A stretch of DNA of 64,000 bases, taken from contig NZ_CP131601.1 of assembly GCF_030685535.1 (NCBI RefSeq), positions 1,364,001 to 1,428,000 of the forward strand. The letters are read 5' to 3'. This document shows, one piece after another, positions 1-64,000 of the stretch (positions are counted from its first letter, which is position 1; each line of letters begins with the position of its first letter). Made by a program: the position numbers and the translations under genes. This DNA comes from Photobacterium leiognathi. GTDB taxonomy: Bacteria > Pseudomonadota > Gammaproteobacteria > Enterobacterales > Vibrionaceae. The notes under the pieces are model-generated. The model was not told the DNA's origin, ran no database searches, and saw nothing but the letters and a program-made list of their open reading frames with translations.

Positions 1-54
1 GTCGTCGTTGATAAGTCAGGTAATCAACCTACATGTTGTTGGGGCGCAAATTAA
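1..54 (+). CDS. C-terminal end of an unidentified gene
   Basis: Frame 1 is open from the window edge to a TAA at 52-54 and encodes 17 residues ending in TCCWGAN. A clear Rho-independent terminator follows five bases later, which supports a real plus-strand gene ending here. Too little is visible to identify the product. The paired cysteines near the C-terminus are the only notable trait. Confidence 0.45.
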   Translation, partial: VVVDKSGNQPTCCWGAN

Positions 55-58
55 CGTT

Positions 59-87
59 AAGCCGCTGAATCACTCAGCGGCTTTTTC
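59..87 (+). terminator. Rho-independent terminator
   Basis: Perfect 10-bp stem (AAGCCGCTGA / TCAGCGGCTT) with a 5-nt loop followed by a T tract. It ends the plus-strand gene at the window edge. The minus-strand side lacks a T tract, so it is not an obvious terminator for the chemoreceptor gene. Confidence 0.9.
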
Positions 88-99
88 TTATTTATCATT

Positions 100-1620
100 T
101 TAGGTAAATGCTTTTGATAAGTTCACTAATTGTGCTGAATTTTCTGTCATGTCTGACATGGTTTCAGTAATGGTATTAATCTCTTTTAAATTGAGTTTAG
201 CGGCATCGTAAATCTGGTAACTATTGCTATTGATCTCTTTCGCTACCATGGCTTGTTCTTCTGCCGCCGTCGATATTTGATGAGAGAGTTGTGATATTTG
301 ATCCATCAGTGCCAAGATATTACCGATCTGGTTAGAGACATTTTCCACGTCAGAGACACACACTTGTGACTTTTCATTACCGCTTTTCATGCGATCTACC
401 ACGTCATTGAGTGACGATAATATATAGTTCACTGATTTTTGGATCTGTGATGTTGCATCATGGGTTCTCACGCTTAACGTTCTGACTTCATCTGCGACAA
501 CAGAGAAGCCTCGGCCATGCTCTCCGGCACGCGCCGCTTCAATGGCCGCATTTAATGCTAGCAAGTTGGTTTGTTCTGAAATGCTTTCGATTTCCTGCAA
601 AATTCCCGTGATCATGGTCGCTTCATTAGACAGCTTTTCCGTAATATTGCTGGTTTCGGTGATCTCGTCTGTTAGTAAAGAAATATGTTTTGAGGTGAGG
701 TTAATCAACTCAGACGACGCATCACAGGCTTTTTCGCCATCAGAAACTGTCATTAGGGTGTTTTGGCAGTTTTCAGCAACATGAGTAATACTTGATGACA
801 TTTCTTCAATCGCAGTTGAAATACTGTCGAGGTGCGCATTTTCTTCCACTATTTTCTCTTTGCAGGTAGCAGCAAGTGCTGCAACCGTATTTATCTCACC
901 ATCGACATTTGAAGAGGCTTCATGAGTACGGGCAAGAATGGCTTTTATCTGAGCATCTCGTAATCCCATTACAAACTCAGCGTGGTTATTAATATTTTCG
1001 TTATAAATATGAATGCCGATACTGTCGTAATGGTTCTTGAGACGGTTCTGCCACGCAGGAAAGACAATGACTTCTTGCTGATAAATTGCAGCAAACAGTA
1101 GAGGGAAAAGTAAGCAGAAATAAGGTGAGACTATGATAGTCAGCAAAGCTGAGATAATACAACCTAATACAAATAAGCTGTTTTTGGTAACAGAAGAGGT
1201 CGCAGTTTTCAGTCTTTTACCTTGTTTAATGCTTTTATAAATATTTTCGGCTTTATTTTTTAATTCATTAGACAGGGGTAATCGGACAGATTGATAACCA
1301 ATCACTTCATTGTTTTCATAAATTGGCGTAACAAAGGCATCAACCCAGTAATAGTCGCCATTTTTACAACGGTTCTTTACCGCACCACGCCAAAACTTCT
1401 TTTGTTTAATGGTTCTCCAGAGATCACCAAAGGCTTCATTGGGCATATCGGCATGGCGTAAAATGCTGTGATTTTTTCCCATGACTTCTTCACGGGTATA
1501 GCCTGATATTTCACAAAACGTATCGTTCACATAGGTAATGTTACCTTTGATATCAGTAGTTGAAACGATTTGCTCATGGGCGTTCAGTTTTATTTCTGCT
1601 GATCTACCAGTGTCTGTCAT
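100..1620 (-). CDS. Aer-like methyl-accepting chemotaxis protein with PAS domain
   Basis: 506-residue chemoreceptor. An N-terminal PAS domain (about residues 15-110, with the [16 protein letters not shown] and [11 protein letters not shown] signatures of Aer-type PAS folds) would sense redox or energy state, probably through a bound flavin. A short hydrophobic pair (about 148-190) anchors it in the inner membrane with no large periplasmic domain. The C-terminal half is the cytoplasmic signalling hairpin, with the highly conserved tip around [20 protein letters not shown] that binds CheW/CheA. No canonical HAMP is obvious. The start ATG has a GAGG ribosome site 8 nt upstream. It is probably monocistronic. 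Aerotaxis is inferred from the architecture; the ligand is not proven. Confidence 0.9.
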
Positions 1621-1764
1621 AACATAATCCTCTGAGTTGATAGGGTTAATTATGACGAGAAATTCGATATGCGCAAAGTTGCTTAGTGGGTAATTTTTAC
1701 TTTTTGCTTTATTTGTGAGAACTATTTCTAATTTGCAGAAGTTTGTTTTGCAATCGAGAAACTT

Positions 1765-1798
1765 ATAATAAAAAGCTGCGTTTACAGCTTTTTATTAT
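1765..1798 (-). terminator. Terminator of the nitroreductase gene (possibly bidirectional)
   Basis: Perfect 14-bp inverted repeat (ATAATAAAAAGCTG) around a 6-nt loop, 11 bp past the nitroreductase stop. A/T-rich flanks on both strands allow termination in either direction. Confidence 0.85.
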
Positions 1799-1809
1799 GT
1801 GAGGCGAGA

Positions 1810-2463
1810 TTATATCTTTTTGATAACTTTCTCAGCAGGTAGGCGTGACTTTGGTAACTTCGCATTGAAATCACTTTCATCATGGTAACCGATAGCGAGT
1901 GCAACAGGGCAAGAGAAACCTTCAAGCTCCTGGCTAAACTCTTTCTCCACTAATTGAATATCAATGCCTTCAAGTGGTGTGGAATCGATTTTTAAGCGAG
2001 CTAATACATGCAGCATGTTACCAAAAGCAAGGTATAGTTGTGCTTTCGTCCAGTTCGCGTTGTAACCATTAGGTTCGGTATATAAATCGGCAAAACTAAA
2101 CTTGCTCACAGCGTCGTCTTTTTTATCTTCAGTAAGACGACCATCCAGAATATTCTGATCAATCACGGCTTCAAAATCTTGTTTGGAATAATGAGTATTA
2201 TGAGCAAACAAAATGATGTGGCTGGCATTAGTAGCATGTGGCTTATTTGGAAAGAATTTATTCGCGAATGTGTTGCTAAAGCGCTGTTTCGCTTCATCAG
2301 ATTCTAAAATAATAAAACGCCAAGGTTGCGAGTTAATAGAAGAGGCGGATAAGCGTAGTGCTTCTTCAATAATCGCCATATTTTCAGCGGAAATCTTCTT
2401 GGTAGGCTCGTAACTTTTGGTGGTATAGCGCCAAGTTAAGTCATCTATAATTGGACTGTTCAT
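1810..2463 (-). CDS. Oxygen-insensitive NAD(P)H nitroreductase (NfsB-like)
   Basis: 217 residues, the normal length for the NfsB/FRase I flavoprotein family. The N-terminal RYTTKSY, the SSINSQPWRF segment and the conserved C-terminal basic segment (KSRLPAEKVI) form the FMN site. It should reduce nitroaromatics or quinones with NAD(P)H in the cytoplasm, as a homodimer. The start codon lies only about 9 bp from the presumed end of the GInt element, so the native promoter has probably been displaced and replaced by element sequence. A 12-bp palindrome (GTTACATGTAAC, 2480-2491) now sits just upstream. Confidence 0.88.
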   Translation of the reverse strand: MNSPIIDDLTWRYTTKSYEPTKKISAENMAIIEEALRLSASSINSQPWRFIILESDEAKQRFSNTFANKFFPNKPHATNASHIILFAHNTHYSKQDFEAVIDQNILDGRLTEDKKDDAVSKFSFADLYTEPNGYNANWTKAQLYLAFGNMLHVLARLKIDSTPLEGIDIQLVEKEFSQELEGFSCPVALAIGYHDESDFNAKLPKSRLPAEKVIKKI

Positions 2464-2479
2464 AAGTTATAAATACCAC

Positions 2480-2608
2480 GTTACATGTAACTACAGTTAA
2501 CTAGCTGTTTTACATGACTTTGTTCATTGTTACGATTTATTGATGATTAGACATCAATAAATCGCCAAGTTTTTAATATTATTACTCTTTAATACAGCTA
2601 GTTACTGT
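2480..2608. repeat. Terminal region of the GInt element: palindrome and inverted repeat
   Basis: The 134 bp between the nitroreductase start and ginD hold a 12-bp perfect palindrome (GTTACATGTAAC, 2480-2491) and an inverted pair: ACAGTTAACTAGCTGT at 2493-2508 and ACAGCTAGTTACTGT at 2594-2608, differing by one missing base. The second copy overlaps the ginD stop. Such paired sites at the end beside the recombinase operon are good candidates for recombinase binding, but function is inferred. Confidence 0.5.
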
Positions 2609-3005
2609 AAACTATCTGAGTAATATTGCTGTTTGTTTCACTTCCACTACTTAATGCCATATTTTTCCGTATTAACGTAGCATTTTGTGACTGAACTTTA
2701 GCTAACATTGCTTTTAGCTCTGCCACCTCAGAGCGCAATTCTCGATTGCGCTCTTTATATTCTTTGAGTTCATGTTGCTTGGCATCACGCTGTTGTCGAA
2801 TACCTTTATTAACACCGCCCTTAATGCGCTCTAACAAATCAGGACAATCTCGATGAATCAACGCTCGGCTTACACCCGCTTCTTCGGCAACAGCAGCCAC
2901 ACTCATTTTACGACCAGCATCAACAATATTAGGGCGACCTTTTTCTATGCGAATAATGGCAAGCCGAACCGCTTTGTGTGTCGCTTTTTCTTTTTGGTTA
3001 GACAT
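2598..3005 (-). CDS. ginD: GinD-like small HTH/coiled-coil protein of the recombinase operon
   Basis: 135 residues. An N-terminal helix-turn-helix (about 27-60, with VAAVAEEAGVSRALIHRDCP) is followed by a heptad-rich coiled coil (about 68-115) and a polar tail. It resembles the small fourth protein of GInt modules and TnpC of Tn554-like elements, thought to help or orient the recombinases. The start overlaps the ginC stop by 8 bp, so translation is coupled and it is the last gene of the operon. The DNA-binding role follows from the fold; specificity is unknown. Confidence 0.72.
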   Translation of the reverse strand: MSNQKEKATHKAVRLAIIRIEKGRPNIVDAGRKMSVAAVAEEAGVSRALIHRDCPDLLERIKGGVNKGIRQQRDAKQHELKEYKERNRELRSEVAELKAMLAKVQSQNATLIRKNMALSSGSETNSNITQIVYSN

Positions 3006-4800
3006 TTATCACCTCAATATGCTCTCTCTGATTAATCTCTTGCTTCATGACTTCAACATCAACTCCCAAAGCGGTTAATACCTTTTCACAACGTTCCATA
3101 CCTTTTTGGGCTGCGGCTCTACCAGCCTCTCCAATGTCATCCAACTGCATCAACTTCATTTGCTGAACGAGCAACCCTCCCCAATAAGGCAAGTGCCGCT
3201 TATCGACAATACCGCTTTCACAACTGTCTGGTTTGCCACACTTGCACTCATCATCATTCGTACACCACCCAAGACCTGTTGAGCGAATAGGTATAGAACT
3301 TGAGAATGCTTTAGCCATATCACTGAGAGAGCCAAAGACTTTAATCAGTTCGCCATCTTTACGGACTTGCATGATTTTTTGAGCCATAGCCCCCCCTGTA
3401 ATGGGTGTATCTAGCTCAAACCAATCTTGCTTAATTTCTTCTTCAACCAGATACTTCTCTCGGAGCAATTCTTCAAATAGTTCCGCATCCAGATTATCGT
3501 TAAAGGCATATAAGGCGGTCATGGTAATAGACCAATGTTTAAAGTGGTCTTTTAATGCCCTCAAATCACCCAATTCTGAATGCACGACATAATTAGCAAA
3601 GGTGCGTCTAAACTGATGCGATGATAGATTCCAATCACTAGCAACTTGCTTGCATAAATTTGGCAACCTATGATTTGTAATGGTATTGCCAGACAGGATG
3701 GTGACGGATTTAGTTTTTGTGGATTTCGCTAGACAAATGTGGTCTGAAATCTGTTCAAGGCGATGCACTTCTGAATGGTCATTGCTTGCTTTCGCTTTTA
3801 CTAAATTACGCTCAAGCTGCGCTTGAAGTGGCGCACTTAGACGACCAAGAATATCAATCGCTTGAGTAGCAATCTCTGGGGCAATCCACTCTGCTAACCC
3901 TGTATGCGTTTTTTCAGATACAGTTTCGATATAGTAATAGGTGATGTCATCCCGCGTTTCAGAGCGATACGCCCCACGCTTAATACCTAGCACTTCATGG
4001 ATGCGCATACCTGTGGTCAGCAATAACCAAAAGATACAGCTATCTCGCAGTAGCAATGATTCTTTCTTTCCTTTTGATGCCAGAATTTCATCAGCTCTGT
4101 CTAGGTATGACTTGGTGAGCTGGCATAGTGGAATTAACACCCCATCTGGAATAATGGGCGTTTTGGGCTTACCGATTGTTTCTTTATAAGCTTCACCAAC
4201 CATTCCTGCTTGCTCACTAGCACTTGATTCAGACCAAGGATTCTCTTTTACAAAATCAAACTCTTTGCAATAGCGATACAAGTTTTCTAGGGCAATAAAT
4301 TTTTGCGTTTTAGTAGATGTCGCCAGTGGTTTAATTTCACCCTTTTGCTTTGAGGTAAGGGTATTTACATGCTTAACATAGGCATTGGACGTAAAAGCGG
4401 TGAGTCCATGTGTCACTGTGGTATCTGAACTCAACACCCACTGAAAATAAGTGTTCAAGTGATTCAAAACACTTTTCAGAGAGCCAACTGTCAAATCCTC
4501 TTTCATCTTGCTCCATACTACCCATTTTGCCATGCGCTTCATTTGAGTATCTGAAATAGCGGCAAAGTTAAGTTTCAAGGCATTCGCTGTGGTGGCTTTA
4601 GTGCCTTTACTGGCTGGAAACACCCATATGTCGTGCTCATATCGAGAGAGCGTTTGATACTCACCGTTATCAAGTTTAATGTAGGTCACGATACCTGAAA
4701 GCGAGCCATCAATGGCTCGCTCTAGTGAGCTATCGCTTGGCTGTGGGCATTGTTGAGCTATAAATTTAGCTTGCGTAAGTATTAACTCAATAGCACTCAT
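2998..4800 (-). CDS. ginC: GinC-like tyrosine recombinase
   Basis: 600 residues. The tyrosine-recombinase catalytic domain lies around residues 230-430: TTGMRIHEVLG (Arg I), a lysine-bearing beta hairpin, SSHQFRRTFA (His-x-x-Arg), FKHWS and the nucleophile Tyr in TALYAF. A C-terminal extension carries a Cys cluster (GWCTNDDECKCGKPDSC) that may bind zinc. It overlaps ginB by 4 bp (ATGA) and ginD by 8 bp, consistent with one operon of three recombinases that act together. The catalytic set looks complete, so it is probably active. Identity rests on gene order and the three-recombinase layout. Confidence 0.75.
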   Translation of the reverse strand: MSAIELILTQAKFIAQQCPQPSDSSLERAIDGSLSGIVTYIKLDNGEYQTLSRYEHDIWVFPASKGTKATTANALKLNFAAISDTQMKRMAKWVVWSKMKEDLTVGSLKSVLNHLNTYFQWVLSSDTTVTHGLTAFTSNAYVKHVNTLTSKQKGEIKPLATSTKTQKFIALENLYRYCKEFDFVKENPWSESSASEQAGMVGEAYKETIGKPKTPIIPDGVLIPLCQLTKSYLDRADEILASKGKKESLLLRDSCIFWLLLTTGMRIHEVLGIKRGAYRSETRDDITYYYIETVSEKTHTGLAEWIAPEIATQAIDILGRLSAPLQAQLERNLVKAKASNDHSEVHRLEQISDHICLAKSTKTKSVTILSGNTITNHRLPNLCKQVASDWNLSSHQFRRTFANYVVHSELGDLRALKDHFKHWSITMTALYAFNDNLDAELFEELLREKYLVEEEIKQDWFELDTPITGGAMAQKIMQVRKDGELIKVFGSLSDMAKAFSSSIPIRSTGLGWCTNDDECKCGKPDSCESGIVDKRHLPYWGGLLVQQMKLMQLDDIGEAGRAAAQKGMERCEKVLTALGVDVEVMKQEINQREHIEVINV

Positions 4801-6452
4801 TTCGTCACCTTTAACATATCAAGATTTTGCCAGTATGGGTGTGGGTCGGTTCTTGCTCGTTCTTTTTCAGCCGCTACACGCTGCAATTGACCAAGTTTTG
4901 CAAACTCAGGGACAACTTCTTCATCCACAATTCTGAGGACATGTTTTAAATGGCGTTTCCAATCTTTACGTCCAAATTCATCACGGTTGCGAATAATCGC
5001 CCAATAAAAGCTAAAGAGCTTATATAAATCATCACCTGTGATAACGAAGCTCTTACAACGGAAACACCCTAGAAAGTCATTACAGAACGTGCCATCTTTA
5101 GGGGCTTTATCACCATGCTTAGGGTCTTTACAATGCCCAACAGGAACACTCGGCTCTGCGCTCGTTAACTCTTTGACTCGTATCTCGCCCATTAAGCCTA
5201 AATTGCGCTTTGATTGCTCAGGGGCTTGTAAATAGTGATCAAGCGTTCCTGTACCACTGTGCTTGGCTTGCTGTGCGGCAATCAGTAAGCTCTCTCCACT
5301 TAGATCGTAGATGCCATTAATGAACGTCTTGCGAAAGCGGCTTACATTAAGCTTCATCGTCCGTCCATCTTCATCTTTTAGGTCGTACTGTTTGATGAAT
5401 TTGTTGATGTGGTACTCAAGAGAATGTTTTTCTAAGGAAGTGGCAGTGTCTTTCTTTGTACCTTTGCCCCCACTTGTAGCCTCATAGACAAACACTACGT
5501 CGCTATTGGTTGCCTTTCTTATATGGGCATTGCGCTCAATAATCGCCTCAATCAGATAAGCCACATCGAGTTTAATCCCTTGCGCCACCTCAAGTTCTTC
5601 TGATTTACGCAGATTGTGCAACTGCGTTGCATTGCCTCGTTTTTTAAACACAGTCAACAGTTTGCGACTCTCTTTAAGTGGGTGGTCGCTCAATGCTTCC
5701 GTTGTCATGTTAAGAAGTGGGTAGGTGTTAATGCCTGTCTTCATCGCTATCGATAATAAGCACACCGTTAATTCATAACCTGTCAGTGGTTCAATCTTAT
5801 TATAAATTGGCTTAATTGCTTGCTTTAGCGCAACCACCACCTGTCTTTTTTCATGTTCAGTAAGTGGCTTTTGCCCTCCGCCACCACGCTTGTTTGAATT
5901 GGGAAATGGGTTCTTGGGGAAGAAATCACTGTTTAGATTGATGTCACCAACAGCAGACCAGTAACCCTTTTCTTTCATGCGTGTCAGCAATGATTTGAGT
6001 TTTGAATAAATTTCTTTTTGAGAGACAAACGCCAACTCGCTGCCTTTAAGGTGCAGTAAATACTGTTCGATTAACTCTGGCGTGATATCCGCTTGCGTTA
6101 AGTCCTGACCAGTTGCACAGCGAAATAGCGCAAGGTATTCAGCAAAATAGGTAAAGCCGCTTTTTAGATAACCTCGTTGAGTTTCTTCGGTCAAAGCATC
6201 GGTATTTTTTAGCAATGCTTTTGCGGTGTAGAACGCTCGGTTGGTGATGTCGTCATAGCCCTTGCCATAGTAAGAGGTAAAATCGAAATTAGAGCCATTC
6301 CCCCCTTTTGAGCCGAGGCTGGGATAGTTCACAACAGGGTTGAGTGGGCGAACAGACTCTTGATTTTGAGCTGCAACAATTGTTGGTTCAACCACTGATG
6401 TTTTCTTGAGCTTGTCTTTGTTAATCGTCAGATTTTTTCGTTGTCTCGCCAT
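4797..6452 (-). CDS. ginB: GinB-like recombinase with atypical catalytic residues
   Basis: 551 residues. The C-terminal recombinase fold is recognisable (about 230-420), but the usual Arg I motif reads KTGINTYPLLNM and the His-x-x-Arg box reads SRFRKTF, while KHSGTGTLDHYL keeps a His and a Tyr. It may therefore be structural rather than catalytic, or use substituted residues. A Cys-rich stretch (GHCKDPKHG...CNDFLGCFRC, about 440-475) suggests a zinc site. It starts 7 bp after the ginA stop with an AGGTGA ribosome site. Second gene of the operon. Confidence 0.72.
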   Translation of the reverse strand: MARQRKNLTINKDKLKKTSVVEPTIVAAQNQESVRPLNPVVNYPSLGSKGGNGSNFDFTSYYGKGYDDITNRAFYTAKALLKNTDALTEETQRGYLKSGFTYFAEYLALFRCATGQDLTQADITPELIEQYLLHLKGSELAFVSQKEIYSKLKSLLTRMKEKGYWSAVGDINLNSDFFPKNPFPNSNKRGGGGQKPLTEHEKRQVVVALKQAIKPIYNKIEPLTGYELTVCLLSIAMKTGINTYPLLNMTTEALSDHPLKESRKLLTVFKKRGNATQLHNLRKSEELEVAQGIKLDVAYLIEAIIERNAHIRKATNSDVVFVYEATSGGKGTKKDTATSLEKHSLEYHINKFIKQYDLKDEDGRTMKLNVSRFRKTFINGIYDLSGESLLIAAQQAKHSGTGTLDHYLQAPEQSKRNLGLMGEIRVKELTSAEPSVPVGHCKDPKHGDKAPKDGTFCNDFLGCFRCKSFVITGDDLYKLFSFYWAIIRNRDEFGRKDWKRHLKHVLRIVDEEVVPEFAKLGQLQRVAAEKERARTDPHPYWQNLDMLKVTK

Positions 6453-6459
6453 ACTTCAC

Positions 6460-7593
6460 CTACACAATCGCATCAATTTGTTGTTGATATTCAATCGATA
6501 AGTCATCAACCAAGTCATTCACCAAGTGCAAATACTTCATCGTGGTTGTGATACTTGAATGTCCAAGCCGAGCTTGTAGGTACATCAACGGCTCAAACTT
6601 GCTGGTTTTGCGCTCCAACAACCCTTTGAGCATGTGTGTTGCATACGTGTGTCTTAGCATGTGCGGTGATACATGAAAGGGTAAATTGAGCGACTTGAGA
6701 GCCTTGCCAAAGGCTGAGCCTTGAGAAGTCCACTCTTGACCATCAGACGTTAAAAACAAGCAATCTGACACCACTCCTGATTCTTGTTGTTTCTGAAATC
6801 GAGCCTCATTGACATAACGCCACAAGTCTTCCATCAGTCTTGATGGAATGTGTATTTTGCGCTCTTTTTTACCTTTAGTTCGTGAGATATTAACTTCGTA
6901 GTAAGCTCGGTTTCCTGTAGGTTTTCGTATTACATGCAATGGGAAAAGCAACAGCTCATTAAGTCTAATGCCTGTTTGTAGACATAAGCGCACCATCAGT
7001 TTTAGCGTTGGGTTCTTTATGGCATTTAATAGCTCTTGCACTTCAATAGCTGACAAAAACTCAGCTTTCTTCTCAACGGTTTTCATCATCAAATCAGGGC
7101 TGTACTTCTTACCACCGTTTCTTTCGGTATGAGCCAAAAACTGCCGCCCTTTTTTCACTGAAACGGATTCTAGGGAGTAAGGCAATGATTTAAACCACTT
7201 ACCGACACCATAAGAGTAAAAACGCACTATCGTCCTTAAATGCTGATTCGTCGAATTAACGGACATACCAAACTCGCCAACGCAAAGGTCACGATAAGCA
7301 CTGACCAGCATTTCATCTTCACTGCTTTCTGAAATGTCTCGCCAATCCAAACTGTTCTGCTCACAGAATGTCAGGAATTGACTTAAATGATTGCCATACG
7401 TCCACCAAGTGTTCTCACTATTCACTCGACCTCGTTTTAAGCACTCATAGATCAAGAACTGCATTGCCTCTACACAAAGCATTCCAGATTCAATTCCTAA
7501 TTCTGGATTGTCAGCTTCCCAAGTTAGTAAAGGGAAATTGGGATATTTGACGCTCTCTATCTCAAAGTCAGATGTTGATTTTAGAATAATCAT
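6460..7593 (-). CDS. ginA: GinA-like tyrosine recombinase
   Basis: 377 residues from ATG 7593; a GTG two codons upstream is an alternative. Classic tyrosine recombinase: an N-terminal core-binding domain (about 40-140) and a catalytic domain with LQTGIRLNELL (Arg I), VSPHMLRHTYATHML (His-x-x-Arg) and RLGHSSITTTMKYLHL (His/Tyr). All key residues are present. First gene of the ginABCD operon; its promoter should lie in the 300 bp upstream, where a minus-strand terminator at 7790-7814 shields it from read-through. Confidence 0.8.
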   Translation of the reverse strand: MIILKSTSDFEIESVKYPNFPLLTWEADNPELGIESGMLCVEAMQFLIYECLKRGRVNSENTWWTYGNHLSQFLTFCEQNSLDWRDISESSEDEMLVSAYRDLCVGEFGMSVNSTNQHLRTIVRFYSYGVGKWFKSLPYSLESVSVKKGRQFLAHTERNGGKKYSPDLMMKTVEKKAEFLSAIEVQELLNAIKNPTLKLMVRLCLQTGIRLNELLLFPLHVIRKPTGNRAYYEVNISRTKGKKERKIHIPSRLMEDLWRYVNEARFQKQQESGVVSDCLFLTSDGQEWTSQGSAFGKALKSLNLPFHVSPHMLRHTYATHMLKGLLERKTSKFEPLMYLQARLGHSSITTTMKYLHLVNDLVDDLSIEYQQQIDAIV

Positions 7594-7742
7594 ACGCACT
7601 CAATTTAACTGTACATAAGCACAGTATAGGCGTGCGATTTATGCTTGGCTACTCAACAAACGATTTTTTATGCGTAGGTGGGCGTGTAACATTTTTCTGG
7701 ACAGAACTTTGTTAGATAGCCAGCTCTATTCAGGCTGATTGA

Positions 7743-7764
7743 TATTAGGAAAAGTATTGGTAAC
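7743..7764 (+). repeat. 22-bp direct repeat, copy 1
   Basis: TATTAGGAAAAGTATTGGTAAC; the second copy is at 8924-8945 with two mismatches. The bases before each copy also share TCTATT and a GG. The pair brackets the two small genes at 7911-8599 and may mark a cargo cassette or recombinase-binding sites. Confidence 0.6.
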
Positions 7765-7789
7765 TTCTTCACAAGTACCTTTAGGGTAC

Positions 7790-7814
7790 AAAAAGACCGC
7801 CACTGTGGGCGGTC
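7790..7814 (-). terminator. Minus-strand terminator upstream of the gin operon
   Basis: Stem GACCGCC / GGCGGTC (7795-7801, 7808-7814). Read on the minus strand it is followed by a T run (7790-7794). It would stop transcripts from the right before they enter ginABCD. The plus-strand side lacks a good T tract. Confidence 0.65.
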
Positions 7815-7910
7815 ATTTAACAATAAAGCTATTTATGCGCATTGAATAAAAAAATCCCAAAATTTAATATTAATGTCACAGGAAACCTTAAAGGCAATTA
7901 TGGATAATTT

Positions 7911-8240
7911 ATGGATTTACTAAATTTAGTGGCTTCATTGGGATCATTGGGATCATTTCTACTTGGTGTTGTAGGAACAGGTCTTACTGCCTATGTGGTA
8001 TCAAGAAACAAACTGTCAGGGAAAATTGATGAAATTGATGAAAAAATCGAAAAAATCATACATCAGGAAAAATCTATATCTAAAGCAAAAGAATCTGGAA
8101 GATTACAAGCTATAAGTGAAAAAATAGATAGTATTATTGATGAACAAAAATGCATAACACTTACAACAGAGACTATAAAGTCAGATATAGAAAATAGTAA
8201 TTGGAGAAAGAAAATCAGAAATTGCGAAGACAAAAAATAG
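7911..8240 (+). CDS. Membrane-anchored coiled-coil protein, unknown
   Basis: 109 residues: one N-terminal transmembrane helix (about 8-32, glycine/leucine-rich) and then a Lys/Glu-rich coiled coil (about 37-100) facing the cytoplasm by the positive-inside rule. It is not recognised. The last 40 bp overlap the next frame, and its final codons run through an A6 tract just before the stop. A frame change there would fuse it to the next gene as one protein of about 229 aa. Cargo of the GInt element. Confidence 0.6.
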   Translation: MDLLNLVASLGSLGSFLLGVVGTGLTAYVVSRNKLSGKIDEIDEKIEKIIHQEKSISKAKESGRLQAISEKIDSIIDEQKCITLTTETIKSDIENSNWRKKIRNCEDKK

Positions 8241-8599
8241 AGCTGCTATACGAGAAAGTTGTTGAATATTATAGTATTAGGGTAGACTTTCTTTATCCGA
8301 ACAATATACAAGAAAATGAGCTATTCGATAGTAGGAGTTATTTTTATAGCTTGTATTCAGAGATAGTCATGATTATTGAATTGTATTTCAATATAAATAA
8401 TGAATTATCGGACGTATCTTTGAAATTTTCCGAAAACCACAATAAGACTATAAAACTTGCTACTAAATATACCTTGAATAAAATCCAACCTCCATTAGAT
8501 AAACATGAAGAGTTATTAAAAGAATACACGGAAATATACCTATCACTAAAATTTTACTTGGTGCAAAGCATGAGAGTAGAGCTTGGTGAAAATAATTAA
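8201..8599 (+). CDS. Unknown helical protein, or second half of a frameshifted gene
   Basis: Open for 132 codons but with only a TTG (8201) as a possible early start and no convincing ribosome site; the first ATG is not until 8368. The product is all-helical, rich in Tyr, Glu and Lys, without recognised motifs. The lack of its own start and the overlap with the preceding gene suggest one original gene encoding an N-terminal membrane anchor, a coiled coil and this helical domain. Confidence 0.45.
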   Translation: MEKENQKLRRQKIELLYEKVVEYYSIRVDFLYPNNIQENELFDSRSYFYSLYSEIVMIIELYFNINNELSDVSLKFSENHNKTIKLATKYTLNKIQPPLDKHEELLKEYTEIYLSLKFYLVQSMRVELGENN

Positions 8600-8850
8600 A
8601 ATGAAATTTTCGACATTTAGCTTCTATTTAACAATATGCATCTTTAACGAACTTCGTGATCGAAGCTCAAGACAATTGTACAGTAAAGCATGCATATCTA
8701 TAAGAAAAAGCATATAAAACAAGTACAAGTTTGACGTTATAATTTTGTTAATGATGTTACTGGTTTCAGAATATTCAATCAGGGCGGTGTTTGCGCATAA
8801 AAGTCTAAAAAGTGACGTTTACTAACAGATTAAATCACTTGGTGATCACA

Positions 8851-8875
8851 TGAGCTAGTAACAGCTACTAGCTCA
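8851..8875. repeat. Perfect 10-bp inverted repeat
   Basis: TGAGCTAGTA and TACTAGCTCA separated by 5 nt. No T tract follows on either strand, so it is not a standard terminator. It shares the CTAG-centred character of the repeats at the left end of the element (2493-2508). Confidence 0.6.
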
Positions 8876-8923
8876 ATATTGGACAAAAGTTAGTTAATTG
8901 CTTGTTCTATTTTGGGGAGTAAG

Positions 8924-8945
8924 TATTAGGAAAAGTAAGGGTAAC
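8924..8945 (+). repeat. 22-bp direct repeat, copy 2
   Basis: TATTAGGAAAAGTAAGGGTAAC, two mismatches from the copy at 7743-7764, 1181 bp away in the same orientation. Confidence 0.6.
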
Positions 8946-9060
8946 AATCGACGTATTTTCAACGTTACCCTTTATATCATTTGCAATATTTATATAAGGT
9001 GGCTTGGGCTTGTCCAACACTTCGGATAGGTGTTGGCTGCGCGACACATATCCTTATTTG

Positions 9061-9804
9061 TTAACTGTTTTTACCGTTATGCTTTAAAATGTTGTTTTTA
9101 TGGTGAGCCAACTCTTCTACACCAAGAATAGCTCTTATTTTTTTCGATAACGTAATCAACGATGCATCATGGTCATGTGTCGATTTTTCAAGGACATCAA
9201 TAAAAGCTGATTTAATGTCTAACAATTCTCGTGCTGCGTTATCTCTATGCTCTTGAACGGTACCTTCACCTTTTGGCATTTTTATATATTGAGAATTAGC
9301 ACCAAGTTTTCTTAGTTGTCTTTCGAAACCTTCGAGGTTGCTATCAATTTCTTCAGTTAGCCAGTTCATATACTCTAACCGAAGAATAGTTAAATCAGCA
9401 GCAAAAGCATGAGCTTCATCGTAGTCAGTTTTAGTTCTAAGATCATTGAATGCTTTTAAAACGAGTTTCACATATTGGTCTGAAAACTCTGCTTGTTTAT
9501 CGAATACCGCATTTGCCATATGAGATGAGGACGCCAAAGCTAGATTTTGTTTTTGTAGGTTTAGCTCTTTGTTCCGCTCATGAGCTGAGTTATCACGAAC
9601 AAGTTGATATAGAGCAGCAACCATCGCACCAACGGCAGGAATTGCAGTAACACCCTTAAATATCTCATTAATTGGAGCAGCAAAGGTTACGCATAGCGAA
9701 ATAAATGCTATTGCACCTAAGGAAATATAGAATCTAATGGTAACCTCCAAATCTTCCGTAACAGTTAATGCTCTATTGAGCTGTTTGTTAGCTGCGTTTA
9801 ACAC
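9061..9804 (-). CDS. Unknown membrane protein with two transmembrane helices
   Basis: 247 residues from a GTG start. Two adjacent hydrophobic helices (about 24-70) are followed by a long helical cytoplasmic region of about 175 aa. It has no recognised motif. It overlaps the upstream minus-strand gene by 17 bp, so the two form an operon and may act as a membrane pair. The general design (short membrane hairpin plus helical cytosolic domain) is seen in many accessory and defence-linked proteins, but nothing here proves such a role. Confidence 0.65.
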   Translation of the reverse strand: MLNAANKQLNRALTVTEDLEVTIRFYISLGAIAFISLCVTFAAPINEIFKGVTAIPAVGAMVAALYQLVRDNSAHERNKELNLQKQNLALASSSHMANAVFDKQAEFSDQYVKLVLKAFNDLRTKTDYDEAHAFAADLTILRLEYMNWLTEEIDSNLEGFERQLRKLGANSQYIKMPKGEGTVQEHRDNAARELLDIKSAFIDVLEKSTHDHDASLITLSKKIRAILGVEELAHHKNNILKHNGKNS

Positions 9805-10324
9805 TTTTCCACTTTCGATAATTCGTCAACCACGAAAAGCTATGTAGATTAGACCTAAAACGAGGCATTTTAGAGAAGCTAACTACTCCGTCAGAGTTAA
9901 TATCAGTTACAAGAAAAGTATCTTTAACCACAAGCTTAGATGTATCTGGCATATAAAGGTCAAAGCTCATCTCATAGCATTCGCCTTTCTCAAAATAAAC
10001 AGAGACAATATCAACACTGACCAAACAGGTTGTTCTACACGGTATGTAAGTTTTAACGGGAAAGTACTTTGCCGAATCAACCTTATCTGTACTTTTTCGA
10101 ACAAAGAGCGCATCAATGTAAACTGCTTGATTACCTAAACTCGATGCGACTAACTCGACTATACGTTCGCGTTTTATTGAATCTGAAGTAACCGTTTTTC
10201 TATGGTGTATATTTGCCAACCTAGCCGCAAACTTAAACGATCGCCAATAGCTTGTTACGTACAATGAAAATAATGAAAACATAAATGCAGCAAGCGCAAT
10301 AACTTCTGCGAGCCCCAACTTCAA
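9788..10324 (-). CDS. Unknown protein with N-terminal membrane anchor
   Basis: 178 residues from a TTG codon preceded, at 7 nt, by a near-perfect ribosome site (AAAGGAGG), which decides this unusual start; the nearby ATG is out of frame. One N-terminal transmembrane helix (about 5-27), then a mostly beta-rich soluble domain. No family recognised. First gene of a two-gene minus-strand unit with the 247-aa membrane protein. Confidence 0.65.
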   Translation of the reverse strand: MKLGLAEVIALAAFMFSLFSLYVTSYWRSFKFAARLANIHHRKTVTSDSIKRERIVELVASSLGNQAVYIDALFVRKSTDKVDSAKYFPVKTYIPCRTTCLVSVDIVSVYFEKGECYEMSFDLYMPDTSKLVVKDTFLVTDINSDGVVSFSKMPRFRSNLHSFSWLTNYRKWKSVKRS

Positions 10325-10847
10325 CTCATTTCCTCCTTTAACTACAAAGCAACTAACAAATAATTAGCAAGCACTCTTACTTTTACGCAAAAGAATGCCC
10401 ATAAATCTCGATAATCATAATCAATTTAATTAATAAATATCATGAGCTTGATTGCATTATTTTGTTTCAAAGTATTTATTGGGAATGTTGAGAGTAAGAG
10501 ATGTATTAAATAAGTTTGATTAACTACAAATAAAACTAATCTGAAATCAGGTTAACACGATATGAATGAGTATTTGATCTAAGTAACATTGGGGCATAAA
10601 TGAGTTTGCCAATACCACGTCAACTAAACCTCAACCTATAAGTAAGATACTAACCCTACAAGAATTAAGTTTTGGTTTCGTTTGGCTACACAACCGTAGA
10701 TATCAATCATTATAACTAACGTTACACTTATAGGGATTCATAACATATTACCTTCTGAATCTTATTATTAATTCTCTTTTTAATAGATGGGGCTTTACAG
10801 TCAGATTTCAAGAGAGCGGTAAATAGTCAGTAGTAGATAGGGCAATA
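10325..10847. other. A+T-rich non-coding region with possible right end of the GInt element
   Basis: About 520 bp without a credible gene. AATACCACGT at 10611-10620 repeats the 10-mer at 2472-2481 beside the nitroreductase start. If it marks the right attachment site, the bases after 10620 were once the nitroreductase upstream region. Nothing else was identified. Confidence 0.5.
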
Positions 10848-10877
10848 GCTATGGTGTACAGCGCTGCACACCATAGC
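10848..10877. repeat. 30-bp near-perfect palindrome
   Basis: GCTATGGTGTACAGC and GCTGCACACCATAGC abut without a loop, with one mismatched pair. It starts 8 bp past the stop of the minus-strand gene at 10886. There is no T tract on either strand, so it may be a non-canonical terminator, a cruciform or a protein-binding site. Confidence 0.7.
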
Positions 10878-10885
10878 GAAGGTGG

Positions 10886-11263
10886 TTACTCAGGGCAGCA
10901 AGCATTACAGCCTTGTAGGGCAATTTCATGCTCGAGTTCAATCATGCCATCAGCGTTTTTGCTGGTTTTGATTTCTCTTTCAATTTCAAAAAGATCATCT
11001 GGGTCAACGCCGATGGTTTGCATTTCTTCTTCAGAATAAGCAAAGGCATTTAATAACAGGTAGTATTTTGCTTCATCAACTGAGCAAGTGACTGTTGTGA
11101 CGATATCATCAGGGTAATCATTGCTATCATTAACAATAGCGTTTACTTGCTCAAGCACAGATTCATGCATAGCGGGTGTTAGCCAACCTAGGCTTGCTTC
11201 TGCTTTTTGCTGGCGGCAGTCAAAGCAAGGTAAAAGGGCAGTATAAAGATTAAAATTGCTCAT
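10886..11263 (-). CDS. Hypothetical protein with N- and C-terminal cysteine pairs
   Basis: 125 residues, acidic, no signal peptide. CFDCRQQ near the N-terminus and CNACC near the C-terminus could together bind a metal. No family recognised. The start ATG follows a GGATCC-type ribosome site. It stands alone, with a palindrome at its 3' end and a divergent lipoprotein gene upstream. It is probably core chromosome, conserved in relatives, but that cannot be checked here. Confidence 0.65.
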   Translation of the reverse strand: MSNFNLYTALLPCFDCRQQKAEASLGWLTPAMHESVLEQVNAIVNDSNDYPDDIVTTVTCSVDEAKYYLLLNAFAYSEEEMQTIGVDPDDLFEIEREIKTSKNADGMIELEHEIALQGCNACCPE

Positions 11264-11476
11264 GGTGGATCCTAAAAATAGCTATGGCGATGAAGGTGTT
11301 ATTTATTACGATCATAAACGCATTTGAATAGCGGGTATATTAGGAAATTATATTATCTACGTCTAATGAATGATGGTGTTTTATGTTGGTTTATACACAG
11401 GTAAGACTACAATTTGCAGATGGTATGATATTCTACTGATAAATCATTAAGATAAAGTTTAAGAGAAGGATGTTTG

Positions 11477-11758
11477 ATGAAAAAGCAGGTGTTATTTTCA
11501 CTGATTGCATTGGGGCTAGTGGGCTGTTCGGGAACGCCATCAAATAGCTATACCGTAAAAGATGCAGCGGGTGTTTCTTCTTGGGAGCTTTGTCGTAATA
11601 TCGGCTATCACGAGTTCTTTAACCGTAATGATAAAGCAGCAGAGCTTCAGCAATATGTTGTCGAGCGTGGTGATATTGCACCTGATTCCTGTGCTACTGC
11701 AACGGAAAAAGGCAAAGAGTTTGCCGAACAAGAATACCATCGTAATACCGGATTATGA
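11477..11758 (+). CDS. Small lipoprotein
   Basis: 93 residues from ATG 11477, preceded by AAGAGAAGGA at a good distance; the TTG one codon earlier is unlikely. A type II signal peptide ends in a lipobox (LVGC, Cys about residue 17), so the protein should be lipid-anchored in the envelope. The mature part is polar, with two further Cys (about 39 and 76). Function unknown. Monocistronic, with its own terminator. Confidence 0.8.
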   Translation: MKKQVLFSLIALGLVGCSGTPSNSYTVKDAAGVSSWELCRNIGYHEFFNRNDKAAELQQYVVERGDIAPDSCATATEKGKEFAEQEYHRNTGL

Positions 11759-11764
11759 GTGGTA

Positions 11765-11798
11765 AGCCACAGCCAATGTATCACGCTGTGGCTTTTCT
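11765..11798 (+). terminator. Terminator of the lipoprotein gene
   Basis: Stem AGCCACAGC / GCTGTGGCT (11765-11773, 11785-11793) followed by TTTCTTT. Confidence 0.85.
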
Positions 11799-11802
11799 TT
11801 AA

Positions 11803-12315
11803 TTACAAATCGGTGGTGATGATCTGCACTTTTACTGCTTCGTTAGGCTTACCTGTTAGTTTCAAGGTATAGCTCCCCCATTCATGGGTGTTTAAATGGG
11901 TGAGGTATTGGTTTTGCTTTTCACATTGTAAGTTAACAATATCTGCGCCTAGTACATCAGCGCCAGCCATGGTGACTTGCACTTTTGGTGTCACACCAAC
12001 AATAAATTTCTCATCCCACTCTTTAATTGCTAGCTGAATGTAGGTTTCACCTTTGGCATTTAGCTTAGTATCAAAGCCTAACTGCTTATCTAAAATAAAC
12101 TCTTGCTGGCTTGCTGCATCAAGGGTTGATGCTGTCGCAATAACTTTGGTCGGCATTGCACATAATGGCTGATAACTCTTAGCAAAATAGTCGTTACGTC
12201 CTTTGTGCTCAGGGTTCACTTCAGTTGCTGCACTTACTGCCATTGATTGGCTGAATAACACGCCTAAAGTAATTAATTTAATCGTCTTGCTCATGGTTTT
12301 GTTTATGGTGTTCAT
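11803..12315 (-). CDS. Secreted protein coupled to a di-haem peroxidase
   Basis: 170 residues with an N-terminal signal peptide cleaved near SAA-TEV (about residue 30). The mature domain is beta-rich, with Cys in PLCAM and LQCEK that could form a disulphide. Its start overlaps the stop of the peroxidase gene by 4 bp (ATGA), so the two are translated together and probably work together in the periplasm, perhaps as substrate or partner. MbnP-type partners of MauG-like enzymes are a loose analogy, but the four-Cys motif of that family is absent. Function unknown. Confidence 0.7.
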   Translation of the reverse strand: MNTINKTMSKTIKLITLGVLFSQSMAVSAATEVNPEHKGRNDYFAKSYQPLCAMPTKVIATASTLDAASQQEFILDKQLGFDTKLNAKGETYIQLAIKEWDEKFIVGVTPKVQVTMAGADVLGADIVNLQCEKQNQYLTHLNTHEWGSYTLKLTGKPNEAVKVQIITTDL

Positions 12316-13427
12316 GACTTCACTTTAAAAGGTGGAAGACAGTTCGGGCTGTCTTTTTTATTTTTTAATGGTACTAACTGGCAGAAAGGATCTTGGTGTT
12401 GCTGCGCAGGTAGTTTGGTTATTGTTAAACTTTGAAGAAAGGCAACAAGGGCTTTTTTCTCCGTCGTAGATAATCTAAATTCTGTGATTTTCGGATCTTT
12501 GTTGAGGTGTAACCGACCATCACCAGCATTCTTGCCAACAGTGATAACTCGTCCACCAGCAGCATAATGTTCAATATATTGTTCCAGTGATTGTACGCTG
12601 CCATCATGTCCCCAAGGTGCGGTTTCGCTAACGTTGATCAATGATGGAATACGGTATTTACCATCATCTGAGTCGTTATGGCTAAAGCTGGCTTTTCCAC
12701 GTTCATGGGATGGGTATAAATAGCTACCGTCTTGGTTTTTAATTCCATATAACCCCGTGCTGACATACACAGGATCATCTTTATCTTTAGGTGTATTAAG
12801 TAACTCGCCACTGTGGCATTGCGAGCATTTAAGCCGTTCGCTATTAAATAGTGCCAATCCCACTTTTTGCTGATCATTTAATGCTGCTGAGTTACCTGCT
12901 AAATAACGGTGATATGGAGTATCTAAACTCGTAATGGTGGTCACATAGCTTGCTAGTGCATCTATCACTTTGCTGGTGGAAAACTCAGGTGACTGAAAAC
13001 TGGCTGTAAATAAAGGCGTATAAATATCAGATGCTTGTTGTAAACGTTGCAGTAATAACGGTTCTGTCATCCCCATTTCTGTTGGGGTTGTGCCAAACAA
13101 TGGCAGCATAATGGTTTGCTCAAGCGTATTAAGTCCATCACGGCTTTGCATGAACTGTGAATAGTGCGCAGTATTGAGTAAAGCAGGGGTATTTAATGTG
13201 GTTGGCTTGCCATTAATATCTGGAACTTTGCTAAAGCGATTAGTCCAGCCAAGATCAGGAGAATGACATAAAGCGCAGCTACGATTGCCGAGTTTTGATA
13301 AGCGAACATCATTGAACAGGTATCGACCTAAGGTGATTTTCGCTTCTTGTGATGGTGATGAAGCAAAAACAATGCAAGGTACGAATAGCAAAAATAGTGA
13401 GCTAACAAGTGTAAGGAGTGTTCGCAT
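12312..13427 (-). CDS. Di-haem cytochrome c peroxidase / MauG-family protein
   Basis: 371 residues with a signal peptide. Two c-type haem sites are visible: CALCH (about residue 51) and CSQCH (about 201), the spacing typical of bacterial CcpA/MauG proteins. The conserved RFSKVPDINGKPT-like and WGHDGSVQSL segments fit the family. It should act in the periplasm, reducing hydrogen peroxide or oxidising a protein partner. The co-translated downstream gene encodes a secreted protein, which favours a dedicated partner as in MauG/MbnH systems. The substrate is not known. Confidence 0.88.
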   Translation of the reverse strand: MRTLLTLVSSLFLLFVPCIVFASSPSQEAKITLGRYLFNDVRLSKLGNRSCALCHSPDLGWTNRFSKVPDINGKPTTLNTPALLNTAHYSQFMQSRDGLNTLEQTIMLPLFGTTPTEMGMTEPLLLQRLQQASDIYTPLFTASFQSPEFSTSKVIDALASYVTTITSLDTPYHRYLAGNSAALNDQQKVGLALFNSERLKCSQCHSGELLNTPKDKDDPVYVSTGLYGIKNQDGSYLYPSHERGKASFSHNDSDDGKYRIPSLINVSETAPWGHDGSVQSLEQYIEHYAAGGRVITVGKNAGDGRLHLNKDPKITEFRLSTTEKKALVAFLQSLTITKLPAQQHQDPFCQLVPLKNKKDSPNCLPPFKVKS

Positions 13428-13527
13428 TTTGTTGAATAAAGGTAAATTCGATGCCTACATCATATAAGATGCGAGAAAAGAATATATATCCCAATTGTTT
13501 CAAAATGCGACACTGAGCCGAGATGAA

Positions 13528-13553
13528 AATAAGAGACCACCCTGCCTCTTATT
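13528..13553 (-). terminator. Terminator of the C69 dipeptidase gene
   Basis: Stem AATAAGAG / CTCTTATT around a 10-nt loop, just past the minus-strand stop; TTTTC follows on the minus strand. Confidence 0.6.
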
Positions 13554-13564
13554 GTTGACGCTAT

Positions 13565-15034
13565 TTATGCACCTTCAAAGTGATAAAGCATGTCGGTGTC
13601 GTGGGTCATTTTTGTTAATAACGTATTTGTCAGATCATGGGTAAGTGTTAGCGCATCATCGACGGTTTTTTGCTCAAACTGGTTGATCAGTGCTTGGGCT
13701 TTTTTAGGCTCTTTCTTGTAAATCGCTAAGTATTGCTTTTCTAACGCTTGCTGTTTTACTGCAGTTTGCTGCTCAAATTGTTGATAGGCTTTTTGCACAA
13801 TAGGCGCAAACTCATTCCAGTTTGTCATTGCAAGGGTTTGTAGTTTGCGGAACTGCCAGTTAGCAGATTGGTCGTCAGCTTTATCGTTACCTAATGTCAG
13901 GGCTTTTGGTACCTGTGTCATGCCTTGGTAGTAAGGGATATAAACACTTAATGCTGACATACCATAAGCCATGTATTCCGTTTCACCAATCGCAATTGGC
14001 AATGATGGACGTACTTGAAGAATATGGGATTCTTGGGTTCTGAATACGGAAATAGGGCGGTAAGGTTCTTTCGGATTGTTATTGGCGTACGGATCGTGAG
14101 ACGTACCTTGGTAATGATTTCTTAAACCTTGCTCAACGTCATTAATCGTTAATTTGTGTGTTGGCGTTAAGAATACTGGGAAGTTTTGACCCTGATCGAT
14201 TTTGGTCTTTAGCCCTTGGGTATACATGTGCTGTAACGTCCACACACGTGGGTAGTTATAGGTCACATCGTTTTGGGTGTCTTGTGAGTAAGCTTTGTGG
14301 AAATTAAAGGCTTCGCCTGTCACTGGCGTATATAAAGCATGATTTTCGGCAAAGCTAACTAACGTTGGTGACGCTAAGTAATCCGGATTATGAGGTTTAT
14401 AAGTGCTTAAACGACCTTGGTTGGCAGAAACAAAGTATTTATCCGCAGGAAGCTTTTGCGCCATCCACTGGTGACCACTACCAGTTTCTAAATACCAAAT
14501 ACCCGTTTTATCAACAAATGCAACACCAAAGCCTTCAGATGCACCTTGCTTTTCGATGATCTTACCGAGTAATTCAACACCTTCTTTAGCTGTATGTACG
14601 CGAGGTAGGATCACGTTCTCAATCGCATCTTCACCAATACCCGTTTTAGTGACATATGGATCGGCCGCGAGTGCTTTGCTGCCGTTATAAATGGTTTCTG
14701 TCGCAGAAATACCAACACCAGCAGAGTTAAAGCCAGCTTCTCCCATGCTGGTACCTTTAGTGTCGTAATCAGACAATGAAGTGTATTCCAATGCATGTTC
14801 AGCAGCAGGGTAAGTAAAGTCGTTAGCGTTAGATTTAAAGTCGGCTTTTTGTTTAGCTTCTGCTGGGTGATAGATAAATTGTTTGGTGTTATTGGCTTGG
14901 TAATCTTCATTACGTGCCACAATGAATGAACCATCTTTGGTTGCTTGGTTGCCAACTAAAATGGTGGTACAGGCAAAGCTTGGCACACTGAGTGTGGAAG
15001 CAATAAGTGCGGAAAGTAGTGTGATTTTTTTCAT
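13565..15034 (-). CDS. C69-family dipeptidase (peptidase U34)
   Basis: 489 residues. An N-terminal signal peptide ends just before CTTILVGNQAT; in C69 enzymes this Cys becomes the N-terminal nucleophile after processing. The NEDYQ segment and the downstream GxGHQWMAQ region fit the dipeptidase A/PepD fold. It should hydrolyse dipeptides in the periplasm or outside the cell. Length is usual for the family. It is monocistronic, with a terminator behind it. Confidence 0.9.
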   Translation of the reverse strand: MKKITLLSALIASTLSVPSFACTTILVGNQATKDGSFIVARNEDYQANNTKQFIYHPAEAKQKADFKSNANDFTYPAAEHALEYTSLSDYDTKGTSMGEAGFNSAGVGISATETIYNGSKALAADPYVTKTGIGEDAIENVILPRVHTAKEGVELLGKIIEKQGASEGFGVAFVDKTGIWYLETGSGHQWMAQKLPADKYFVSANQGRLSTYKPHNPDYLASPTLVSFAENHALYTPVTGEAFNFHKAYSQDTQNDVTYNYPRVWTLQHMYTQGLKTKIDQGQNFPVFLTPTHKLTINDVEQGLRNHYQGTSHDPYANNNPKEPYRPISVFRTQESHILQVRPSLPIAIGETEYMAYGMSALSVYIPYYQGMTQVPKALTLGNDKADDQSANWQFRKLQTLAMTNWNEFAPIVQKAYQQFEQQTAVKQQALEKQYLAIYKKEPKKAQALINQFEQKTVDDALTLTHDLTNTLLTKMTHDTDMLYHFEGA

Positions 15035-15202
15035 CGTCTGTATTTAAGTGAACGTCATAGTGCATACAGTTAAACAGGCGAGGAGAAAAGAAAACGTGAC
15101 ACCTGTCATATAAAAAATTTGACGAAGTGCACACTAATTTTGCACAGATTATGGAAGTAAAAATCGGTTTGTGATTAAACCTTCAGATAAAAATTAGCAA
15201 TA

Positions 15203-15236
15203 GTAGAGAAAGAAGAAGATATTCATCTTTCTCTAC
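15203..15236 (-). terminator. Hairpin after the small membrane protein gene
   Basis: 11-bp inverted repeat GTAGAGAAAGA / TCTTTCTCTAC with a 12-nt loop, 12 bp past the minus-strand stop at 15249. Minus-strand T tract is weak at once but T-rich further on. Confidence 0.6.
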
Positions 15237-15248
15237 CGTTATTTCGAT

Positions 15249-15584
15249 TTAGCCATTGAGCATTATCACGATCGCCATGATTGAGACTAAACCTACGACA
15301 TTGAGCACACTATAAAGAATCGTTTTTGGCATGGTAAATGTCAGGTGATTGAAATCGTATTTAGAGCCAATGGAAGTAATGGTTAAAGGTAGTATCACCA
15401 GTAAGCCGAACATCCAGCGAATAGTTGGGGTGATCAAATAACCGATTTGGGTTTCAGCGATAATAAAGCCAATTACAGCGATAACCAGTGTGGTAATTGA
15501 GACCGCAAAAGTGCGGTTGTAGGAATCCATGAGCTCAGCTAACGCTTTGTACTCTTCATCGGTAAATTGGGATTGCTTGCTCAT
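15249..15584 (-). CDS. Small integral membrane protein, unknown
   Basis: 111 residues with three predicted transmembrane helices (about 25-45, 48-70 and 85-108) after a short acidic N-terminus. No known motif. It is a single gene with its own hairpin terminator. Confidence 0.65.
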   Translation of the reverse strand: MSKQSQFTDEEYKALAELMDSYNRTFAVSITTLVIAVIGFIIAETQIGYLITPTIRWMFGLLVILPLTITSIGSKYDFNHLTFTMPKTILYSVLNVVGLVSIMAIVIMLNG

Positions 15585-16014
15585 ATTAATTACGCCTACA
15601 AGGATAGAGAAAAGAAGACTGATTGTAACGGATAATGAAGCAGAGTTAAAAATCCACGCTTTGCTTTATTGGTATAACTATCAATAAAAATGAGATGTTT
15701 TATTTTTGACGCTAAAGAGTCAAATTCTTTATTAGTATAAGATCCTGAACGATCAAAAGGGATTTAAAGCTCGCCCCAAGAGATGGATAACAGTTAGAAA
15801 TACCAAATAAGTGATTGTATTAATAGATATTATTTATAGTCATGAATTAACATTTTAGATGCAATATCATGCGTCAAAAAATCGGTGTTTCAGGGCTGTT
15901 TTTTTGACGTTTTTAGGTTTAATAAATTCTTACAAATCAGTAAGATAAATTGATTTTCACCTTCTTATTTATTCACTATATTCGCGCTAGATATGTTAAT
16001 TTTGTGTGGATGTA
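15585..16014. other. Intergenic region upstream of the M66 protease
   Basis: 430 bp, A+T-rich, with divergent genes on either side, so promoters for both should lie here. I see no repeat, hairpin or open frame that I can support. Confidence 0.5.
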
Positions 16015-19000
16015 ATGAAAAAGAAATATTTAGTTAGTTTGCTACCTGCATTGCTAATGGCGCAATACGGTTACGCAGAAACAAAATCAACCACAGCACC
16101 AGAAACGCTTTATTTTAATAAGAAAGCATTACCTTCTGATACACAAGGTAGCCTACAAGGTAGCGTAAGTATTGCTCAAAGCGTGATCATGCAAACGAGC
16201 AACAAAATTGAAAACGATCGTCAACCGCACCTCGTATCACTACGTCGCAGTTTAGTGATGTTTGAACCACAAGCTGACATGCTTGAAAGCGGTGAAGCAC
16301 TAACAGTGACAGCGAAAAACGCAAACAATGAAGTGGTTTACCAAACCGTTATGCGTTTGCCGCAACAGTTGCCGCAAGTAGCGGGTAAATTAGATAAATA
16401 TGTTGAGATTATTAAGCCTGAGCAATTTTCTCTCACTGTTACTAGCAATAACGATCTTGGTCAAATTGCTGGTGAAGCTGGCAAATCCCATTTTAAAGCG
16501 CTGATTGCGCAGCACGATACTATCCATGTTTCTACTGGTGATGGTCATTGGGCTCGTCATTTTATTCTGCCAGATGACAAAGCTTTCCATAATAAGAAGA
16601 TCACTTTTACCTCGGATGCAGGTTACAACTCTCAAATCGATTACTCACAGGGCACAGATACCATTAGCCGTGGTAATCAATTCACTTACCAGAATGTTGA
16701 TGGTATTTGGTACGGTGAAGCAGATATGGCAATCAGCCGTGTTGCTTACAGTGATAAAGCCTATTCAGCTGTGCTACCAGCAGAAGCCATACTACCAGGT
16801 TTGAGCTTAACTTTTAGCGCAGAGAGCAATAAAGAAGGGACTGTTTCAGGCATTAAGATCGGTGCTAATACCAGCATGATCTTAAATACGATCGATATTG
16901 GTTTATTAACTGAGCCAAGAGATCAATTCCAGTTCATGAAAGATCCTGATCTTCATCGTCAATATTTCCAAAATATTCAGATCAGTAAATTGATCGTTAA
17001 CCCTTATGAGTCAGTGCATCTTGAAGAAATCATGTTGCCTGATGGTCGTGTGTTGGTTGGCGTTGATCCAAGTGAAGCTGATGCTTATGGCAGTGACTCG
17101 CACTACCGTATTGCCCGTGAGTTAATTTCATCTGGTATCAACAGTGCAAGTTATGGTGTGAACTCGTCAATTGTACGTCCTGCAAGCCAGTGGAATATCA
17201 GTGCGCCATATCATGCAGCGCAAGTGACTGTGAATAACTCTATTGGTAACTACACTGATGGCTTAATAGCACATGGTTTATTAGGTTCATACGCAGGTGT
17301 TGCCTCTGTTGTTGGTTCGACAGGCAATGAATTTAGCCATGAAGTTGGTCACGAATTAGGTGTGGGCAATCACTACCCAGGTGGTTACAACGGTGCTATT
17401 CATAAGAGCTCAACGGAAGTGAACTCAACATGGGGTTGGGATGTTCATAAAAACTTCTTTATTCCAAACTTTACCAAAGGTGTAACGAACCAAGAGTCAT
17501 GTTACGAAGGGGAGTGTGTTGCACCGTTTGAAGGTCATAGCTTTGGCTTTGGCACTATGTCTGGTGGTTCAGCCTTATACCCTAAATACAACGCTTACAC
17601 CTTACATGCCCCATACGAGCTAAGCGTATTCCAAGACTTCTTAGAGAACAAAGCTAATTTTGATCCTGCATCACCAACAGGCTTTAGTAAGTGGGATCAT
17701 AATGAGAAAGTCATGAAACCGTGGACGAATAAAACGGCAGATGATCTTGCTCTCTCTATTGTTGTTAGCCCGAATGAAAGTTTAGGTCCTGATGAATACG
17801 GCCCTGAAAGTGACAAGTTCTACCAATTATTTGAAAACAACGATGTGGTATTTGTACACGTTAAAAACCACGCATGGATTGGTAATATTTACCTGCCAAG
17901 TGATGCAGCATTTGAAGGTAAAACAGCTTATCTACAAGTTACGTCATTGTGGAATACCAATGTTCACTACAACGATCAAAGCTTTACGCTAGTTCGTGAT
18001 AAAAAATACGCGTTCACTTACACCAATGGACTATGGGTATTAGATGAGAACGTGACAATTGGCGATCAGCTTGACTTGATCCCATACAAGCAAGGTATTC
18101 CAGTCACAACATTAGTGGGCTACTACGATCCAGAGAAAGCATTACCAACTTATATGTACCCAGCACTGCATGGTGCTTATGGTAGCGTTTACGTTGATAA
18201 CTTCACGGCTTCATCTTGTAAGGTAGATGTATTCACCCACGAAGCAGGAACTAAAACCTTTAACTTACATAGCCGTCGCCTACAAGCGGGCTTTATGAAC
18301 CGTTTCCACATCAACGTTGAAAGTGCACTGAAGCCATACCGTGCAGAAGTAAGCTGTGGTGGTGACGTATTAGATACAATGGATATCACTCCTGCGAAAA
18401 CAACATTGAAAGCCAATATTGTTTCGACAGAAGCAGGTAAAGCGCCTGTGATCAGTGGTGTTGAAGATGTGGTAATCGCACACCGCGATCTGTTTGCGCC
18501 ATTAGCAGGTGTAACAGCAATGGATGATTACGAAGGCGATGTAACAGCATCTATCGTCGTTGAAGGTAGCGTTGATACGAATAAAGCGGGTCATTACAGC
18601 TTAACTTACAAAGCATACGACAGCGCATTAAGCGAATCGGTTGTGGTACGTAATGTAGAAGTGTTCAGTGAAAAACCAGTGTTATCTGGCATTACAGACA
18701 CCACCATTCAATTTGGTGATGCATTTAATGCTAAAGCAGGCATTACCGCTTCTGATGTTGAAGACGGTGATTTAACAGCAAACATCATTATTGATGGTGA
18801 GGTTGATACTAACCAAGCGGGTACATACACACTGACTTACCAAGTCACAGATAGCGCACAACAAACCACACAGGCACAACGTGTAGTGACGGTTGAAGGT
18901 AGCGCAGTTTGTGAAAACACGTGGAGTGCAAACAACACTTATGTCGCGGGTGATGAAGTGAGCCACAACGGTGTGGTATGGCAAGCAGGCTGGTGGACAC

Positions 19001-19194
19001 AAGGTGAAGAACCAGGAACAACAGGTGAGTGGGGCGTTTGGAAGCAAGTAGCAACAGAAGGTTGTACGTCTGTAAAACCTGAAATCACGCCACCAGCACC
19101 GGGTGAATACCCAACGTATCAAGCAGGTACTGCTTATAAAGAAGGTGACATTGTTCGTGCAAGTGATGAGCAACTTTACCAATGTAAGCCTTGA
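16015..19194 (+). CDS. TagA/StcE-like M66 zinc metalloprotease, C-terminus cut by a TGA
   Basis: 1059 residues from ATG 16015 (GTG 16006 is less likely). A type I signal peptide (about 1-21) has no lipobox, unlike TagA lipoproteins. The M66 catalytic domain carries HEVGHELGVGNHYPGG (HExxHxxGxxH, about residues 445-455). Two DUF5011-like Ig repeats (about 810-965) and a carbohydrate-binding CBM5/12-type domain (WSANNTYVAGDEVSHNG) follow, then the start of a second such domain. That last domain stops at TGA 19192-19194 after LYQCKP, yet the frame stays open for 26 more codons (PNSGWCSN...WQDAWTKL) to a TAA at 19273. The usual sequence is CKPWP, so TGG has probably become TGA. Secreted mucinase-type activity is inferred. 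Confidence 0.88.
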   Translation: MKKKYLVSLLPALLMAQYGYAETKSTTAPETLYFNKKALPSDTQGSLQGSVSIAQSVIMQTSNKIENDRQPHLVSLRRSLVMFEPQADMLESGEALTVTAKNANNEVVYQTVMRLPQQLPQVAGKLDKYVEIIKPEQFSLTVTSNNDLGQIAGEAGKSHFKALIAQHDTIHVSTGDGHWARHFILPDDKAFHNKKITFTSDAGYNSQIDYSQGTDTISRGNQFTYQNVDGIWYGEADMAISRVAYSDKAYSAVLPAEAILPGLSLTFSAESNKEGTVSGIKIGANTSMILNTIDIGLLTEPRDQFQFMKDPDLHRQYFQNIQISKLIVNPYESVHLEEIMLPDGRVLVGVDPSEADAYGSDSHYRIARELISSGINSASYGVNSSIVRPASQWNISAPYHAAQVTVNNSIGNYTDGLIAHGLLGSYAGVASVVGSTGNEFSHEVGHELGVGNHYPGGYNGAIHKSSTEVNSTWGWDVHKNFFIPNFTKGVTNQESCYEGECVAPFEGHSFGFGTMSGGSALYPKYNAYTLHAPYELSVFQDFLENKANFDPASPTGFSKWDHNEKVMKPWTNKTADDLALSIVVSPNESLGPDEYGPESDKFYQLFENNDVVFVHVKNHAWIGNIYLPSDAAFEGKTAYLQVTSLWNTNVHYNDQSFTLVRDKKYAFTYTNGLWVLDENVTIGDQLDLIPYKQGIPVTTLVGYYDPEKALPTYMYPALHGAYGSVYVDNFTASSCKVDVFTHEAGTKTFNLHSRRLQAGFMNRFHINVESALKPYRAEVSCGGDVLDTMDITPAKTTLKANIVSTEAGKAPVISGVEDVVIAHRDLFAPLAGVTAMDDYEGDVTASIVVEGSVDTNKAGHYSLTYKAYDSALSESVVVRNVEVFSEKPVLSGITDTTIQFGDAFNAKAGITASDVEDGDLTANIIIDGEVDTNQAGTYTLTYQVTDSAQQTTQAQRVVTVEGSAVCENTWSANNTYVAGDEVSHNGVVWQAGWWTQGEEPGTTGEWGVWKQVATEGCTSVKPEITPPAPGEYPTYQAGTAYKEGDIVRASDEQLYQCKP

Positions 19195-19300
19195 CCAAAC
19201 TCAGGCTGGTGTTCAAACGGTGCTTACGCGCCAGCAACCAGCGTTTACTGGCAAGATGCTTGGACAAAGCTGTAATAACTAAAATGATATAGATAAACAA

Positions 19301-19326
19301 AAGCGGTGAGTGATCACCGCTTTTTT
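19301..19326 (+). terminator. Terminator of the M66 protease gene
   Basis: Stem AAGCGGTGA / TCACCGCTT followed by TTTTT, 25 bp past the downstream TAA (19273-19275), which fits the longer original reading frame. Confidence 0.9.
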
Positions 19327-19486
19327 CGTTTTTACTAACTCAAGGTATTAAATCTAATTTATTTACCTCGTAGCTAATTATTATTTGTACCTCACAATGA
19401 GAGGAAAAAACGATTAAAAAATTTCGATTGCTATCGTCAAGTTAATTGAAATGACTCTATCTCAAAAGAGCGTATTATTTTAATAA

Positions 19487-20521
<1,035 letters not shown>

Positions 20522-20560
20522 TATAAGCATTAATTAGCTTTATTTATTAAATGAGTATAT

Positions 20561-20590
20561 AGGCGACGTATTTAGCGTCGCCTTAATTTT
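20561..20590 (+). terminator. Terminator of gapA
   Basis: Stem AGGCGACG / CGTCGCCT (20561-20568, 20575-20582) followed by TAATTTTA. Confidence 0.85.
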
Positions 20591-20692
20591 ATATTTATTA
20601 ACATCATTTCTTATTTAAAAAAGAGTATTCATTAAATACGAATAGCTTTTAATTAAATAAACTGCTTTTCTTGATTGATATAGGATGGATAT

Positions 20693-21274
20693 ATGAATAG
20701 CGTCCTTCAACTTCTTGATAAATTCTCAATTGATTATCAACTTGTAGAGCACCCATCATCCATAAGCTGTGAAGAATCTGAAGCATATATATCTGATGAT
20801 ATACCTGGGATCCAATTGCGACATTTGTTTTTACGGGATCGTAAAAAACACAGCTTCTTCTTATTTGCTTATAACGCTCAGCGTAAAGTATGCCTAAAAA
20901 AAATGGGGCAGATGCTCGGTGTTAAAGGTTTGACGATGGCAAGCATTGAAGATTTAAAACAAATGCTTAATGTTGATTCTGGCGCAGTATCACTTTGTGC
21001 AATGATCAATGATACAGAGCATAAAGTGATCCCCTTACTTGATGAAGAGCTTCGAACCGCAACGCACTATTGCGGTGTGCCCAATGTTACCACCGCCACA
21101 CTTATTTTAAGCAATCAAGCATGGCAACAGTTTTTTAAAGCGATTGATCGTTCACCTGTTTATATTGATGCGCCAGCACGTGAAACAGAACGTGTCGCAG
21201 GTACGCCAAGACGAAGGGCGTTAACCGAAAACGAAAAACAACAAATAGAGCAGTTTGATCGGATATTGGATTAG
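20693..21274 (+). CDS. YbaK/ProX-type aminoacyl-tRNA deacylase
   Basis: 193 residues. A YbaK/EbsC editing fold: the first 160 residues show the family's HLFLRDRKKHSFFLF, KKMGQMLGVKGL and GAVSLCAMIND segments. Such proteins hydrolyse mischarged tRNA (for example Ala-tRNA-Pro or Cys-tRNA-Pro) in trans. The C-terminal 30 residues are a charged extension. Its exact substrate (ProXp-ala type versus YbaK type) cannot be told from the sequence alone. It lies behind gapA but after a terminator, so it is separately expressed. Confidence 0.85.
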   Translation: MNSVLQLLDKFSIDYQLVEHPSSISCEESEAYISDDIPGIQLRHLFLRDRKKHSFFLFAYNAQRKVCLKKMGQMLGVKGLTMASIEDLKQMLNVDSGAVSLCAMINDTEHKVIPLLDEELRTATHYCGVPNVTTATLILSNQAWQQFFKAIDRSPVYIDAPARETERVAGTPRRRALTENEKQQIEQFDRILD

Positions 21275-21296
21275 CGGTGAGAGATCACCGCTTTGT
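21273..21296 (+). terminator. Terminator of the deacylase gene
   Basis: Stem AGCGGTGA / TCACCGCT (21273-21280, 21285-21292) then TTGTT; it overlaps the stop codon and closely resembles the protease terminator at 19301. Confidence 0.75.
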
Positions 21297-21382
21297 TGGG
21301 AGTTATAAGTTTACATACTCATAATCTTAGTTACTTAGTGAGTAACTATATGACTCATAAAATTAAATTACTTTTATATGGT

Positions 21383-21838
21383 CTATGGTGTTTTTGTATC
21401 TTTAACATCAATACTGAACAAAAGTTGAGAAATGTCTTGAGATATAAGGTTTTTATCCGATAACCCAACCGAATTTCTAATTTGAATACATAAGTGGGTA
21501 AAAGCAAGAATTTCTTGTTCTGTTTGTAAAGTACCTCCAGCTCTTAGAAATGTAGCTAATTGCCTTATTACGAATGAGTCGCCATAAACGCAAATGCGAG
21601 ATTTAGCATCTGCTAGATTTGCGAGTTCATTCTCAACTTCTTTGCGATCATTGTTTCGTTGAGCAATTGCTATTTTTGATGCTGCGTTCAAAAAATCAGC
21701 ATATGATTTGTTTTGCAATTCTGTGAGATGACTTACTTTTTGGTTTTTTCTATTAAAGAAAGCTTGGATTAGTGCGCCTATTATTACTCCGCATAAACCA
21801 ATAACCGGAACTACAAATATAAGTATGCTGTCCATCAT
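21383..21838 (-). CDS. Unknown membrane-anchored helical protein
   Basis: 151 residues. One N-terminal transmembrane helix (about 4-28), then a Lys/Asn-rich helical cytoplasmic domain with no recognised family. A strong AGGAGA ribosome site lies just before two tandem ATGs. It is the last gene before the tRNA-Val fragment that marks the island border; it could be core or an older insertion. Confidence 0.65.
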   Translation of the reverse strand: MMDSILIFVVPVIGLCGVIIGALIQAFFNRKNQKVSHLTELQNKSYADFLNAASKIAIAQRNNDRKEVENELANLADAKSRICVYGDSFVIRQLATFLRAGGTLQTEQEILAFTHLCIQIRNSVGLSDKNLISQDISQLLFSIDVKDTKTP

Positions 21839-22094
21839 TTTCTCCTATAAAAACTTCTAATTAGCAGCAGATATAGAAGTTTGTTTATATCTTTTCATGT
21901 CTACAAAGTAAGACAATCATACTAAACTTACTCCTTATAAATCATGATCCTAGTAACGCTTTGTTACTCTTAAAACGGGATTTCAATAAAAGAGTGCTCT
22001 GTTGATATCTAGTAGAGTGAAACGTTAATGAGGATGACGTAATCAGAAGTAGGGGATGGTTAGCTGCCAAGGAGTTAAAATAAATTTCAGACAC

Positions 22095-22117
22095 AAAAAA
22101 TCCCGCTTAAAAGCAGG
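22095..22117 (-). terminator. Terminator of the former tRNA-Val gene
   Basis: On the minus strand, CCTGCTT / AAGCGGG (one G-U pair) then a run of T, about 24 bp after the CCA end of the tRNA fragment. This is the normal setting of a tRNA terminator. Confidence 0.75.
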
Positions 22118-22140
22118 CTTCTTCGTATCTTAAGAGAATT

Positions 22141-22187
22141 TGGTGCGTCTGAGTGGACTCGAACCACCGACCCCTACCATGTCAAGA
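22141..22187 (-). other. 3' fragment of tRNA-Val(GAC), left attachment site of the island
   Basis: Read on the minus strand: anticodon loop CTTGACATG, variable loop, T arm (GTGGTTCGAGTCCAC) and a 3' acceptor strand ending CAGACGC-A-CCA. The 5' half is missing; upstream of the anticodon the sequence is unrelated. It shares CCGACCCC-ACCATGTCAAG with the intact tRNA-Val at 63882, in the same orientation, which is the expected pattern of attL/attR. Confidence 0.8.
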
Positions 22188-22310
22188 CAGTATAATTAAA
22201 CTTAATCACTATCTTTAAAGTTTTGTTTTATCAGTTTTTAGCTGTAAAACAACAGATTAACCAATATTCATCATGGCTTTTTTTGAGCGCTATCGCATAA
22301 ATAGCAGTGC

Positions 22311-22333
22311 TTTTGGTCGCTTTTTGGTCACAA
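22311..22333 (+). repeat. Putative integrase arm sites, left end
   Basis: Two tandem boxes, TTTTGGTCGC (22311-22320) and TTTTGGTCACAA (22322-22333), followed by TGCTAAAG. The same type recurs at 63665-63730 near the other border. The role as integrase arm-binding sites is inferred from repetition and position. Confidence 0.65.
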
Positions 22334-22379
22334 TGCTAAAGTTCCTAAATAGTAAATTAAATTTGCATTTAGGGTGTTT

Positions 22380-22949
22380 ATGTTTGAGATTATTGAGCGC
22401 TTTCATGATCAACTTTTGGATAATTATGAATTCACTTCTGTATGCGTAGAAGAAATATTTTACGATGATATTCTCAAAGAGCTTTTTGAAGAAGCGAACC
22501 CTATATCAGGCCTTAGGGGATGTAATGTTGAAAATGGCGATACTGCTAATTTATTCAATTTAGCGGCGCTACAAAGTCCTATTATTTGTTACAGATATCG
22601 TAATCACTTTCGAGTCGTTGCAGGTGTATTTACCCTTAATATGATTCGTAAAGGGATAGCTCAAAGGCATGTACACTCAGATTATAAAGTACCTGTTTTT
22701 ATACTAAGTAAAAAACCAATAGGTTTAGTTAGAAAACATATTATTCAGTTTGATCTTACTAATATGCTGCTTACAAAATGCTTTATTAGCGATACAAAAA
22801 AGATCAGCTTTTTCCTTCACGCATGGTTTGAAAAAGATCAGGGGAAGCGAAGTATTTACCAGTCTAAAGAATGGCTATCTTTATTTCCAAATCTAGATAC
22901 GACAGAGAAAGTATCTAATTTCTTGTCTATATCAAAAAAGAGCTTGTAG
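22380..22949 (+). CDS. Unknown first gene of a three-gene recombinase module
   Basis: 189 residues from ATG 22380, with AGGG five nucleotides upstream; GTG 22374 is an alternative. No motif recognised; the centre (ICYRYRNHFRVVAGVF) is beta-like, and the protein is probably soluble. It is the first gene inside the left border and lies 3 bp before a recombinase-like gene, so it belongs to that operon. Small partner proteins in multi-recombinase modules are common, for example in gamma-mobile-trio islands, but I cannot confirm homology here. Confidence 0.65.
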   Translation: MFEIIERFHDQLLDNYEFTSVCVEEIFYDDILKELFEEANPISGLRGCNVENGDTANLFNLAALQSPIICYRYRNHFRVVAGVFTLNMIRKGIAQRHVHSDYKVPVFILSKKPIGLVRKHIIQFDLTNMLLTKCFISDTKKISFFLHAWFEKDQGKRSIYQSKEWLSLFPNLDTTEKVSNFLSISKKSL

Positions 22950-22952
22950 TTT

Positions 22953-25418
22953 ATGGAATCTGAATATGCGCTCAAAAACCTGGTTCCTAAATTAGATGAT
23001 CATAATGTAGCTCAAATAGATAACTTTCTTGAGAAGATTGAGTGCCCTGAATCATTCAGAGGGTTATATCATGTGGTGAGTTATTTAGAGAACATATCCA
23101 CTAATCATCATGAAAAATTTAAAGAAATCTTTGGTATTAAAGGGGAGGTACTTGGTTGCTTTGCAGATATTAACCCAGATAAATGGAAAATATTTTCTTT
23201 AGATCGCTTAGCAAAAGGTTGGATGAGTGAAAGGCCAATATACGCGTTAATTATTACATTATCTAAGCTTGATAATGATTTCTTCAATAAAGCGGCGTTA
23301 ACTTTTTTAAAGCATTTTTTTTCTAATGAGGCAAAAATTAAAAATGTTGGTCGTGAGGAAGTATCAGTACGTGCATTTCGATTATTTGTTACCGATAGAA
23401 ATGCAGATCAATCTATTTTAGATGGTGATAATTCTCTTCTGATTGCTGAGCAGCTACAACATTATAGACATAAGCTTAAAGGTGATAAACCTCGAAATCA
23501 TACACTAGAAGGTTATGTTAGAGATCTTGAGCATTTTTATCGATTAGATTGGAAACCAAAGCTTAATTTTCAAAGGATACATAAAACGAAGTTAAGAGGT
23601 TCATACTGGAGAAATAAAGTTGATCGTATTGAAGGTAGCGAAGACTTATACACATTTACTTTAATAAATAAGCAGATAAACCAGTTTCATGTAGAAGGAG
23701 GTTTAGATAGTTCCGAAGATTATCCCTCTTTAACAATTGTTAGGCACTTACCAGAAAACAAGGTTAAGCCTAAACATGAACGACCTGATATATCTATAAT
23801 TCGAGACAGTCATAAAGATAAAAGTCGAAAATTAGCAATACAGAAAGAAGTAAAAAAGTCACATAACCTTACTGCTTGCTCATCGAATATTTTACAACCT
23901 CATGAGCTGTTCTATTTGACTGAGTCACTCTTACAGCAGAGAAAGAAAGATATATTAAAAACCCCAGTGAATGTATTACAGCGTGTGATATTTTTAACGC
24001 TATTTCTGGGTGTAGACATAGATTTAATTAAAACGCTGAAAAGAATAGAAAGAAAAGATTCAGAAGGTAATGGAATCTTTTGTGATACTGATAACTGGCA
24101 CCTAAAATTCAATATAAGCCCTACGGTGAAAATGGGGAAACACAGAACGAACTCCCGTTTATTAAAAACGAAGCCATATACAACGATTCTATTGCCAGAT
24201 TTTTTTGTTACTTTTTTAAACCTTAAAGACTTAGCTATAGGGGAGAAACTGCTTCCTCTGAAAGGCTCTACAGCGGTTAAAGATGCAATTAAGCAATACC
24301 TTAAAACACTTAATCGCTGATATCACATTCAAATAAGTTATAAGTCCATTAGGTATTACCTCACTAATAAAATAAAGTCAGAGTCAAAAATTGACCCCGT
24401 TATAATGGAGTGCCTAAGTGGGAAGAGTAATTACTATACAAGATCAATGAGGCACTATAGTTGGCGTGACGATACGGAAAATACGCAAGAAGTGTATAAA
24501 CTATGGAATGCCGTGAGAAAGGACATTGAAAACTATCAACCTTCAAATTTAATACCTACCCTCAATTACTCTCAACCTCAGCGAGATAGATGTGACAAAG
24601 GTATTGGTTCTCAGTTCACGCCTACTAAAGAATCGATAGCATTGTTAGTCGAGTATTTAATTGAACAGCTCGAACTTTCTAACACATTTGATACGATAAA
24701 AAGTATCGAGAATTTAAAAAATTATCATAATAATTATACGCTTTACACAGCATATATGTTGTTGAACAGTACCGGATATCGCGCAGTTCATAACCCTTTA
24801 CCTAGCCTGTCTCTGTTTCTCCCGAACAAAAGTGCTTTATGTATATCTGATAAAGATGCTCAAAAGAGTTTTTCTCACTTTAGAATTGTTGCTGTACCCG
24901 AAATCTTGAAACAGCAGTTGATAAACTATTCCGAACATTTGAACAGTATGGGGAACCTGTTAAGTGGCTTGTACCTAAGTGACTCTCAGTCTATGCATTG
25001 GCATACATCATTAAATCCCTTGATAGAATCTCACTCTAAAGTAGAGAAACTTGAATGGTTTCTTTCTGAGAAGCACTCGAGAGGAAATGAAGGCGTCTTT
25101 AAATTCTTTGATCCAAATACTCATGTCACGACAAATATGAGTCCAAAAATTTTATCTGAGTTAATACCCGAATCAATGCGCTTACCTATCAACTTTGGTC
25201 GTCATTATATACGACGTTATTTAGCAAAATTAAATGTAGATATAGAGCTTATTAACTTCCAACTTGGTCATTGGGTGAATGGAGAATTACCATTATCAAA
25301 TTTATCAACATTCGAACACAGTAAGGCAATTGAAGAGCTCAAAACTCATTTAGATCCAATGTTGGAAGAATTAGGTTGGAAAGTCATTCGCTCAAACTTA
25401 ACGATGAGAAGAAAATGA
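22953..25418 (+). pseudogene. Large recombinase-like gene interrupted by one in-frame TGA
   Basis: The frame runs for 821 sense codons with a single stop, TGA at 24318-24320. The 28 codons from the TGA to the next ATG (24405) are open and in frame. The C-terminal part has a tyrosine-recombinase-like core: STGYRAVHNPL (Arg I), GRHYIRRYL (His-x-x-Arg) and LGHW, but no Tyr at the expected spacing, so catalysis is doubtful even if intact. The N-terminal 455 residues are unrecognised. The gap includes AGTCAGAGTCAAAAATTGAC, which looks like a small palindromic repeat, so a short insertion is another explanation. Alternatively two separate polypeptides are made and cooperate. Confidence 0.65.
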
Positions 25419-28400
25419 CAAAGAAAGAGATATTCACAGCTCAGTTACTAAATATTTATAAGAATTACGCTGAAAAAAATATTGGAGAGTATCTGGTATT
25501 GTGTGAGCTGTCATTACCTTCTAAAGACGAGCAGAGTAAGCATATTATCAATGTTTATCATTTCTCTTTAACATTATTTGAAGTTGATGGTGGGTATGTC
25601 GAATATGAGTCAATAAAAAAGGTAATAAATAAACTTTCTACTTCTTTTGAATTACATAACCTTCAGTTGAAATTACTCAACCTACTGTTATCAGTTATTG
25701 AAAAAGTGACTGGTTTGAAGGCAGGCCCACTACCGACATCCTATCAATTAAAACAAGAGCAACCGATTCTCTCTCCAGATATGTTATTAAATTCGAATTT
25801 ATATCGTGGAATGTATAAGTTGCTGGAAAATAACGATGTTTGTAAGCGTTATATAGCGAACCCATCAGAGTATTGTGGTTTTTTGATCTTGTGGTTGGTA
25901 TTGAAAGAAGGAATTCGAAACCTCAGTGATGTTATAGCTTTAATTGATAATGAAAACGCAGTTTATACAATTGATAAGCATTGGTTTTTTGAATCCAAGG
26001 AAAAGCGATTCTGGTTGTCTACCAAAGCGGAATTATTACTATCAGCTTATTATCAAAAGCAAGGTCATAAAATAAGAAGTAAAGCGCTAAAAGAGGTCAA
26101 TAGATTCGCCTACAAACATGGGCTTATTTCAAAACTAGAAAAGATAAGATTTTCAGCACTCACAGAAGCTTTAAAAAATGAACATACTCTTTTATGTGGT
26201 CCAATTGAATGGGGTATGTCAGCTTATAGTCTCAAATCCACCCACATTAAAAAAGAAACGCTTTATCGTTTAGTCACAGGTATCCCTGTAGAGATAAAAA
26301 ATACGAACGATGAACATCTAGTGACGACAGTTCGTCAGAATAGGGCGTGGTTTTCTGCATATGATGTCGATAATTCATTAAGAAAGTGTCCAAAATCCAA
26401 CATCGAAGAGGTAACAGTTAAAGAGCAACTGGCGATCATTAATAAGTTTACAATCAAGATGAAAAAATCTGGCATCTCAGGGAGAAAAGAAAGCACAACG
26501 GCACTTCGTAATGAGTTAAGACTTTTTTTGGAGGATAGCGAGCGTTCAAAATCATACCCATGGTGTTGGTTAATCTTGGGGTGGATGTATCAGCTCTTAG
26601 ATAAAGGTGGGAAAGTAAAGAGCAGCCTTAAGTTAAACACGATTAGATCATATATTGATTATGTTGCTCTCCCATTCATTACAGAGTTTTCTGGTTGTGA
26701 CCCTTCGCTGCTAAGTGCCTTAGATTGGGCGGAGAAAATAAATATTGCCGCTGAAAAAATACAAGCACCGACCAAAAAAGCATACCTTATTTATTTTTCT
26801 GAGTATTTAATCGAAAGTGGGATTACGAAAGGGTTGTGTCTATCGGATATTGATATACCAACTGCAGGCATATTAGTGAATGCAAATATTATTACCCCTA
26901 GTGAGGCTGATAAAATAATCCGGGAGTTTGAAAAGCAGGAGGGCATGGTTGGCGAAATCGCCCAGATAATTTTTAACTTAGGGTTCTATGCGGGATTACG
27001 TCGTGGGGAAATTAAAGGACTACAGTTTAAAGATTTTCATTCAAATAACGATTTGAGTTATTTCAATCTCCATATTAGACCAAATAAATACCGTGAGCTG
27101 AAGTCATCTGATAGCTCACGTAATTTACCTTTAGACGTACTCCTACCAGAAGCAACGAAAGTCCAGCTGAGAGACTATTTAGAGACTCATAAGACTAAAT
27201 TTAAGCACTATGACTCATTGATATTTGACGACTCAGCATTAGTGGACAAAGCCTTTGATGTTGTCACGATGGTGATGCAAATGGTGATTGGTGACCAAAC
27301 AGTCAGGTTTCATCATTGTCGCCACTCTTTTTGTAACTGGAGTTGGATCCGTATTCACTCTTATGATCAAGATACGACTAACTCGTTTTCATTTTTAAAG
27401 CATGCGTATTTCTCAGAAGCGTCATGTTTAGCATTAAAGCGTAGACTTTCACTGACAGATTATTCGCGGAAAAAAATGTGGGCCTTATCAACATTATTGG
27501 GTCATGCTTCACCAACAACGACAATTTCATCTTACTTACATATAGCGGAGTGGATACGGCGAACGAGGTTTGCTTCTCATTGCGCAAGTGAGTCTGAGTT
27601 GAGAGCATTCTGGGGAGAAAGGATAAAAACAGATGAATGTGGAAGAGTTAAATGTGATGGAAGAATACGACAAAGGGTTCACGAAATAATGCCTCCAGCC
27701 CTTGAATTTGTTCATCATGAAATGTCTATATCTCCCCCCGTTAAGGGTTCACTTCATGATGATAAAAAAGCACTCAGTGATATCAATATTTCATTAGTAT
27801 GGCGAGTGATTCGACGGTTGGGAGAGGGGATAAAAATAGAGGAAGTCTCTGAAGGATTAAATGTAAGGCAAAGTGCAGTAGAAAAGATCCTTGCCATGGA
27901 CAAAGAGTGCTCGACACTTGCCTATCAACAATCCAAATATTCGTTACAACCATTACTTAATTATCAGAAACTGAACCGTGGTAATATTGATACATTACAA
28001 AAGCTTATTATTCGGTTTGAAAAAGTAAAAGAAACCGATGAATTCAAAAAGCTTGATTTGGCATATATACCAATGATTGTCAGCGCATTTGTAGGGGCGA
28101 AAGATGGGTTGATTCGAACTTATCATCCCAAAGCGGCGTTGACTTTAATTCGGCTTTTCAAATTATTAAAAATTCCAACGGATAATATCAAAATCAAATG
28201 GTACTTTCCTTGTGAGCAGAATATTTCCTTATGCACATTGCAAAGTTATCTTAAGCACTTTAATTTTTGGCAAGAATCCATCACAAAACATTGTGGGTAT
28301 CGTGGCTTGAACGTTGAGGTTATTGCACCACATATATTGAGAGGTCAGATACCGCCGTTCGTTGATGCAATCACTTGGAGTGATGATGGTAAGTATCTCG

Positions 28401-28558
28401 CTTATAAAGCGCCAGGTTATATCAGCATTCATGTGAGACAAACAAGATTTCAAAATCAAAGATGTAATGCGCAAGGTGAAATAATCATTACCCCTCAAAG
28501 AACCAAAGCATTGATAAGTTTCATTCGCTTACTGTGTATTAAGTATTGGATAACTTGA
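25415..28558 (+). CDS. Very large tyrosine recombinase
   Basis: 1047 residues from ATG 25415, overlapping the previous stop (ATGA). The catalytic domain lies around residues 510-720: GFYAGLRRGEIKGLQ (Arg I), a Lys-bearing hairpin, FHHCRHSFCNW (His-x-x-Arg), TLLGHASPTTTISSYLH (His and nucleophile Tyr). All catalytic residues are present. The roughly 500-residue N-terminal and 320-residue C-terminal extensions are unrecognised; the latter has an HTH-like stretch (EEVSEGLNVRQSAVEKIL). With the two genes before it, it forms a module that could mobilise the island independently of the right-end integrase. It resembles the layout of gamma-mobile-trio modules, by memory only. Confidence 0.75.
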   Translation: MTKKEIFTAQLLNIYKNYAEKNIGEYLVLCELSLPSKDEQSKHIINVYHFSLTLFEVDGGYVEYESIKKVINKLSTSFELHNLQLKLLNLLLSVIEKVTGLKAGPLPTSYQLKQEQPILSPDMLLNSNLYRGMYKLLENNDVCKRYIANPSEYCGFLILWLVLKEGIRNLSDVIALIDNENAVYTIDKHWFFESKEKRFWLSTKAELLLSAYYQKQGHKIRSKALKEVNRFAYKHGLISKLEKIRFSALTEALKNEHTLLCGPIEWGMSAYSLKSTHIKKETLYRLVTGIPVEIKNTNDEHLVTTVRQNRAWFSAYDVDNSLRKCPKSNIEEVTVKEQLAIINKFTIKMKKSGISGRKESTTALRNELRLFLEDSERSKSYPWCWLILGWMYQLLDKGGKVKSSLKLNTIRSYIDYVALPFITEFSGCDPSLLSALDWAEKINIAAEKIQAPTKKAYLIYFSEYLIESGITKGLCLSDIDIPTAGILVNANIITPSEADKIIREFEKQEGMVGEIAQIIFNLGFYAGLRRGEIKGLQFKDFHSNNDLSYFNLHIRPNKYRELKSSDSSRNLPLDVLLPEATKVQLRDYLETHKTKFKHYDSLIFDDSALVDKAFDVVTMVMQMVIGDQTVRFHHCRHSFCNWSWIRIHSYDQDTTNSFSFLKHAYFSEASCLALKRRLSLTDYSRKKMWALSTLLGHASPTTTISSYLHIAEWIRRTRFASHCASESELRAFWGERIKTDECGRVKCDGRIRQRVHEIMPPALEFVHHEMSISPPVKGSLHDDKKALSDINISLVWRVIRRLGEGIKIEEVSEGLNVRQSAVEKILAMDKECSTLAYQQSKYSLQPLLNYQKLNRGNIDTLQKLIIRFEKVKETDEFKKLDLAYIPMIVSAFVGAKDGLIRTYHPKAALTLIRLFKLLKIPTDNIKIKWYFPCEQNISLCTLQSYLKHFNFWQESITKHCGYRGLNVEVIAPHILRGQIPPFVDAITWSDDGKYLAYKAPGYISIHVRQTRFQNQRCNAQGEIIITPQRTKALISFIRLLCIKYWIT

Positions 28559-28890
28559 ATAAGTTATTCAGCCTACGAGTTAATGGCTGTGCCTACAAAC
28601 AACCGTATTTTGTTGTTGCGGTAATTATTTAAAGCAGACGCACAGTAGTTGATTGATGATATGAGCTAAGCATCATCTCTGGCAAGAACGTCTCCAACAG
28701 CAAAAAGATAGCGGTAGTACTATTAACGACTGATGTCAGTGAGCTGTTGTCACATAGCAACAGATCAGTAAAAAGCTAGGTGGGTAGAAATACCCGCTTA
28801 CGAAAAAGGATTCATAAGTTATGGAATGCACCTGAATAAATAAGTAAAATCCGCAAATTCCTATCAAGCACTACAACTAGTTTTTTATAT
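28559..28890. other. Intergenic region before the Zorya-like cluster
   Basis: 332 bp separating the recombinase module from the defence operon; the cluster's promoter should lie here. No terminator hairpin with a T tract, repeat or open frame is clear. A T-rich stretch (28881-28886) directly precedes the first zorA. Confidence 0.45.
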
Positions 28891-30642
28891 ATGACCGATA
28901 TACTCGCTGACATCATTGCCTCATTTAGCGCTGCTGCAATTTCAGATGCATTTATCTACAGCATTTTCTTTCTATTAGTACTCTCTGGTGTACTCGCCTA
29001 TGTGGGGAGAGCACCTAGGTTTACCGCGAGCACTACAAATCTTCTTACCTCACTAGGAATATTGGGTACTTTTGCAGGTATTGTTGTTGGTTTGATGGAG
29101 TTTAATCCAACCGATATTGATGGCAGTATCGAATCTTTGCTTGCTGGTCTTAAAACAGCGTTTTTAACAAGCCTTGTCGGTATGGCGAGCTCAATCATAT
29201 ATAAAGCTATTCTTGGCACTATCCCGCAACGCGATAAAGAAGTAGTTAAAAATGTAGGACCGGAAGAGATTTTCTCAGTTATGTCTGCTCAACTTAATGC
29301 TTCACATGAATTGTTGTCGGCGATCAAGGGTGATGAAGACTCTTCCTTAACGTCGCAGATTAAGAATCTTCGAACAGATATCAACGATGGACAAAAATCA
29401 CTTAGCCGATACATGGAGAGAACAGCAGATAATAGAGACCAATTCCAAAAGATGTTATGGCAGAAGATGGATGAGTTTGGTGATCTGCTATCTAAATCAG
29501 CAACAGAGCAAGTTATTAATGCGCTTAAAGAAGTAATTATTGAGTTTAATGACAAACTAACTGAACAGTTTGGTGAAAATTTTAAGCGTTTAGATGAGTC
29601 TGTGAAGAAGCTAGTCGATTGGCAAGAAAACTATAAAAATCAACTTGAAGATATGGCAACCAAATATCAATTAGGTGTTGACGCTATTTCATTAACAGAA
29701 AAGTCAGTGGCAAGTATCAATGAGCGCACAGAGTCAATTCCAGCAACGATGGAAAAGCTTCACCAAGTGATGGAGTTAGGTCATGGTCAAGTAACGGAGT
29801 TAGAACATCGCTTAGAAGCATTCAAAGATCTTCGTGATAAAGCAGTAGAAGCAATGCCGCAAATTCGCGAGCAAATGGATAATACCATGTCTATAATTGG
29901 TGAATCAGTTAAAGCAGCATCGACACATTATGAGTCAATGCTGCAAGAGTCACAAAATATTATTGACAACTTTAGTTTAACTGCTGCTCAAAGTGTAGAA
30001 GTCATGAGAGTAAACCTAGAGGAAGGTGCGGTTAAAGTATCGCATGAGCTTGAAAATAGAGCAGTAGAGATCGGTAGTAGCCTCGCCGCAGCGTCAAATG
30101 ATATTACTGAAAACGTTACAACTGCGTCTGGTGCTCTTCAAAACAGCGCATCATATATAGCGAACAATTCAGAGCAGATCAAACAGCACTTAGAAGATGC
30201 AATGGTGGAACTAAATGGTCATTTACGTGTTCTTGTTGCAGACATTAAAGACGATGCACGAGAAACGGGTAATGTTCTAAAAGAAGCGAACCAAGAGTTG
30301 CTAAATAGTACGAAGGAAATTCAGTCAGAAACAACATCAGCGATCGCAAAACTTCATGATCGCTTAGAAACCACTTTAGAAGAAGTGTTCAAGGTGCAGG
30401 CTGAGGCGGTACGTAGAACATTTGATAGCTTAGAAGATCAGATCACTCAGTCAGTAGGTAGAACTGGCAGTGCGGTAGAGAAACAAGTGGAAGTACTTGA
30501 TCTGCAAATGCAGCAAGAAATCAACCGAACCATGAATGAAATGGGTGAAGCGCTTGCGACGATTACTCAACAATTTACCCGCGATTACCAAGCGTTAACA
30601 CGTGAAATGTCGAATGTTGTAAATAGTAAAACTGCAGTGTAA
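28891..30642 (+). CDS. zorA: ZorA-like MotA/ExbB-family stator protein, first copy
   Basis: 583 residues. Three N-terminal transmembrane helices (about 18-38, 52-70, 85-109) with the MotA/TolQ/ExbB core (SLGILGTFAGIVVGL and GLKTAFLTSLVGMASS). A cytoplasmic tail of about 470 residues is almost continuous coiled coil, the hallmark of ZorA, whose pentamer builds a long intracellular tail. With ZorB it should form a proton- or sodium-driven rotary complex in the inner membrane that senses phage entry. ZorB follows 2 bp after the stop. The family is clear; the Zorya type is discussed under the cluster. Confidence 0.87.
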   Translation: MTDILADIIASFSAAAISDAFIYSIFFLLVLSGVLAYVGRAPRFTASTTNLLTSLGILGTFAGIVVGLMEFNPTDIDGSIESLLAGLKTAFLTSLVGMASSIIYKAILGTIPQRDKEVVKNVGPEEIFSVMSAQLNASHELLSAIKGDEDSSLTSQIKNLRTDINDGQKSLSRYMERTADNRDQFQKMLWQKMDEFGDLLSKSATEQVINALKEVIIEFNDKLTEQFGENFKRLDESVKKLVDWQENYKNQLEDMATKYQLGVDAISLTEKSVASINERTESIPATMEKLHQVMELGHGQVTELEHRLEAFKDLRDKAVEAMPQIREQMDNTMSIIGESVKAASTHYESMLQESQNIIDNFSLTAAQSVEVMRVNLEEGAVKVSHELENRAVEIGSSLAAASNDITENVTTASGALQNSASYIANNSEQIKQHLEDAMVELNGHLRVLVADIKDDARETGNVLKEANQELLNSTKEIQSETTSAIAKLHDRLETTLEEVFKVQAEAVRRTFDSLEDQITQSVGRTGSAVEKQVEVLDLQMQQEINRTMNEMGEALATITQQFTRDYQALTREMSNVVNSKTAV

Positions 30643-30644
30643 CG

Positions 30645-31352
30645 ATGGAAAAGTTATTCGGAAAAAACAAATCTACGGGTGATAGCGGTGAACATTGGAT
30701 GTCAGTATCAGACTTGATGGCAGGCCTGATGATGGTGTTCTTGTTCATTTCTGTTGCGCTAATGCGTGAAGCTATGGTTGAGCGTGACAAAATAAAAGAA
30801 GTCGCAGAAACTTATCAGAAAACCCAGCAGGCCATCTATATTGCTCTGCTAGAAGAGTTTGCTAAAGATCTTGATACATGGGGAGCTGAAATTGATCGAG
30901 ATACATTGAGTGTCAACTTTACTGCGCCTGAAGTACTGTTCGGCAATGGTAAGGCGAACTTATCTGAGCAATTTCAAGTAATTTTGAATGATTTCTTTCC
31001 TCGTTACCTTGAAGTGCTAGAACAATACAAACCGATTATTCAAGAGATCAAAATTGAAGGGCATACTTCTAGTCGTTGGAACCAAGATTCTAGTGATTAC
31101 GAGGCTTACTTCAATAATATGCGTTTATCACAGTCACGGACGCGTGCAGTACTTGGCTATGTAATGAAGCTTGATGATGTTCGTGCACAACATTATGGCT
31201 GGGTAAAAAATAACGTTGCGGCAGTAGGTTATTCTTCATCTAAAGCAGTTGTTAAAGATGGTGTAGAAGACGAAAAAAGCTCTCGTCGAGTGTCTTTTCG
31301 TGTAATCACTAACGCTGAAGAGCAGATATTGAAGATCCTGGGGGCGGAATGA
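30645..31352 (+). CDS. zorB: ZorB-like MotB/OmpA-domain stator protein, first copy
   Basis: 235 residues. One transmembrane helix (about 24-42) is preceded by SVSDLM; Asp23 corresponds to the ion-carrying Asp of MotB. A periplasmic OmpA-like peptidoglycan-binding domain (about 95-225) contains IEGHTSS and the SxSRTRAVLGYV segment. Dimers sit inside a ZorA pentamer and anchor it to the cell wall. It overlaps the HNH gene by 4 bp (ATGA). Confidence 0.88.
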   Translation: MEKLFGKNKSTGDSGEHWMSVSDLMAGLMMVFLFISVALMREAMVERDKIKEVAETYQKTQQAIYIALLEEFAKDLDTWGAEIDRDTLSVNFTAPEVLFGNGKANLSEQFQVILNDFFPRYLEVLEQYKPIIQEIKIEGHTSSRWNQDSSDYEAYFNNMRLSQSRTRAVLGYVMKLDDVRAQHYGWVKNNVAAVGYSSSKAVVKDGVEDEKSSRRVSFRVITNAEEQILKILGAE

Positions 31353-32434
31353 AACTAACGCTTAATCTTCATTCCCTTATGCGTGCGATTGAAATTATGG
31401 AGCCAGAGAGAAGTGGTAAATTCACTCTGGAACTTCACGAGACTCACATCGATAAAATAACGGCAGAACTAGAGAAAGGTAAGGATGTAGAGCTTAAGGA
31501 TGTAGAGATAGAATCAGGTCTTTTAAGTTATAAAGGACGTCATGTCACACTCTATATAAAAGCGAATGGAACCAGTGCTCGTTTTCATGTTTCTGACTGT
31601 TCAACATTGCAAGGTATGAGGGCAAGTGGAAGATTTGAGCGTTACGTGGTCACAAACAATACTTCAGGAGAATTCCTAGTTGATACCTCCTATGGAGAGA
31701 AAAAGGCGAGGCTAAAGGTATGTCAAAACTGTCTACGTAAGCTTAATTATAAAGGTTGTAATACGACAACAAACATAACGTCGATAGTTCAGAGCTTTAA
31801 CATGGCGGAATTTTTTGCTACCTATAGTTCTTTCTTTCCGCACATGCCGTCGCGACGAGCTGAGACCGCTGAGAGTGGCTACAGTGATGATTGGTCAAAA
31901 ATATCCTCCCACTATCGAGTAGAAAAAAACTTTGAGTGTGAAGAATGTAAAGTGAACATGCGTTCTAACCGTGCGCTTCTGCATGTTCATCATGTTAATG
32001 GTGTTAAATCAGATAACAGGCCGTCAAACCTTCGTGCACTGTGCATCGACTGCCACAGCAAACAACCCATGCATGAGCATATGGCACTCAGCCACAGAGA
32101 GCGTCAGACAATAAATGATCTGCGTAAACAGCAAGGTTTACTTGATGACCTCGGTGAGTGGCAAGAGTTGTTTGATTATTCAGATCCAGGTGTACATGGC
32201 GTACTGCATGCTTGTCGACAAGCGTATTTGAAACTCCCTGAAATTAACTTTTTTGTTGAAGACAGTTTCGGAGGGTTAGCCGCACGGCTTGAACTTGCGT
32301 GGCCGAAGCACAAATTTGGTGTCGCAATATCAATGAATGATATTGAAGATGCAAACAGTAATGGTTGGCAGGTCGTGGGTATTAATGACTTTTTGGAAAA
32401 TTACAAATCACAAGCTTATAACTTAAGGCACTAA
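31349..32434 (+). CDS. HNH endonuclease, ZorE-like by position
   Basis: 361 residues. An HNH nuclease domain covers about 190-245: Cys197/Cys200 and Cys232/Cys235 for zinc, with HVHHVNG (212-218) and NLRALCIDCH as the catalytic part. A second Cys cluster (CQNC at 125-128, Cys137) may hold another zinc. The C-terminal 80 residues (AWPKHKFGVAI, NGWQVVG) recall a reduced restriction-endonuclease-like fold. In type II Zorya, ZorA-ZorB are followed by the HNH effector ZorE, and this gene takes that place with coupled translation. It would degrade or nick phage DNA on activation by the motor. Homology to ZorE itself is inferred from domain and order. Confidence 0.78.
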   Translation: MKLTLNLHSLMRAIEIMEPERSGKFTLELHETHIDKITAELEKGKDVELKDVEIESGLLSYKGRHVTLYIKANGTSARFHVSDCSTLQGMRASGRFERYVVTNNTSGEFLVDTSYGEKKARLKVCQNCLRKLNYKGCNTTTNITSIVQSFNMAEFFATYSSFFPHMPSRRAETAESGYSDDWSKISSHYRVEKNFECEECKVNMRSNRALLHVHHVNGVKSDNRPSNLRALCIDCHSKQPMHEHMALSHRERQTINDLRKQQGLLDDLGEWQELFDYSDPGVHGVLHACRQAYLKLPEINFFVEDSFGGLAARLELAWPKHKFGVAISMNDIEDANSNGWQVVGINDFLENYKSQAYNLRH

Positions 32435-32438
32435 ATAA

Positions 32439-32777
32439 ATGCAGGTTAAGCTAGAAGAGATAATTGAGAGAATCATTTCAGTCAACCATGCTTGGAAGCT
32501 CTCAAGAGAAGAGTTTGGCAATGAGTTCGCTGCAACTCAATCTCTCAGACACACAAAATCGTCATTACAAGCAACATTGCTCCGGGAATTTCCTCATGAC
32601 GCCTATCTTTTAAAAGCGACAGATAGTGATACTCAAGACGAAGATATGTATAGCGTTCGGTTGGAGTCGCCAATCCTTATCAACGGATTCGAAAGATATG
32701 ATGCGGAACACCTTCCTGTTCGTGTAGCTGATGAAATTTTAACGAAACAAGAAATTACTAAATTCCTAAAAAAATAG
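32439..32777 (+). CDS. Small unknown protein inside the Zorya-like cluster
   Basis: 112 residues, soluble, mixed charge, no motif recognised. It lies 4 bp after the HNH gene and directly before the second zorA, whose start region abuts its stop (TAG-GTG). Its position between the two stator units makes it a candidate linker, adaptor or immunity/control factor. Function unknown. Confidence 0.65.
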   Translation: MQVKLEEIIERIISVNHAWKLSREEFGNEFAATQSLRHTKSSLQATLLREFPHDAYLLKATDSDTQDEDMYSVRLESPILINGFERYDAEHLPVRVADEILTKQEITKFLKK

Positions 32778-32789
32778 GTGCGATTTTAT

Positions 32790-35030
32790 ATGTACGACCA
32801 CTTGGCTTTCATTTCTGGTGACTGGGTTACAGACGCTATTATTTTAACGACTGCAGCGGTTTTCTTGTTCTTCTCTTTCCGAGAGTTAGTGGCCGTTATT
32901 AAAACAAAAATTCAACTCAAAGGGCTTGGCAAGATTAAATTAAAAGCTTCGTCGAACATTCTTGATTCGAAAAGCTTGAAAAAAGATCAGCTGGTATGGG
33001 TGACCGATCATCTTGTGTATACACCGACTCAAGATGGTATCGCCGTGGAAACAAAAGGTGATTTATGGTTAACCAAATCACCAATTTCACAGATGCTTCC
33101 AACAATCGATTCTTCTCGTTACAAGCTGATCCCCGCATTATTAACCAGCATCGGTATTACTGGCACATTCCTTGGTATAACGCTAGGTCTAAGCGAATTT
33201 ACTATGGCTGGGGACTCGAAAGCGCTATTGGCTTCTGCTGCTGAACTGCTAGAGGGGATGAAAACTGCGTTTTATACATCACTTGCAGGTTTAGGTACCT
33301 CTGCTCTATTTATGGTGTGGATGAAAATATCTTCAAGCGTATTAGCAAAAGCTCAGAAACAGCTAATCAGCACACTCTCTTCTCAATACTTTGAAGCGAG
33401 CCCGATCTATTACCTGAAAAACATGTCCAACGAGGGGCAAAAAGAAGTCCTGGAAGCCCAGCTTCGCACTGCGTCGGCAGTGGAGTTAATGGATGAGAAA
33501 ATGGAGGCGACAAGTCATGTTCTTGCGCAGCTTGGGACTTCATTTAATGGTGAAGTTATTGCAAAGCAGATATCGACAGCATTAGTTGAGTCCATCGAAA
33601 CAAGTATGTCTCCAATGCTTAGAGATATTAAGCAAGAGCTTGGCGCACTCAAAGATATTAAAGAACAATCACAGAAAGAGTTAGTTGAGCTTCTGATCCA
33701 AGAAATGAAATCAGAGCTAATCGCCCCAGTTGCTGAAGAGCTAAGTAAAACCAGTGCGGCAGTAACAAGCAGCAACGAGGTTACCTCACAACTGAATAGT
33801 AATATTGAACGAGTAGTGACCAGTACCTCGGAAACAGTTGATACGATCAATGAGTTCCAAAAAGAGACGATGCTTAAACTGCAATCTTTTGCTGAGTCAC
33901 TTAAGGGAATACTAGCCAGTTTCAAAGAGGATACACAGGGTGCAATGACCTCAATAGCTTCAGAAGTTAACACTATGCTGAATAATGCATCGCAAGGTAT
34001 GGATTCTCAACGAGTAGCGTTTGAACAAAGTGCAAACAAAGCTGCGAGTGCATTTGAAGGCATGAAAAATTCGCTAGAAGTAGCACTCGATGAACGCCAA
34101 AGTGCAGAAAAAGTTCTCTTTGAAAATGTAACAGGCCGCATTAACGGTTTGCTATCAGAAATCTCGACTTCATTCGAGAATCAAACATCGGTGTTGGCGC
34201 AAACGGGTGAAACTGCATCTAACTTGATGAATCAGGCTCAAAAAGACTTTGAAGTATCGGTCCAAATACGTCGAGATGAAGAGTCTCACCTGTTTGGAGA
34301 AATGGAAGGCAGAATCAATGGGTTAGTTCAAAACTCACAAGTCATTTTCCAAGAGCAGGCGGAAGCAATCAAACTTGTTGGTGATGAAGCAAGTAGTGTT
34401 ATGCAGTCGGCAAAATCTGAACTTCAGCAGGGTCTTGGTGACATTGATTCAAAAGTAAAATCAATGTCGGCAACCGTTCAATCAGAACTAGAAACGTTCC
34501 GAGAACAATACCAACAAAACCTAACTTCTTACTTTGAACAGCAGAATAACCTACTAGAAGGTAGCCTCAGCAAGCAACGTGATGGCTTAAATGATGTGGT
34601 AGACAACTTCCGCAAAGTATTTGAAAGTGAATACCAAGCACGCCATAACTTATTACAAGAGTTAACGGCTCAGTATCAAAAGCTTGAAGCATCAGCTCAG
34701 ACGGTGGAACGTGTAGCTAAAGCTATTGGTTTGAACGAAGCATCTAAAATGGCTGAACTTCAAGACGCTGCTCATACAATGAGCCGAGAAATTGCGTTGC
34801 TGAAAAAAGAGTATGCAAAAGCATCGGCAACATTCACTGATATCACTGAGAATTTACCAAAAGCGATGGATGAATATTTCACTCGCGCAAATGAAAGCTT
34901 TGAAACATTCTTTAATGACTTCGACCAATCGGCAAGTAGTATTCACAATAAATTGTCTCAGGCTGCTGGCTACCTAATTAACTCACAAGTATTACGCCGT
35001 GAGTTCGAAGCTGACGAGGTGAAAGCATAA
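32790..35030 (+). CDS. zorA: ZorA-like stator protein, second copy with longer tail
   Basis: 746 residues from ATG 32790, with AGGTG nine nucleotides upstream; the GTG at 32778, touching the previous stop, is an alternative. Transmembrane helices lie at about 12-30, 107-127 and 152-176 with the MotA/ExbB signature (SIGITGTFLGITLGL, GMKTAFYTSLAGLGTS). The cytoplasmic coiled-coil tail is about 560 residues, clearly longer than that of the first ZorA. The insertion between helices 1 and 2 (about 75 residues) is also longer. The two ZorA proteins are divergent, not a recent duplication. It overlaps zorB2 by 1 bp (TAATG). Confidence 0.87.
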   Translation: MYDHLAFISGDWVTDAIILTTAAVFLFFSFRELVAVIKTKIQLKGLGKIKLKASSNILDSKSLKKDQLVWVTDHLVYTPTQDGIAVETKGDLWLTKSPISQMLPTIDSSRYKLIPALLTSIGITGTFLGITLGLSEFTMAGDSKALLASAAELLEGMKTAFYTSLAGLGTSALFMVWMKISSSVLAKAQKQLISTLSSQYFEASPIYYLKNMSNEGQKEVLEAQLRTASAVELMDEKMEATSHVLAQLGTSFNGEVIAKQISTALVESIETSMSPMLRDIKQELGALKDIKEQSQKELVELLIQEMKSELIAPVAEELSKTSAAVTSSNEVTSQLNSNIERVVTSTSETVDTINEFQKETMLKLQSFAESLKGILASFKEDTQGAMTSIASEVNTMLNNASQGMDSQRVAFEQSANKAASAFEGMKNSLEVALDERQSAEKVLFENVTGRINGLLSEISTSFENQTSVLAQTGETASNLMNQAQKDFEVSVQIRRDEESHLFGEMEGRINGLVQNSQVIFQEQAEAIKLVGDEASSVMQSAKSELQQGLGDIDSKVKSMSATVQSELETFREQYQQNLTSYFEQQNNLLEGSLSKQRDGLNDVVDNFRKVFESEYQARHNLLQELTAQYQKLEASAQTVERVAKAIGLNEASKMAELQDAAHTMSREIALLKKEYAKASATFTDITENLPKAMDEYFTRANESFETFFNDFDQSASSIHNKLSQAAGYLINSQVLRREFEADEVKA

Positions 35031-35689
35031 TGCGTGGTTTAGGAGCAGCGCCCAAAACGGCGGATGTTGAGGAATCAGGCGTTTGGCTTTCTGTTGGGGA
35101 CTTAATGTCTGTGCTTCTTATGATATTTGCATTATTGCTTATCAGTGCATTAGTACAAATATCTGAAGTATATGAAGAGAGTCAAAATACTCGAGTTGTC
35201 ATTATTAAAGGTATCAATGATGCGTTAAATGCAGCAGGCATTGAGGTTAAAGCCGACTCTGATACGGGAGATATCTCTATTACGGATTCGATTCTCTTTG
35301 ACTTGGATGACTATAGGTTAAAACCTTCGGGTAAAGAGTTTTTGAACAAATTCATACCAATCTATTCGGATGTGGTATTTCAATCGAAAGCCACAGCAGA
35401 TGAAGTCAGTCGAATTGTTATTGAGGGGCACTCGAGCTCTGAAGGATCTTTCAATCGAAATATGGAACTTAGCGTCTTACGAGCGAATAGTGTTACTGCT
35501 TTTGTAAACTCAATGCGCTTTGAGAATAAGCATCGTTTCTTTGACAAAGTGGTAATTTCAGGAAGAGGCCCTATTGAGGCAGATCAGTCTATAGCGCAAG
35601 CGTCTGATAGAAAGGTAAAGTTTCGTTTCCAGTTTAAAGATGATGAGTTCTTAGGAAACTTCTCAGAGGTAGAGAAAGTTGAAAAATAG
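35030..35689 (+). CDS. zorB: ZorB-like stator protein, second copy
   Basis: 219 residues. LSVGDLM with Asp24 precedes the single transmembrane helix (about 25-45); the OmpA-like domain (about 80-210) has IEGHSSSEGS and a LSVLRANSVTAFV segment. Same architecture as the first ZorB, with low visible identity. It should pair with the preceding longer ZorA. It overlaps the next gene by 11 bp. Confidence 0.88.
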   Translation: MRGLGAAPKTADVEESGVWLSVGDLMSVLLMIFALLLISALVQISEVYEESQNTRVVIIKGINDALNAAGIEVKADSDTGDISITDSILFDLDDYRLKPSGKEFLNKFIPIYSDVVFQSKATADEVSRIVIEGHSSSEGSFNRNMELSVLRANSVTAFVNSMRFENKHRFFDKVVISGRGPIEADQSIAQASDRKVKFRFQFKDDEFLGNFSEVEKVEK

Positions 35690-38024
35690 CGTTATTTCAT
35701 TTGCTCAACCATCCTTACCATGCAAAGTGGGTATTGAAAAAATTTCATTTGATGACTTTTTTGATATGGGGAAAGGCGCAACTGTCCTTCCTAGTTTTCC
35801 ACCCAAAACTTTATTGCAGATCGTTAACTTAGTGGATGCTGGTCGTGCGGATGAAATCTCAATTTTCGAGTGGTTGGAGGTTACAGAAAATACAGACCAA
35901 TGGACTGAACTAACGGATGATCAAACCTTAGATGCCTGCCGTGCAATATGGATGGCAATTTGTTGTACCCCCGTTTTGGGGGATATCGCGTTCTTTAAAG
36001 TCGCATTAGCAATTGATGGTAAGCCTAGCAGCATAGTCCCTCAATTATTGGAGACGATGAGCATTGTGCGCACGGTAAATGGGCTTGATGAATTATGCTC
36101 AGAAAAAATTGACTGGTTATTATCTCTTCAAGCGCAACAGTATCGTGAGCTGGCTAATGTCTGCTGGAATGCAAACCTAACGCCTTATTATAAAACGAAG
36201 TGGTTGCGTCTGCCGCTAGCGAATACCTACCTGACTCAAATACAGCAGGAAGTATGCTCGGTTATTGATCCTCAATCATACGATGAGAAAAGCGATAATT
36301 GGTTGTATGAGTGTTTTCTCTCTTTACAAACAACCAAAGAGAGAATCGCTTTTTGTGAACGCTTTATTCTGCGTTTTTCAAAAAATGCATATTCCTATCT
36401 ATGTGGAAAAACGATTGAAGAGCGCTGTTTGCCATTTAATGAAGATTGCTACTGGTATCTGTTAAGTGAATCAGCTAAGGAAAAACTTAAAAATCAATTC
36501 GGTTTATCAAACTATTATGAGTTGCATGGTATATCAAGACTACTTTCTCAAGACAACACCGAGGATGCGTTAGGATTTGATGAGCAGAAGCGGCGCCAAA
36601 TTCACAGTCGGACAATGTTTTGGTCTAACTATACTAAGCATTTTAAACGTATTAGAGCGCTACTCCCTGACTCTAGTTTCAATTATATCGCACAGTTTAA
36701 TGATGGCTTACCACCGTTCGTTGATAAACTTGCACCATCGGAAAGTCAGGATAGTGAAGTGTATATCTTTGAGTTGAGTAAACTCATCGTAGTCGAGTTT
36801 TTAAGAGGCGGGTTGAGTGAGACACGTTTTTTCAATGCCACGGATTGGAATCTAAAGCGCTTGTTTGATAGTAGAGAGCTTTCAATTGATGACATTCGCA
36901 GTCTGTCGCAGCAAGAAGTACATGACCACTTAGTGGGATGGCAGTACTTCTGTGAGAAGTTGCTGCGAATGAAGTTTAAACTCACTCCTACAACAGGTAA
37001 GCCTTATTTTAAGGGGTTACCTCCAAGTGTGAACAGTTATTGTGAAACTAAGGGAATATTGAGCGCACTAGACCCGAAAATGATGACTGAGCGAAAGATT
37101 GCACTTGCTCCTTGGGTAGAACAGTTCTGGAATGTTGAGTTTAAAACAGGTAAATACGGCGAGTTTAGTGATACTCAAAAACAAAGCAGTGTATACCTGA
37201 AGAAAGCACTAATGGCGAAGCAGTTAGGAAGTCATGATGAGTATGAAATGTTTATCAGTAAAGCTGCCGAGCATGGTAATCCTGAGGCGATGTGGCAGTT
37301 AGGTAGAACTATGTTACTTGGTGCAAGAAGCACTTCAGCAATGAGAAAGCAGGGAGAGGATTGGGTCGGAAAAGCTGCCAGTCTCGCACACCAGGAAGCG
37401 AAAGAAACGGCAATCAGATTTCGCATTCCTTTTGTAGAGTATGTACAGCCAAAAGCTGAAGAGATAATTTTGCATGAAAAGAAAAGTGAGCTTGAATCTT
37501 GTCTTGATTCCTTAGCGGCTTCACGATACTGGGACCAGCAACAAGGATTGAAACTTGCGAAGAAATTGTTATCGAATATCGATTATAAACCAGTTCTACT
37601 TCACGCATTGGTAGCACTACTCTCGAAGTCACAAAGAATTGAAATTCGCTTCGAGATTACGTCTATGGTACAGAAAGAGGGTGATGTTAATGCATTGATG
37701 AATACTGCTCTCGAGTTAAGTAATGGTTCGGTAATAGAGCAAATTAAAGCTATTGAGTTATATGAGCATTTGCATGAAAGAAACGTAGATGTGAAAGAAA
37801 AAGTGAACGCTTTGGTTAAGTTTGCAGATGATTACCAGCGTAGATCCGTTCTAGTAGTTGGACTGAGAACGCTGTCTAATTGGGGCGATTTAGATGCTAC
37901 TTACCAGTTGGCAAAAATAATGCGAGTAAGTGAATCAGCAGAAGAACGACAACTTGGTTTAACGTTGATGAATTTTGCCGCTAGTCGAGGGCATGATAAA
38001 GCTAAAGAAAGTCTCAAGCTTTAG
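35679..38024 (+). CDS. EH-signature protein with Sel1-like repeats, ZorC-like
   Basis: 781 residues from TTG 35679, preceded by AGAGG at 9 nt and overlapping zorB2. The middle (about 300-430) matches the EH_Signature domain found in ZorC: FWSNYTKHFKRIRALLP, IVVEFLRGG with Glu373, and HDHLVGWQYF. The C-terminal part (about 500-570 and 730-780) shows Sel1/TPR-like helices (AAEHGNPEAMWQLGRTMLLG, AASRGHDKAKES). In type I Zorya, ZorC binds DNA and works with the nuclease-helicase ZorD, but no ZorD is encoded nearby. The Sel1 fusion and the missing partner make this variant unusual. Last gene of the cluster. Confidence 0.75.
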   Translation: MKNSVISFAQPSLPCKVGIEKISFDDFFDMGKGATVLPSFPPKTLLQIVNLVDAGRADEISIFEWLEVTENTDQWTELTDDQTLDACRAIWMAICCTPVLGDIAFFKVALAIDGKPSSIVPQLLETMSIVRTVNGLDELCSEKIDWLLSLQAQQYRELANVCWNANLTPYYKTKWLRLPLANTYLTQIQQEVCSVIDPQSYDEKSDNWLYECFLSLQTTKERIAFCERFILRFSKNAYSYLCGKTIEERCLPFNEDCYWYLLSESAKEKLKNQFGLSNYYELHGISRLLSQDNTEDALGFDEQKRRQIHSRTMFWSNYTKHFKRIRALLPDSSFNYIAQFNDGLPPFVDKLAPSESQDSEVYIFELSKLIVVEFLRGGLSETRFFNATDWNLKRLFDSRELSIDDIRSLSQQEVHDHLVGWQYFCEKLLRMKFKLTPTTGKPYFKGLPPSVNSYCETKGILSALDPKMMTERKIALAPWVEQFWNVEFKTGKYGEFSDTQKQSSVYLKKALMAKQLGSHDEYEMFISKAAEHGNPEAMWQLGRTMLLGARSTSAMRKQGEDWVGKAASLAHQEAKETAIRFRIPFVEYVQPKAEEIILHEKKSELESCLDSLAASRYWDQQQGLKLAKKLLSNIDYKPVLLHALVALLSKSQRIEIRFEITSMVQKEGDVNALMNTALELSNGSVIEQIKAIELYEHLHERNVDVKEKVNALVKFADDYQRRSVLVVGLRTLSNWGDLDATYQLAKIMRVSESAEERQLGLTLMNFAASRGHDKAKESLKL

Positions 38025-38033
38025 GAATAGTTG

Positions 38034-38062
38034 GCGCATCTCGTAAGAGATGTGCTCTGTTT
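38034..38062 (+). terminator. Possible terminator of the Zorya-like cluster
   Basis: Stem GCGCATCTC / GAGATGTGC (one G-U pair) with a GTAA loop, 10 bp past the stop; the T tract that follows (TCTGTTTAT) is weak. Confidence 0.55.
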
Positions 38063-38182
38063 ATAGTGAGAATAAATCAAGAAATATGAAGATTGTTGCG
38101 CTTTAATAAGCGTAAGTCATGTAATATCAATTCATTCAGTATATTAGCGTTAGAATCATCCCAACTCATCTCAGATTACTCT

Positions 38183-39307
38183 ATGAAAAACATCCTCCTA
38201 TCTACAACTGGCGCAAGCCCGCAAGTGCTGACAGAAACCTTGTTCGCCCTCCATCAAAGTGGGCGAACATTTCCAGAGGAAGTGTACGTTATAACCACCC
38301 AAAGCAGCCTAGAAACGTTAACCAACGGCTTATTTCGAGATGGTCACTTAAATGCACTTAAAGAAGAGTACCAACTACCAGATTTCAAATTTGATCAAAG
38401 CCACATTTGGCTGATTGAAGACGAACAGGGTGAATACATTGATGATGCTAAGTCGATAGAAGACCAAACCTCCATGGCGAACTTTATCACTCGCAAGGTT
38501 TATGAACTCACTCAAGATGAAAATGTCAGCATTCATGCTTCGTTAGCGGGTGGGCGCAAAACTATGGCATTTTACTTTGGCTACGCCATGTCCATCTTCG
38601 GGCGAGAGCAAGACACACTAAGCCATGTCTTTGTTGATGATCAATACGAGTTTGTGCGCGACTTTTGGTATCCAACCAAAGCCCCTAAGTGGGTAACGGG
38701 GAAATACGGACAAGGGGATATTGATCTGAGCAAAGCGACGGTCACGCTAGCGGAAATTCCATTTGTGCGTATGAGAGCCTCTATTGAACCAAGCTTAATT
38801 GCTTCTTTAGCTAACCTATCATTCAGCCAAACCGTAGGTATGCTCAATGCGGGTCATAAACAGCAGATCAACGTCGTGCTTGACACCTCAGCCAAGTTAA
38901 TATCAACACTAGGGATTGATATTAAGCTCACCGCAAAAGAGATGGCATTTTACGTCTGGTTGCTAGATAAGGGGGGCAACGGCTTGTTGGTTGATCGCTA
39001 TTTTGAAGAAGAGACCGAGCATAGTATTAGCTTTCTGGCTCATTATTGTGAGGTGGCGACCGATCCGCGTATATTCAACACCTTTAATACGACGCCCGAA
39101 GACTTTAAAATTGGTGACTACACATCATTAAAGGGCATGGAGCGAAGTTTTCTTCAACCCGTGTGCTCTACAATAAATAGTAAGCTTAGAAAAGCCCTAC
39201 CAATCCAAACCGCTGATAAACTGGAAATACAATCCAGAGCAGTAGGAAACGATCAGCACTACAGCATCACGCTGGCGGATAGTGACGGTTTGGTAACGTT
39301 AGTTTAA
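38183..39307 (+). CDS. NE0113-family CRISPR-associated (CARF-like) protein, orphan
   Basis: 374 residues from ATG 38183; the frame is open 30 codons further upstream but the family begins at MKNILLSTTGASPQVLTETL. The Rossmann-like N-terminal domain carries the family marks STTGASPQ and HASLAGGRKTMAFYFGYAMS, typical of Cas_NE0113 (TIGR02584) proteins, which are related to CARF ring nucleases and bind or cleave cyclic oligoadenylate. The C-terminal part (about 225-374) is probably helical. No CRISPR array or cas gene is in the window. Its stop overlaps an upstream ATG of hsdR (TAATG), so it seems to be co-transcribed with the type I R-M genes. Ligand and activity are not proven. Confidence 0.8.
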   Translation: MKNILLSTTGASPQVLTETLFALHQSGRTFPEEVYVITTQSSLETLTNGLFRDGHLNALKEEYQLPDFKFDQSHIWLIEDEQGEYIDDAKSIEDQTSMANFITRKVYELTQDENVSIHASLAGGRKTMAFYFGYAMSIFGREQDTLSHVFVDDQYEFVRDFWYPTKAPKWVTGKYGQGDIDLSKATVTLAEIPFVRMRASIEPSLIASLANLSFSQTVGMLNAGHKQQINVVLDTSAKLISTLGIDIKLTAKEMAFYVWLLDKGGNGLLVDRYFEEETEHSISFLAHYCEVATDPRIFNTFNTTPEDFKIGDYTSLKGMERSFLQPVCSTINSKLRKALPIQTADKLEIQSRAVGNDQHYSITLADSDGLVTLV

Positions 39308-39339
39308 TGGTCAGAATTTGTATGCAAACGGAGCAGCGA

Positions 39340-42300
39340 ATGGCAACGTCCAATTTTGAATTTCTAAAAGGCGTTAACGACTTCTTATTTTCGATCGCAC
39401 GAGCGGCAGAAAAGAACTACCCGGATGATCCCAACACGACTTTGTTCAAGGTGCGTGTTTTCGGCGAATCAACCGCTAAACATCTTGCGAAAATTCTGGA
39501 TATTGAAACGCCAGATAATCAGCATGACTTGCTACGAGAATTAGCCAAAGTTCCGTTTGTCGATGACAATATTCTCAAAGTCTTCCACCAGTTGCGTCAA
39601 ATTGGCAACCAAGCAGTGCATGAATACCATAACGACCTTGAAGATGCCGCTATGTGTCTGCGCTTGGCATTTCGTATTGCGGTTTGGTACTACCGTCTGG
39701 TCACCAAAGACTACGATTTTGCCGTGCCAGTTTTTGTATTGCCAAGCTCGGAAAATAGCGACAAGTTTGAACAAGAAATTCTCTCGCTAAAAGCGCAGCT
39801 TGCTTCTGCATATCAAACGGAAACGCAAACTAAAGCAGAAGTCGCGGCGCAAAATGCCAAGCTCATCGCGTTAACAGGTTACATCTCAATTCTTGAGAGC
39901 AACAAAGATGAAACCCAAGAGCAAACACAGCAACGCATTGAAGCGCTAGAAGCCCAACTAAAAGAAAAAGACGCAGAGCTAGCGAAGAAAACCGAAGTTG
40001 AACGCAAAGCTTATAAGAAGCAAATGCTTGATCAAGCTGCTTCACGAACGCTAGATCTGAGCGAAAGCGAAACCCGCTACCTGATTGATCGCCAACTGTG
40101 CAAAGCGGGTTGGGATGCAGACAGCGAAAATCTAAAATTCTCGAAAGGTACTCGTCCACAAGTGGGTCGCAATATGGCGATTGCGGAATGACCAACAGGA
40201 AAAGATGAAACTGGAAAGCTAGGGTATGCAGACTACGTTCTGTTTGTTGGTCTCAAACCTATCGGCGTGATTGAAGCTAAAAAAGCCAATAAAGATGTCG
40301 CAGCTAAACTGAGCGAATCTTACCGCTATAGCCAATGTTTTGATCATGATTTTCTGCGCAGTGAATTGCAAGATGCAGCCAATGATCCGCAGTCATTAGA
40401 CTTAATAGCCGAATCACTACCCGCTTATGTGCCGACATGGTCGGATTCATCGTCAACTACGCCGTATAAAATTCCGTTTTGCTACTCAGCCAATGGGCGT
40501 GACTATCGTGCGGCGGTGAAAACCAAAAGTGGTATTTGGTGCCGTGATGTTCGCCACCCAACCAACATGACCAAAGCGCTACCAGAATGGCATCGCCCAG
40601 AAGAACTGATCGCCAAGCTAGAAAGCGACAACCAACTTAATAACCGTTGGTTTCGTGACAACGCAGATATGAGCGACCTTGGGTTACGTTACTATCAAGA
40701 AGAAGCGGTTCAAGCGGTTGAAAAAGCCATTGTGTCTGGTCAGCAAGATATCTTACTTGCCATGGCAACCGGAACAGGCAAAACCCGCACAGCGATTGCT
40801 TTGATGTACCGTTTGATCCAATCTCAACGCTTTAAACGCATCCTATTTTTGGTCGATAGAACCTCGTTAGGCAAGCAAGCGTTAGATTCGTTTGAAGATA
40901 CCAACATCAAAGGCGATACCTTCAATAGCATCTTCAACGTTAAAGGGCTGACTGACCGCTTCCCGGAAGACAGCACCAAGATCCACGTAGCAACGGTACA
41001 ATCACTGGTGAAGCGTACCTTACAGAGTGATGAGGTGATGCCAGTTGGTCGCTATGATTGCATCATCGTTGATGAGGCGCACCGTGGCTATATTCTTGAT
41101 AAAGAACAGACCGAAGGGGAAGAGAAGTTCCGCAACGAACTGGATTTTATCTCTTCTTATCGCCGCATTATCGATCACTTCGATGCGGTTAAAATTGCCT
41201 TAACCGCGACACCTGCGCTGCACACCATTGATATTTTCGGTGGTGAGAAAAAACAGCCCGTGTATCGCTACAGTTATCGTAAAGCTGTGATTGATGGCTA
41301 CCTTACCGACCAAGAGCCACCAATCCGTATTGTGACGCAATTGAGCGAAGGTGGCGTTTACCTTTCACAAGGTGCTGAAGTGCAGCGTTTGTCCAACCAA
41401 GGCGAACTGGTTAACGATACCTTAGTTGATGAACAAGGCTTTGAAGTCGCTGATTTTAACCGCGCACTAATCGCCTCCAATTTCAATAAAGTGATTTGTG
41501 AAGAGCTGGCGAACAACCAAGATTTCGCGATTGACCCAACCAGCCCACAAAAAACCTTGGTCTTTTGTGTCAACAATACCCACGCAGACATGGTGGTGGA
41601 AGAGTTACGCACTGCGTTTAAAGCCAAATATCCGCAGCTAGAACATGATGCGATCATCAAAATCACTGGGGATTCAGACAAAGACGCCACCAAAGTCCAA
41701 TCCATGATCACGCGCTTTAAGAAAGAACGCTTACCCAACATCGTGGTCACCGTTGATTTGCTTACCACGGGTATCGACATTCCGAGTATTTGTAACTTGG
41801 TGTTTATGCGTAAAGTGAAAAGCCGAATTTTGTACGAGCAAATGAAAGGGCGAGCGACGCGTCTTTGTCCAGAAGTAGGCAAAACGTCTTTCCGTATTTT
41901 CGATGCCGTGGATTTGTATTCAACCCTGCAAAGTGTCGACACCATGCGCCCAGTCGTGGTGCGCCCAAGTGTTGATTTAGAAACACTAGTCAATGAAATT
42001 ACCGATTCGGAAACTTACAAAACCATCGAAGCGGACGGCCGTAGTTTTGCTGAGCATAGCCACGAACAATTGGTTGCTAAGCTGCAACGCATCATTGGTC
42101 ATGCTCAGTTTAACCGTGATAAATCCAAAGACATTGAAGCGCACATCAAACGTTTTGATGAAATCTGTACCGAAACAGCAGGGTGTGACTTCTTAGGTTT
42201 AGCTAAAAAACTCAAAGAGAAAGGGCCAAAATGGTCGGCAGAAGTATTTAATAAGGCCACCAACCTCATTAGCCGTTTTGAGCAATTGAAAACCGAGATC

Positions 42301-42888
42301 AACGCGCTGCGGGACATGCCGATTTTTACCGATTTGCCGGATGCTGTCACTGGGGTCAGCCAAGTATGGGGTGACCATGACAGCGCCGATGATTTCTTAG
42401 AAGCGTTTGATCAGCTGGTGGATGTGTCGGTCAACCAACAAGAAGCGCTGGATATCATTATCAACCGCCCTAGGGATTTAACTCGCAAAGGGTTGATTGA
42501 GCTTCAAGAATGGTTTGATGCACAAAACTACAATGATGCTACCTTGCGCCATGCGTGGAACGTCGCCAAAAACCAAGATATTGCTGCCAAACTGATTGGT
42601 CATATTCGCCGCGCCTCGATTGGCGATGCGCTCATGCCATTTGAACAACGAGTTGATCTCGCATTGGCACGTATTCTCAAAGCCAATGATTGGAATGATG
42701 AGCAAGTCAATTGGTTAGAACGTCTAGCTAGCTCAATTAAAGAGAAAGTGGTACTGGATGATGACACCTTTAAAACCGATAACTACAAGCGCAAAGGCGG
42801 AAAACGTAAGCTTATGAACGTATTTAATGATGAATTAGACATCATACTCGCTGAGTTCAACGAATATATGTGGGATGAGCGCGCCTAG
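39340..42888 (+). pseudogene. hsdR: Type I restriction subunit HsdR, interrupted by TGA at a Trp codon
   Basis: About 1182 codons from ATG 39340 (GGAG six nucleotides upstream; ATG 39307 also possible). An N-terminal DUF4145-like helical domain and a coiled coil precede TGA 40189-40191. The frame then continues open through 25 codons to a GTG at 40267 and on to the stop at 42888. The stop falls in RNMAIAE-stop-PTGKDETG, where HsdR proteins read AEWPT, so TGG probably became TGA. The nuclease motif (YADYVLFVG and VIEAKK) and all helicase motifs (ATGTGKTRTA, DEAH, LTATP, GRATR) lie after the stop. Without read-through no active translocase-nuclease is made. hsdM and hsdS are intact. Confidence 0.85.
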
Positions 42889-42977
42889 CCCATTACAATA
42901 ACCCTAATCCTTATCCATGATTTCCTGCTGTGGTTAAAGATGTGCAGCAGGAACGGAATACTAGTGAAGAGAATCAA

Positions 42978-44564
42978 ATGAACAATAACGATCTGGTCGC
43001 CAAACTTTGGAAACTGTGTGACAACCTGCGTGATGGCGGGGTGTCTTACCAAAACTACGTTAACGAGCTAGCGTCTTTACTGTTTTTAAAAATGTGTGAA
43101 GAGACAGGGCAAGAAGACGAGTTGCTACCAGAGGATTTTCGTTGGGCGAACCTGAAAGCCAAAATTGGTCAAGATCAGCACCAGTTTTACCGCAATATGT
43201 TGGTACAGCTTGGCGCCGATGAACACGCCATTGTTCGTGCGATTTTCCAAAACGTGAATACCACCATTACGCAACCTGCACAGTTGACTGAACTGGTTGC
43301 CAATATGGACAGCCTAGATTGGTACGACGGCGATGCAGGTAAAAGCCGTGATGACTTCGGCGACATGTACGAAGGCTTATTACAAAAAAATGCCAACGAA
43401 ACTAAATCAGGCGCAGGTCAATACTTTACGCCGCGCTCGCTTATCAGCACCATCATCAAAGTGATGCAGCCACAGCCGCGTGAGATTATTCAAGATCCGG
43501 CGGCAGGTACAGCAGGCTTTTTGATTGAAGCGGACAAATACATCAAAGCCAACACCAACGATTTGGAAGATTTGAGCAATGATGACCAAACTTTTCAAAT
43601 GAAAAAAGCTTTTGTTGGCTTAGAGCTAGTACCAGAAACGCGCCGCCTTGCGCTGATGAACTGCCTACTACACGATATTGAAGGCGATGACAACGAAGGG
43701 GCGATCCGTTTAGGCAACACCCTGGGCAGCGCAGGTGAAAACTTGCCAAAAGCGGATGTGATTTTAACCAATCCGCCATTTGGCAGCGCAGCCAGCACCA
43801 ACATTACTCGCACCTTTGTCCACCCAACGGGCAACAAACAGCTTTGTTTTATGCAGCATATTTATGATGCCCTAGAGCCTGGCGGTCGTGCAGCCGTGGT
43901 GATCCCAGATAACGTCTTGTTTGAAGGCGGCAAGGGCACAGACATTCGACGTGATTTGATGGACAAATGTAACCTGCACACCATTTTGCGTTTGCCAACC
44001 GGCATTTTCTATGCGGCTGGGGTAAAAACCAACGTCTTGTTTTTCCAAAAAGGCACGTCAGAAAACCCACACCAAGATAAAGGCTGCACCGTCGATACAT
44101 GGGTATTCGATATGCGAACCAACATGAACACCTTTGGTAAACGTCGCCCGTTAACTGAAAAACACTTTGATGTATTTGTGAACGCTTATGGCGCGGATAA
44201 AAACGGTCAATCAGCTCGTGAAGAGGGGGTTTATGAAACTCTCGGCAACATCTTTGCTGAAGGGGAAGACTCTGTAGAACACATCATTGAAAACGCTCGC
44301 TTCCGCAAGTTCAGCCGCGAATATATCCGTGATCAAAAAGGCGATAGCTTAGATATTTCATGGCTCAAAGACCTAGAAGCGACCAGCGTAGAAAACCTGC
44401 CTGCGCCAGAGTTGCTGGCAGGCGAAGCAATGGCAGAACTGACCGAAGCGATGGCAGAGATTTACCAGCTGATGCAAGCGCTAGGGGCGGATGATGTCGC
44501 TGAAGGGCAAAAACAGCTTGTGGCAGAAGCCTTTGGTTTGGCTGAAAAGCCGGAGGCAGAGTAA
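42978..44564 (+). CDS. hsdM: Type I DNA methyltransferase subunit HsdM
   Basis: 528 residues from ATG 42978. The frame is open 16 codons further upstream, but MNNNDLVAKLWKLCDNLRDG is the family N-terminus. The AdoMet motif is DPAAGTAGF and the catalytic motif IV is LTNPPFG, as in N6-adenine methylases. With HsdS it methylates adenine in a bipartite target and protects the host DNA. It overlaps hsdS by 1 bp (TAATG). Confidence 0.96.
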   Translation: MNNNDLVAKLWKLCDNLRDGGVSYQNYVNELASLLFLKMCEETGQEDELLPEDFRWANLKAKIGQDQHQFYRNMLVQLGADEHAIVRAIFQNVNTTITQPAQLTELVANMDSLDWYDGDAGKSRDDFGDMYEGLLQKNANETKSGAGQYFTPRSLISTIIKVMQPQPREIIQDPAAGTAGFLIEADKYIKANTNDLEDLSNDDQTFQMKKAFVGLELVPETRRLALMNCLLHDIEGDDNEGAIRLGNTLGSAGENLPKADVILTNPPFGSAASTNITRTFVHPTGNKQLCFMQHIYDALEPGGRAAVVIPDNVLFEGGKGTDIRRDLMDKCNLHTILRLPTGIFYAAGVKTNVLFFQKGTSENPHQDKGCTVDTWVFDMRTNMNTFGKRRPLTEKHFDVFVNAYGADKNGQSAREEGVYETLGNIFAEGEDSVEHIIENARFRKFSREYIRDQKGDSLDISWLKDLEATSVENLPAPELLAGEAMAELTEAMAEIYQLMQALGADDVAEGQKQLVAEAFGLAEKPEAE

Positions 44565-46000
44565 TGAGTGAATTGCCGAAAGGGTGGGTAGGAAGTACGA
44601 TCGGTGAAGCATGTTTGATCGAAAATGGTCTGCGTAAACCTATTTCATTAAAAGAGCGAGCAGGCTGTCAAGGTGACTTTCCTTACTATGGGGCAACTGG
44701 GGTCATAGACTATTTAAATAGCTATACTCATGAAGGCGAGTATGTTCTTATTGGTGAAGATGGTGCCAACCTTTTATCTAAGTCTAAACCATTGGCTTTC
44801 ATTGCCAATGGGAGGTATTGGGTAAACAATCATGCTCATACATTAAGATGCCTTGCAGACAGCCCAAATTTATATTTAGAAAAGTATTTCAATTCTCTTT
44901 CTTTAGAATCGTGGGTTACAGGCTCCGCGCAACCGAAGCTTACTAAAAAGAACCTAGAAAGTATTCCTTATCCTCTAGCCCCACTAGCCGAACAAAAACG
45001 CATCGTCGAAAAACTCGATGAGGTATTGGCTCAGGTCGACACCATCAAAGCCCGCTTAGATGGCATTCCAGCATTACTAAAACGCTTCCGCCAATCGGTA
45101 CTCGCTTCTGCGGTGTCGGGTAAGTTGACGGAAGAATGGCGTAAAGACAATGAAAGCGGTTGTCCACAACAAGAAGTAGAAAGCATAATCGAGAGTAGAA
45201 AAACACTCGTTACTAAGCGAATGCAAGTACCTCAGGAGCATCTAAAAAACGAGGAATACCCGATTCCAGAAGATTGGAAGTGGGTATCGTTGGACTCCTT
45301 ATCTTCAAAAATTGTAGATGGTGTTCATCACAAGCCAGAGTACGTAGACGAAGGTGTTCCCTTTATGTCAGTTAAAGACATAAAGGGAGGTAAAATCTAC
45401 TTTGATAATTGTAAGTATGTTTCGTTAGAAACACATGACGAAATTCATCCACGATGCAATCCAGAAAAAGGCGATTTATTGGTAACTAAAAGTGGCACTA
45501 TTGGTCGAACGGCTATCATCAAAACTGATGAAATATTCGATTTGTTTGTAAGTGTTGCGTTGATCAAACCAGCCTCTAAAAAAGTAAACATGGAGTTTAT
45601 AAATATTGCTTTGATGCACTGGGTAAATAGCATTGACGTTTCGAGTCGAGTAGTTGGAACAGCAATAAAAAATTTGCATCTACGTGATATGAGAGTTTTA
45701 GCTGTTCCATTTGCACCACTTACCGAACAAAAAGAAATCGTTCGCCTAGTTGACCAATACTTCGCCTTCGCTGACACCGTCGAAGCGCAAGTGAAAAAAG
45801 CGCAGGCGAGGGTAGATAACCTAACCCAAAGCATCTTGGCAAAAGCTTTCCGTGGTGAGCTGGTGGCGCAAGATCCAAACGATGAGCCAGCTGATAAACT
45901 GCTAGAGCGCATCTCCGCCGCTCGCAAAGAAGCCGAAGCACTTGCTAAGACAGCGAAAAAGGCAGAGGCGGCCAAAAAAAGAGCCGCAAAAAGTGTATAA
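44564..46000 (+). CDS. hsdS: Type I specificity subunit HsdS
   Basis: 478 residues: two target-recognition domains (about 1-150 and 215-385), each followed by a conserved helical spacer that begins PLAEQKRIVEKLDEV and PLTEQKEIVRLVDQY. The C-terminus is a Lys/Ala-rich helix. The two TRDs set the two half-sites of the DNA target, and the spacers set the gap. The target sequence cannot be read from the protein. Confidence 0.95.
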   Translation: MSELPKGWVGSTIGEACLIENGLRKPISLKERAGCQGDFPYYGATGVIDYLNSYTHEGEYVLIGEDGANLLSKSKPLAFIANGRYWVNNHAHTLRCLADSPNLYLEKYFNSLSLESWVTGSAQPKLTKKNLESIPYPLAPLAEQKRIVEKLDEVLAQVDTIKARLDGIPALLKRFRQSVLASAVSGKLTEEWRKDNESGCPQQEVESIIESRKTLVTKRMQVPQEHLKNEEYPIPEDWKWVSLDSLSSKIVDGVHHKPEYVDEGVPFMSVKDIKGGKIYFDNCKYVSLETHDEIHPRCNPEKGDLLVTKSGTIGRTAIIKTDEIFDLFVSVALIKPASKKVNMEFINIALMHWVNSIDVSSRVVGTAIKNLHLRDMRVLAVPFAPLTEQKEIVRLVDQYFAFADTVEAQVKKAQARVDNLTQSILAKAFRGELVAQDPNDEPADKLLERISAARKEAEALAKTAKKAEAAKKRAAKSV

Positions 46001-46028
46001 GTTCTAAGCTTTACTTTGTTGTTTTAAT

Positions 46029-46050
46029 AAAGGGGCGAAAGCCCCTTTTT
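46029..46050 (+). terminator. Terminator of the hsd operon
   Basis: Stem AAAGGGGC / GCCCCTTT with a GAAA tetraloop and a T tract. Confidence 0.92.
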
Positions 46051-46075
46051 AGTGTTTGTTATCTGAGAGTTTTAA

Positions 46076-46294
46076 ATGTTTAAAGCTATTTTTGAGTTGG
46101 GTAAAACAGTTGTGTCATTAGTAGGGGGTATTTTTTCTCTCATCCTAACACTGTGCCAAATTTTCGCTAATTTATATCGTGCTAACAAAATTGAAAAAGA
46201 CACCAATCAAGAAATTGATCGGCTAATGCGAGAGATCGAGTTAGCTGAGCGTAAGCGCAGTCTGGAAAACAGGTTAGAGAACCACAATAAGTAA
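46076..46294 (+). CDS. Small membrane protein with charged C-terminal helix
   Basis: 72 residues. One long hydrophobic segment (about 5-33) and a strongly charged amphipathic helix (about 38-68). No family recognised. It has its own start right behind the hsd terminator, so it is probably a separate unit or the head of the unit with the next gene 200 bp away. Small single-pass proteins of this kind occur in toxin-antitoxin and defence loci, but a role is not shown. Confidence 0.6.
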   Translation: MFKAIFELGKTVVSLVGGIFSLILTLCQIFANLYRANKIEKDTNQEIDRLMREIELAERKRSLENRLENHNK

Positions 46295-46497
46295 TTGTTT
46301 CCGCCATCATTTAGATTTTTTATAAGCAAATAATATGTGTTGCAAATAGGGCGTAATTTGCGTCTGTGCGAAAATCACTGACGTACAGCTTCTTTTATCA
46401 GGGCAATCGCTAGAGTCTCTTAGCCTAGTTAATAATGCTTGGTGAGTCTGCGTGGCCTTGTTTCAATAAATGTCATTGTTATTTTTGAGTCTATAAA

Positions 46498-47400
46498 TTG
46501 GGTATATTTCGTACATGTGGCAGCATTCTTAGCAATGTTGTCACGCTTGGTGGTGCAAGCGAGTTAGAACACCAACGTGATCTTTATGAACACGAATATA
46601 AATATTATCAGCATCTTCACGGTTTAATCAGTGATTGTAAGCTTCAGATTGAATCGGATTTATCTGATCTTGGGCAGTCAATATCCGCTGTACAGCAGAC
46701 TTTAGTGAGTGTTGAAAAAATCCTTACTACCACATACAAACTGGATGCGCTGAAGTTCGACAGGCCTGAACTTCTCGTCAATCAAATGAGTAAGTTCCAT
46801 TCCAGTTATTCGAGTGCGCTAAGCGTGGGTTTTGGTGGCGTGTTAGGTGGTACCGCCGCAGTAGGTGCATGGGGATTAGTGTCTATCATTGGCAGCGCTT
46901 CAACCGATACAGCAATCGCCACACTTTCGGGGGCTGCAGCAACCAACGCGACTTTAGCTTGGTTTGGTGGTGGCGCATTAGCTGCGGGTGGCGCAGGTAT
47001 GTCAGGCGGAATGATGGTGCTGGGTGGAATTGTCGCTGCACCTATGATCTTTTTTGCGACCAAAAAAGCGTACGAAAAAGCAGAGCAGCTTGAACAAGCA
47101 ACTCAAGAGCTTAAAGATGCTTTCCCTGAGTTAGAGCAACTTCTTGTATCAGCGAATGAGCAGCAAACCGAGGTTATAGTTTATACAGAACGAATGCGCA
47201 CCCTCTGTGATAATTACGTTTTTGAAGCCCAAACGCTAATGACGTTGATTCATCCGAAAGGAAGGTGGAGCCGTTTTTACCAGTGGTTACGTCGTTTGTT
47301 CAAGCTTGATGTCTTTACTGAAAAGCAAGAAAGTGCCATTGAATCGTTATCGAATAAAACTCATGTTCTCCTGTCAAACTTTAACCGCTCTCATGGATAA
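46498..47400 (+). CDS. Glycine-rich membrane protein, unknown
   Basis: 300 residues from TTG 46498; no ATG occurs until about residue 90, so TTG is taken. Helical N-terminal half with a coiled coil (about 20-85), then a Gly/Ala-rich hydrophobic block (about 103-188, three helices with GGGALAAGGAGMSGGMMVLGG-like content) and a helical C-terminus. The design, a helical sensor with a central small-residue membrane insertion, recalls dynamin-independent membrane effectors, but no match is claimed. It lies between the hsd and mcr genes in the island. Confidence 0.62.
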   Translation: MGIFRTCGSILSNVVTLGGASELEHQRDLYEHEYKYYQHLHGLISDCKLQIESDLSDLGQSISAVQQTLVSVEKILTTTYKLDALKFDRPELLVNQMSKFHSSYSSALSVGFGGVLGGTAAVGAWGLVSIIGSASTDTAIATLSGAAATNATLAWFGGGALAAGGAGMSGGMMVLGGIVAAPMIFFATKKAYEKAEQLEQATQELKDAFPELEQLLVSANEQQTEVIVYTERMRTLCDNYVFEAQTLMTLIHPKGRWSRFYQWLRRLFKLDVFTEKQESAIESLSNKTHVLLSNFNRSHG

Positions 47401-47554
47401 TTTTTAATTAAGCTAGTTGGTAAATCTTTTATCACTAACTCACTGTTGGTGTTAGGTCAAAGATATAATCGATATGAAATGATAGGCTTATTATGTGGTT
47501 GGCACGTAGTAAGCCGCCTTATTAAATAAAATGAATATTGTTAAGGAGAGTTGC

Positions 47555-49873
47555 ATGGAACTTAAGTTTATTTTAGAACAACGTAATCGAGCGGAGTTTC
47601 AGCAATTACTCGAGCAAAACGATAGATATTATCGACATCGACTACAGATGTTAGAAATGGCGGCTTCTCTGTTTCAAACTAATAAAAAACTATCACAGAT
47701 GACTGCTCCAGAACGTAGTTTGTTTCTTGGTCAAAATAGCAATAAAAATAATCCGTATGAATTTGATGTAAATCTTTTTGGAGCACCTGGTGGAAATGGT
47801 GAGGTCAGAAGTGTCATTGCTTCTAAATACCAATTTTTAGATGATTTTTTCGCTGCAATTCCTAGAACTGGGGTAGTAACAACTCCGCAATACGAAAACT
47901 TAGTTTCGCTATTTAAGCAAGGTATTGAGGCTTCAGGTTGTTCTAAGTTTCCCCTCGTATTGTTTACTCGGATATTAACTATAACTCGTCCAGACACTTT
48001 TGTTTCTTCGGCCGCCAAAGCACTTGAACCAATATGCAAAGCATTGGAAGTAAAACAGGTGAAAGACACTGAGAGTTATTGGAATCGGTTGTTGCCAGAA
48101 TTGCATAAAAACGAACTTTTTAGTGAAAGTGTCGGCGTTCCAGCGAGCAATTACCTAGCATTACTTGATGGGATTGTATGGGTTGAAAGTGAAAACAAGA
48201 TAAATGAAGAAACTAATAAATATGTAATGAAAGAACCCACCAATAAGTTGAAACAGCCTTGTAACTCACTCAACTCCATTCTTTATGGTCCTCCTGGTAC
48301 GGGTAAAACATATCACACGATCGAAGCCGCAGTGAAAGCTGCAGAGCCAAGCTTTAGTTGGCATAGCCGGGAAGAGCTAAAAGCTGAGTATGATCGCCTT
48401 GTTAGCGACAAGCGCATCCGGTTTGTCACTTTTCACCAGAGCTATGGCTATGAAGAGTTTGTTGAAGGTTTGCGAGCGGTTTCTAACCAAGATAATCAGA
48501 TTGAGTATCCAATTCAGTCGGGAATTTTTAAACAGATTTGCCAAGATGCGACAGCAAGTGCGATTAACCAGCCAGCAACGCTGAAGCCAAGTGCGAAGAT
48601 CTGGAAGCTTTCTATTGATGGCGTTAAATCGAGTCGAGTTCGTGATTATTGTTTTGAAAATAATCTAGCAGCAATTGGCTGGGGTGATACGGGTGATATG
48701 TCTTCGGAAGAGCGCAGTGCCGAAGAGCAAGATTACTTTGAAAGTTTGGGAGCTCTAGCCAAGTCATCGATTATGGAGTTTTCCAATCGCATGGCTGAAG
48801 GCGACATTGTGGTTTGTGTAAAGGGACAATGGTCAATTCAAGCGGTTGGTGTGGTGTCCGGTGATTATCAGTTCCGTGAAGAAGGCGTCGAAGACCGTTT
48901 AGATTTTTGTCATGTTATGCCGATTGATTGGTTAGCAATAGGATTGGATGTGAACTTGTACGAGCTAAATGACAATACTCGACTAACGCTAAAGACTTGT
49001 TATGAGCTAACACGATTTACTTCAATTGAGCTCTATGAGGTTCTCGAGAAATCGGGTGTTAAGCTAAAGAGCTATTCGCAAGCAGACAGCAAACGACAAA
49101 ACTATGTATTAGTTATCGATGAAATTAATCGAGGCAATATCTCAAAAGTATTTGGTGAGTTGATTACCTTGATTGAGCCTTCTAAGCGTAAAGGCCAAGA
49201 AGAAGCTTTAGAGCTAACACTGCCATATTCTGGTAAGCCATTTTCGGTGCCAGATAATTTATACATTATCGGTACGATGAACACTGCTGATCGTTCACTA
49301 GCCATGATGGATACCGCGCTTCGTCGTCGCTTTGACTTCGTAGAAATGATGCCAAAACCTGAGTTACTTGAGAGTGCAGTAGTGAAAGGCATTGATTTAC
49401 AGCGTTTACTAGAGGTTCTGAATCAACGTATTGAAATCCTCTATGATCGTGAACATACGCTTGGTCATGCGTTCTTAATGCCGTAGAAGGCGCTCGTTGA
49501 TAAAGATAAGGAAGAGTTGGCATTTACTGAGCTTCAGTCGGTATTCCAGAATAAGATCATTCCTTTATTGGAAGAGTACTTCTTTGAGGATTGGAACAAA
49601 ATTCGTTTAGTACTTGCTGATAATCAAAAACCACTAGAAAAACAGTTTATAAAAGAACATGTTCAGGAAAACCAAGAGCTTAATGCTTTGTTTGGTGTTA
49701 AACACAATCTCGATCTGTATGGACAATCTGTTGTGAAATATACGTTGGTAGATAAGGCGGACGAGGTTTGGTGTGATGCTGAATCCTATATAGGCATCTA
49801 CTCAAAAGGCTCTAAAACTTCGGACGAAAACCAAGAGTTTGAATCGAGCCGTCAAATGGTGACAGAGCAGTAA
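47555..49873 (+). pseudogene. mcrB: McrB-like GTPase with EVE-like insert, interrupted by one TAG
   Basis: Start ATG 47555 with AAGGAGAG close upstream; about 772 codons if the TAG at 49484-49486 is ignored. The frame is open through the ten codons between the TAG and a TTG at 49517 and on to 49873. N-terminal DNA-recognition region (1-235); Walker A GPPGTGKT (about 245-252); Walker B LVIDEINRG (about 520-528); GTMNTADRS and DTALRRRFDF further on. Between Walker A and B, residues about 345-490 (AKIWKLSIDG, GDIVVCVKGQW, AVGVVSGDYQF) look like an EVE/PUA-type modified-base reader inserted in the AAA+ domain. The stop removes the last 129 residues, including the McrC-contacting end (EYFFEDWNKIRLVL). 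Confidence 0.82.
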
Positions 49874-49875
49874 CC

Positions 49876-51180
49876 ATGCATACAACCGTATTTGAATATG
49901 GCTATTTGAGCTTCGATAAATCGGCTCGTGATGAATTAGGCGCAGAGCTTATTTCAAAAAGTGCTTTCGAGTATTTAAAAGAAGTGTGTTTGAGCGCTAA
50001 CGAATCAGAAACCAGTAAGTGTTTAGGCTTAACGAAGCGCTATGGATATGAGCTCATTCAAGTGAAAAACTACGTAGGTGTATTATTTACACCTACAGGT
50101 GAGCATATTGAAGTGTTGCCGAAAACAGGTCGCAAGGCTGCCGACCGTGAAACAGCAATAATCGAGTCTAGCCAGATGCTGTTGATGATGCTGCAACATT
50201 TAGGTGCTTTTCGTTATCTTGTAACGAATCAAGCTCTTATTGCCACTAAACGTATGCCTTTGCTTGAGATTTTCATTGAACAGTTTTTGCAATCGGTTAA
50301 CCGATTAGTAAAACGAGGCATTAAAAGTGACTATGTAACGCAAGTTGATAACTTGTGCTTTCACAGAGGAAAGTTGCAGGTGAACAATCAAGTCAGGCAT
50401 AACATAGTCAATAAACATAAGTTTTATGTTGAGTATGATGAATATCTCATCAATCGACCAGCTAACCGTTTGATTGCTACTGCATTAAATAAACTAGTAG
50501 CATATACTCGCTCACCATCGAATCAACGATTATTAAGAGAGCTCCAGTTCGCATTTTCTGAGGTCCCTTTATCGAAATCAGTCAAACACGATTTAATGGC
50601 ACTCAAGCTGGATCGAAGTATGTTGGACTATCAAGAGCCAATTTCTTGGGCGAAGTTGATCTTAGACGGTTTTTCTCCTTTGAGCATGAAAGGTGAAAGT
50701 CGGTCACGATCTCTGTTGTTTCCAATGGAAGCAGTATTTGAGAGTTATGTCGCATCGGTGCTTAGAGCAGAACTTTCTGATAACGAAGAGCTTACGACTC
50801 AAGCTCGTTCTGAGCATTTAGTTAGACACAATGAACAAGAACAATTTCAACTTCAACCTGATTTACTCATTTCCAAGCCTGACGATTCGATGATTGTTCT
50901 AGATACAAAGTGGAAGATCTTAGACCTAGAAGCACATCATTATGGTCTTTCCCAATCCGACTTATATCAAATGTTCGCCTATGGGCATAAGTATTTAAAT
51001 GGTGTTGGTGATCTTTACTTGATTTACCCAGCACATGAGAGTTTCACCAAGCCTATTGAGTACAGTTTTGATTTTACGGATGAATTAAGGCTCTGGGTGG
51101 TGCCGTTTGTGATTGATCTAGATGGAAAAAGTCGAGTTATATGGCCCGCACATGACTATGTCAAAAGTGTGACTGTTTGA
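49876..51180 (+). CDS. mcrC: McrC-like nuclease subunit
   Basis: 434 residues, starting 2 bp after mcrB. The N-terminal part (GVLFTPTGEHIEVLPKTGRK) is the McrC-specific domain; the C-terminal PD-(D/E)xK nuclease has QPDLLI and VLDTKWK (about residues 335-352). McrB-McrC together cut DNA with modified cytosines (type IV restriction). The gene is intact, but it depends on McrB, which is interrupted here. Confidence 0.9.
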   Translation: MHTTVFEYGYLSFDKSARDELGAELISKSAFEYLKEVCLSANESETSKCLGLTKRYGYELIQVKNYVGVLFTPTGEHIEVLPKTGRKAADRETAIIESSQMLLMMLQHLGAFRYLVTNQALIATKRMPLLEIFIEQFLQSVNRLVKRGIKSDYVTQVDNLCFHRGKLQVNNQVRHNIVNKHKFYVEYDEYLINRPANRLIATALNKLVAYTRSPSNQRLLRELQFAFSEVPLSKSVKHDLMALKLDRSMLDYQEPISWAKLILDGFSPLSMKGESRSRSLLFPMEAVFESYVASVLRAELSDNEELTTQARSEHLVRHNEQEQFQLQPDLLISKPDDSMIVLDTKWKILDLEAHHYGLSQSDLYQMFAYGHKYLNGVGDLYLIYPAHESFTKPIEYSFDFTDELRLWVVPFVIDLDGKSRVIWPAHDYVKSVTV

Positions 51181-51335
51181 AAGCTGTTAATCAGTTAGAA
51201 CACAAGCTTATGAAAATATGTAGGGATATTACCTGTTATATAGTGTCATTAGGTGACTTTAGTACTGTTTAGTACGTATTTGTTGAAGTGATTTCAATCA
51301 GATATCTAAGTGCAATATGCGCAATAAGGAAAAAC

Positions 51336-51671
51336 ATGATAAGGGATATATTATTAGAGCGTTTAAACACCCAGTTTGGCGAACCAGAACGAACCACAAA
51401 GAAAGTAATGGCGTGGTCAATTACTCAAAATTTTGGCTTTGTGGTAGAAGTAGATGTACCGCAAAATGGGGCATTTGCTAATGTATGGCTGCCATACCCT
51501 AATGGCAATTCTACAGCTCTCAATATACCACATCTAGTGTACCCAGCTGACAAAGGACGTCACAGTAACACATATCAAACAGCGGGACTTCATCGAGGAG
51601 AAATGGCTCTTAAATTGAAGATTAGCAATGCAGAGGATGTTGAGTTGTTACTGCAATATTTGACTCTCTAA
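51336..51671 (+). CDS. Small unknown protein between mcrC and druH
   Basis: 111 residues from ATG 51336, with AAGGA five nucleotides upstream; 16 further upstream codons lack a good start. A compact alpha/beta protein with conserved-looking VMAWSITQNFGFVVEVD and ADKGRHSNTY segments. No family recognised. 52 bp separate it from druH, so it may be co-transcribed with Druantia or be an accessory of it. Confidence 0.6.
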   Translation: MIRDILLERLNTQFGEPERTTKKVMAWSITQNFGFVVEVDVPQNGAFANVWLPYPNGNSTALNIPHLVYPADKGRHSNTYQTAGLHRGEMALKLKISNAEDVELLLQYLTL

Positions 51672-51723
51672 TGTTCGATTTCAATTCTCGACCTTTCCAT
51701 ATCATTTGCTTTTTGGGGTAACA

Positions 51724-54700
51724 ATGAAAACATTTCGCCATTGCATTGCAGATATTTTGTCATCACGCGATTTAGAACGTGTGAGTGGTGCGCCTTTATA
51801 TAGTTATAAATTGACGGATAGCGAATATTCATTATTGCAAACGTCACTCACAGATAGTTTACGTAAAAATCATATCGAGAGTTATATCCCTAAGGGTAGG
51901 AGTTCTGAGTGGGCTGGGGCATTTGTTATGTATGCCGCAGAATGGTGGCGAAAGGAATTCAATGGTGGACACTGGAGTTGGGAACCGATTTTTAAATCGT
52001 TACTCGTTAAGGATTCAGACCTTGCCGCAAGTCAACGAAATAGATTGATTGAAGCTGGTTTTCGCTTTTGGCGCCGTCCTGTACTGTGTAATGGTCAGGG
52101 GAGGATGTTCCTTGGTACCGTTGCTGTAGAGGGGGGCTTGCCGCTGCAATTGATCACTGATCCAAACAACAAGCTTTCCCATTATTTCGAGCAAGTGATT
52201 AAAGACTTTGGCAAGTATGCACTCTCCAAACCAAATGCAGTTGCTATTGCTCATGCTCATGATCACTGTATCGTACCGTCATTTCGTACCGATGCGGTGT
52301 ATTCTGTTGTCGGAAAAATTGCAGAAACGATTTTTCAGTTAACGGACCAATATGGTTTGGATGAGCAGCGTGACCCTTTACGTTTTCTGGATGCAGTGGC
52401 TCCGGACTGGCTAGCTGCATTACCACTAAATGTTGATCATGATGTGGCGAAAGGTTTGTTAAATCGTGCATTGGGTCAGGCGATTGCTGTCCAACGCCGC
52501 TTGCCTCATTCATTACGTCTTATCCGGAGATTAACACAAACTTATAATCCTCACGCTTTTGTTGATGATGATTTCAAGAAAGAGGATCAGTTGTGGACGT
52601 ACCAATTGTCTATTTCGCTGCGACCGCGGTTGAGTGCTCAGTATATTCAACAGCTCTTTGGTATGCAGGTTTTACCTGAAAGGTTTAGCTTGTTTGCAAT
52701 GGGGAAAAAACCGTTGTTGTTAGCAAAAGCGTTCAAGCCCAAAAACAACACAGAACGCTATTTGTTGGATGTTATGACTTGTGATTTACCCGATGATTGG
52801 TTTGATTGTGAAATCCAACTAATGGCAAGAGGCGATGAAGGACAGTCATGGTATGCCCCATTGTTGGGAGGCAGTGCTTTAGATGCGGATGAGCCGTGGG
52901 TTTTTACCGATAATAATGGTGAGTGGACATTTGTTGGGGCAGGAGATGTGAACTGCGAATCTAGCAGTGCTGTGATTACGTTGTCTTCTGAGCTTGCAGA
53001 TGCCTCTCTGTCTTCCGTTTCTTGTGTAATGGGAACAGTATCCACACAGTACGCACAATCTTTGTATCTATTCAATGAGACGGGGCAATACAGCTTTGGT
53101 AACTATGTAGTGCAACTCGGTGAGACTAGTGAGCCGAATAAGGAATATGTATGGCAAGGCGAGGAAGTGCCTTATCAGACTTTGCCTACTAAGTGTTTTA
53201 TCGGCAAACCAAACTTGTTTTCTCTTTCTTCACAAGGAATACAACAACGGATACCAGTAGACCGTTTGCGCTGGTATGACGGTACAAAACAGCAATGGAG
53301 TTCGTTGGAAACTTTGCCATTTGGGCAAAGTGAAGTGGCCTATATTGAGGATGGGCGAGTTAAAAAGCGTTTTCGATTGGCCAGTTTGCCTAATGATATC
53401 GAGATTGAATTTTTTCCAGGTAGCCAGATCAATCGTGGTCAAATTGTTATTTCATCATCACGTCCGCCGATGGTTGCTTTGGCACAATCTGCGGTCGGCC
53501 TGCTTGATTACCAAGTCTCGCAAGCATGTGATGCAGTGACGATTGATCTGTTTTGTGCTCAGGAGCAACCGCCAGCTGTACTGGACATTAATCTTTGGTG
53601 GCAGGAAAAGCCGAAAGCCATCTCGCTGACATTGCCATTTCCAAGCAAAGGCATTTGTTTGTTGGATGCCAACCAACAATTAGTACCGTGCCATAGCGAA
53701 TTGCTGGTGGATAAAATCAATGGCTATGAGTTGTATGGCTATGGTGTTGAGGGTGAAATAGAGCTGCAATTTTTGCTAAAAGCTCAAGATGTTCGCGGTG
53801 CATTCAGTCGAAGTGCATATTTCAGTGCGGTATTGCCTTCTGTTGACGTATTAGCTTCTGGCTTATCTTTGTCCAGTTTCCGTACGGAAATTCAGGCATT
53901 GTTTGCCCTTTCATCGAGTTTGGACGCGAAAGTCCAACTGACGGTGTCTCATCATGGGCAGGCATTGTACACGTGTGCTCTAGCAGCATATGAGTGTGCG
54001 CTAATTCCTGAACGAGAAATCAACTGTGTGGCGCTAGCTCAGGCGATAGATACCAAAGGTACACCAGAACTCTACACTATCCCCTTAGATAGACCGGATC
54101 AACAACCGTTAGCACTAATGTCTGCTTCACTGACAGATGACGTGCCGATGCAGTGGTTATTTCCGCAAGAGGAAATAGACGCAGGTGCGTGGCTGGTTTA
54201 TAGCGATAATCCGCAGTTTGGACTGCGCCCGCTAATGTGGAGTAAAGACTTAGAGTGTTTACCAGCGCCAAGGAACGGTTTTGAAATGGCAGCAGGCATC
54301 GGTCGCCGTGCCGACAGATTAGAAGCATTTGCCTCGGTGGCATTAGATATGGCATACGATTTTACCCGTCCTGAATGGAAATATGTGCGTACATTACTGG
54401 CGTTTAACCATGTTCCATTAACCACGTTTGACCTGTGGCGTGGTGTACTACGGCAACCTGAATTCATGTTGGCACTGCTGCTGAATGCTAACAAGAAAGA
54501 AATTGATCAGGTTTGGAAAATGGATAAGCAGTTCCCGCTACTCTGGTATGCATTGAAAGTGACTTCTGCCGTAAAAGTGGTAGAGGCGTTCTATCAATAT
54601 TTACTGGAGCGGTTGGGCGAAGATATGTCAGATGCCGCTCAATTGCGCATTCAGAAGAAGTTGGCTGAGCTGGTGTCTTATTTCCCAGGACTGGAGCCAC

Positions 54701-55101
54701 TTGCCAAGCTATTGCAATTTAAGCTTGGCATGGTTGAGCAAAAACCGTCAGTGGAACCCGCGGCATATGTGCAGCACTTGTTCGATTGTCGAAATGCGCT
54801 TTCTCAGCGCCAGTCTGACGTATCGTGGCTAACGATTTTCGCCGATCATATTTTTCAGTCTGTGATGAAAAATATTAACTCGCAATTGGTTCAACTTTGT
54901 TTAACGACCAAGCATGGATTCAAAAATAATGTGATGAATGCGCCAGTGTTACTCGCGCTGGCAACGAGTAATCAAGCTGAGTTGACGATGACGCCAGAAG
55001 TGGTGCATGCAATGCATGAGTATCGTCGATTTGACCCTGAGTATTTTGACGACAGTTTTGCATTAACCCAGAAAATGATCATTGGCTTGCTGACCATTTA
55101 A
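51724..55101 (+). CDS. druH: Druantia type III protein DruH
   Basis: 1125 residues from ATG 51724, preceded by GGGG. There is no known domain, as is usual for DruH; long stretches are beta-rich in the middle (about 330-760) and helical at the C-terminus. The identification rests on length, lack of domains and position directly before a helicase of about 2065 aa with DUF1998, the two-gene layout of Druantia type III. Its role in defence is unknown even in the founding systems. 16 bp separate it from druE. Confidence 0.78.
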   Translation: MKTFRHCIADILSSRDLERVSGAPLYSYKLTDSEYSLLQTSLTDSLRKNHIESYIPKGRSSEWAGAFVMYAAEWWRKEFNGGHWSWEPIFKSLLVKDSDLAASQRNRLIEAGFRFWRRPVLCNGQGRMFLGTVAVEGGLPLQLITDPNNKLSHYFEQVIKDFGKYALSKPNAVAIAHAHDHCIVPSFRTDAVYSVVGKIAETIFQLTDQYGLDEQRDPLRFLDAVAPDWLAALPLNVDHDVAKGLLNRALGQAIAVQRRLPHSLRLIRRLTQTYNPHAFVDDDFKKEDQLWTYQLSISLRPRLSAQYIQQLFGMQVLPERFSLFAMGKKPLLLAKAFKPKNNTERYLLDVMTCDLPDDWFDCEIQLMARGDEGQSWYAPLLGGSALDADEPWVFTDNNGEWTFVGAGDVNCESSSAVITLSSELADASLSSVSCVMGTVSTQYAQSLYLFNETGQYSFGNYVVQLGETSEPNKEYVWQGEEVPYQTLPTKCFIGKPNLFSLSSQGIQQRIPVDRLRWYDGTKQQWSSLETLPFGQSEVAYIEDGRVKKRFRLASLPNDIEIEFFPGSQINRGQIVISSSRPPMVALAQSAVGLLDYQVSQACDAVTIDLFCAQEQPPAVLDINLWWQEKPKAISLTLPFPSKGICLLDANQQLVPCHSELLVDKINGYELYGYGVEGEIELQFLLKAQDVRGAFSRSAYFSAVLPSVDVLASGLSLSSFRTEIQALFALSSSLDAKVQLTVSHHGQALYTCALAAYECALIPEREINCVALAQAIDTKGTPELYTIPLDRPDQQPLALMSASLTDDVPMQWLFPQEEIDAGAWLVYSDNPQFGLRPLMWSKDLECLPAPRNGFEMAAGIGRRADRLEAFASVALDMAYDFTRPEWKYVRTLLAFNHVPLTTFDLWRGVLRQPEFMLALLLNANKKEIDQVWKMDKQFPLLWYALKVTSAVKVVEAFYQYLLERLGEDMSDAAQLRIQKKLAELVSYFPGLEPLAKLLQFKLGMVEQKPSVEPAAYVQHLFDCRNALSQRQSDVSWLTIFADHIFQSVMKNINSQLVQLCLTTKHGFKNNVMNAPVLLALATSNQAELTMTPEVVHAMHEYRRFDPEYFDDSFALTQKMIIGLLTI

Positions 55102-55117
55102 TGTTTAGGAAAGATAA

Positions 55118-58100
55118 GTGGAATATTTTGAATCTATTATTGAACAGCTGACCAAACGTGCTGCTCGAGCAACATTAGGACAGTTTGGTTTACGCTCAAA
55201 GCCTTTACGTGAGTTTCTATGGCAAGCCTTTTCTAAAGCACCTGGACAGGAAGGTGCATTTTTGGGTGATCCGGTGTTTGAGGCGACATTTGGTTGGAAG
55301 CCTCATACGGAAACCATGCAGGCATTGTCGGGGAAATTGTTGTCTTCCCGTGTTGTGCATGCGATGGCGAATCCGCCCAAAGCGTTGAAAGAAGATTACC
55401 AGTTTGAGTCTTCATGGTTTCCCTATGCCCATCAGCATGAAGCGTGGCAGCATTTGTTGCAGGACGAACCTCGCTCCGTCATCGTGAGTAGTGGCATCGG
55501 TTCGGGTAAAACCGAATGTTTCCTTGTGCCTATTTTGAGTGATATTGCCGCACGTAATAGCAAGGCGGAAGGCGTTGAAGCCCTCTTTTTGTATCCGCTG
55601 AATGCCTTGATCAATAGCCAGCGAGATCGTTTAGCGGCTTGGACCCATGAGTTGGGTTCAGATGTGAAATTCTGTTTGTATAACGGTGAAACGAAAGAGC
55701 AGATACCGGTCGCAAAGCAAAAAGCAGAGCCGAATCAGCAGCTTTCTCGTAAGGCTTTGCGTGATGATCCTGCACAAATTTTGGTGACCAATGCCACCAT
55801 GTTGGAATACATGCTTGTTCGTCAAAAGGATGACCCAATCTTACGTAAATCGCAGGGTAAGTTACGTTGGATCGTCTTGGATGAAGCGCACACCTACATT
55901 GGTTCACAAGCTGCAGAGCTTGCTTTATTGCTGCGCCGCGTGATGCATGGTTTTGGTGTTACGCCGGATCAAGTAAGGTTTGTGGCGACATCGGCCACAA
56001 TTGGTGGGGAAGATTCTGATAATGATCTGAAAGCATTTTTAGCTGATGTAGCAGGTGTCGATATTACGCAAGTACACTTAGTGAAAGGGCATCGTGAAAT
56101 CACTGGGCTGGCTGAATTAACGACGCCGCAAGCAATGAATTTGCAGCAAGTTAAATCGATTGAAGATGAAGTAATGCGCTATCAGGCGCTCGAGTCGATT
56201 GTGCCACTGCGTGTATTGCGTCAGCATTTGAGCTCTGATGATAACCGAATGTCACTGTCGCAAATTGGCAAGTTATTGTCGGCAACCGATGAGCCACTGG
56301 AAGAAAAAACCGTTTTGCAGTGGCTTGATGTGTGTGCATCAACCAAAGGCAGTGACGGGCAGGCATTTATTCCATTTCGTTTACATTTGTTTCATCGGGT
56401 TGCCAGTGGTTTATGGACATGCGCTAATTCAAGCTGTAAAGCGAAGGTGGGCACTGCATTGGATGCGTTGGATTGGCGCTTCGGGATGGTATATATGTCA
56501 CGCCGTGAACGTTGTGGTTGTGGCTCACCCGTATTTGAAATGACCAGTTGTAATGGGTGTGGTACGAGTCTACTACTTGCAGATGAAAGTATCGACAAAG
56601 AAACTGGAGAAAGTGTGCTTAGCCTGACTAAGCCTGATTCGAGTATTGATGACTTTTCACTCGATATTGAGGTGGATGACTCGGATGCCTTATTAGAGCT
56701 CGATGAAGAGGAATCGGAAACCCATGCCCGTCTGTGCATGATGGCTGAACATGATCGTGAGGAAACGGGTCAGTATTGGTTGAATAATGAAGGCGTGTTA
56801 AAGCCGTCTACCCACAAAGGTGCATTCCAAGTTCACCGCGTGGAAGGGTACAGTAAGTCAGACGGTACAGGGGTGGCGTTGCGTTGTCCTTGTTGCCAGC
56901 ATACAAAAATTCAGAACTATGATTTCTATCGCCATTTCCGTAATGGTGCGCCGTTTATGCTGTCAACGGTGATCCCAACGCTGTTGGAGTTTTGTCATGA
57001 TGGCAAAAAAGAACAGCTTAAAGGGCCTTGGCATGGTCGTCGAATGATCACGTTTACGGATAGCCGTCAGGGAACTGCCCGCTTTGCCGCAAAATCACAG
57101 CAAGATGCCGAGCGCCAATTTTTGCGTGCTGCATTGTTTCATTTAGTCGCAGATAGAACGTTGAAAAGTGGCGCTTTGACACCGGAGCAAGAAGCGGATT
57201 TGAAAAAATATAAATCACGCTTGGCAATGTTCATCGAAGACGGTGACGATGACATGGTTGAAATCATGGAAGAAAAAATTGCAGCACTGTGTGGGGGCGG
57301 TGATGTTTCGATTCCATGGTCAGATGTTGAACATGAGCTCGCTAAAGAGAAAGAGCTGCAATATTGGATCAAGGATTCCTATCAGCGATTTGATGACAAA
57401 ATGACCATGGTGAAGGATCCTGTCCTGCTTACCAGACTCTTGTTATTGCGGGAGTTTAATAGTCGCCCTAAACGTCAGAATACGCTAGAAACCTTGGGGT
57501 TGATCCGCATGGAGTACCCATCCATCAAAGATAAGGGCAATACTGCTCCTACTGAATGGGTCGCATTATTTGATGATCGGGACAGAGCGCAATCAGAGTG
57601 GGTTAATTTCTTAACGTTGTGTTTAAACTTCCACGTGCGTGCCAATAAGGCCATTTCGTTAACCGAAGAGCAGCAGCGCTGGATTGGTGCGAAGTTCAGC
57701 CCGGGATTGATTTCTGCGCCGGATGACGACAGTCCGTTTCGTAATGTTCAAAGTTGGCCTCAGGTCAGAAAAGGCTCGGTACAGCCTCGGTTGGTTAGAC
57801 TACTTGCAACGGCATTTAATCTGGACATTACCGATACTCAAGATAAAACGCAGCTCAATATTATCCTGCAAGACGCTTGGAATGTGCTGCAACGCTATGT
57901 GCTGGCAGGGAGTGGAGATGGCTACCGCCTGGAGCTAGAGCATCAGGTAAGTTTTAGTTTGTTGGCTGAAAAATGGCAGTGCCCGCATACGCAAAAAATT
58001 ATCGATACGCCACTAGCTAAAATTACGCCGTACCTGAACGTAAAAGGTGAGCGGGATGAACAAGTCTGCCGCTTATTAGAAGCGCCAGTTTATCCGTATC

Positions 58101-61100
58101 CTTATGGTCGTCAGATTGAGGACGGATCACCCGTTGCGCTTACCGTTGTGAGGGACTGGCAAGAACAGTCTGACATCGCTAACTTGCGTAAAGAAAATGC
58201 GTGGTCAGACATTTCGGACCGTATTATCGAACGTACGCCATATTTCCGTGTGGCTGAGCATTCTGCACAATTACCTGCTCCTTTACTGCGTGATTATGAA
58301 GATAAGTTCAAAAAAGGTGCCATTAATGTGCTGAGTTGTTCGACAACCATGGAAATGGGGGTGGATATTGGTGGTATCTCTGTGGTGGCAATGAATAATG
58401 CGCCGCCTAACCCTGCAAACTATTTGCAGCGTGCGGGTCGTGCAGGTCGTCGCGGAGAAACGAAATCTGTCGCATTAACTTTGTGTAAAAATACACCGCA
58501 TGGCGAGCATATTTTCAGCCACACGCGGTGGGCATTTGACACGCCTATTCATGTACCGAATGTATCGCTATCCAGCGAATACATTGTAAGGCGTCATATT
58601 AATGCATTGCTATTGTCGGTATTCCTACGTCAGAAAAATATCAGCGACAACTCTCTGCGTTTGAGCTGTGGCAACTTCTTCCTGTCTTTGCACGAGCAGT
58701 GTGCATCACAGGCCGAATTGTTTATTAACTGGTGCGTGAAAGATGCGCTTGACCATATGAGTGACGGATTAGAAACTTTGCTTCGCCGAACAAGCTTAGA
58801 AGCAACGACGAAGATGAGTCTAGTGCAGGAATCAGCACAGCAGATGAAGACTATTTTGTGCAGTTGGCAGAAAGAACATCAGTTGCTGTGTGAGCAGAGT
58901 GAAGCGGTAAAAGCTGATACTAACCGCCTTTCTATTGCACAGGCGGCGGTGGAAACGCAAATTCAGCGTTTAGAAGGGGAATACCTACTGTCAGAATTGG
59001 CACGAAAAGGGTTCTTACCGGGCTACGGTTTCCCGACCGATGTGGTGTCGCTAAATAATGATAATGCTGAGTCCATCAATCGCAGAAAAGCATTGATTCA
59101 AGCTGCAAAAGAAGCCAAATCTGCGAAAAATGATACGTTAGAGCACCGTATTGATAACCTGTACAGTTCGCGTGATTACCCATCCCGAGATTTATCTGTC
59201 GCGATTCGTGATTACGCTCCGGGCAGTGAAGTCGTGCTGGATGGTCGTGTGTATCAATCGGCAGGCGTGATCTTAAATTGGCATAGTCCTGCCTCTGCGG
59301 ATCAGGTGAGTGAAATTCAATCTTTGAAGTGGGCGTGGCGTTGTCAGCAGTGTGGTGCAAGTGGAACAGAGCGACAAATGCCGAAGGAGTGCAGTTGCTG
59401 TGAGGCTCAGTTAGCGTCAGACAGTTACCACCGTTTCATTGAGCCAGGTAGTTTTGCGGTCGATATTCGTCATAAACCACATAATGATATTTCTCGCTTG
59501 GTGCATGTGCCTTTCCAAGATCCTTGGGTAACGGTAGAGCAAGAGCAGTGGGAAGAAATGAGCGTAAACCCAAGTGCTTTGTTTCGTTCTAGCCATAACG
59601 GTCATGTGTATTACCACAGTGCAGGGTTGTCCAATACGGGATATGCACTCTGCTTAGAGTGTGGCCGCATGGAGGCTATGCCAGATTCGCAGGATGTGAC
59701 GCCTTATCAAGTTTTGGAAAATCACACCCGTTTGCGTGGTGGTAAAGGGGAAATCGAGCGTGACAGTGAGCATTTCTGTGGCGGTAATGAACGTGATTTT
59801 GCTATTAAAGGCCCGATTAAGTTAGGTCATAGTACGCGTACGGATGTGTTTGAGTTATTGCTTTTCCATGCAGATGGCTCGGTTCTGAACAATCGTACGA
59901 TTGCCCGTTCTATTTCTGTACTGTTACGAAATGAGTTGGCTGCGAAATTAGGAATCAATAGCGATGAGATTGGCTGCACCACAAAGCCAGTGAATTATCA
60001 GGGTCATGAAGCGCAGGCAATTGTGCTTTATGATTGTGCGGCGGGTGGTGCGGGCTTTGCGATAAAAACGCCTGAGTTTTTGATCGCGTTATTGCAAGCT
60101 GCGAAGAAGAAAGCCGTGGATTGTCACTGTGATAAAGCGTGCCATCGTTGCTTAGTGGACTACTCAACGCAGCATGCTCTGGAATTGCTAAATCGTTGGA
60201 AAGTGATCGAGTTTCTCGATAATGATTTTTTTGCACGCTTATCGCTGCCAGATGAATTTAAGTTATTTGAGCGTGATAACCGAAGAGAATTACGTCCCTT
60301 GATGACAGCCATCGAGCAATCATTGGCGCATACGATAGATCCTGAGTTATGTCTGTATATTCAGCGAGATACTCTAGGTGATTTAAGTAAATGGCTGCTT
60401 GTTGATGCAATGTATAGTTGGGCAAGAGAGCAGACGGTGAAGGTGGTTTTACTTAGCTCTGAGTCATCGGCTTTAACGACGCCTGAACAGATAAGTTTGT
60501 CATGGCTTGCTAATCACCCGAATATCGAACTACTTCAGCGAGACGACGCAATAAAATGTGATATGACGTTATGTGCTGAAATTCTAAGTGGCAAGAGCGC
60601 TCAATCGTGGGGTTACCATAATGAATGTGACAATCAGTTAGTGACAGGTTTCGGAAATAGACCGACATTGTCAGCGATTAAGCTGGATGCACTGACGCAC
60701 CCAGAGAGAATCGGAACCGTGAGTATTCATCATGAGCTGAATAATTCGGTGAAAGCATTCGGGTCATTATTTTGGAGTAAAGTGCTTAAGGCATCTGATT
60801 TGTTGTTAAAAAAGATGCAGACACATCAGATCGTAGAGGTTGAGTACTGTGACCGTTATTTGGCTGCACCTTTACCATTTAGTTTATGTTTAAGTGCTGT
60901 AGGGGCGTTGTTGGGTCACTATAAGGATTGTAAGGCTTCGATTATCACGAGTAGTTTGAAAGATGGGGGATATTTACCAGAATCAGTTCAAGATAATTGG
61001 CCGTCTGATGACACAAGATCAGCAGTCGTAAACCGCTGTATTGATAAAACACAGCTGGATATAACATTTGAGGTAAGGCCTAAGTACCGTTTACCACATG

Positions 61101-61315
61101 CACGTACCATGACTTTTACTTTTGATGATGGGGTAACAGTTACACTTTGGTTGGATCAAGGCTTTGGGTATTGGTGGGTAGATAAATATTTGCGAGAAAA
61201 TCAATTCACGGCTGATTTAACAGTTGATGAACAGGCTGAATGTATTGTTCGGGGGCAATGGCACTTGAAAAGTGGCGATTGGCCGACTGTGGTTTTCTTT
61301 TCTATTGAGGAATAA
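55118..61315 (+). CDS. druE: Druantia type III helicase DruE
   Basis: 2065 residues from a GTG with AGGA 8 nt upstream. Superfamily 2 helicase: Walker A GIGSGKTE (about 125-132), DEAH (255-258), ATSATIGG, then after a long insertion STTMEMGVDIGG and QRAGRAGRRGE (about 1075-1115). Several zinc-like Cys clusters lie in the insertion (CANSSCKAK, CGCGSP, CNGCG, CPCCQ) and later (CQQCG, CSCC). The C-terminal DUF1998 region has YDCAAGGAGFA and CHCDKACHRCLVDY (about 1640-1690). It shares this design with DruE and MrfA/DrmB-type helicases. It should translocate on DNA in phage defence with DruH. Intact over its whole length, with a strong terminator behind it. Confidence 0.88.
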   Translation: MEYFESIIEQLTKRAARATLGQFGLRSKPLREFLWQAFSKAPGQEGAFLGDPVFEATFGWKPHTETMQALSGKLLSSRVVHAMANPPKALKEDYQFESSWFPYAHQHEAWQHLLQDEPRSVIVSSGIGSGKTECFLVPILSDIAARNSKAEGVEALFLYPLNALINSQRDRLAAWTHELGSDVKFCLYNGETKEQIPVAKQKAEPNQQLSRKALRDDPAQILVTNATMLEYMLVRQKDDPILRKSQGKLRWIVLDEAHTYIGSQAAELALLLRRVMHGFGVTPDQVRFVATSATIGGEDSDNDLKAFLADVAGVDITQVHLVKGHREITGLAELTTPQAMNLQQVKSIEDEVMRYQALESIVPLRVLRQHLSSDDNRMSLSQIGKLLSATDEPLEEKTVLQWLDVCASTKGSDGQAFIPFRLHLFHRVASGLWTCANSSCKAKVGTALDALDWRFGMVYMSRRERCGCGSPVFEMTSCNGCGTSLLLADESIDKETGESVLSLTKPDSSIDDFSLDIEVDDSDALLELDEEESETHARLCMMAEHDREETGQYWLNNEGVLKPSTHKGAFQVHRVEGYSKSDGTGVALRCPCCQHTKIQNYDFYRHFRNGAPFMLSTVIPTLLEFCHDGKKEQLKGPWHGRRMITFTDSRQGTARFAAKSQQDAERQFLRAALFHLVADRTLKSGALTPEQEADLKKYKSRLAMFIEDGDDDMVEIMEEKIAALCGGGDVSIPWSDVEHELAKEKELQYWIKDSYQRFDDKMTMVKDPVLLTRLLLLREFNSRPKRQNTLETLGLIRMEYPSIKDKGNTAPTEWVALFDDRDRAQSEWVNFLTLCLNFHVRANKAISLTEEQQRWIGAKFSPGLISAPDDDSPFRNVQSWPQVRKGSVQPRLVRLLATAFNLDITDTQDKTQLNIILQDAWNVLQRYVLAGSGDGYRLELEHQVSFSLLAEKWQCPHTQKIIDTPLAKITPYLNVKGERDEQVCRLLEAPVYPYPYGRQIEDGSPVALTVVRDWQEQSDIANLRKENAWSDISDRIIERTPYFRVAEHSAQLPAPLLRDYEDKFKKGAINVLSCSTTMEMGVDIGGISVVAMNNAPPNPANYLQRAGRAGRRGETKSVALTLCKNTPHGEHIFSHTRWAFDTPIHVPNVSLSSEYIVRRHINALLLSVFLRQKNISDNSLRLSCGNFFLSLHEQCASQAELFINWCVKDALDHMSDGLETLLRRTSLEATTKMSLVQESAQQMKTILCSWQKEHQLLCEQSEAVKADTNRLSIAQAAVETQIQRLEGEYLLSELARKGFLPGYGFPTDVVSLNNDNAESINRRKALIQAAKEAKSAKNDTLEHRIDNLYSSRDYPSRDLSVAIRDYAPGSEVVLDGRVYQSAGVILNWHSPASADQVSEIQSLKWAWRCQQCGASGTERQMPKECSCCEAQLASDSYHRFIEPGSFAVDIRHKPHNDISRLVHVPFQDPWVTVEQEQWEEMSVNPSALFRSSHNGHVYYHSAGLSNTGYALCLECGRMEAMPDSQDVTPYQVLENHTRLRGGKGEIERDSEHFCGGNERDFAIKGPIKLGHSTRTDVFELLLFHADGSVLNNRTIARSISVLLRNELAAKLGINSDEIGCTTKPVNYQGHEAQAIVLYDCAAGGAGFAIKTPEFLIALLQAAKKKAVDCHCDKACHRCLVDYSTQHALELLNRWKVIEFLDNDFFARLSLPDEFKLFERDNRRELRPLMTAIEQSLAHTIDPELCLYIQRDTLGDLSKWLLVDAMYSWAREQTVKVVLLSSESSALTTPEQISLSWLANHPNIELLQRDDAIKCDMTLCAEILSGKSAQSWGYHNECDNQLVTGFGNRPTLSAIKLDALTHPERIGTVSIHHELNNSVKAFGSLFWSKVLKASDLLLKKMQTHQIVEVEYCDRYLAAPLPFSLCLSAVGALLGHYKDCKASIITSSLKDGGYLPESVQDNWPSDDTRSAVVNRCIDKTQLDITFEVRPKYRLPHARTMTFTFDDGVTVTLWLDQGFGYWWVDKYLRENQFTADLTVDEQAECIVRGQWHLKSGDWPTVVFFSIEE

Positions 61316-61321
61316 TGCAAG

Positions 61322-61355
61322 CGGGTAGCAATGAATGCTACCCGTTTATTTTTAT
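61322..61355 (+). terminator. Terminator of the Druantia operon
   Basis: Stem CGGGTAGCA / TGCTACCCG with a 5-nt loop followed by TTTATTTTTAT. Confidence 0.92.
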
Positions 61356-61523
61356 ATAAATGAAAAATAAATAAAGTAAAGCAGATGAGGTCTATTGTAA
61401 GCTTGAGAGGCGAACATTGAGATAGTTTCTTCTGAGACCACGTTTCAGCTTGAGTGTACAGATTGCCAAACCCCAACTAATTACGAATGCCATTTTGGGA
61501 TCTCTTTAGACTAGCAGAATCAA

Positions 61524-61763
61524 TTATTCAGACGCAGAAGTGTCATCCGGTTTATATTCCATTACATCTTCTACTCGACAATTAAAGAATTTACACAGTG
61601 CCTCGATTGTCGAAACACTAGTATTGTACCCTGTGTTGTTAGCAATTTTAGACATCGCTGAACTTTGAATCCCTACATGATCCGCCAAATAACTTAGTGT
61701 CACTTTACGCCCGTTGTGCAAAGGATGCTGGCTTATCAATTCTCTAATCTTATAACAAATCAT
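61524..61763 (-). CDS. XRE/Cro-type HTH regulator
   Basis: 79 residues with a helix-turn-helix (about 22-55, VTLSYLADHVGIQSSAMSKI) of the Cro/CI class and an acidic tail. It is divergent from the excisionase-like gene, with two operator-like repeats in between, so it probably represses xis-int and itself, keeping the island integrated. Confidence 0.82.
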   Translation of the reverse strand: MICYKIRELISQHPLHNGRKVTLSYLADHVGIQSSAMSKIANNTGYNTSVSTIEALCKFFNCRVEDVMEYKPDDTSASE

Positions 61764-61792
61764 AATATATTATATCTACTGGCTATATAAAT

Positions 61793-61840
61793 CGTCTTGA
61801 TAAGACGAAAAATGACCCTTATATTTGTCTTGTGAGGACG
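61793..61840. promoter_or_regulatory. Twin operator-like inverted repeats in the regulator-xis intergenic region
   Basis: CGTCTTGATAAGACG (61793-61807, perfect 6-bp arms) and TGTCTTGTGAGGACG (61826-61840, imperfect), with centres 33 bp apart, about three helical turns. Both are followed by AAAA. The second lies just before the ribosome site (GGGGGG) of the excisionase-like gene. They are probable sites for the XRE protein. Confidence 0.7.
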
Positions 61841-61853
61841 AAAAGGGGGGCTT

Positions 61854-62090
61854 ATGAGCCACACATTACTAACTACTAATGAATTAGCTGAACGAATAAA
61901 ATTTAGTGCTAACTATATAAACTCAACGTTAAGAGATTCAGTTTTTATAGAAGGTAAGCACTACATTCGACCTTTCAATGGTAGGAAAATTCTTTATCTA
62001 TGGGAAGAGGTAGAATCTGATTTATATAAATCAGCAACGAGAAATGTTCATTACATACCAATGGCTGGTGGGAGAGTGTGTAATGGGTAG
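61854..62090 (+). CDS. Small excisionase-like protein
   Basis: 78 residues. A winged-helix-like N-terminus (LTTNELAERIKFSANYINST, then KILYLWEEVES) of the kind seen in phage excisionases and AlpA-like factors. It overlaps the integrase start by 8 bp, so the two are translated together, as is usual for xis-int pairs. Directionality of recombination is the likely role; identity is by context. Confidence 0.68.
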   Translation: MSHTLLTTNELAERIKFSANYINSTLRDSVFIEGKHYIRPFNGRKILYLWEEVESDLYKSATRNVHYIPMAGGRVCNG

Positions 62091-63297
62091 CATTAACTCA
62101 AGACAAGGGAAATTATATTTGGATTTTCGGTATAGGGGAATTCGTTGTCGGGAACAAACAGATTTAAGTGATAGTAAGACTAATCGCCGTAAGCTTACAA
62201 AGTTACTTTCTCAGATCACAGCTGATATTAGATTAGGCTGTTTTGTTTATTCAGAGTATTTCCCTGGTTCTAAACGAGCAAGTCTGTTTGTTGATGAAGA
62301 TAGGCTATCTACGAATCGTAGAACTGGATTTTCAGAAAAATACACATTGGCAAATAATGAATTACAAAGCATATCAACTATCTACTTTGTAGACTTTGCT
62401 AAAGAATGGTACGAGGAAAATGAAGTTCGCTGGAAAGATAGTTATAAAGAGAGTATGAGAATTTATATTGATGTCTATCTTCTCCCTAAATTTGGCCCTG
62501 TCTGTGTAGATAAAATTACTCGTCCCGATATTCTCAAATATCGTGCAGAACTTGTAAAAAAGAAGGTTAAAGGTAAAGAGCTATCGGCTGATTATATAAA
62601 TCATATTATGACGCCATTAAGAATGATTTTATCGGAAGCTGCTGCTCGGTTTGGATTCAAAACACCTTTTGAGAATATAAAACAATTACGCGTAAACAAA
62701 AGAGATGTTAATCCCTTTAGCTTGAGGGAGGTAAATGATTTTCTATCTGTAGTTCGTGGCGACTATAAACACTACTTTACGGTCAGATTTTTTACTGGTA
62801 TGCGTTCCTCTGAAATTGATGGCTTAAAGTGGAAGTATATTGATTTTGAGAGGAAAAAAATTTTGATTCGGGAGACATTTGTTTTTGGGCAGATGGATAC
62901 TCCGAAAACACAAGGATCTAATCGAGAAATAGATATGTCTTCTGTTGTAGAGAATGCATTAAAGGCACAGTTTTTTATAACAGGGAAGGGGACTTATGTC
63001 TTTTGCAATAAATTAGGTAATCCATTGGATAAGAAAAATATTCTTGCTCGTATATGGAAACCTGCATTAAAAAAATTAGGTATGGCTTATCGTCGTCCAT
63101 ATGAGACAAGACATACCGCTGCAACATTATGGTTAGCAGCTGGTGAGTCACCAGAATGGATAGCTAAACAGATGGGACATACAACAACAAAGATGTTATT
63201 TGAAACATATAGCCGTTACGTGCCTAACTTAACGAGGCAGGATGGTAGTGCTTTTGAGTTGTTATTGCAGCAACAATTAGATCAGGGGGAAGAATGA
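62083..63297 (+). CDS. Island tyrosine integrase
   Basis: 404 residues from ATG 62083; the frame is open upstream but the overlap with the xis-like gene and the MGSINSRQGKLYLDFRYRG start (arm-binding domain like DUF3596) decide this one. Core-binding domain about 105-215. Catalytic residues: RFFTGMRSSEIDGLKW (Arg I), RRPYETRHTAATLW (His-x-x-Arg), KQMGHTTTKMLFETYSRY (His/Tyr). All present. It points towards the tRNA-Val 585 bp downstream, which is the expected target. A 99-aa gene overlaps its stop. Confidence 0.92.
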   Translation: MGSINSRQGKLYLDFRYRGIRCREQTDLSDSKTNRRKLTKLLSQITADIRLGCFVYSEYFPGSKRASLFVDEDRLSTNRRTGFSEKYTLANNELQSISTIYFVDFAKEWYEENEVRWKDSYKESMRIYIDVYLLPKFGPVCVDKITRPDILKYRAELVKKKVKGKELSADYINHIMTPLRMILSEAAARFGFKTPFENIKQLRVNKRDVNPFSLREVNDFLSVVRGDYKHYFTVRFFTGMRSSEIDGLKWKYIDFERKKILIRETFVFGQMDTPKTQGSNREIDMSSVVENALKAQFFITGKGTYVFCNKLGNPLDKKNILARIWKPALKKLGMAYRRPYETRHTAATLWLAAGESPEWIAKQMGHTTTKMLFETYSRYVPNLTRQDGSAFELLLQQQLDQGEE

Positions 63298-63593
63298 AAT
63301 CATATTGTCCTTTAACGATTCATTGTACAAGTTTATGTCTTGATATCATTCATAATGAAAAATTTGAATGTTTATCATATGAGCAGATTAATGACTTTTA
63401 TGATGAGATCTATGAAATGATAGAGTTGCGAACATCTCTAGACACTTTTAATTATTCATGTAGTTCCGTATTTGTGGAAGCCGTTACAACTGGAATAATT
63501 AAGGTATTACATCTCTGCAAAAAATATTATCAAGTGAGAGATACAGATTGGTTGCTTAACGCGATGGAATCAAGAATAAGAAATATACCTTAG
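63294..63593 (+). CDS. Small unknown protein coupled to the integrase
   Basis: 99 residues, overlapping the integrase stop by 4 bp (ATGA). Cys-containing (five Cys), helical at the C-terminus, no recognised motif. Last gene of the xis-int operon; it may modulate recombination, but this is a guess from position. Confidence 0.62.
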   Translation: MKSYCPLTIHCTSLCLDIIHNEKFECLSYEQINDFYDEIYEMIELRTSLDTFNYSCSSVFVEAVTTGIIKVLHLCKKYYQVRDTDWLLNAMESRIRNIP

Positions 63594-63636
63594 AGTATTT
63601 ATGTAAAAGAAGTGAAGTGTATGCAAAAGCTAATTT

Positions 63637-63668
63637 AACCGCATTGTATTAGGCATGCGGTTTTTTTT
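63637..63668 (+). terminator. Terminator of the xis-int operon
   Basis: Stem AACCGCAT / ATGCGGTT with a 10-nt loop followed by a run of T. The T run merges with the first arm-site box. Confidence 0.88.
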
Positions 63669-63730
63669 GGTCACCGCTTGGTCACAAAGCTAAGTAGTTA
63701 AGACAAATGATATGACTACATTTTGGTCAC
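63665..63730 (+). repeat. Putative integrase arm sites, right end
   Basis: Three boxes in one orientation: TTTTGGTCAC (63665-63674), CTTGGTCACAA (63677-63686) and TTTTGGTCAC (63721-63730). The middle one is followed by AGCTAAG, matching TGCTAAAG after the left-end copy at 22322. Confidence 0.7.
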
Positions 63731-63840
63731 ATCGATTATTTTGGGATTTTTAAATCGAAGATAGTGAAAAGAGTAATGAATATAAATTCACATTAATTGT
63801 TATTGATAAAGCAGTGAATTAAGGTTTATTTGATAGAGAT

Positions 63841-63875
63841 ACAACAAAGCCAAGCAAAACGCTTGGCTTTGTTGT
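63841..63875 (-). terminator. Long-stem terminator of the tRNA-Val gene, bidirectional
   Basis: Perfect 15-bp stem (ACAACAAAGCCAAGC / GCTTGGCTTTGTTGT) with a 5-nt loop, 7 bp from the tRNA 3' end. T-rich arms on both strands. Confidence 0.8.
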
Positions 63876-63881
63876 GTAATT

Positions 63882-63958
63882 TGGTGGATCCGGGCGAACT
63901 CGAATCGCCGACCCCCACCATGTCAAGGTGGTACTCTAACCAACTGAGCTACGGATCC
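63882..63958 (-). tRNA. tRNA-Val(GAC)
   Basis: 77 nt including encoded CCA. Perfect 7-bp acceptor stem (GGATCCG / CGGATCC), anticodon stem CCACC / GGTGG around TTGACAT with anticodon GAC, T arm GGCGA-TTCGAGT-TCGCC and discriminator A, as in valine tRNAs. It is intact at the right border of the island. Eight bases at the window end (63993-64000, TGGT followed by GGAA) could be the 3' end of another tRNA, suggesting a tRNA array beyond the window. Confidence 0.95.
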
Positions 63959-64000
63959 AAATAAGTTTTTCTATATGCCATCTAAAAGAAATTGGTGGAA

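Follow-up and report, generated by a model that had tools for sequence, protein, structure and literature searches.

The window, a 64,000-nucleotide stretch of the Photobacterium leiognathi genome (NZ_CP131601.1, positions 1,364,001 to 1,428,000), carries at 28891–38024 seven genes on the forward strand, arranged in one tight run in which no gap or overlap exceeds 12 bp (Table 1), as an earlier note on this DNA had described. Six of the seven gene products match Zorya profiles of PADLOC, the exception being sm112. On sequence grounds, the front half, made up of ZorA1, ZorB1 and the HNH protein, forms a type II Zorya unit of the A-B-E kind and the back half, comprising sm112, ZorA2, ZorB2 and ZorC, is a type I-like unit devoid of ZorD; the profile matches bear out the earlier reading of a type II-like A-B-HNH unit combined with a second A-B pair that carries a ZorC but no ZorD. 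The two ZorA/ZorB pairs have their best matches in different profile families, so the run is not a simple duplication, which the earlier note had also denied. The hairpin behind zorC could mark the end of the operon; it is a consensus match only, and the region holds 6 such sites against 7.9 expected by chance.

Table 1. Features of the seven-gene run and of the linked Druantia III genes (positions in the window)
Feature	Position	Strand	Description
zorA1	28891..30642	+	type II ZorA, 583 aa; MotA-like membrane part and long tail
zorB1	30645..31352	+	type II ZorB, 235 aa; transmembrane aspartate D23 and OmpA domain
zorE	31349..32434	+	HNH nuclease, 361 aa; ELAWP region at C-terminus
sm112	32439..32777	+	112-aa protein, no assigned function; heads the back unit
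zorA2	32790..35030	+	type I-like ZorA, 746 aa; 750 aa if GTG start at 32778
zorB2	35030..35689	+	type I-like ZorB, 219 aa; transmembrane aspartate D24 and OmpA domain
zorC	35679..38024	+	781 aa, TTG start; EH-signature part and helical-repeat (Sel1-like) C-terminal tail
terminator-like hairpin	38033..38056	+	9 bp past zorC stop; 10-pair stem, 4-nt loop, weak T run
druH (Druantia III)	51706..55101	+	PADLOC PDLC00047, 1997 bits; linked neighbour outside the operon
druE (same Druantia III)	55118..61315	+	PADLOC PDLC00037, 2380 bits; linked neighbour outside the operon

In the front half, ZorA1 matches PADLOC PDLC00640 with 961 bits over residues 1–582, ZorB1 matches PDLC00641 with 344 bits (its OmpA domain with 34 bits) and ZorE matches PDLC00645 with 546 bits. 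All NCBIfam Zorya models that matched score below their equivalog cut-offs, among them 347 bits for ZorA1 against the ZorA2 model (equivalog cut-off 700), 271 bits for ZorB1 against the ZorB model (equivalog cut-off 400) and 298 bits for ZorE against the ZorE model (cut-off 600). The window ZorE is 36% identical to the annotated ZorE of E. coli, and the alignment shows that its HNH motif is intact and that its C-terminal region carries a conserved ELAWP motif. In the back half, ZorA2 matches PDLC00597 with 483 bits, ZorB2 matches PDLC00609 with 237 bits (OmpA domain, 36 bits), and ZorC matches PDLC00618 with 214 bits and PF15611 with 37 bits. Structure comparison aligns the ZorC model with the solved ZorC 8r68 over 42–442; the model of its tail aligns with helical-repeat proteins, and Sel1 chains match the tail by sequence. 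The transmembrane aspartate is conserved in 24 of 24 aligned front-half loci for the ZorB1 type and in 18 of 18 aligned back-half loci for the ZorB2 type. The ZorA transmembrane motifs, the ZorB aspartate and the ZorE HNH motif are all conserved in the alignments, and both halves retain the residues on which a functional stator powered by ions and an HNH nuclease depend. Anti-phage activity in Zorya systems depends on ion flow and on the binding of ZorB to peptidoglycan, for which the comparison covered the residues.

The PADLOC profiles gave no match to ZorD in the seven genes of the cluster and the two genes after it, nor was ZorD matched in ten further genes of the island (for three of them, among the best 25 matches). 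ZorF and ZorG were likewise unmatched within the cluster (PADLOC), which shares with type III (ZorA-ZorB-ZorF-ZorG) the ZorA/ZorB core only. The front half has the three genes of type II in the same order, together with the ZorB aspartate and the HNH motif, and differs from that type in sharing an operon with a second motor unit; a single ZorA-ZorB pair per operon is a type II feature that the front half alone fits, the whole run having two pairs. With type I, the back half shares ZorA, ZorB and the EH-signature ZorC (PADLOC type I profiles), and it differs in the lack of a ZorD match, in the leading sm112 and in the Sel1-like ZorC tail found in composites. The possibility that either pair belongs to the non-defence MotAB/ExbBD housekeeping stators was rejected, because both ZorA1 (20.3 bits) and ZorA2 (13.8 bits) lie under the Pfam MotA_ExbB cut-off of 22.9, which is exceeded at six other places in the genome; a Zorya ZorA profile matches zorA1 and zorA2 only in the whole genome.

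The protein sm112 has 203 homologous proteins and no match in Pfam, PADLOC or NCBIfam. Its AlphaFold2 model (pLDDT 92) matched none of the solved structures in the PDB and no known enzyme fold among them. The sm112 gene is part of the back half; a role as a linker between the two halves was rejected, since it also heads the A-B-C unit where the back unit stands alone.

The gene order A-B-E-sm112-A-B-C is conserved in other genomes, with 14 loci including that of the window, of which 12 are complete and 2 truncated by contig ends. They come from Vibrio, Photobacterium, Aliivibrio, Grimontia, Neiella and probably Moritella. In the complete composites, neighbouring genes overlap or lie within 22 bp of each other at 70 of the 72 junctions; the remaining two are a gap of 161 bp 5′ of sm112 in Vibrio inusitatus, and a 2525-bp interval containing an IS66 transposase gene 5′ of zorC in genome G065. 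V. inusitatus also carries another composite, one that includes an A-B pair of type I. Within the taxonomic order, 10 genomes have a type II triplet on its own, and five lone sm112-A-B-C units were found, two of them cyanobacterial; both halves are homologous to modules that exist alone elsewhere. The earlier note had considered that the halves might occur independently and be adjacent in this strain only: their independence stands, and their adjacency extends to other genomes.

Over the 12 complete loci, the divergence of the front half correlates with that of the back half (Mantel r 0.77; none of 9999 permutations reached this value). In the back-half tree, the composites and S. gaetbuli fall on one side of a branch with a support of 84, or 99 without Moritella; S. 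gaetbuli lies inside the composite group of this tree, yet has no front half. In the front-half trees 13 of the 14 composites group together (bootstrap 100, SH-aLRT 95), and the AU test does not reject a single clade uniting all 14 (p-AU 0.37). As these trees do not fix the place of Moritella, there may have been two separate joinings. The trees are compatible with one joining followed by co-inheritance, short of proving it, and the recurrence across marine genera suggests that two distinct defence modules merged into one system.

A complete Druantia III lies in the same island, 13.7 kb downstream of the operon. DruH is found on the contig of the composite in 12 of 13 composites examined, and on the contig of none of the 8 type II loci that stand alone and have readable flanks; the Sel1-like ZorC tail, the composite state and the Druantia linkage all belong to a single group of relatives and do not count as separate tests. 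In Moritella, Druantia III is upstream of the composite and the flanking stretches read show no relative of the type I restriction-modification (RM) system; in Neiella, only a distant type I RM is present upstream. It was reported that ZorAB recruits ZorE, a nickase (PMC11890865), and that ZorE is able to act without ZorAB together with Druantia III (PMC13192584). The window likewise pairs a complete Druantia III with a Zorya type II unit; the system described in passages of PMC13192584 is a plain Zorya II, unlike the composite here, and ZorC is unnamed throughout the main text of that paper. Most Druantia-linked ZorE proteins are reported there to have a C-terminal nuclease-like region, for which the ELAWP region of the window ZorE is only a candidate counterpart.

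We propose, with about an even chance of being right, that the run is a composite Zorya defence operon that combines a complete type II unit with another motor unit lacking ZorD. ZorA1-ZorB1 and ZorA2-ZorB2 would form two separate 5:2 motors anchored to peptidoglycan, which would start upon disturbance of the envelope at phage entry. As in the type II system already described, the type II rod would recruit ZorE. The other rod would work through ZorC, with sm112 as a helper; ZorC would grip the invading DNA, on which ZorE, the one protein of the operon recognised as a nuclease, would then act. The nearby Druantia III may be a cooperating system that is also able to use ZorE. Two separate motors with ZorE as the sole recognised nuclease are most likely the working arrangement.

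A serious rival, which we regard as a real if lesser possibility, is that two independent Zorya systems share only a promoter and an integration site, the back half being complete without ZorD and having its own unrecognised effector function (sm112 or ZorC), and the island moving as a block. Lone back units argue against sharing and weaken the claim that ZorE is the nuclease of the back unit. Three genomes with a lone back unit, namely G110, S. gaetbuli and Shewanella sp. 10N.286.48.A6, have a single ZorA match each, so sm112-A-B-C can apparently be maintained in the absence of a type II unit, although the G110 copy may be dead because its ZorA is split over two ORFs. Type I RM, McrBC and Druantia III often accompany the composites, and co-inheritance alone is therefore no proof of joint function. 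On the other hand, the ZorE-sm112 junction stays between −70 and +22 bp in all complete loci but one (11 of 12) despite reordered flanking systems in Moritella and Neiella, and the seven ZorE proteins of the taxonomic order with at least 46% identity, among them that of the window, all belong to composites, the next one (45%) belonging to a lone type II triplet. Unrecognised activity could reside in sm112, in the ZorC of the operon, or in both.

It is unlikely that the back half is a regulator or safety device, with sm112, ZorC and the second motor holding ZorE in check until two signals from the envelope arrive together: sm112 is small, matches no known enzyme fold among solved structures and is strongly conserved (8 invariant columns across 66 sequences), but it is not a dedicated ZorE inhibitor, since it also heads lone units with no ZorE alongside. 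Least probable of all are mixed 5:2 stators whose gating is altered and which share one nuclease. The likely co-expression from one operon and the MotA/MotB-like core motifs common to both pairs speak for them; against them, the pairs fall in different profile families and each kind, where alone, has a single A-B pair.

No description of such a composite was found in the searchable literature. The earlier suggestion of a new Zorya type is defensible in that the operon is a new composite variant of known Zorya units. The interpretation given in that note is, taken as a whole, partly supported; the note also suggested that the two motors might sense different cues, form mixed stators or place one nuclease under two triggers. 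More tentatively, sm112-ZorA-ZorB-ZorC might be a separate Zorya type that has no ZorD and a novel, small fourth protein. It would work as an auxiliary motor that was coupled on at least two occasions to other Zorya units, namely to a type II unit in the present family of operons and, in Vibrio inusitatus, to an A-B pair of type I. Together with Druantia III it would form a three-system defence complex whose several sensors feed one nickase, ZorE.

The operon bears on two unsettled points, namely how the infection signal passes from motor to nuclease in Zorya and whether a single effector can be served by two motors. Such questions become testable in a natural operon that combines a small conserved protein and one recognised nuclease with two motors that are not identical. 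The lone sm112-A-B-C units pose the question of a Zorya motor defence without a known nuclease alongside. Finally, the strong linkage to Druantia III provides a natural setting for the synergy between Zorya II and Druantia III, so far the subject of work in E. coli.

The seven open reading frames from 28891 to 38024 all lie on the plus strand, with successive junctions of +2, -4, +4, +12, -1 and -11 bp, and six of them are named by PADLOC profiles. The front half, ZorA1-ZorB1-ZorE, is a type II Zorya, and the back half is type I-like without ZorD, consisting of a 112-residue protein (sm112) followed by ZorA2-ZorB2-ZorC. No match for sm112 was found in PADLOC, Pfam or NCBIfam. The type II proteins fall below the NCBIfam equivalog cut-offs and are therefore divergent members of their families; ZorA1 is the only one of the seven MotA_ExbB-family places in the genome below the cut-off, and a whole-genome search with the type II ZorA profile matched just the two ZorA genes of this cluster. 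No stop codons or frameshifts were seen in the seven genes. A terminator-like hairpin lies 3′ of zorC, such sites being no more frequent in the region than by chance. Read from its sequence, the operon encodes two complete, non-identical motors, one recognised nuclease and a conserved small protein in a tight run of genes.

Features of the Zorya operon, its island and the second cluster of Vibrio inusitatus
Feature	Position	Strand	Profile match or content
ZorA1		+	PADLOC ZorA type II, 961 bits
ZorB1		+	PADLOC ZorB type II, 344 bits
ZorE		+	PADLOC ZorE, 546 bits
ZorA2		+	PADLOC ZorA type I, 483 bits
ZorB2		+	PADLOC ZorB type I, 237 bits
ZorC		+	PADLOC ZorC, 214 bits
DruH (Druantia III)	51706-55101		1997 bits
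DruE (Druantia III)	55118-61315		2380 bits
Type I RM system	in island		R 1452, M 719, S 343 bits
McrC-like gene adjoining AAA gene	in island		
Second two-motor cluster (V. inusitatus)	L116:1887-11537		sm112-ZorA-ZorB-ZorC-ZorA-ZorB-321aa-ZorB

Among the 394 genomes of the order, sm112 occurs in nine, the present one included, and the EH part of this ZorC subfamily occurs in the same nine. A search with the ZorC alignment matched 84 genomes, the 75 beyond these nine giving only brief alignments (E of 1e-6 or weaker), almost all within the Sel1-repeat part. Six of the eight other sm112 loci have the same seven-gene order (hereafter composites), one of them interrupted ahead of zorC by an IS66 transposase gene, and two, in S. 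gaetbuli and genome G110, are lone sm112-ZorA-ZorB-ZorC units, that of G110 having ZorA split into two ORFs. Scanning named genomes turned up 13 loci, four identical to those already counted and nine additional: seven composites (Grimontia, V. lentus, V. jasicida, two further Vibrio sp., Photobacterium profundum and V. inusitatus) and two lone units (Shewanella sp. 10N.286.48.A6 and the cyanobacterium Dulcicalothrix desertica, the latter with a short ZorA ORF). A fifth lone unit is carried on a Nostoc plasmid. All seven genes are readable in 12 of the 14 composites; the contig of Grimontia ends inside ZorA2, and the V. lentus composite breaks off within ZorC, with its ZorA1 divided between two ORFs. 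ZorE was matched in 20 of the 394 genomes, seven of them composites (46-100% identity) and ten plain ZorA-ZorB-ZorE triplets (35-45%) in genomes with no sm112 match; of the other three, one (G155, locus read) is a C-terminal fragment and two (G088 and G273) are weak matches. Lone triplets and lone back units show that each half exists without the other. The earlier note would have given up its dual-stator cluster if the halves occurred independently and were adjacent only in this strain; the independence is borne out, and the restriction to one strain is contradicted by the joint form found across families.

Upstream of the composite of Neiella lie an ORF resembling the C-terminal part of ZorE (L023:5410-6048) and a short fragment resembling sm112 that contains a stop (G044:C33:239363-239527), perhaps remnants of another copy of the cluster. 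The lone unit on the Nostoc plasmid (L094:13903-18306) precedes genes for a DpdE/DrmD-like helicase and a DrmMI-like methylase.

Pairwise divergences of front and back halves are correlated across the 12 complete composites, a set that contains near-copies (Mantel r 0.77, a value that none of 9999 permutations reached). A branch with support of 84, or 99 without the probable Moritella composite, separates the composites together with S. gaetbuli from the rest of the back-half tree. S. gaetbuli, which has only the back half, falls within the composite group, and hence is most simply explained by loss of its front half. In the front-half trees 13 of the 14 composites cluster (bootstrap 100 in one, SH-aLRT 95 in the other); Moritella, the deepest, is not separated from the lone triplet G297, which has a very long branch, and uniting all 14 in a single clade is not rejected by the AU test (p-AU 0.37). 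The simplest reading of these trees, short of proof, is that the two halves were joined once.

In V. inusitatus, zorC of the composite ends at L116:227 and is followed by two small genes and then a second two-motor cluster. The ZorA and ZorB after its ZorC match type I profiles with 101 and 273 bits, as does the last ZorB with 252 bits, and a type I RM operon lies beyond; its 321-aa protein has no Pfam or PADLOC match. The sm112-ZorA-ZorB-ZorC unit has therefore been put beside another motor at least twice.

The confidently predicted structure of sm112 (pLDDT 92, pTM 0.84) has two long helices and then a β-rich part, with no match found among solved structures; eight columns, including N16, W19, K20, K40, E90 and H91, are invariant across 66 sequences. 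The 12 complete composites and S. gaetbuli have ZorC proteins of 584-798 aa; in the second V. inusitatus unit and the other four lone units the range is 473-564 aa. The ZorC tail that accompanies ZorE is a candidate contact for it, in a pattern confined to one group of relatives.

DruH and DruE relatives flank seven further composites (phmmer with the window proteins as queries), so that all eight with flanks read, the window's own included, have DruH no more than about 25 kb from the cluster. In Moritella the DruE gene is on the strand of zorA1 and stops about 150 bp short of it. A DruH-only search of five more composites found the gene in four, sharing the contig with zorC at a distance of about 9-16 kb, and none in the V. 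lentus genome. DruH thus shares the contig in 12 of 13 composites, all but Grimontia having been searched. At the same sensitivity, which a very divergent DruH could escape, no DruH relative was found at any of the eight lone type II loci whose flanks could be read (about 28 kb per side at most, less at contig ends); the other two of the ten sit on 7.5- and 15.5-kb contigs. The association gives a Fisher P of 4.4e-5, the composites being relatives and not independent. S. gaetbuli has both DruH and DruE relatives; neither was found in the sequence read around the units of G110 and Shewanella sp. 10N.286.48.A6, and no DruH was found in Dulcicalothrix. Beside the lone type II Zorya of G023 (L152:2509-17180), a DrmD-like helicase, a type IIG/DrmMI-like gene and a DruE-family helicase stand in a row, with no DruH relative.

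Passages of PMC13192584 report that Druantia III acts in synergy with Zorya II in E. coli, that against one phage ZorE can do without ZorAB, and that type I and IV RM systems are enriched in Druantia III neighbourhoods; the island context is therefore an already known association. The passages on this synergy name no second motor unit, and the main text does not mention ZorC.

A CARF/Csx1-like (Cas_NE0113) gene at 38093-39307 separates the Zorya operon from the type I RM genes; relatives are directly 3′ of zorC at three loci (L018, L032 and L035), with an hsdR relative alongside in L018 and L032. HsdR is two ORFs in the window (294 and 873 aa, 39307-42888) and a single ORF of about 1180 aa in L028, L029, L031, L033 and L036. 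Three successive ORFs at 22953-28558 (455, 337 and 1060 aa), the first two with no Pfam match and the third slightly below the Phage_integrase cut-off, may form a recombinase set at the island's left boundary. At 62044-63958, a 417-aa tyrosine integrase adjoins a tRNA-Val gene (63882-63958, minus strand), likely the right edge and attachment site.

According to passages of PMC11890865, defence by Zorya types I and II requires the ZorB aspartate, peptidoglycan binding and the ZorA tail, and the nickase ZorE is recruited by ZorAB. The transmembrane aspartate is present as D23 of ZorB1 in 24 of 24 aligned front-half loci and as D24 of ZorB2 in 18 of 18 back-half loci. Both window ZorA proteins retain the transmembrane motifs GTFxGI and TAFxTS, and ZorE retains its HNH motif and C-terminal ELAWP region. 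We propose that all seven genes would be expressed as one transcript and that two separate motors would form, each gated by its own envelope cue. ZorA1 would recruit ZorE, ZorC and sm112 would act with ZorA2 on the same or neighbouring DNA, and ZorE may be the effector common to both motors. A serious rival is that the halves are independent systems, because lone back units persist without ZorE alongside, which is the main point against a shared ZorE. Whole-genome searches gave one ZorA match each in G110, S. gaetbuli and Shewanella sp. 10N.286.48.A6, and two further weak ones elsewhere in Dulcicalothrix. Near the lone units, no ZorD is among the PADLOC matches listed (for some, the best 25) for 14 neighbour genes, which are part of the neighbours (S. 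gaetbuli 5, Shewanella 3, G110, Dulcicalothrix and Nostoc 2 each).

The ZorC of Nostoc matches the PADLOC profile at 587 bits; the profiles already include such back-half relatives, which have therefore been classed previously as type I. The literature searched, without the supplement of PMC11890865 and Hu et al. 2025, held no account of the composite, of sm112 or of a ZorD-less unit as a type, and earlier notice is possible. The Zorya type I and II families themselves are known; what appears to be new here is the composite form.
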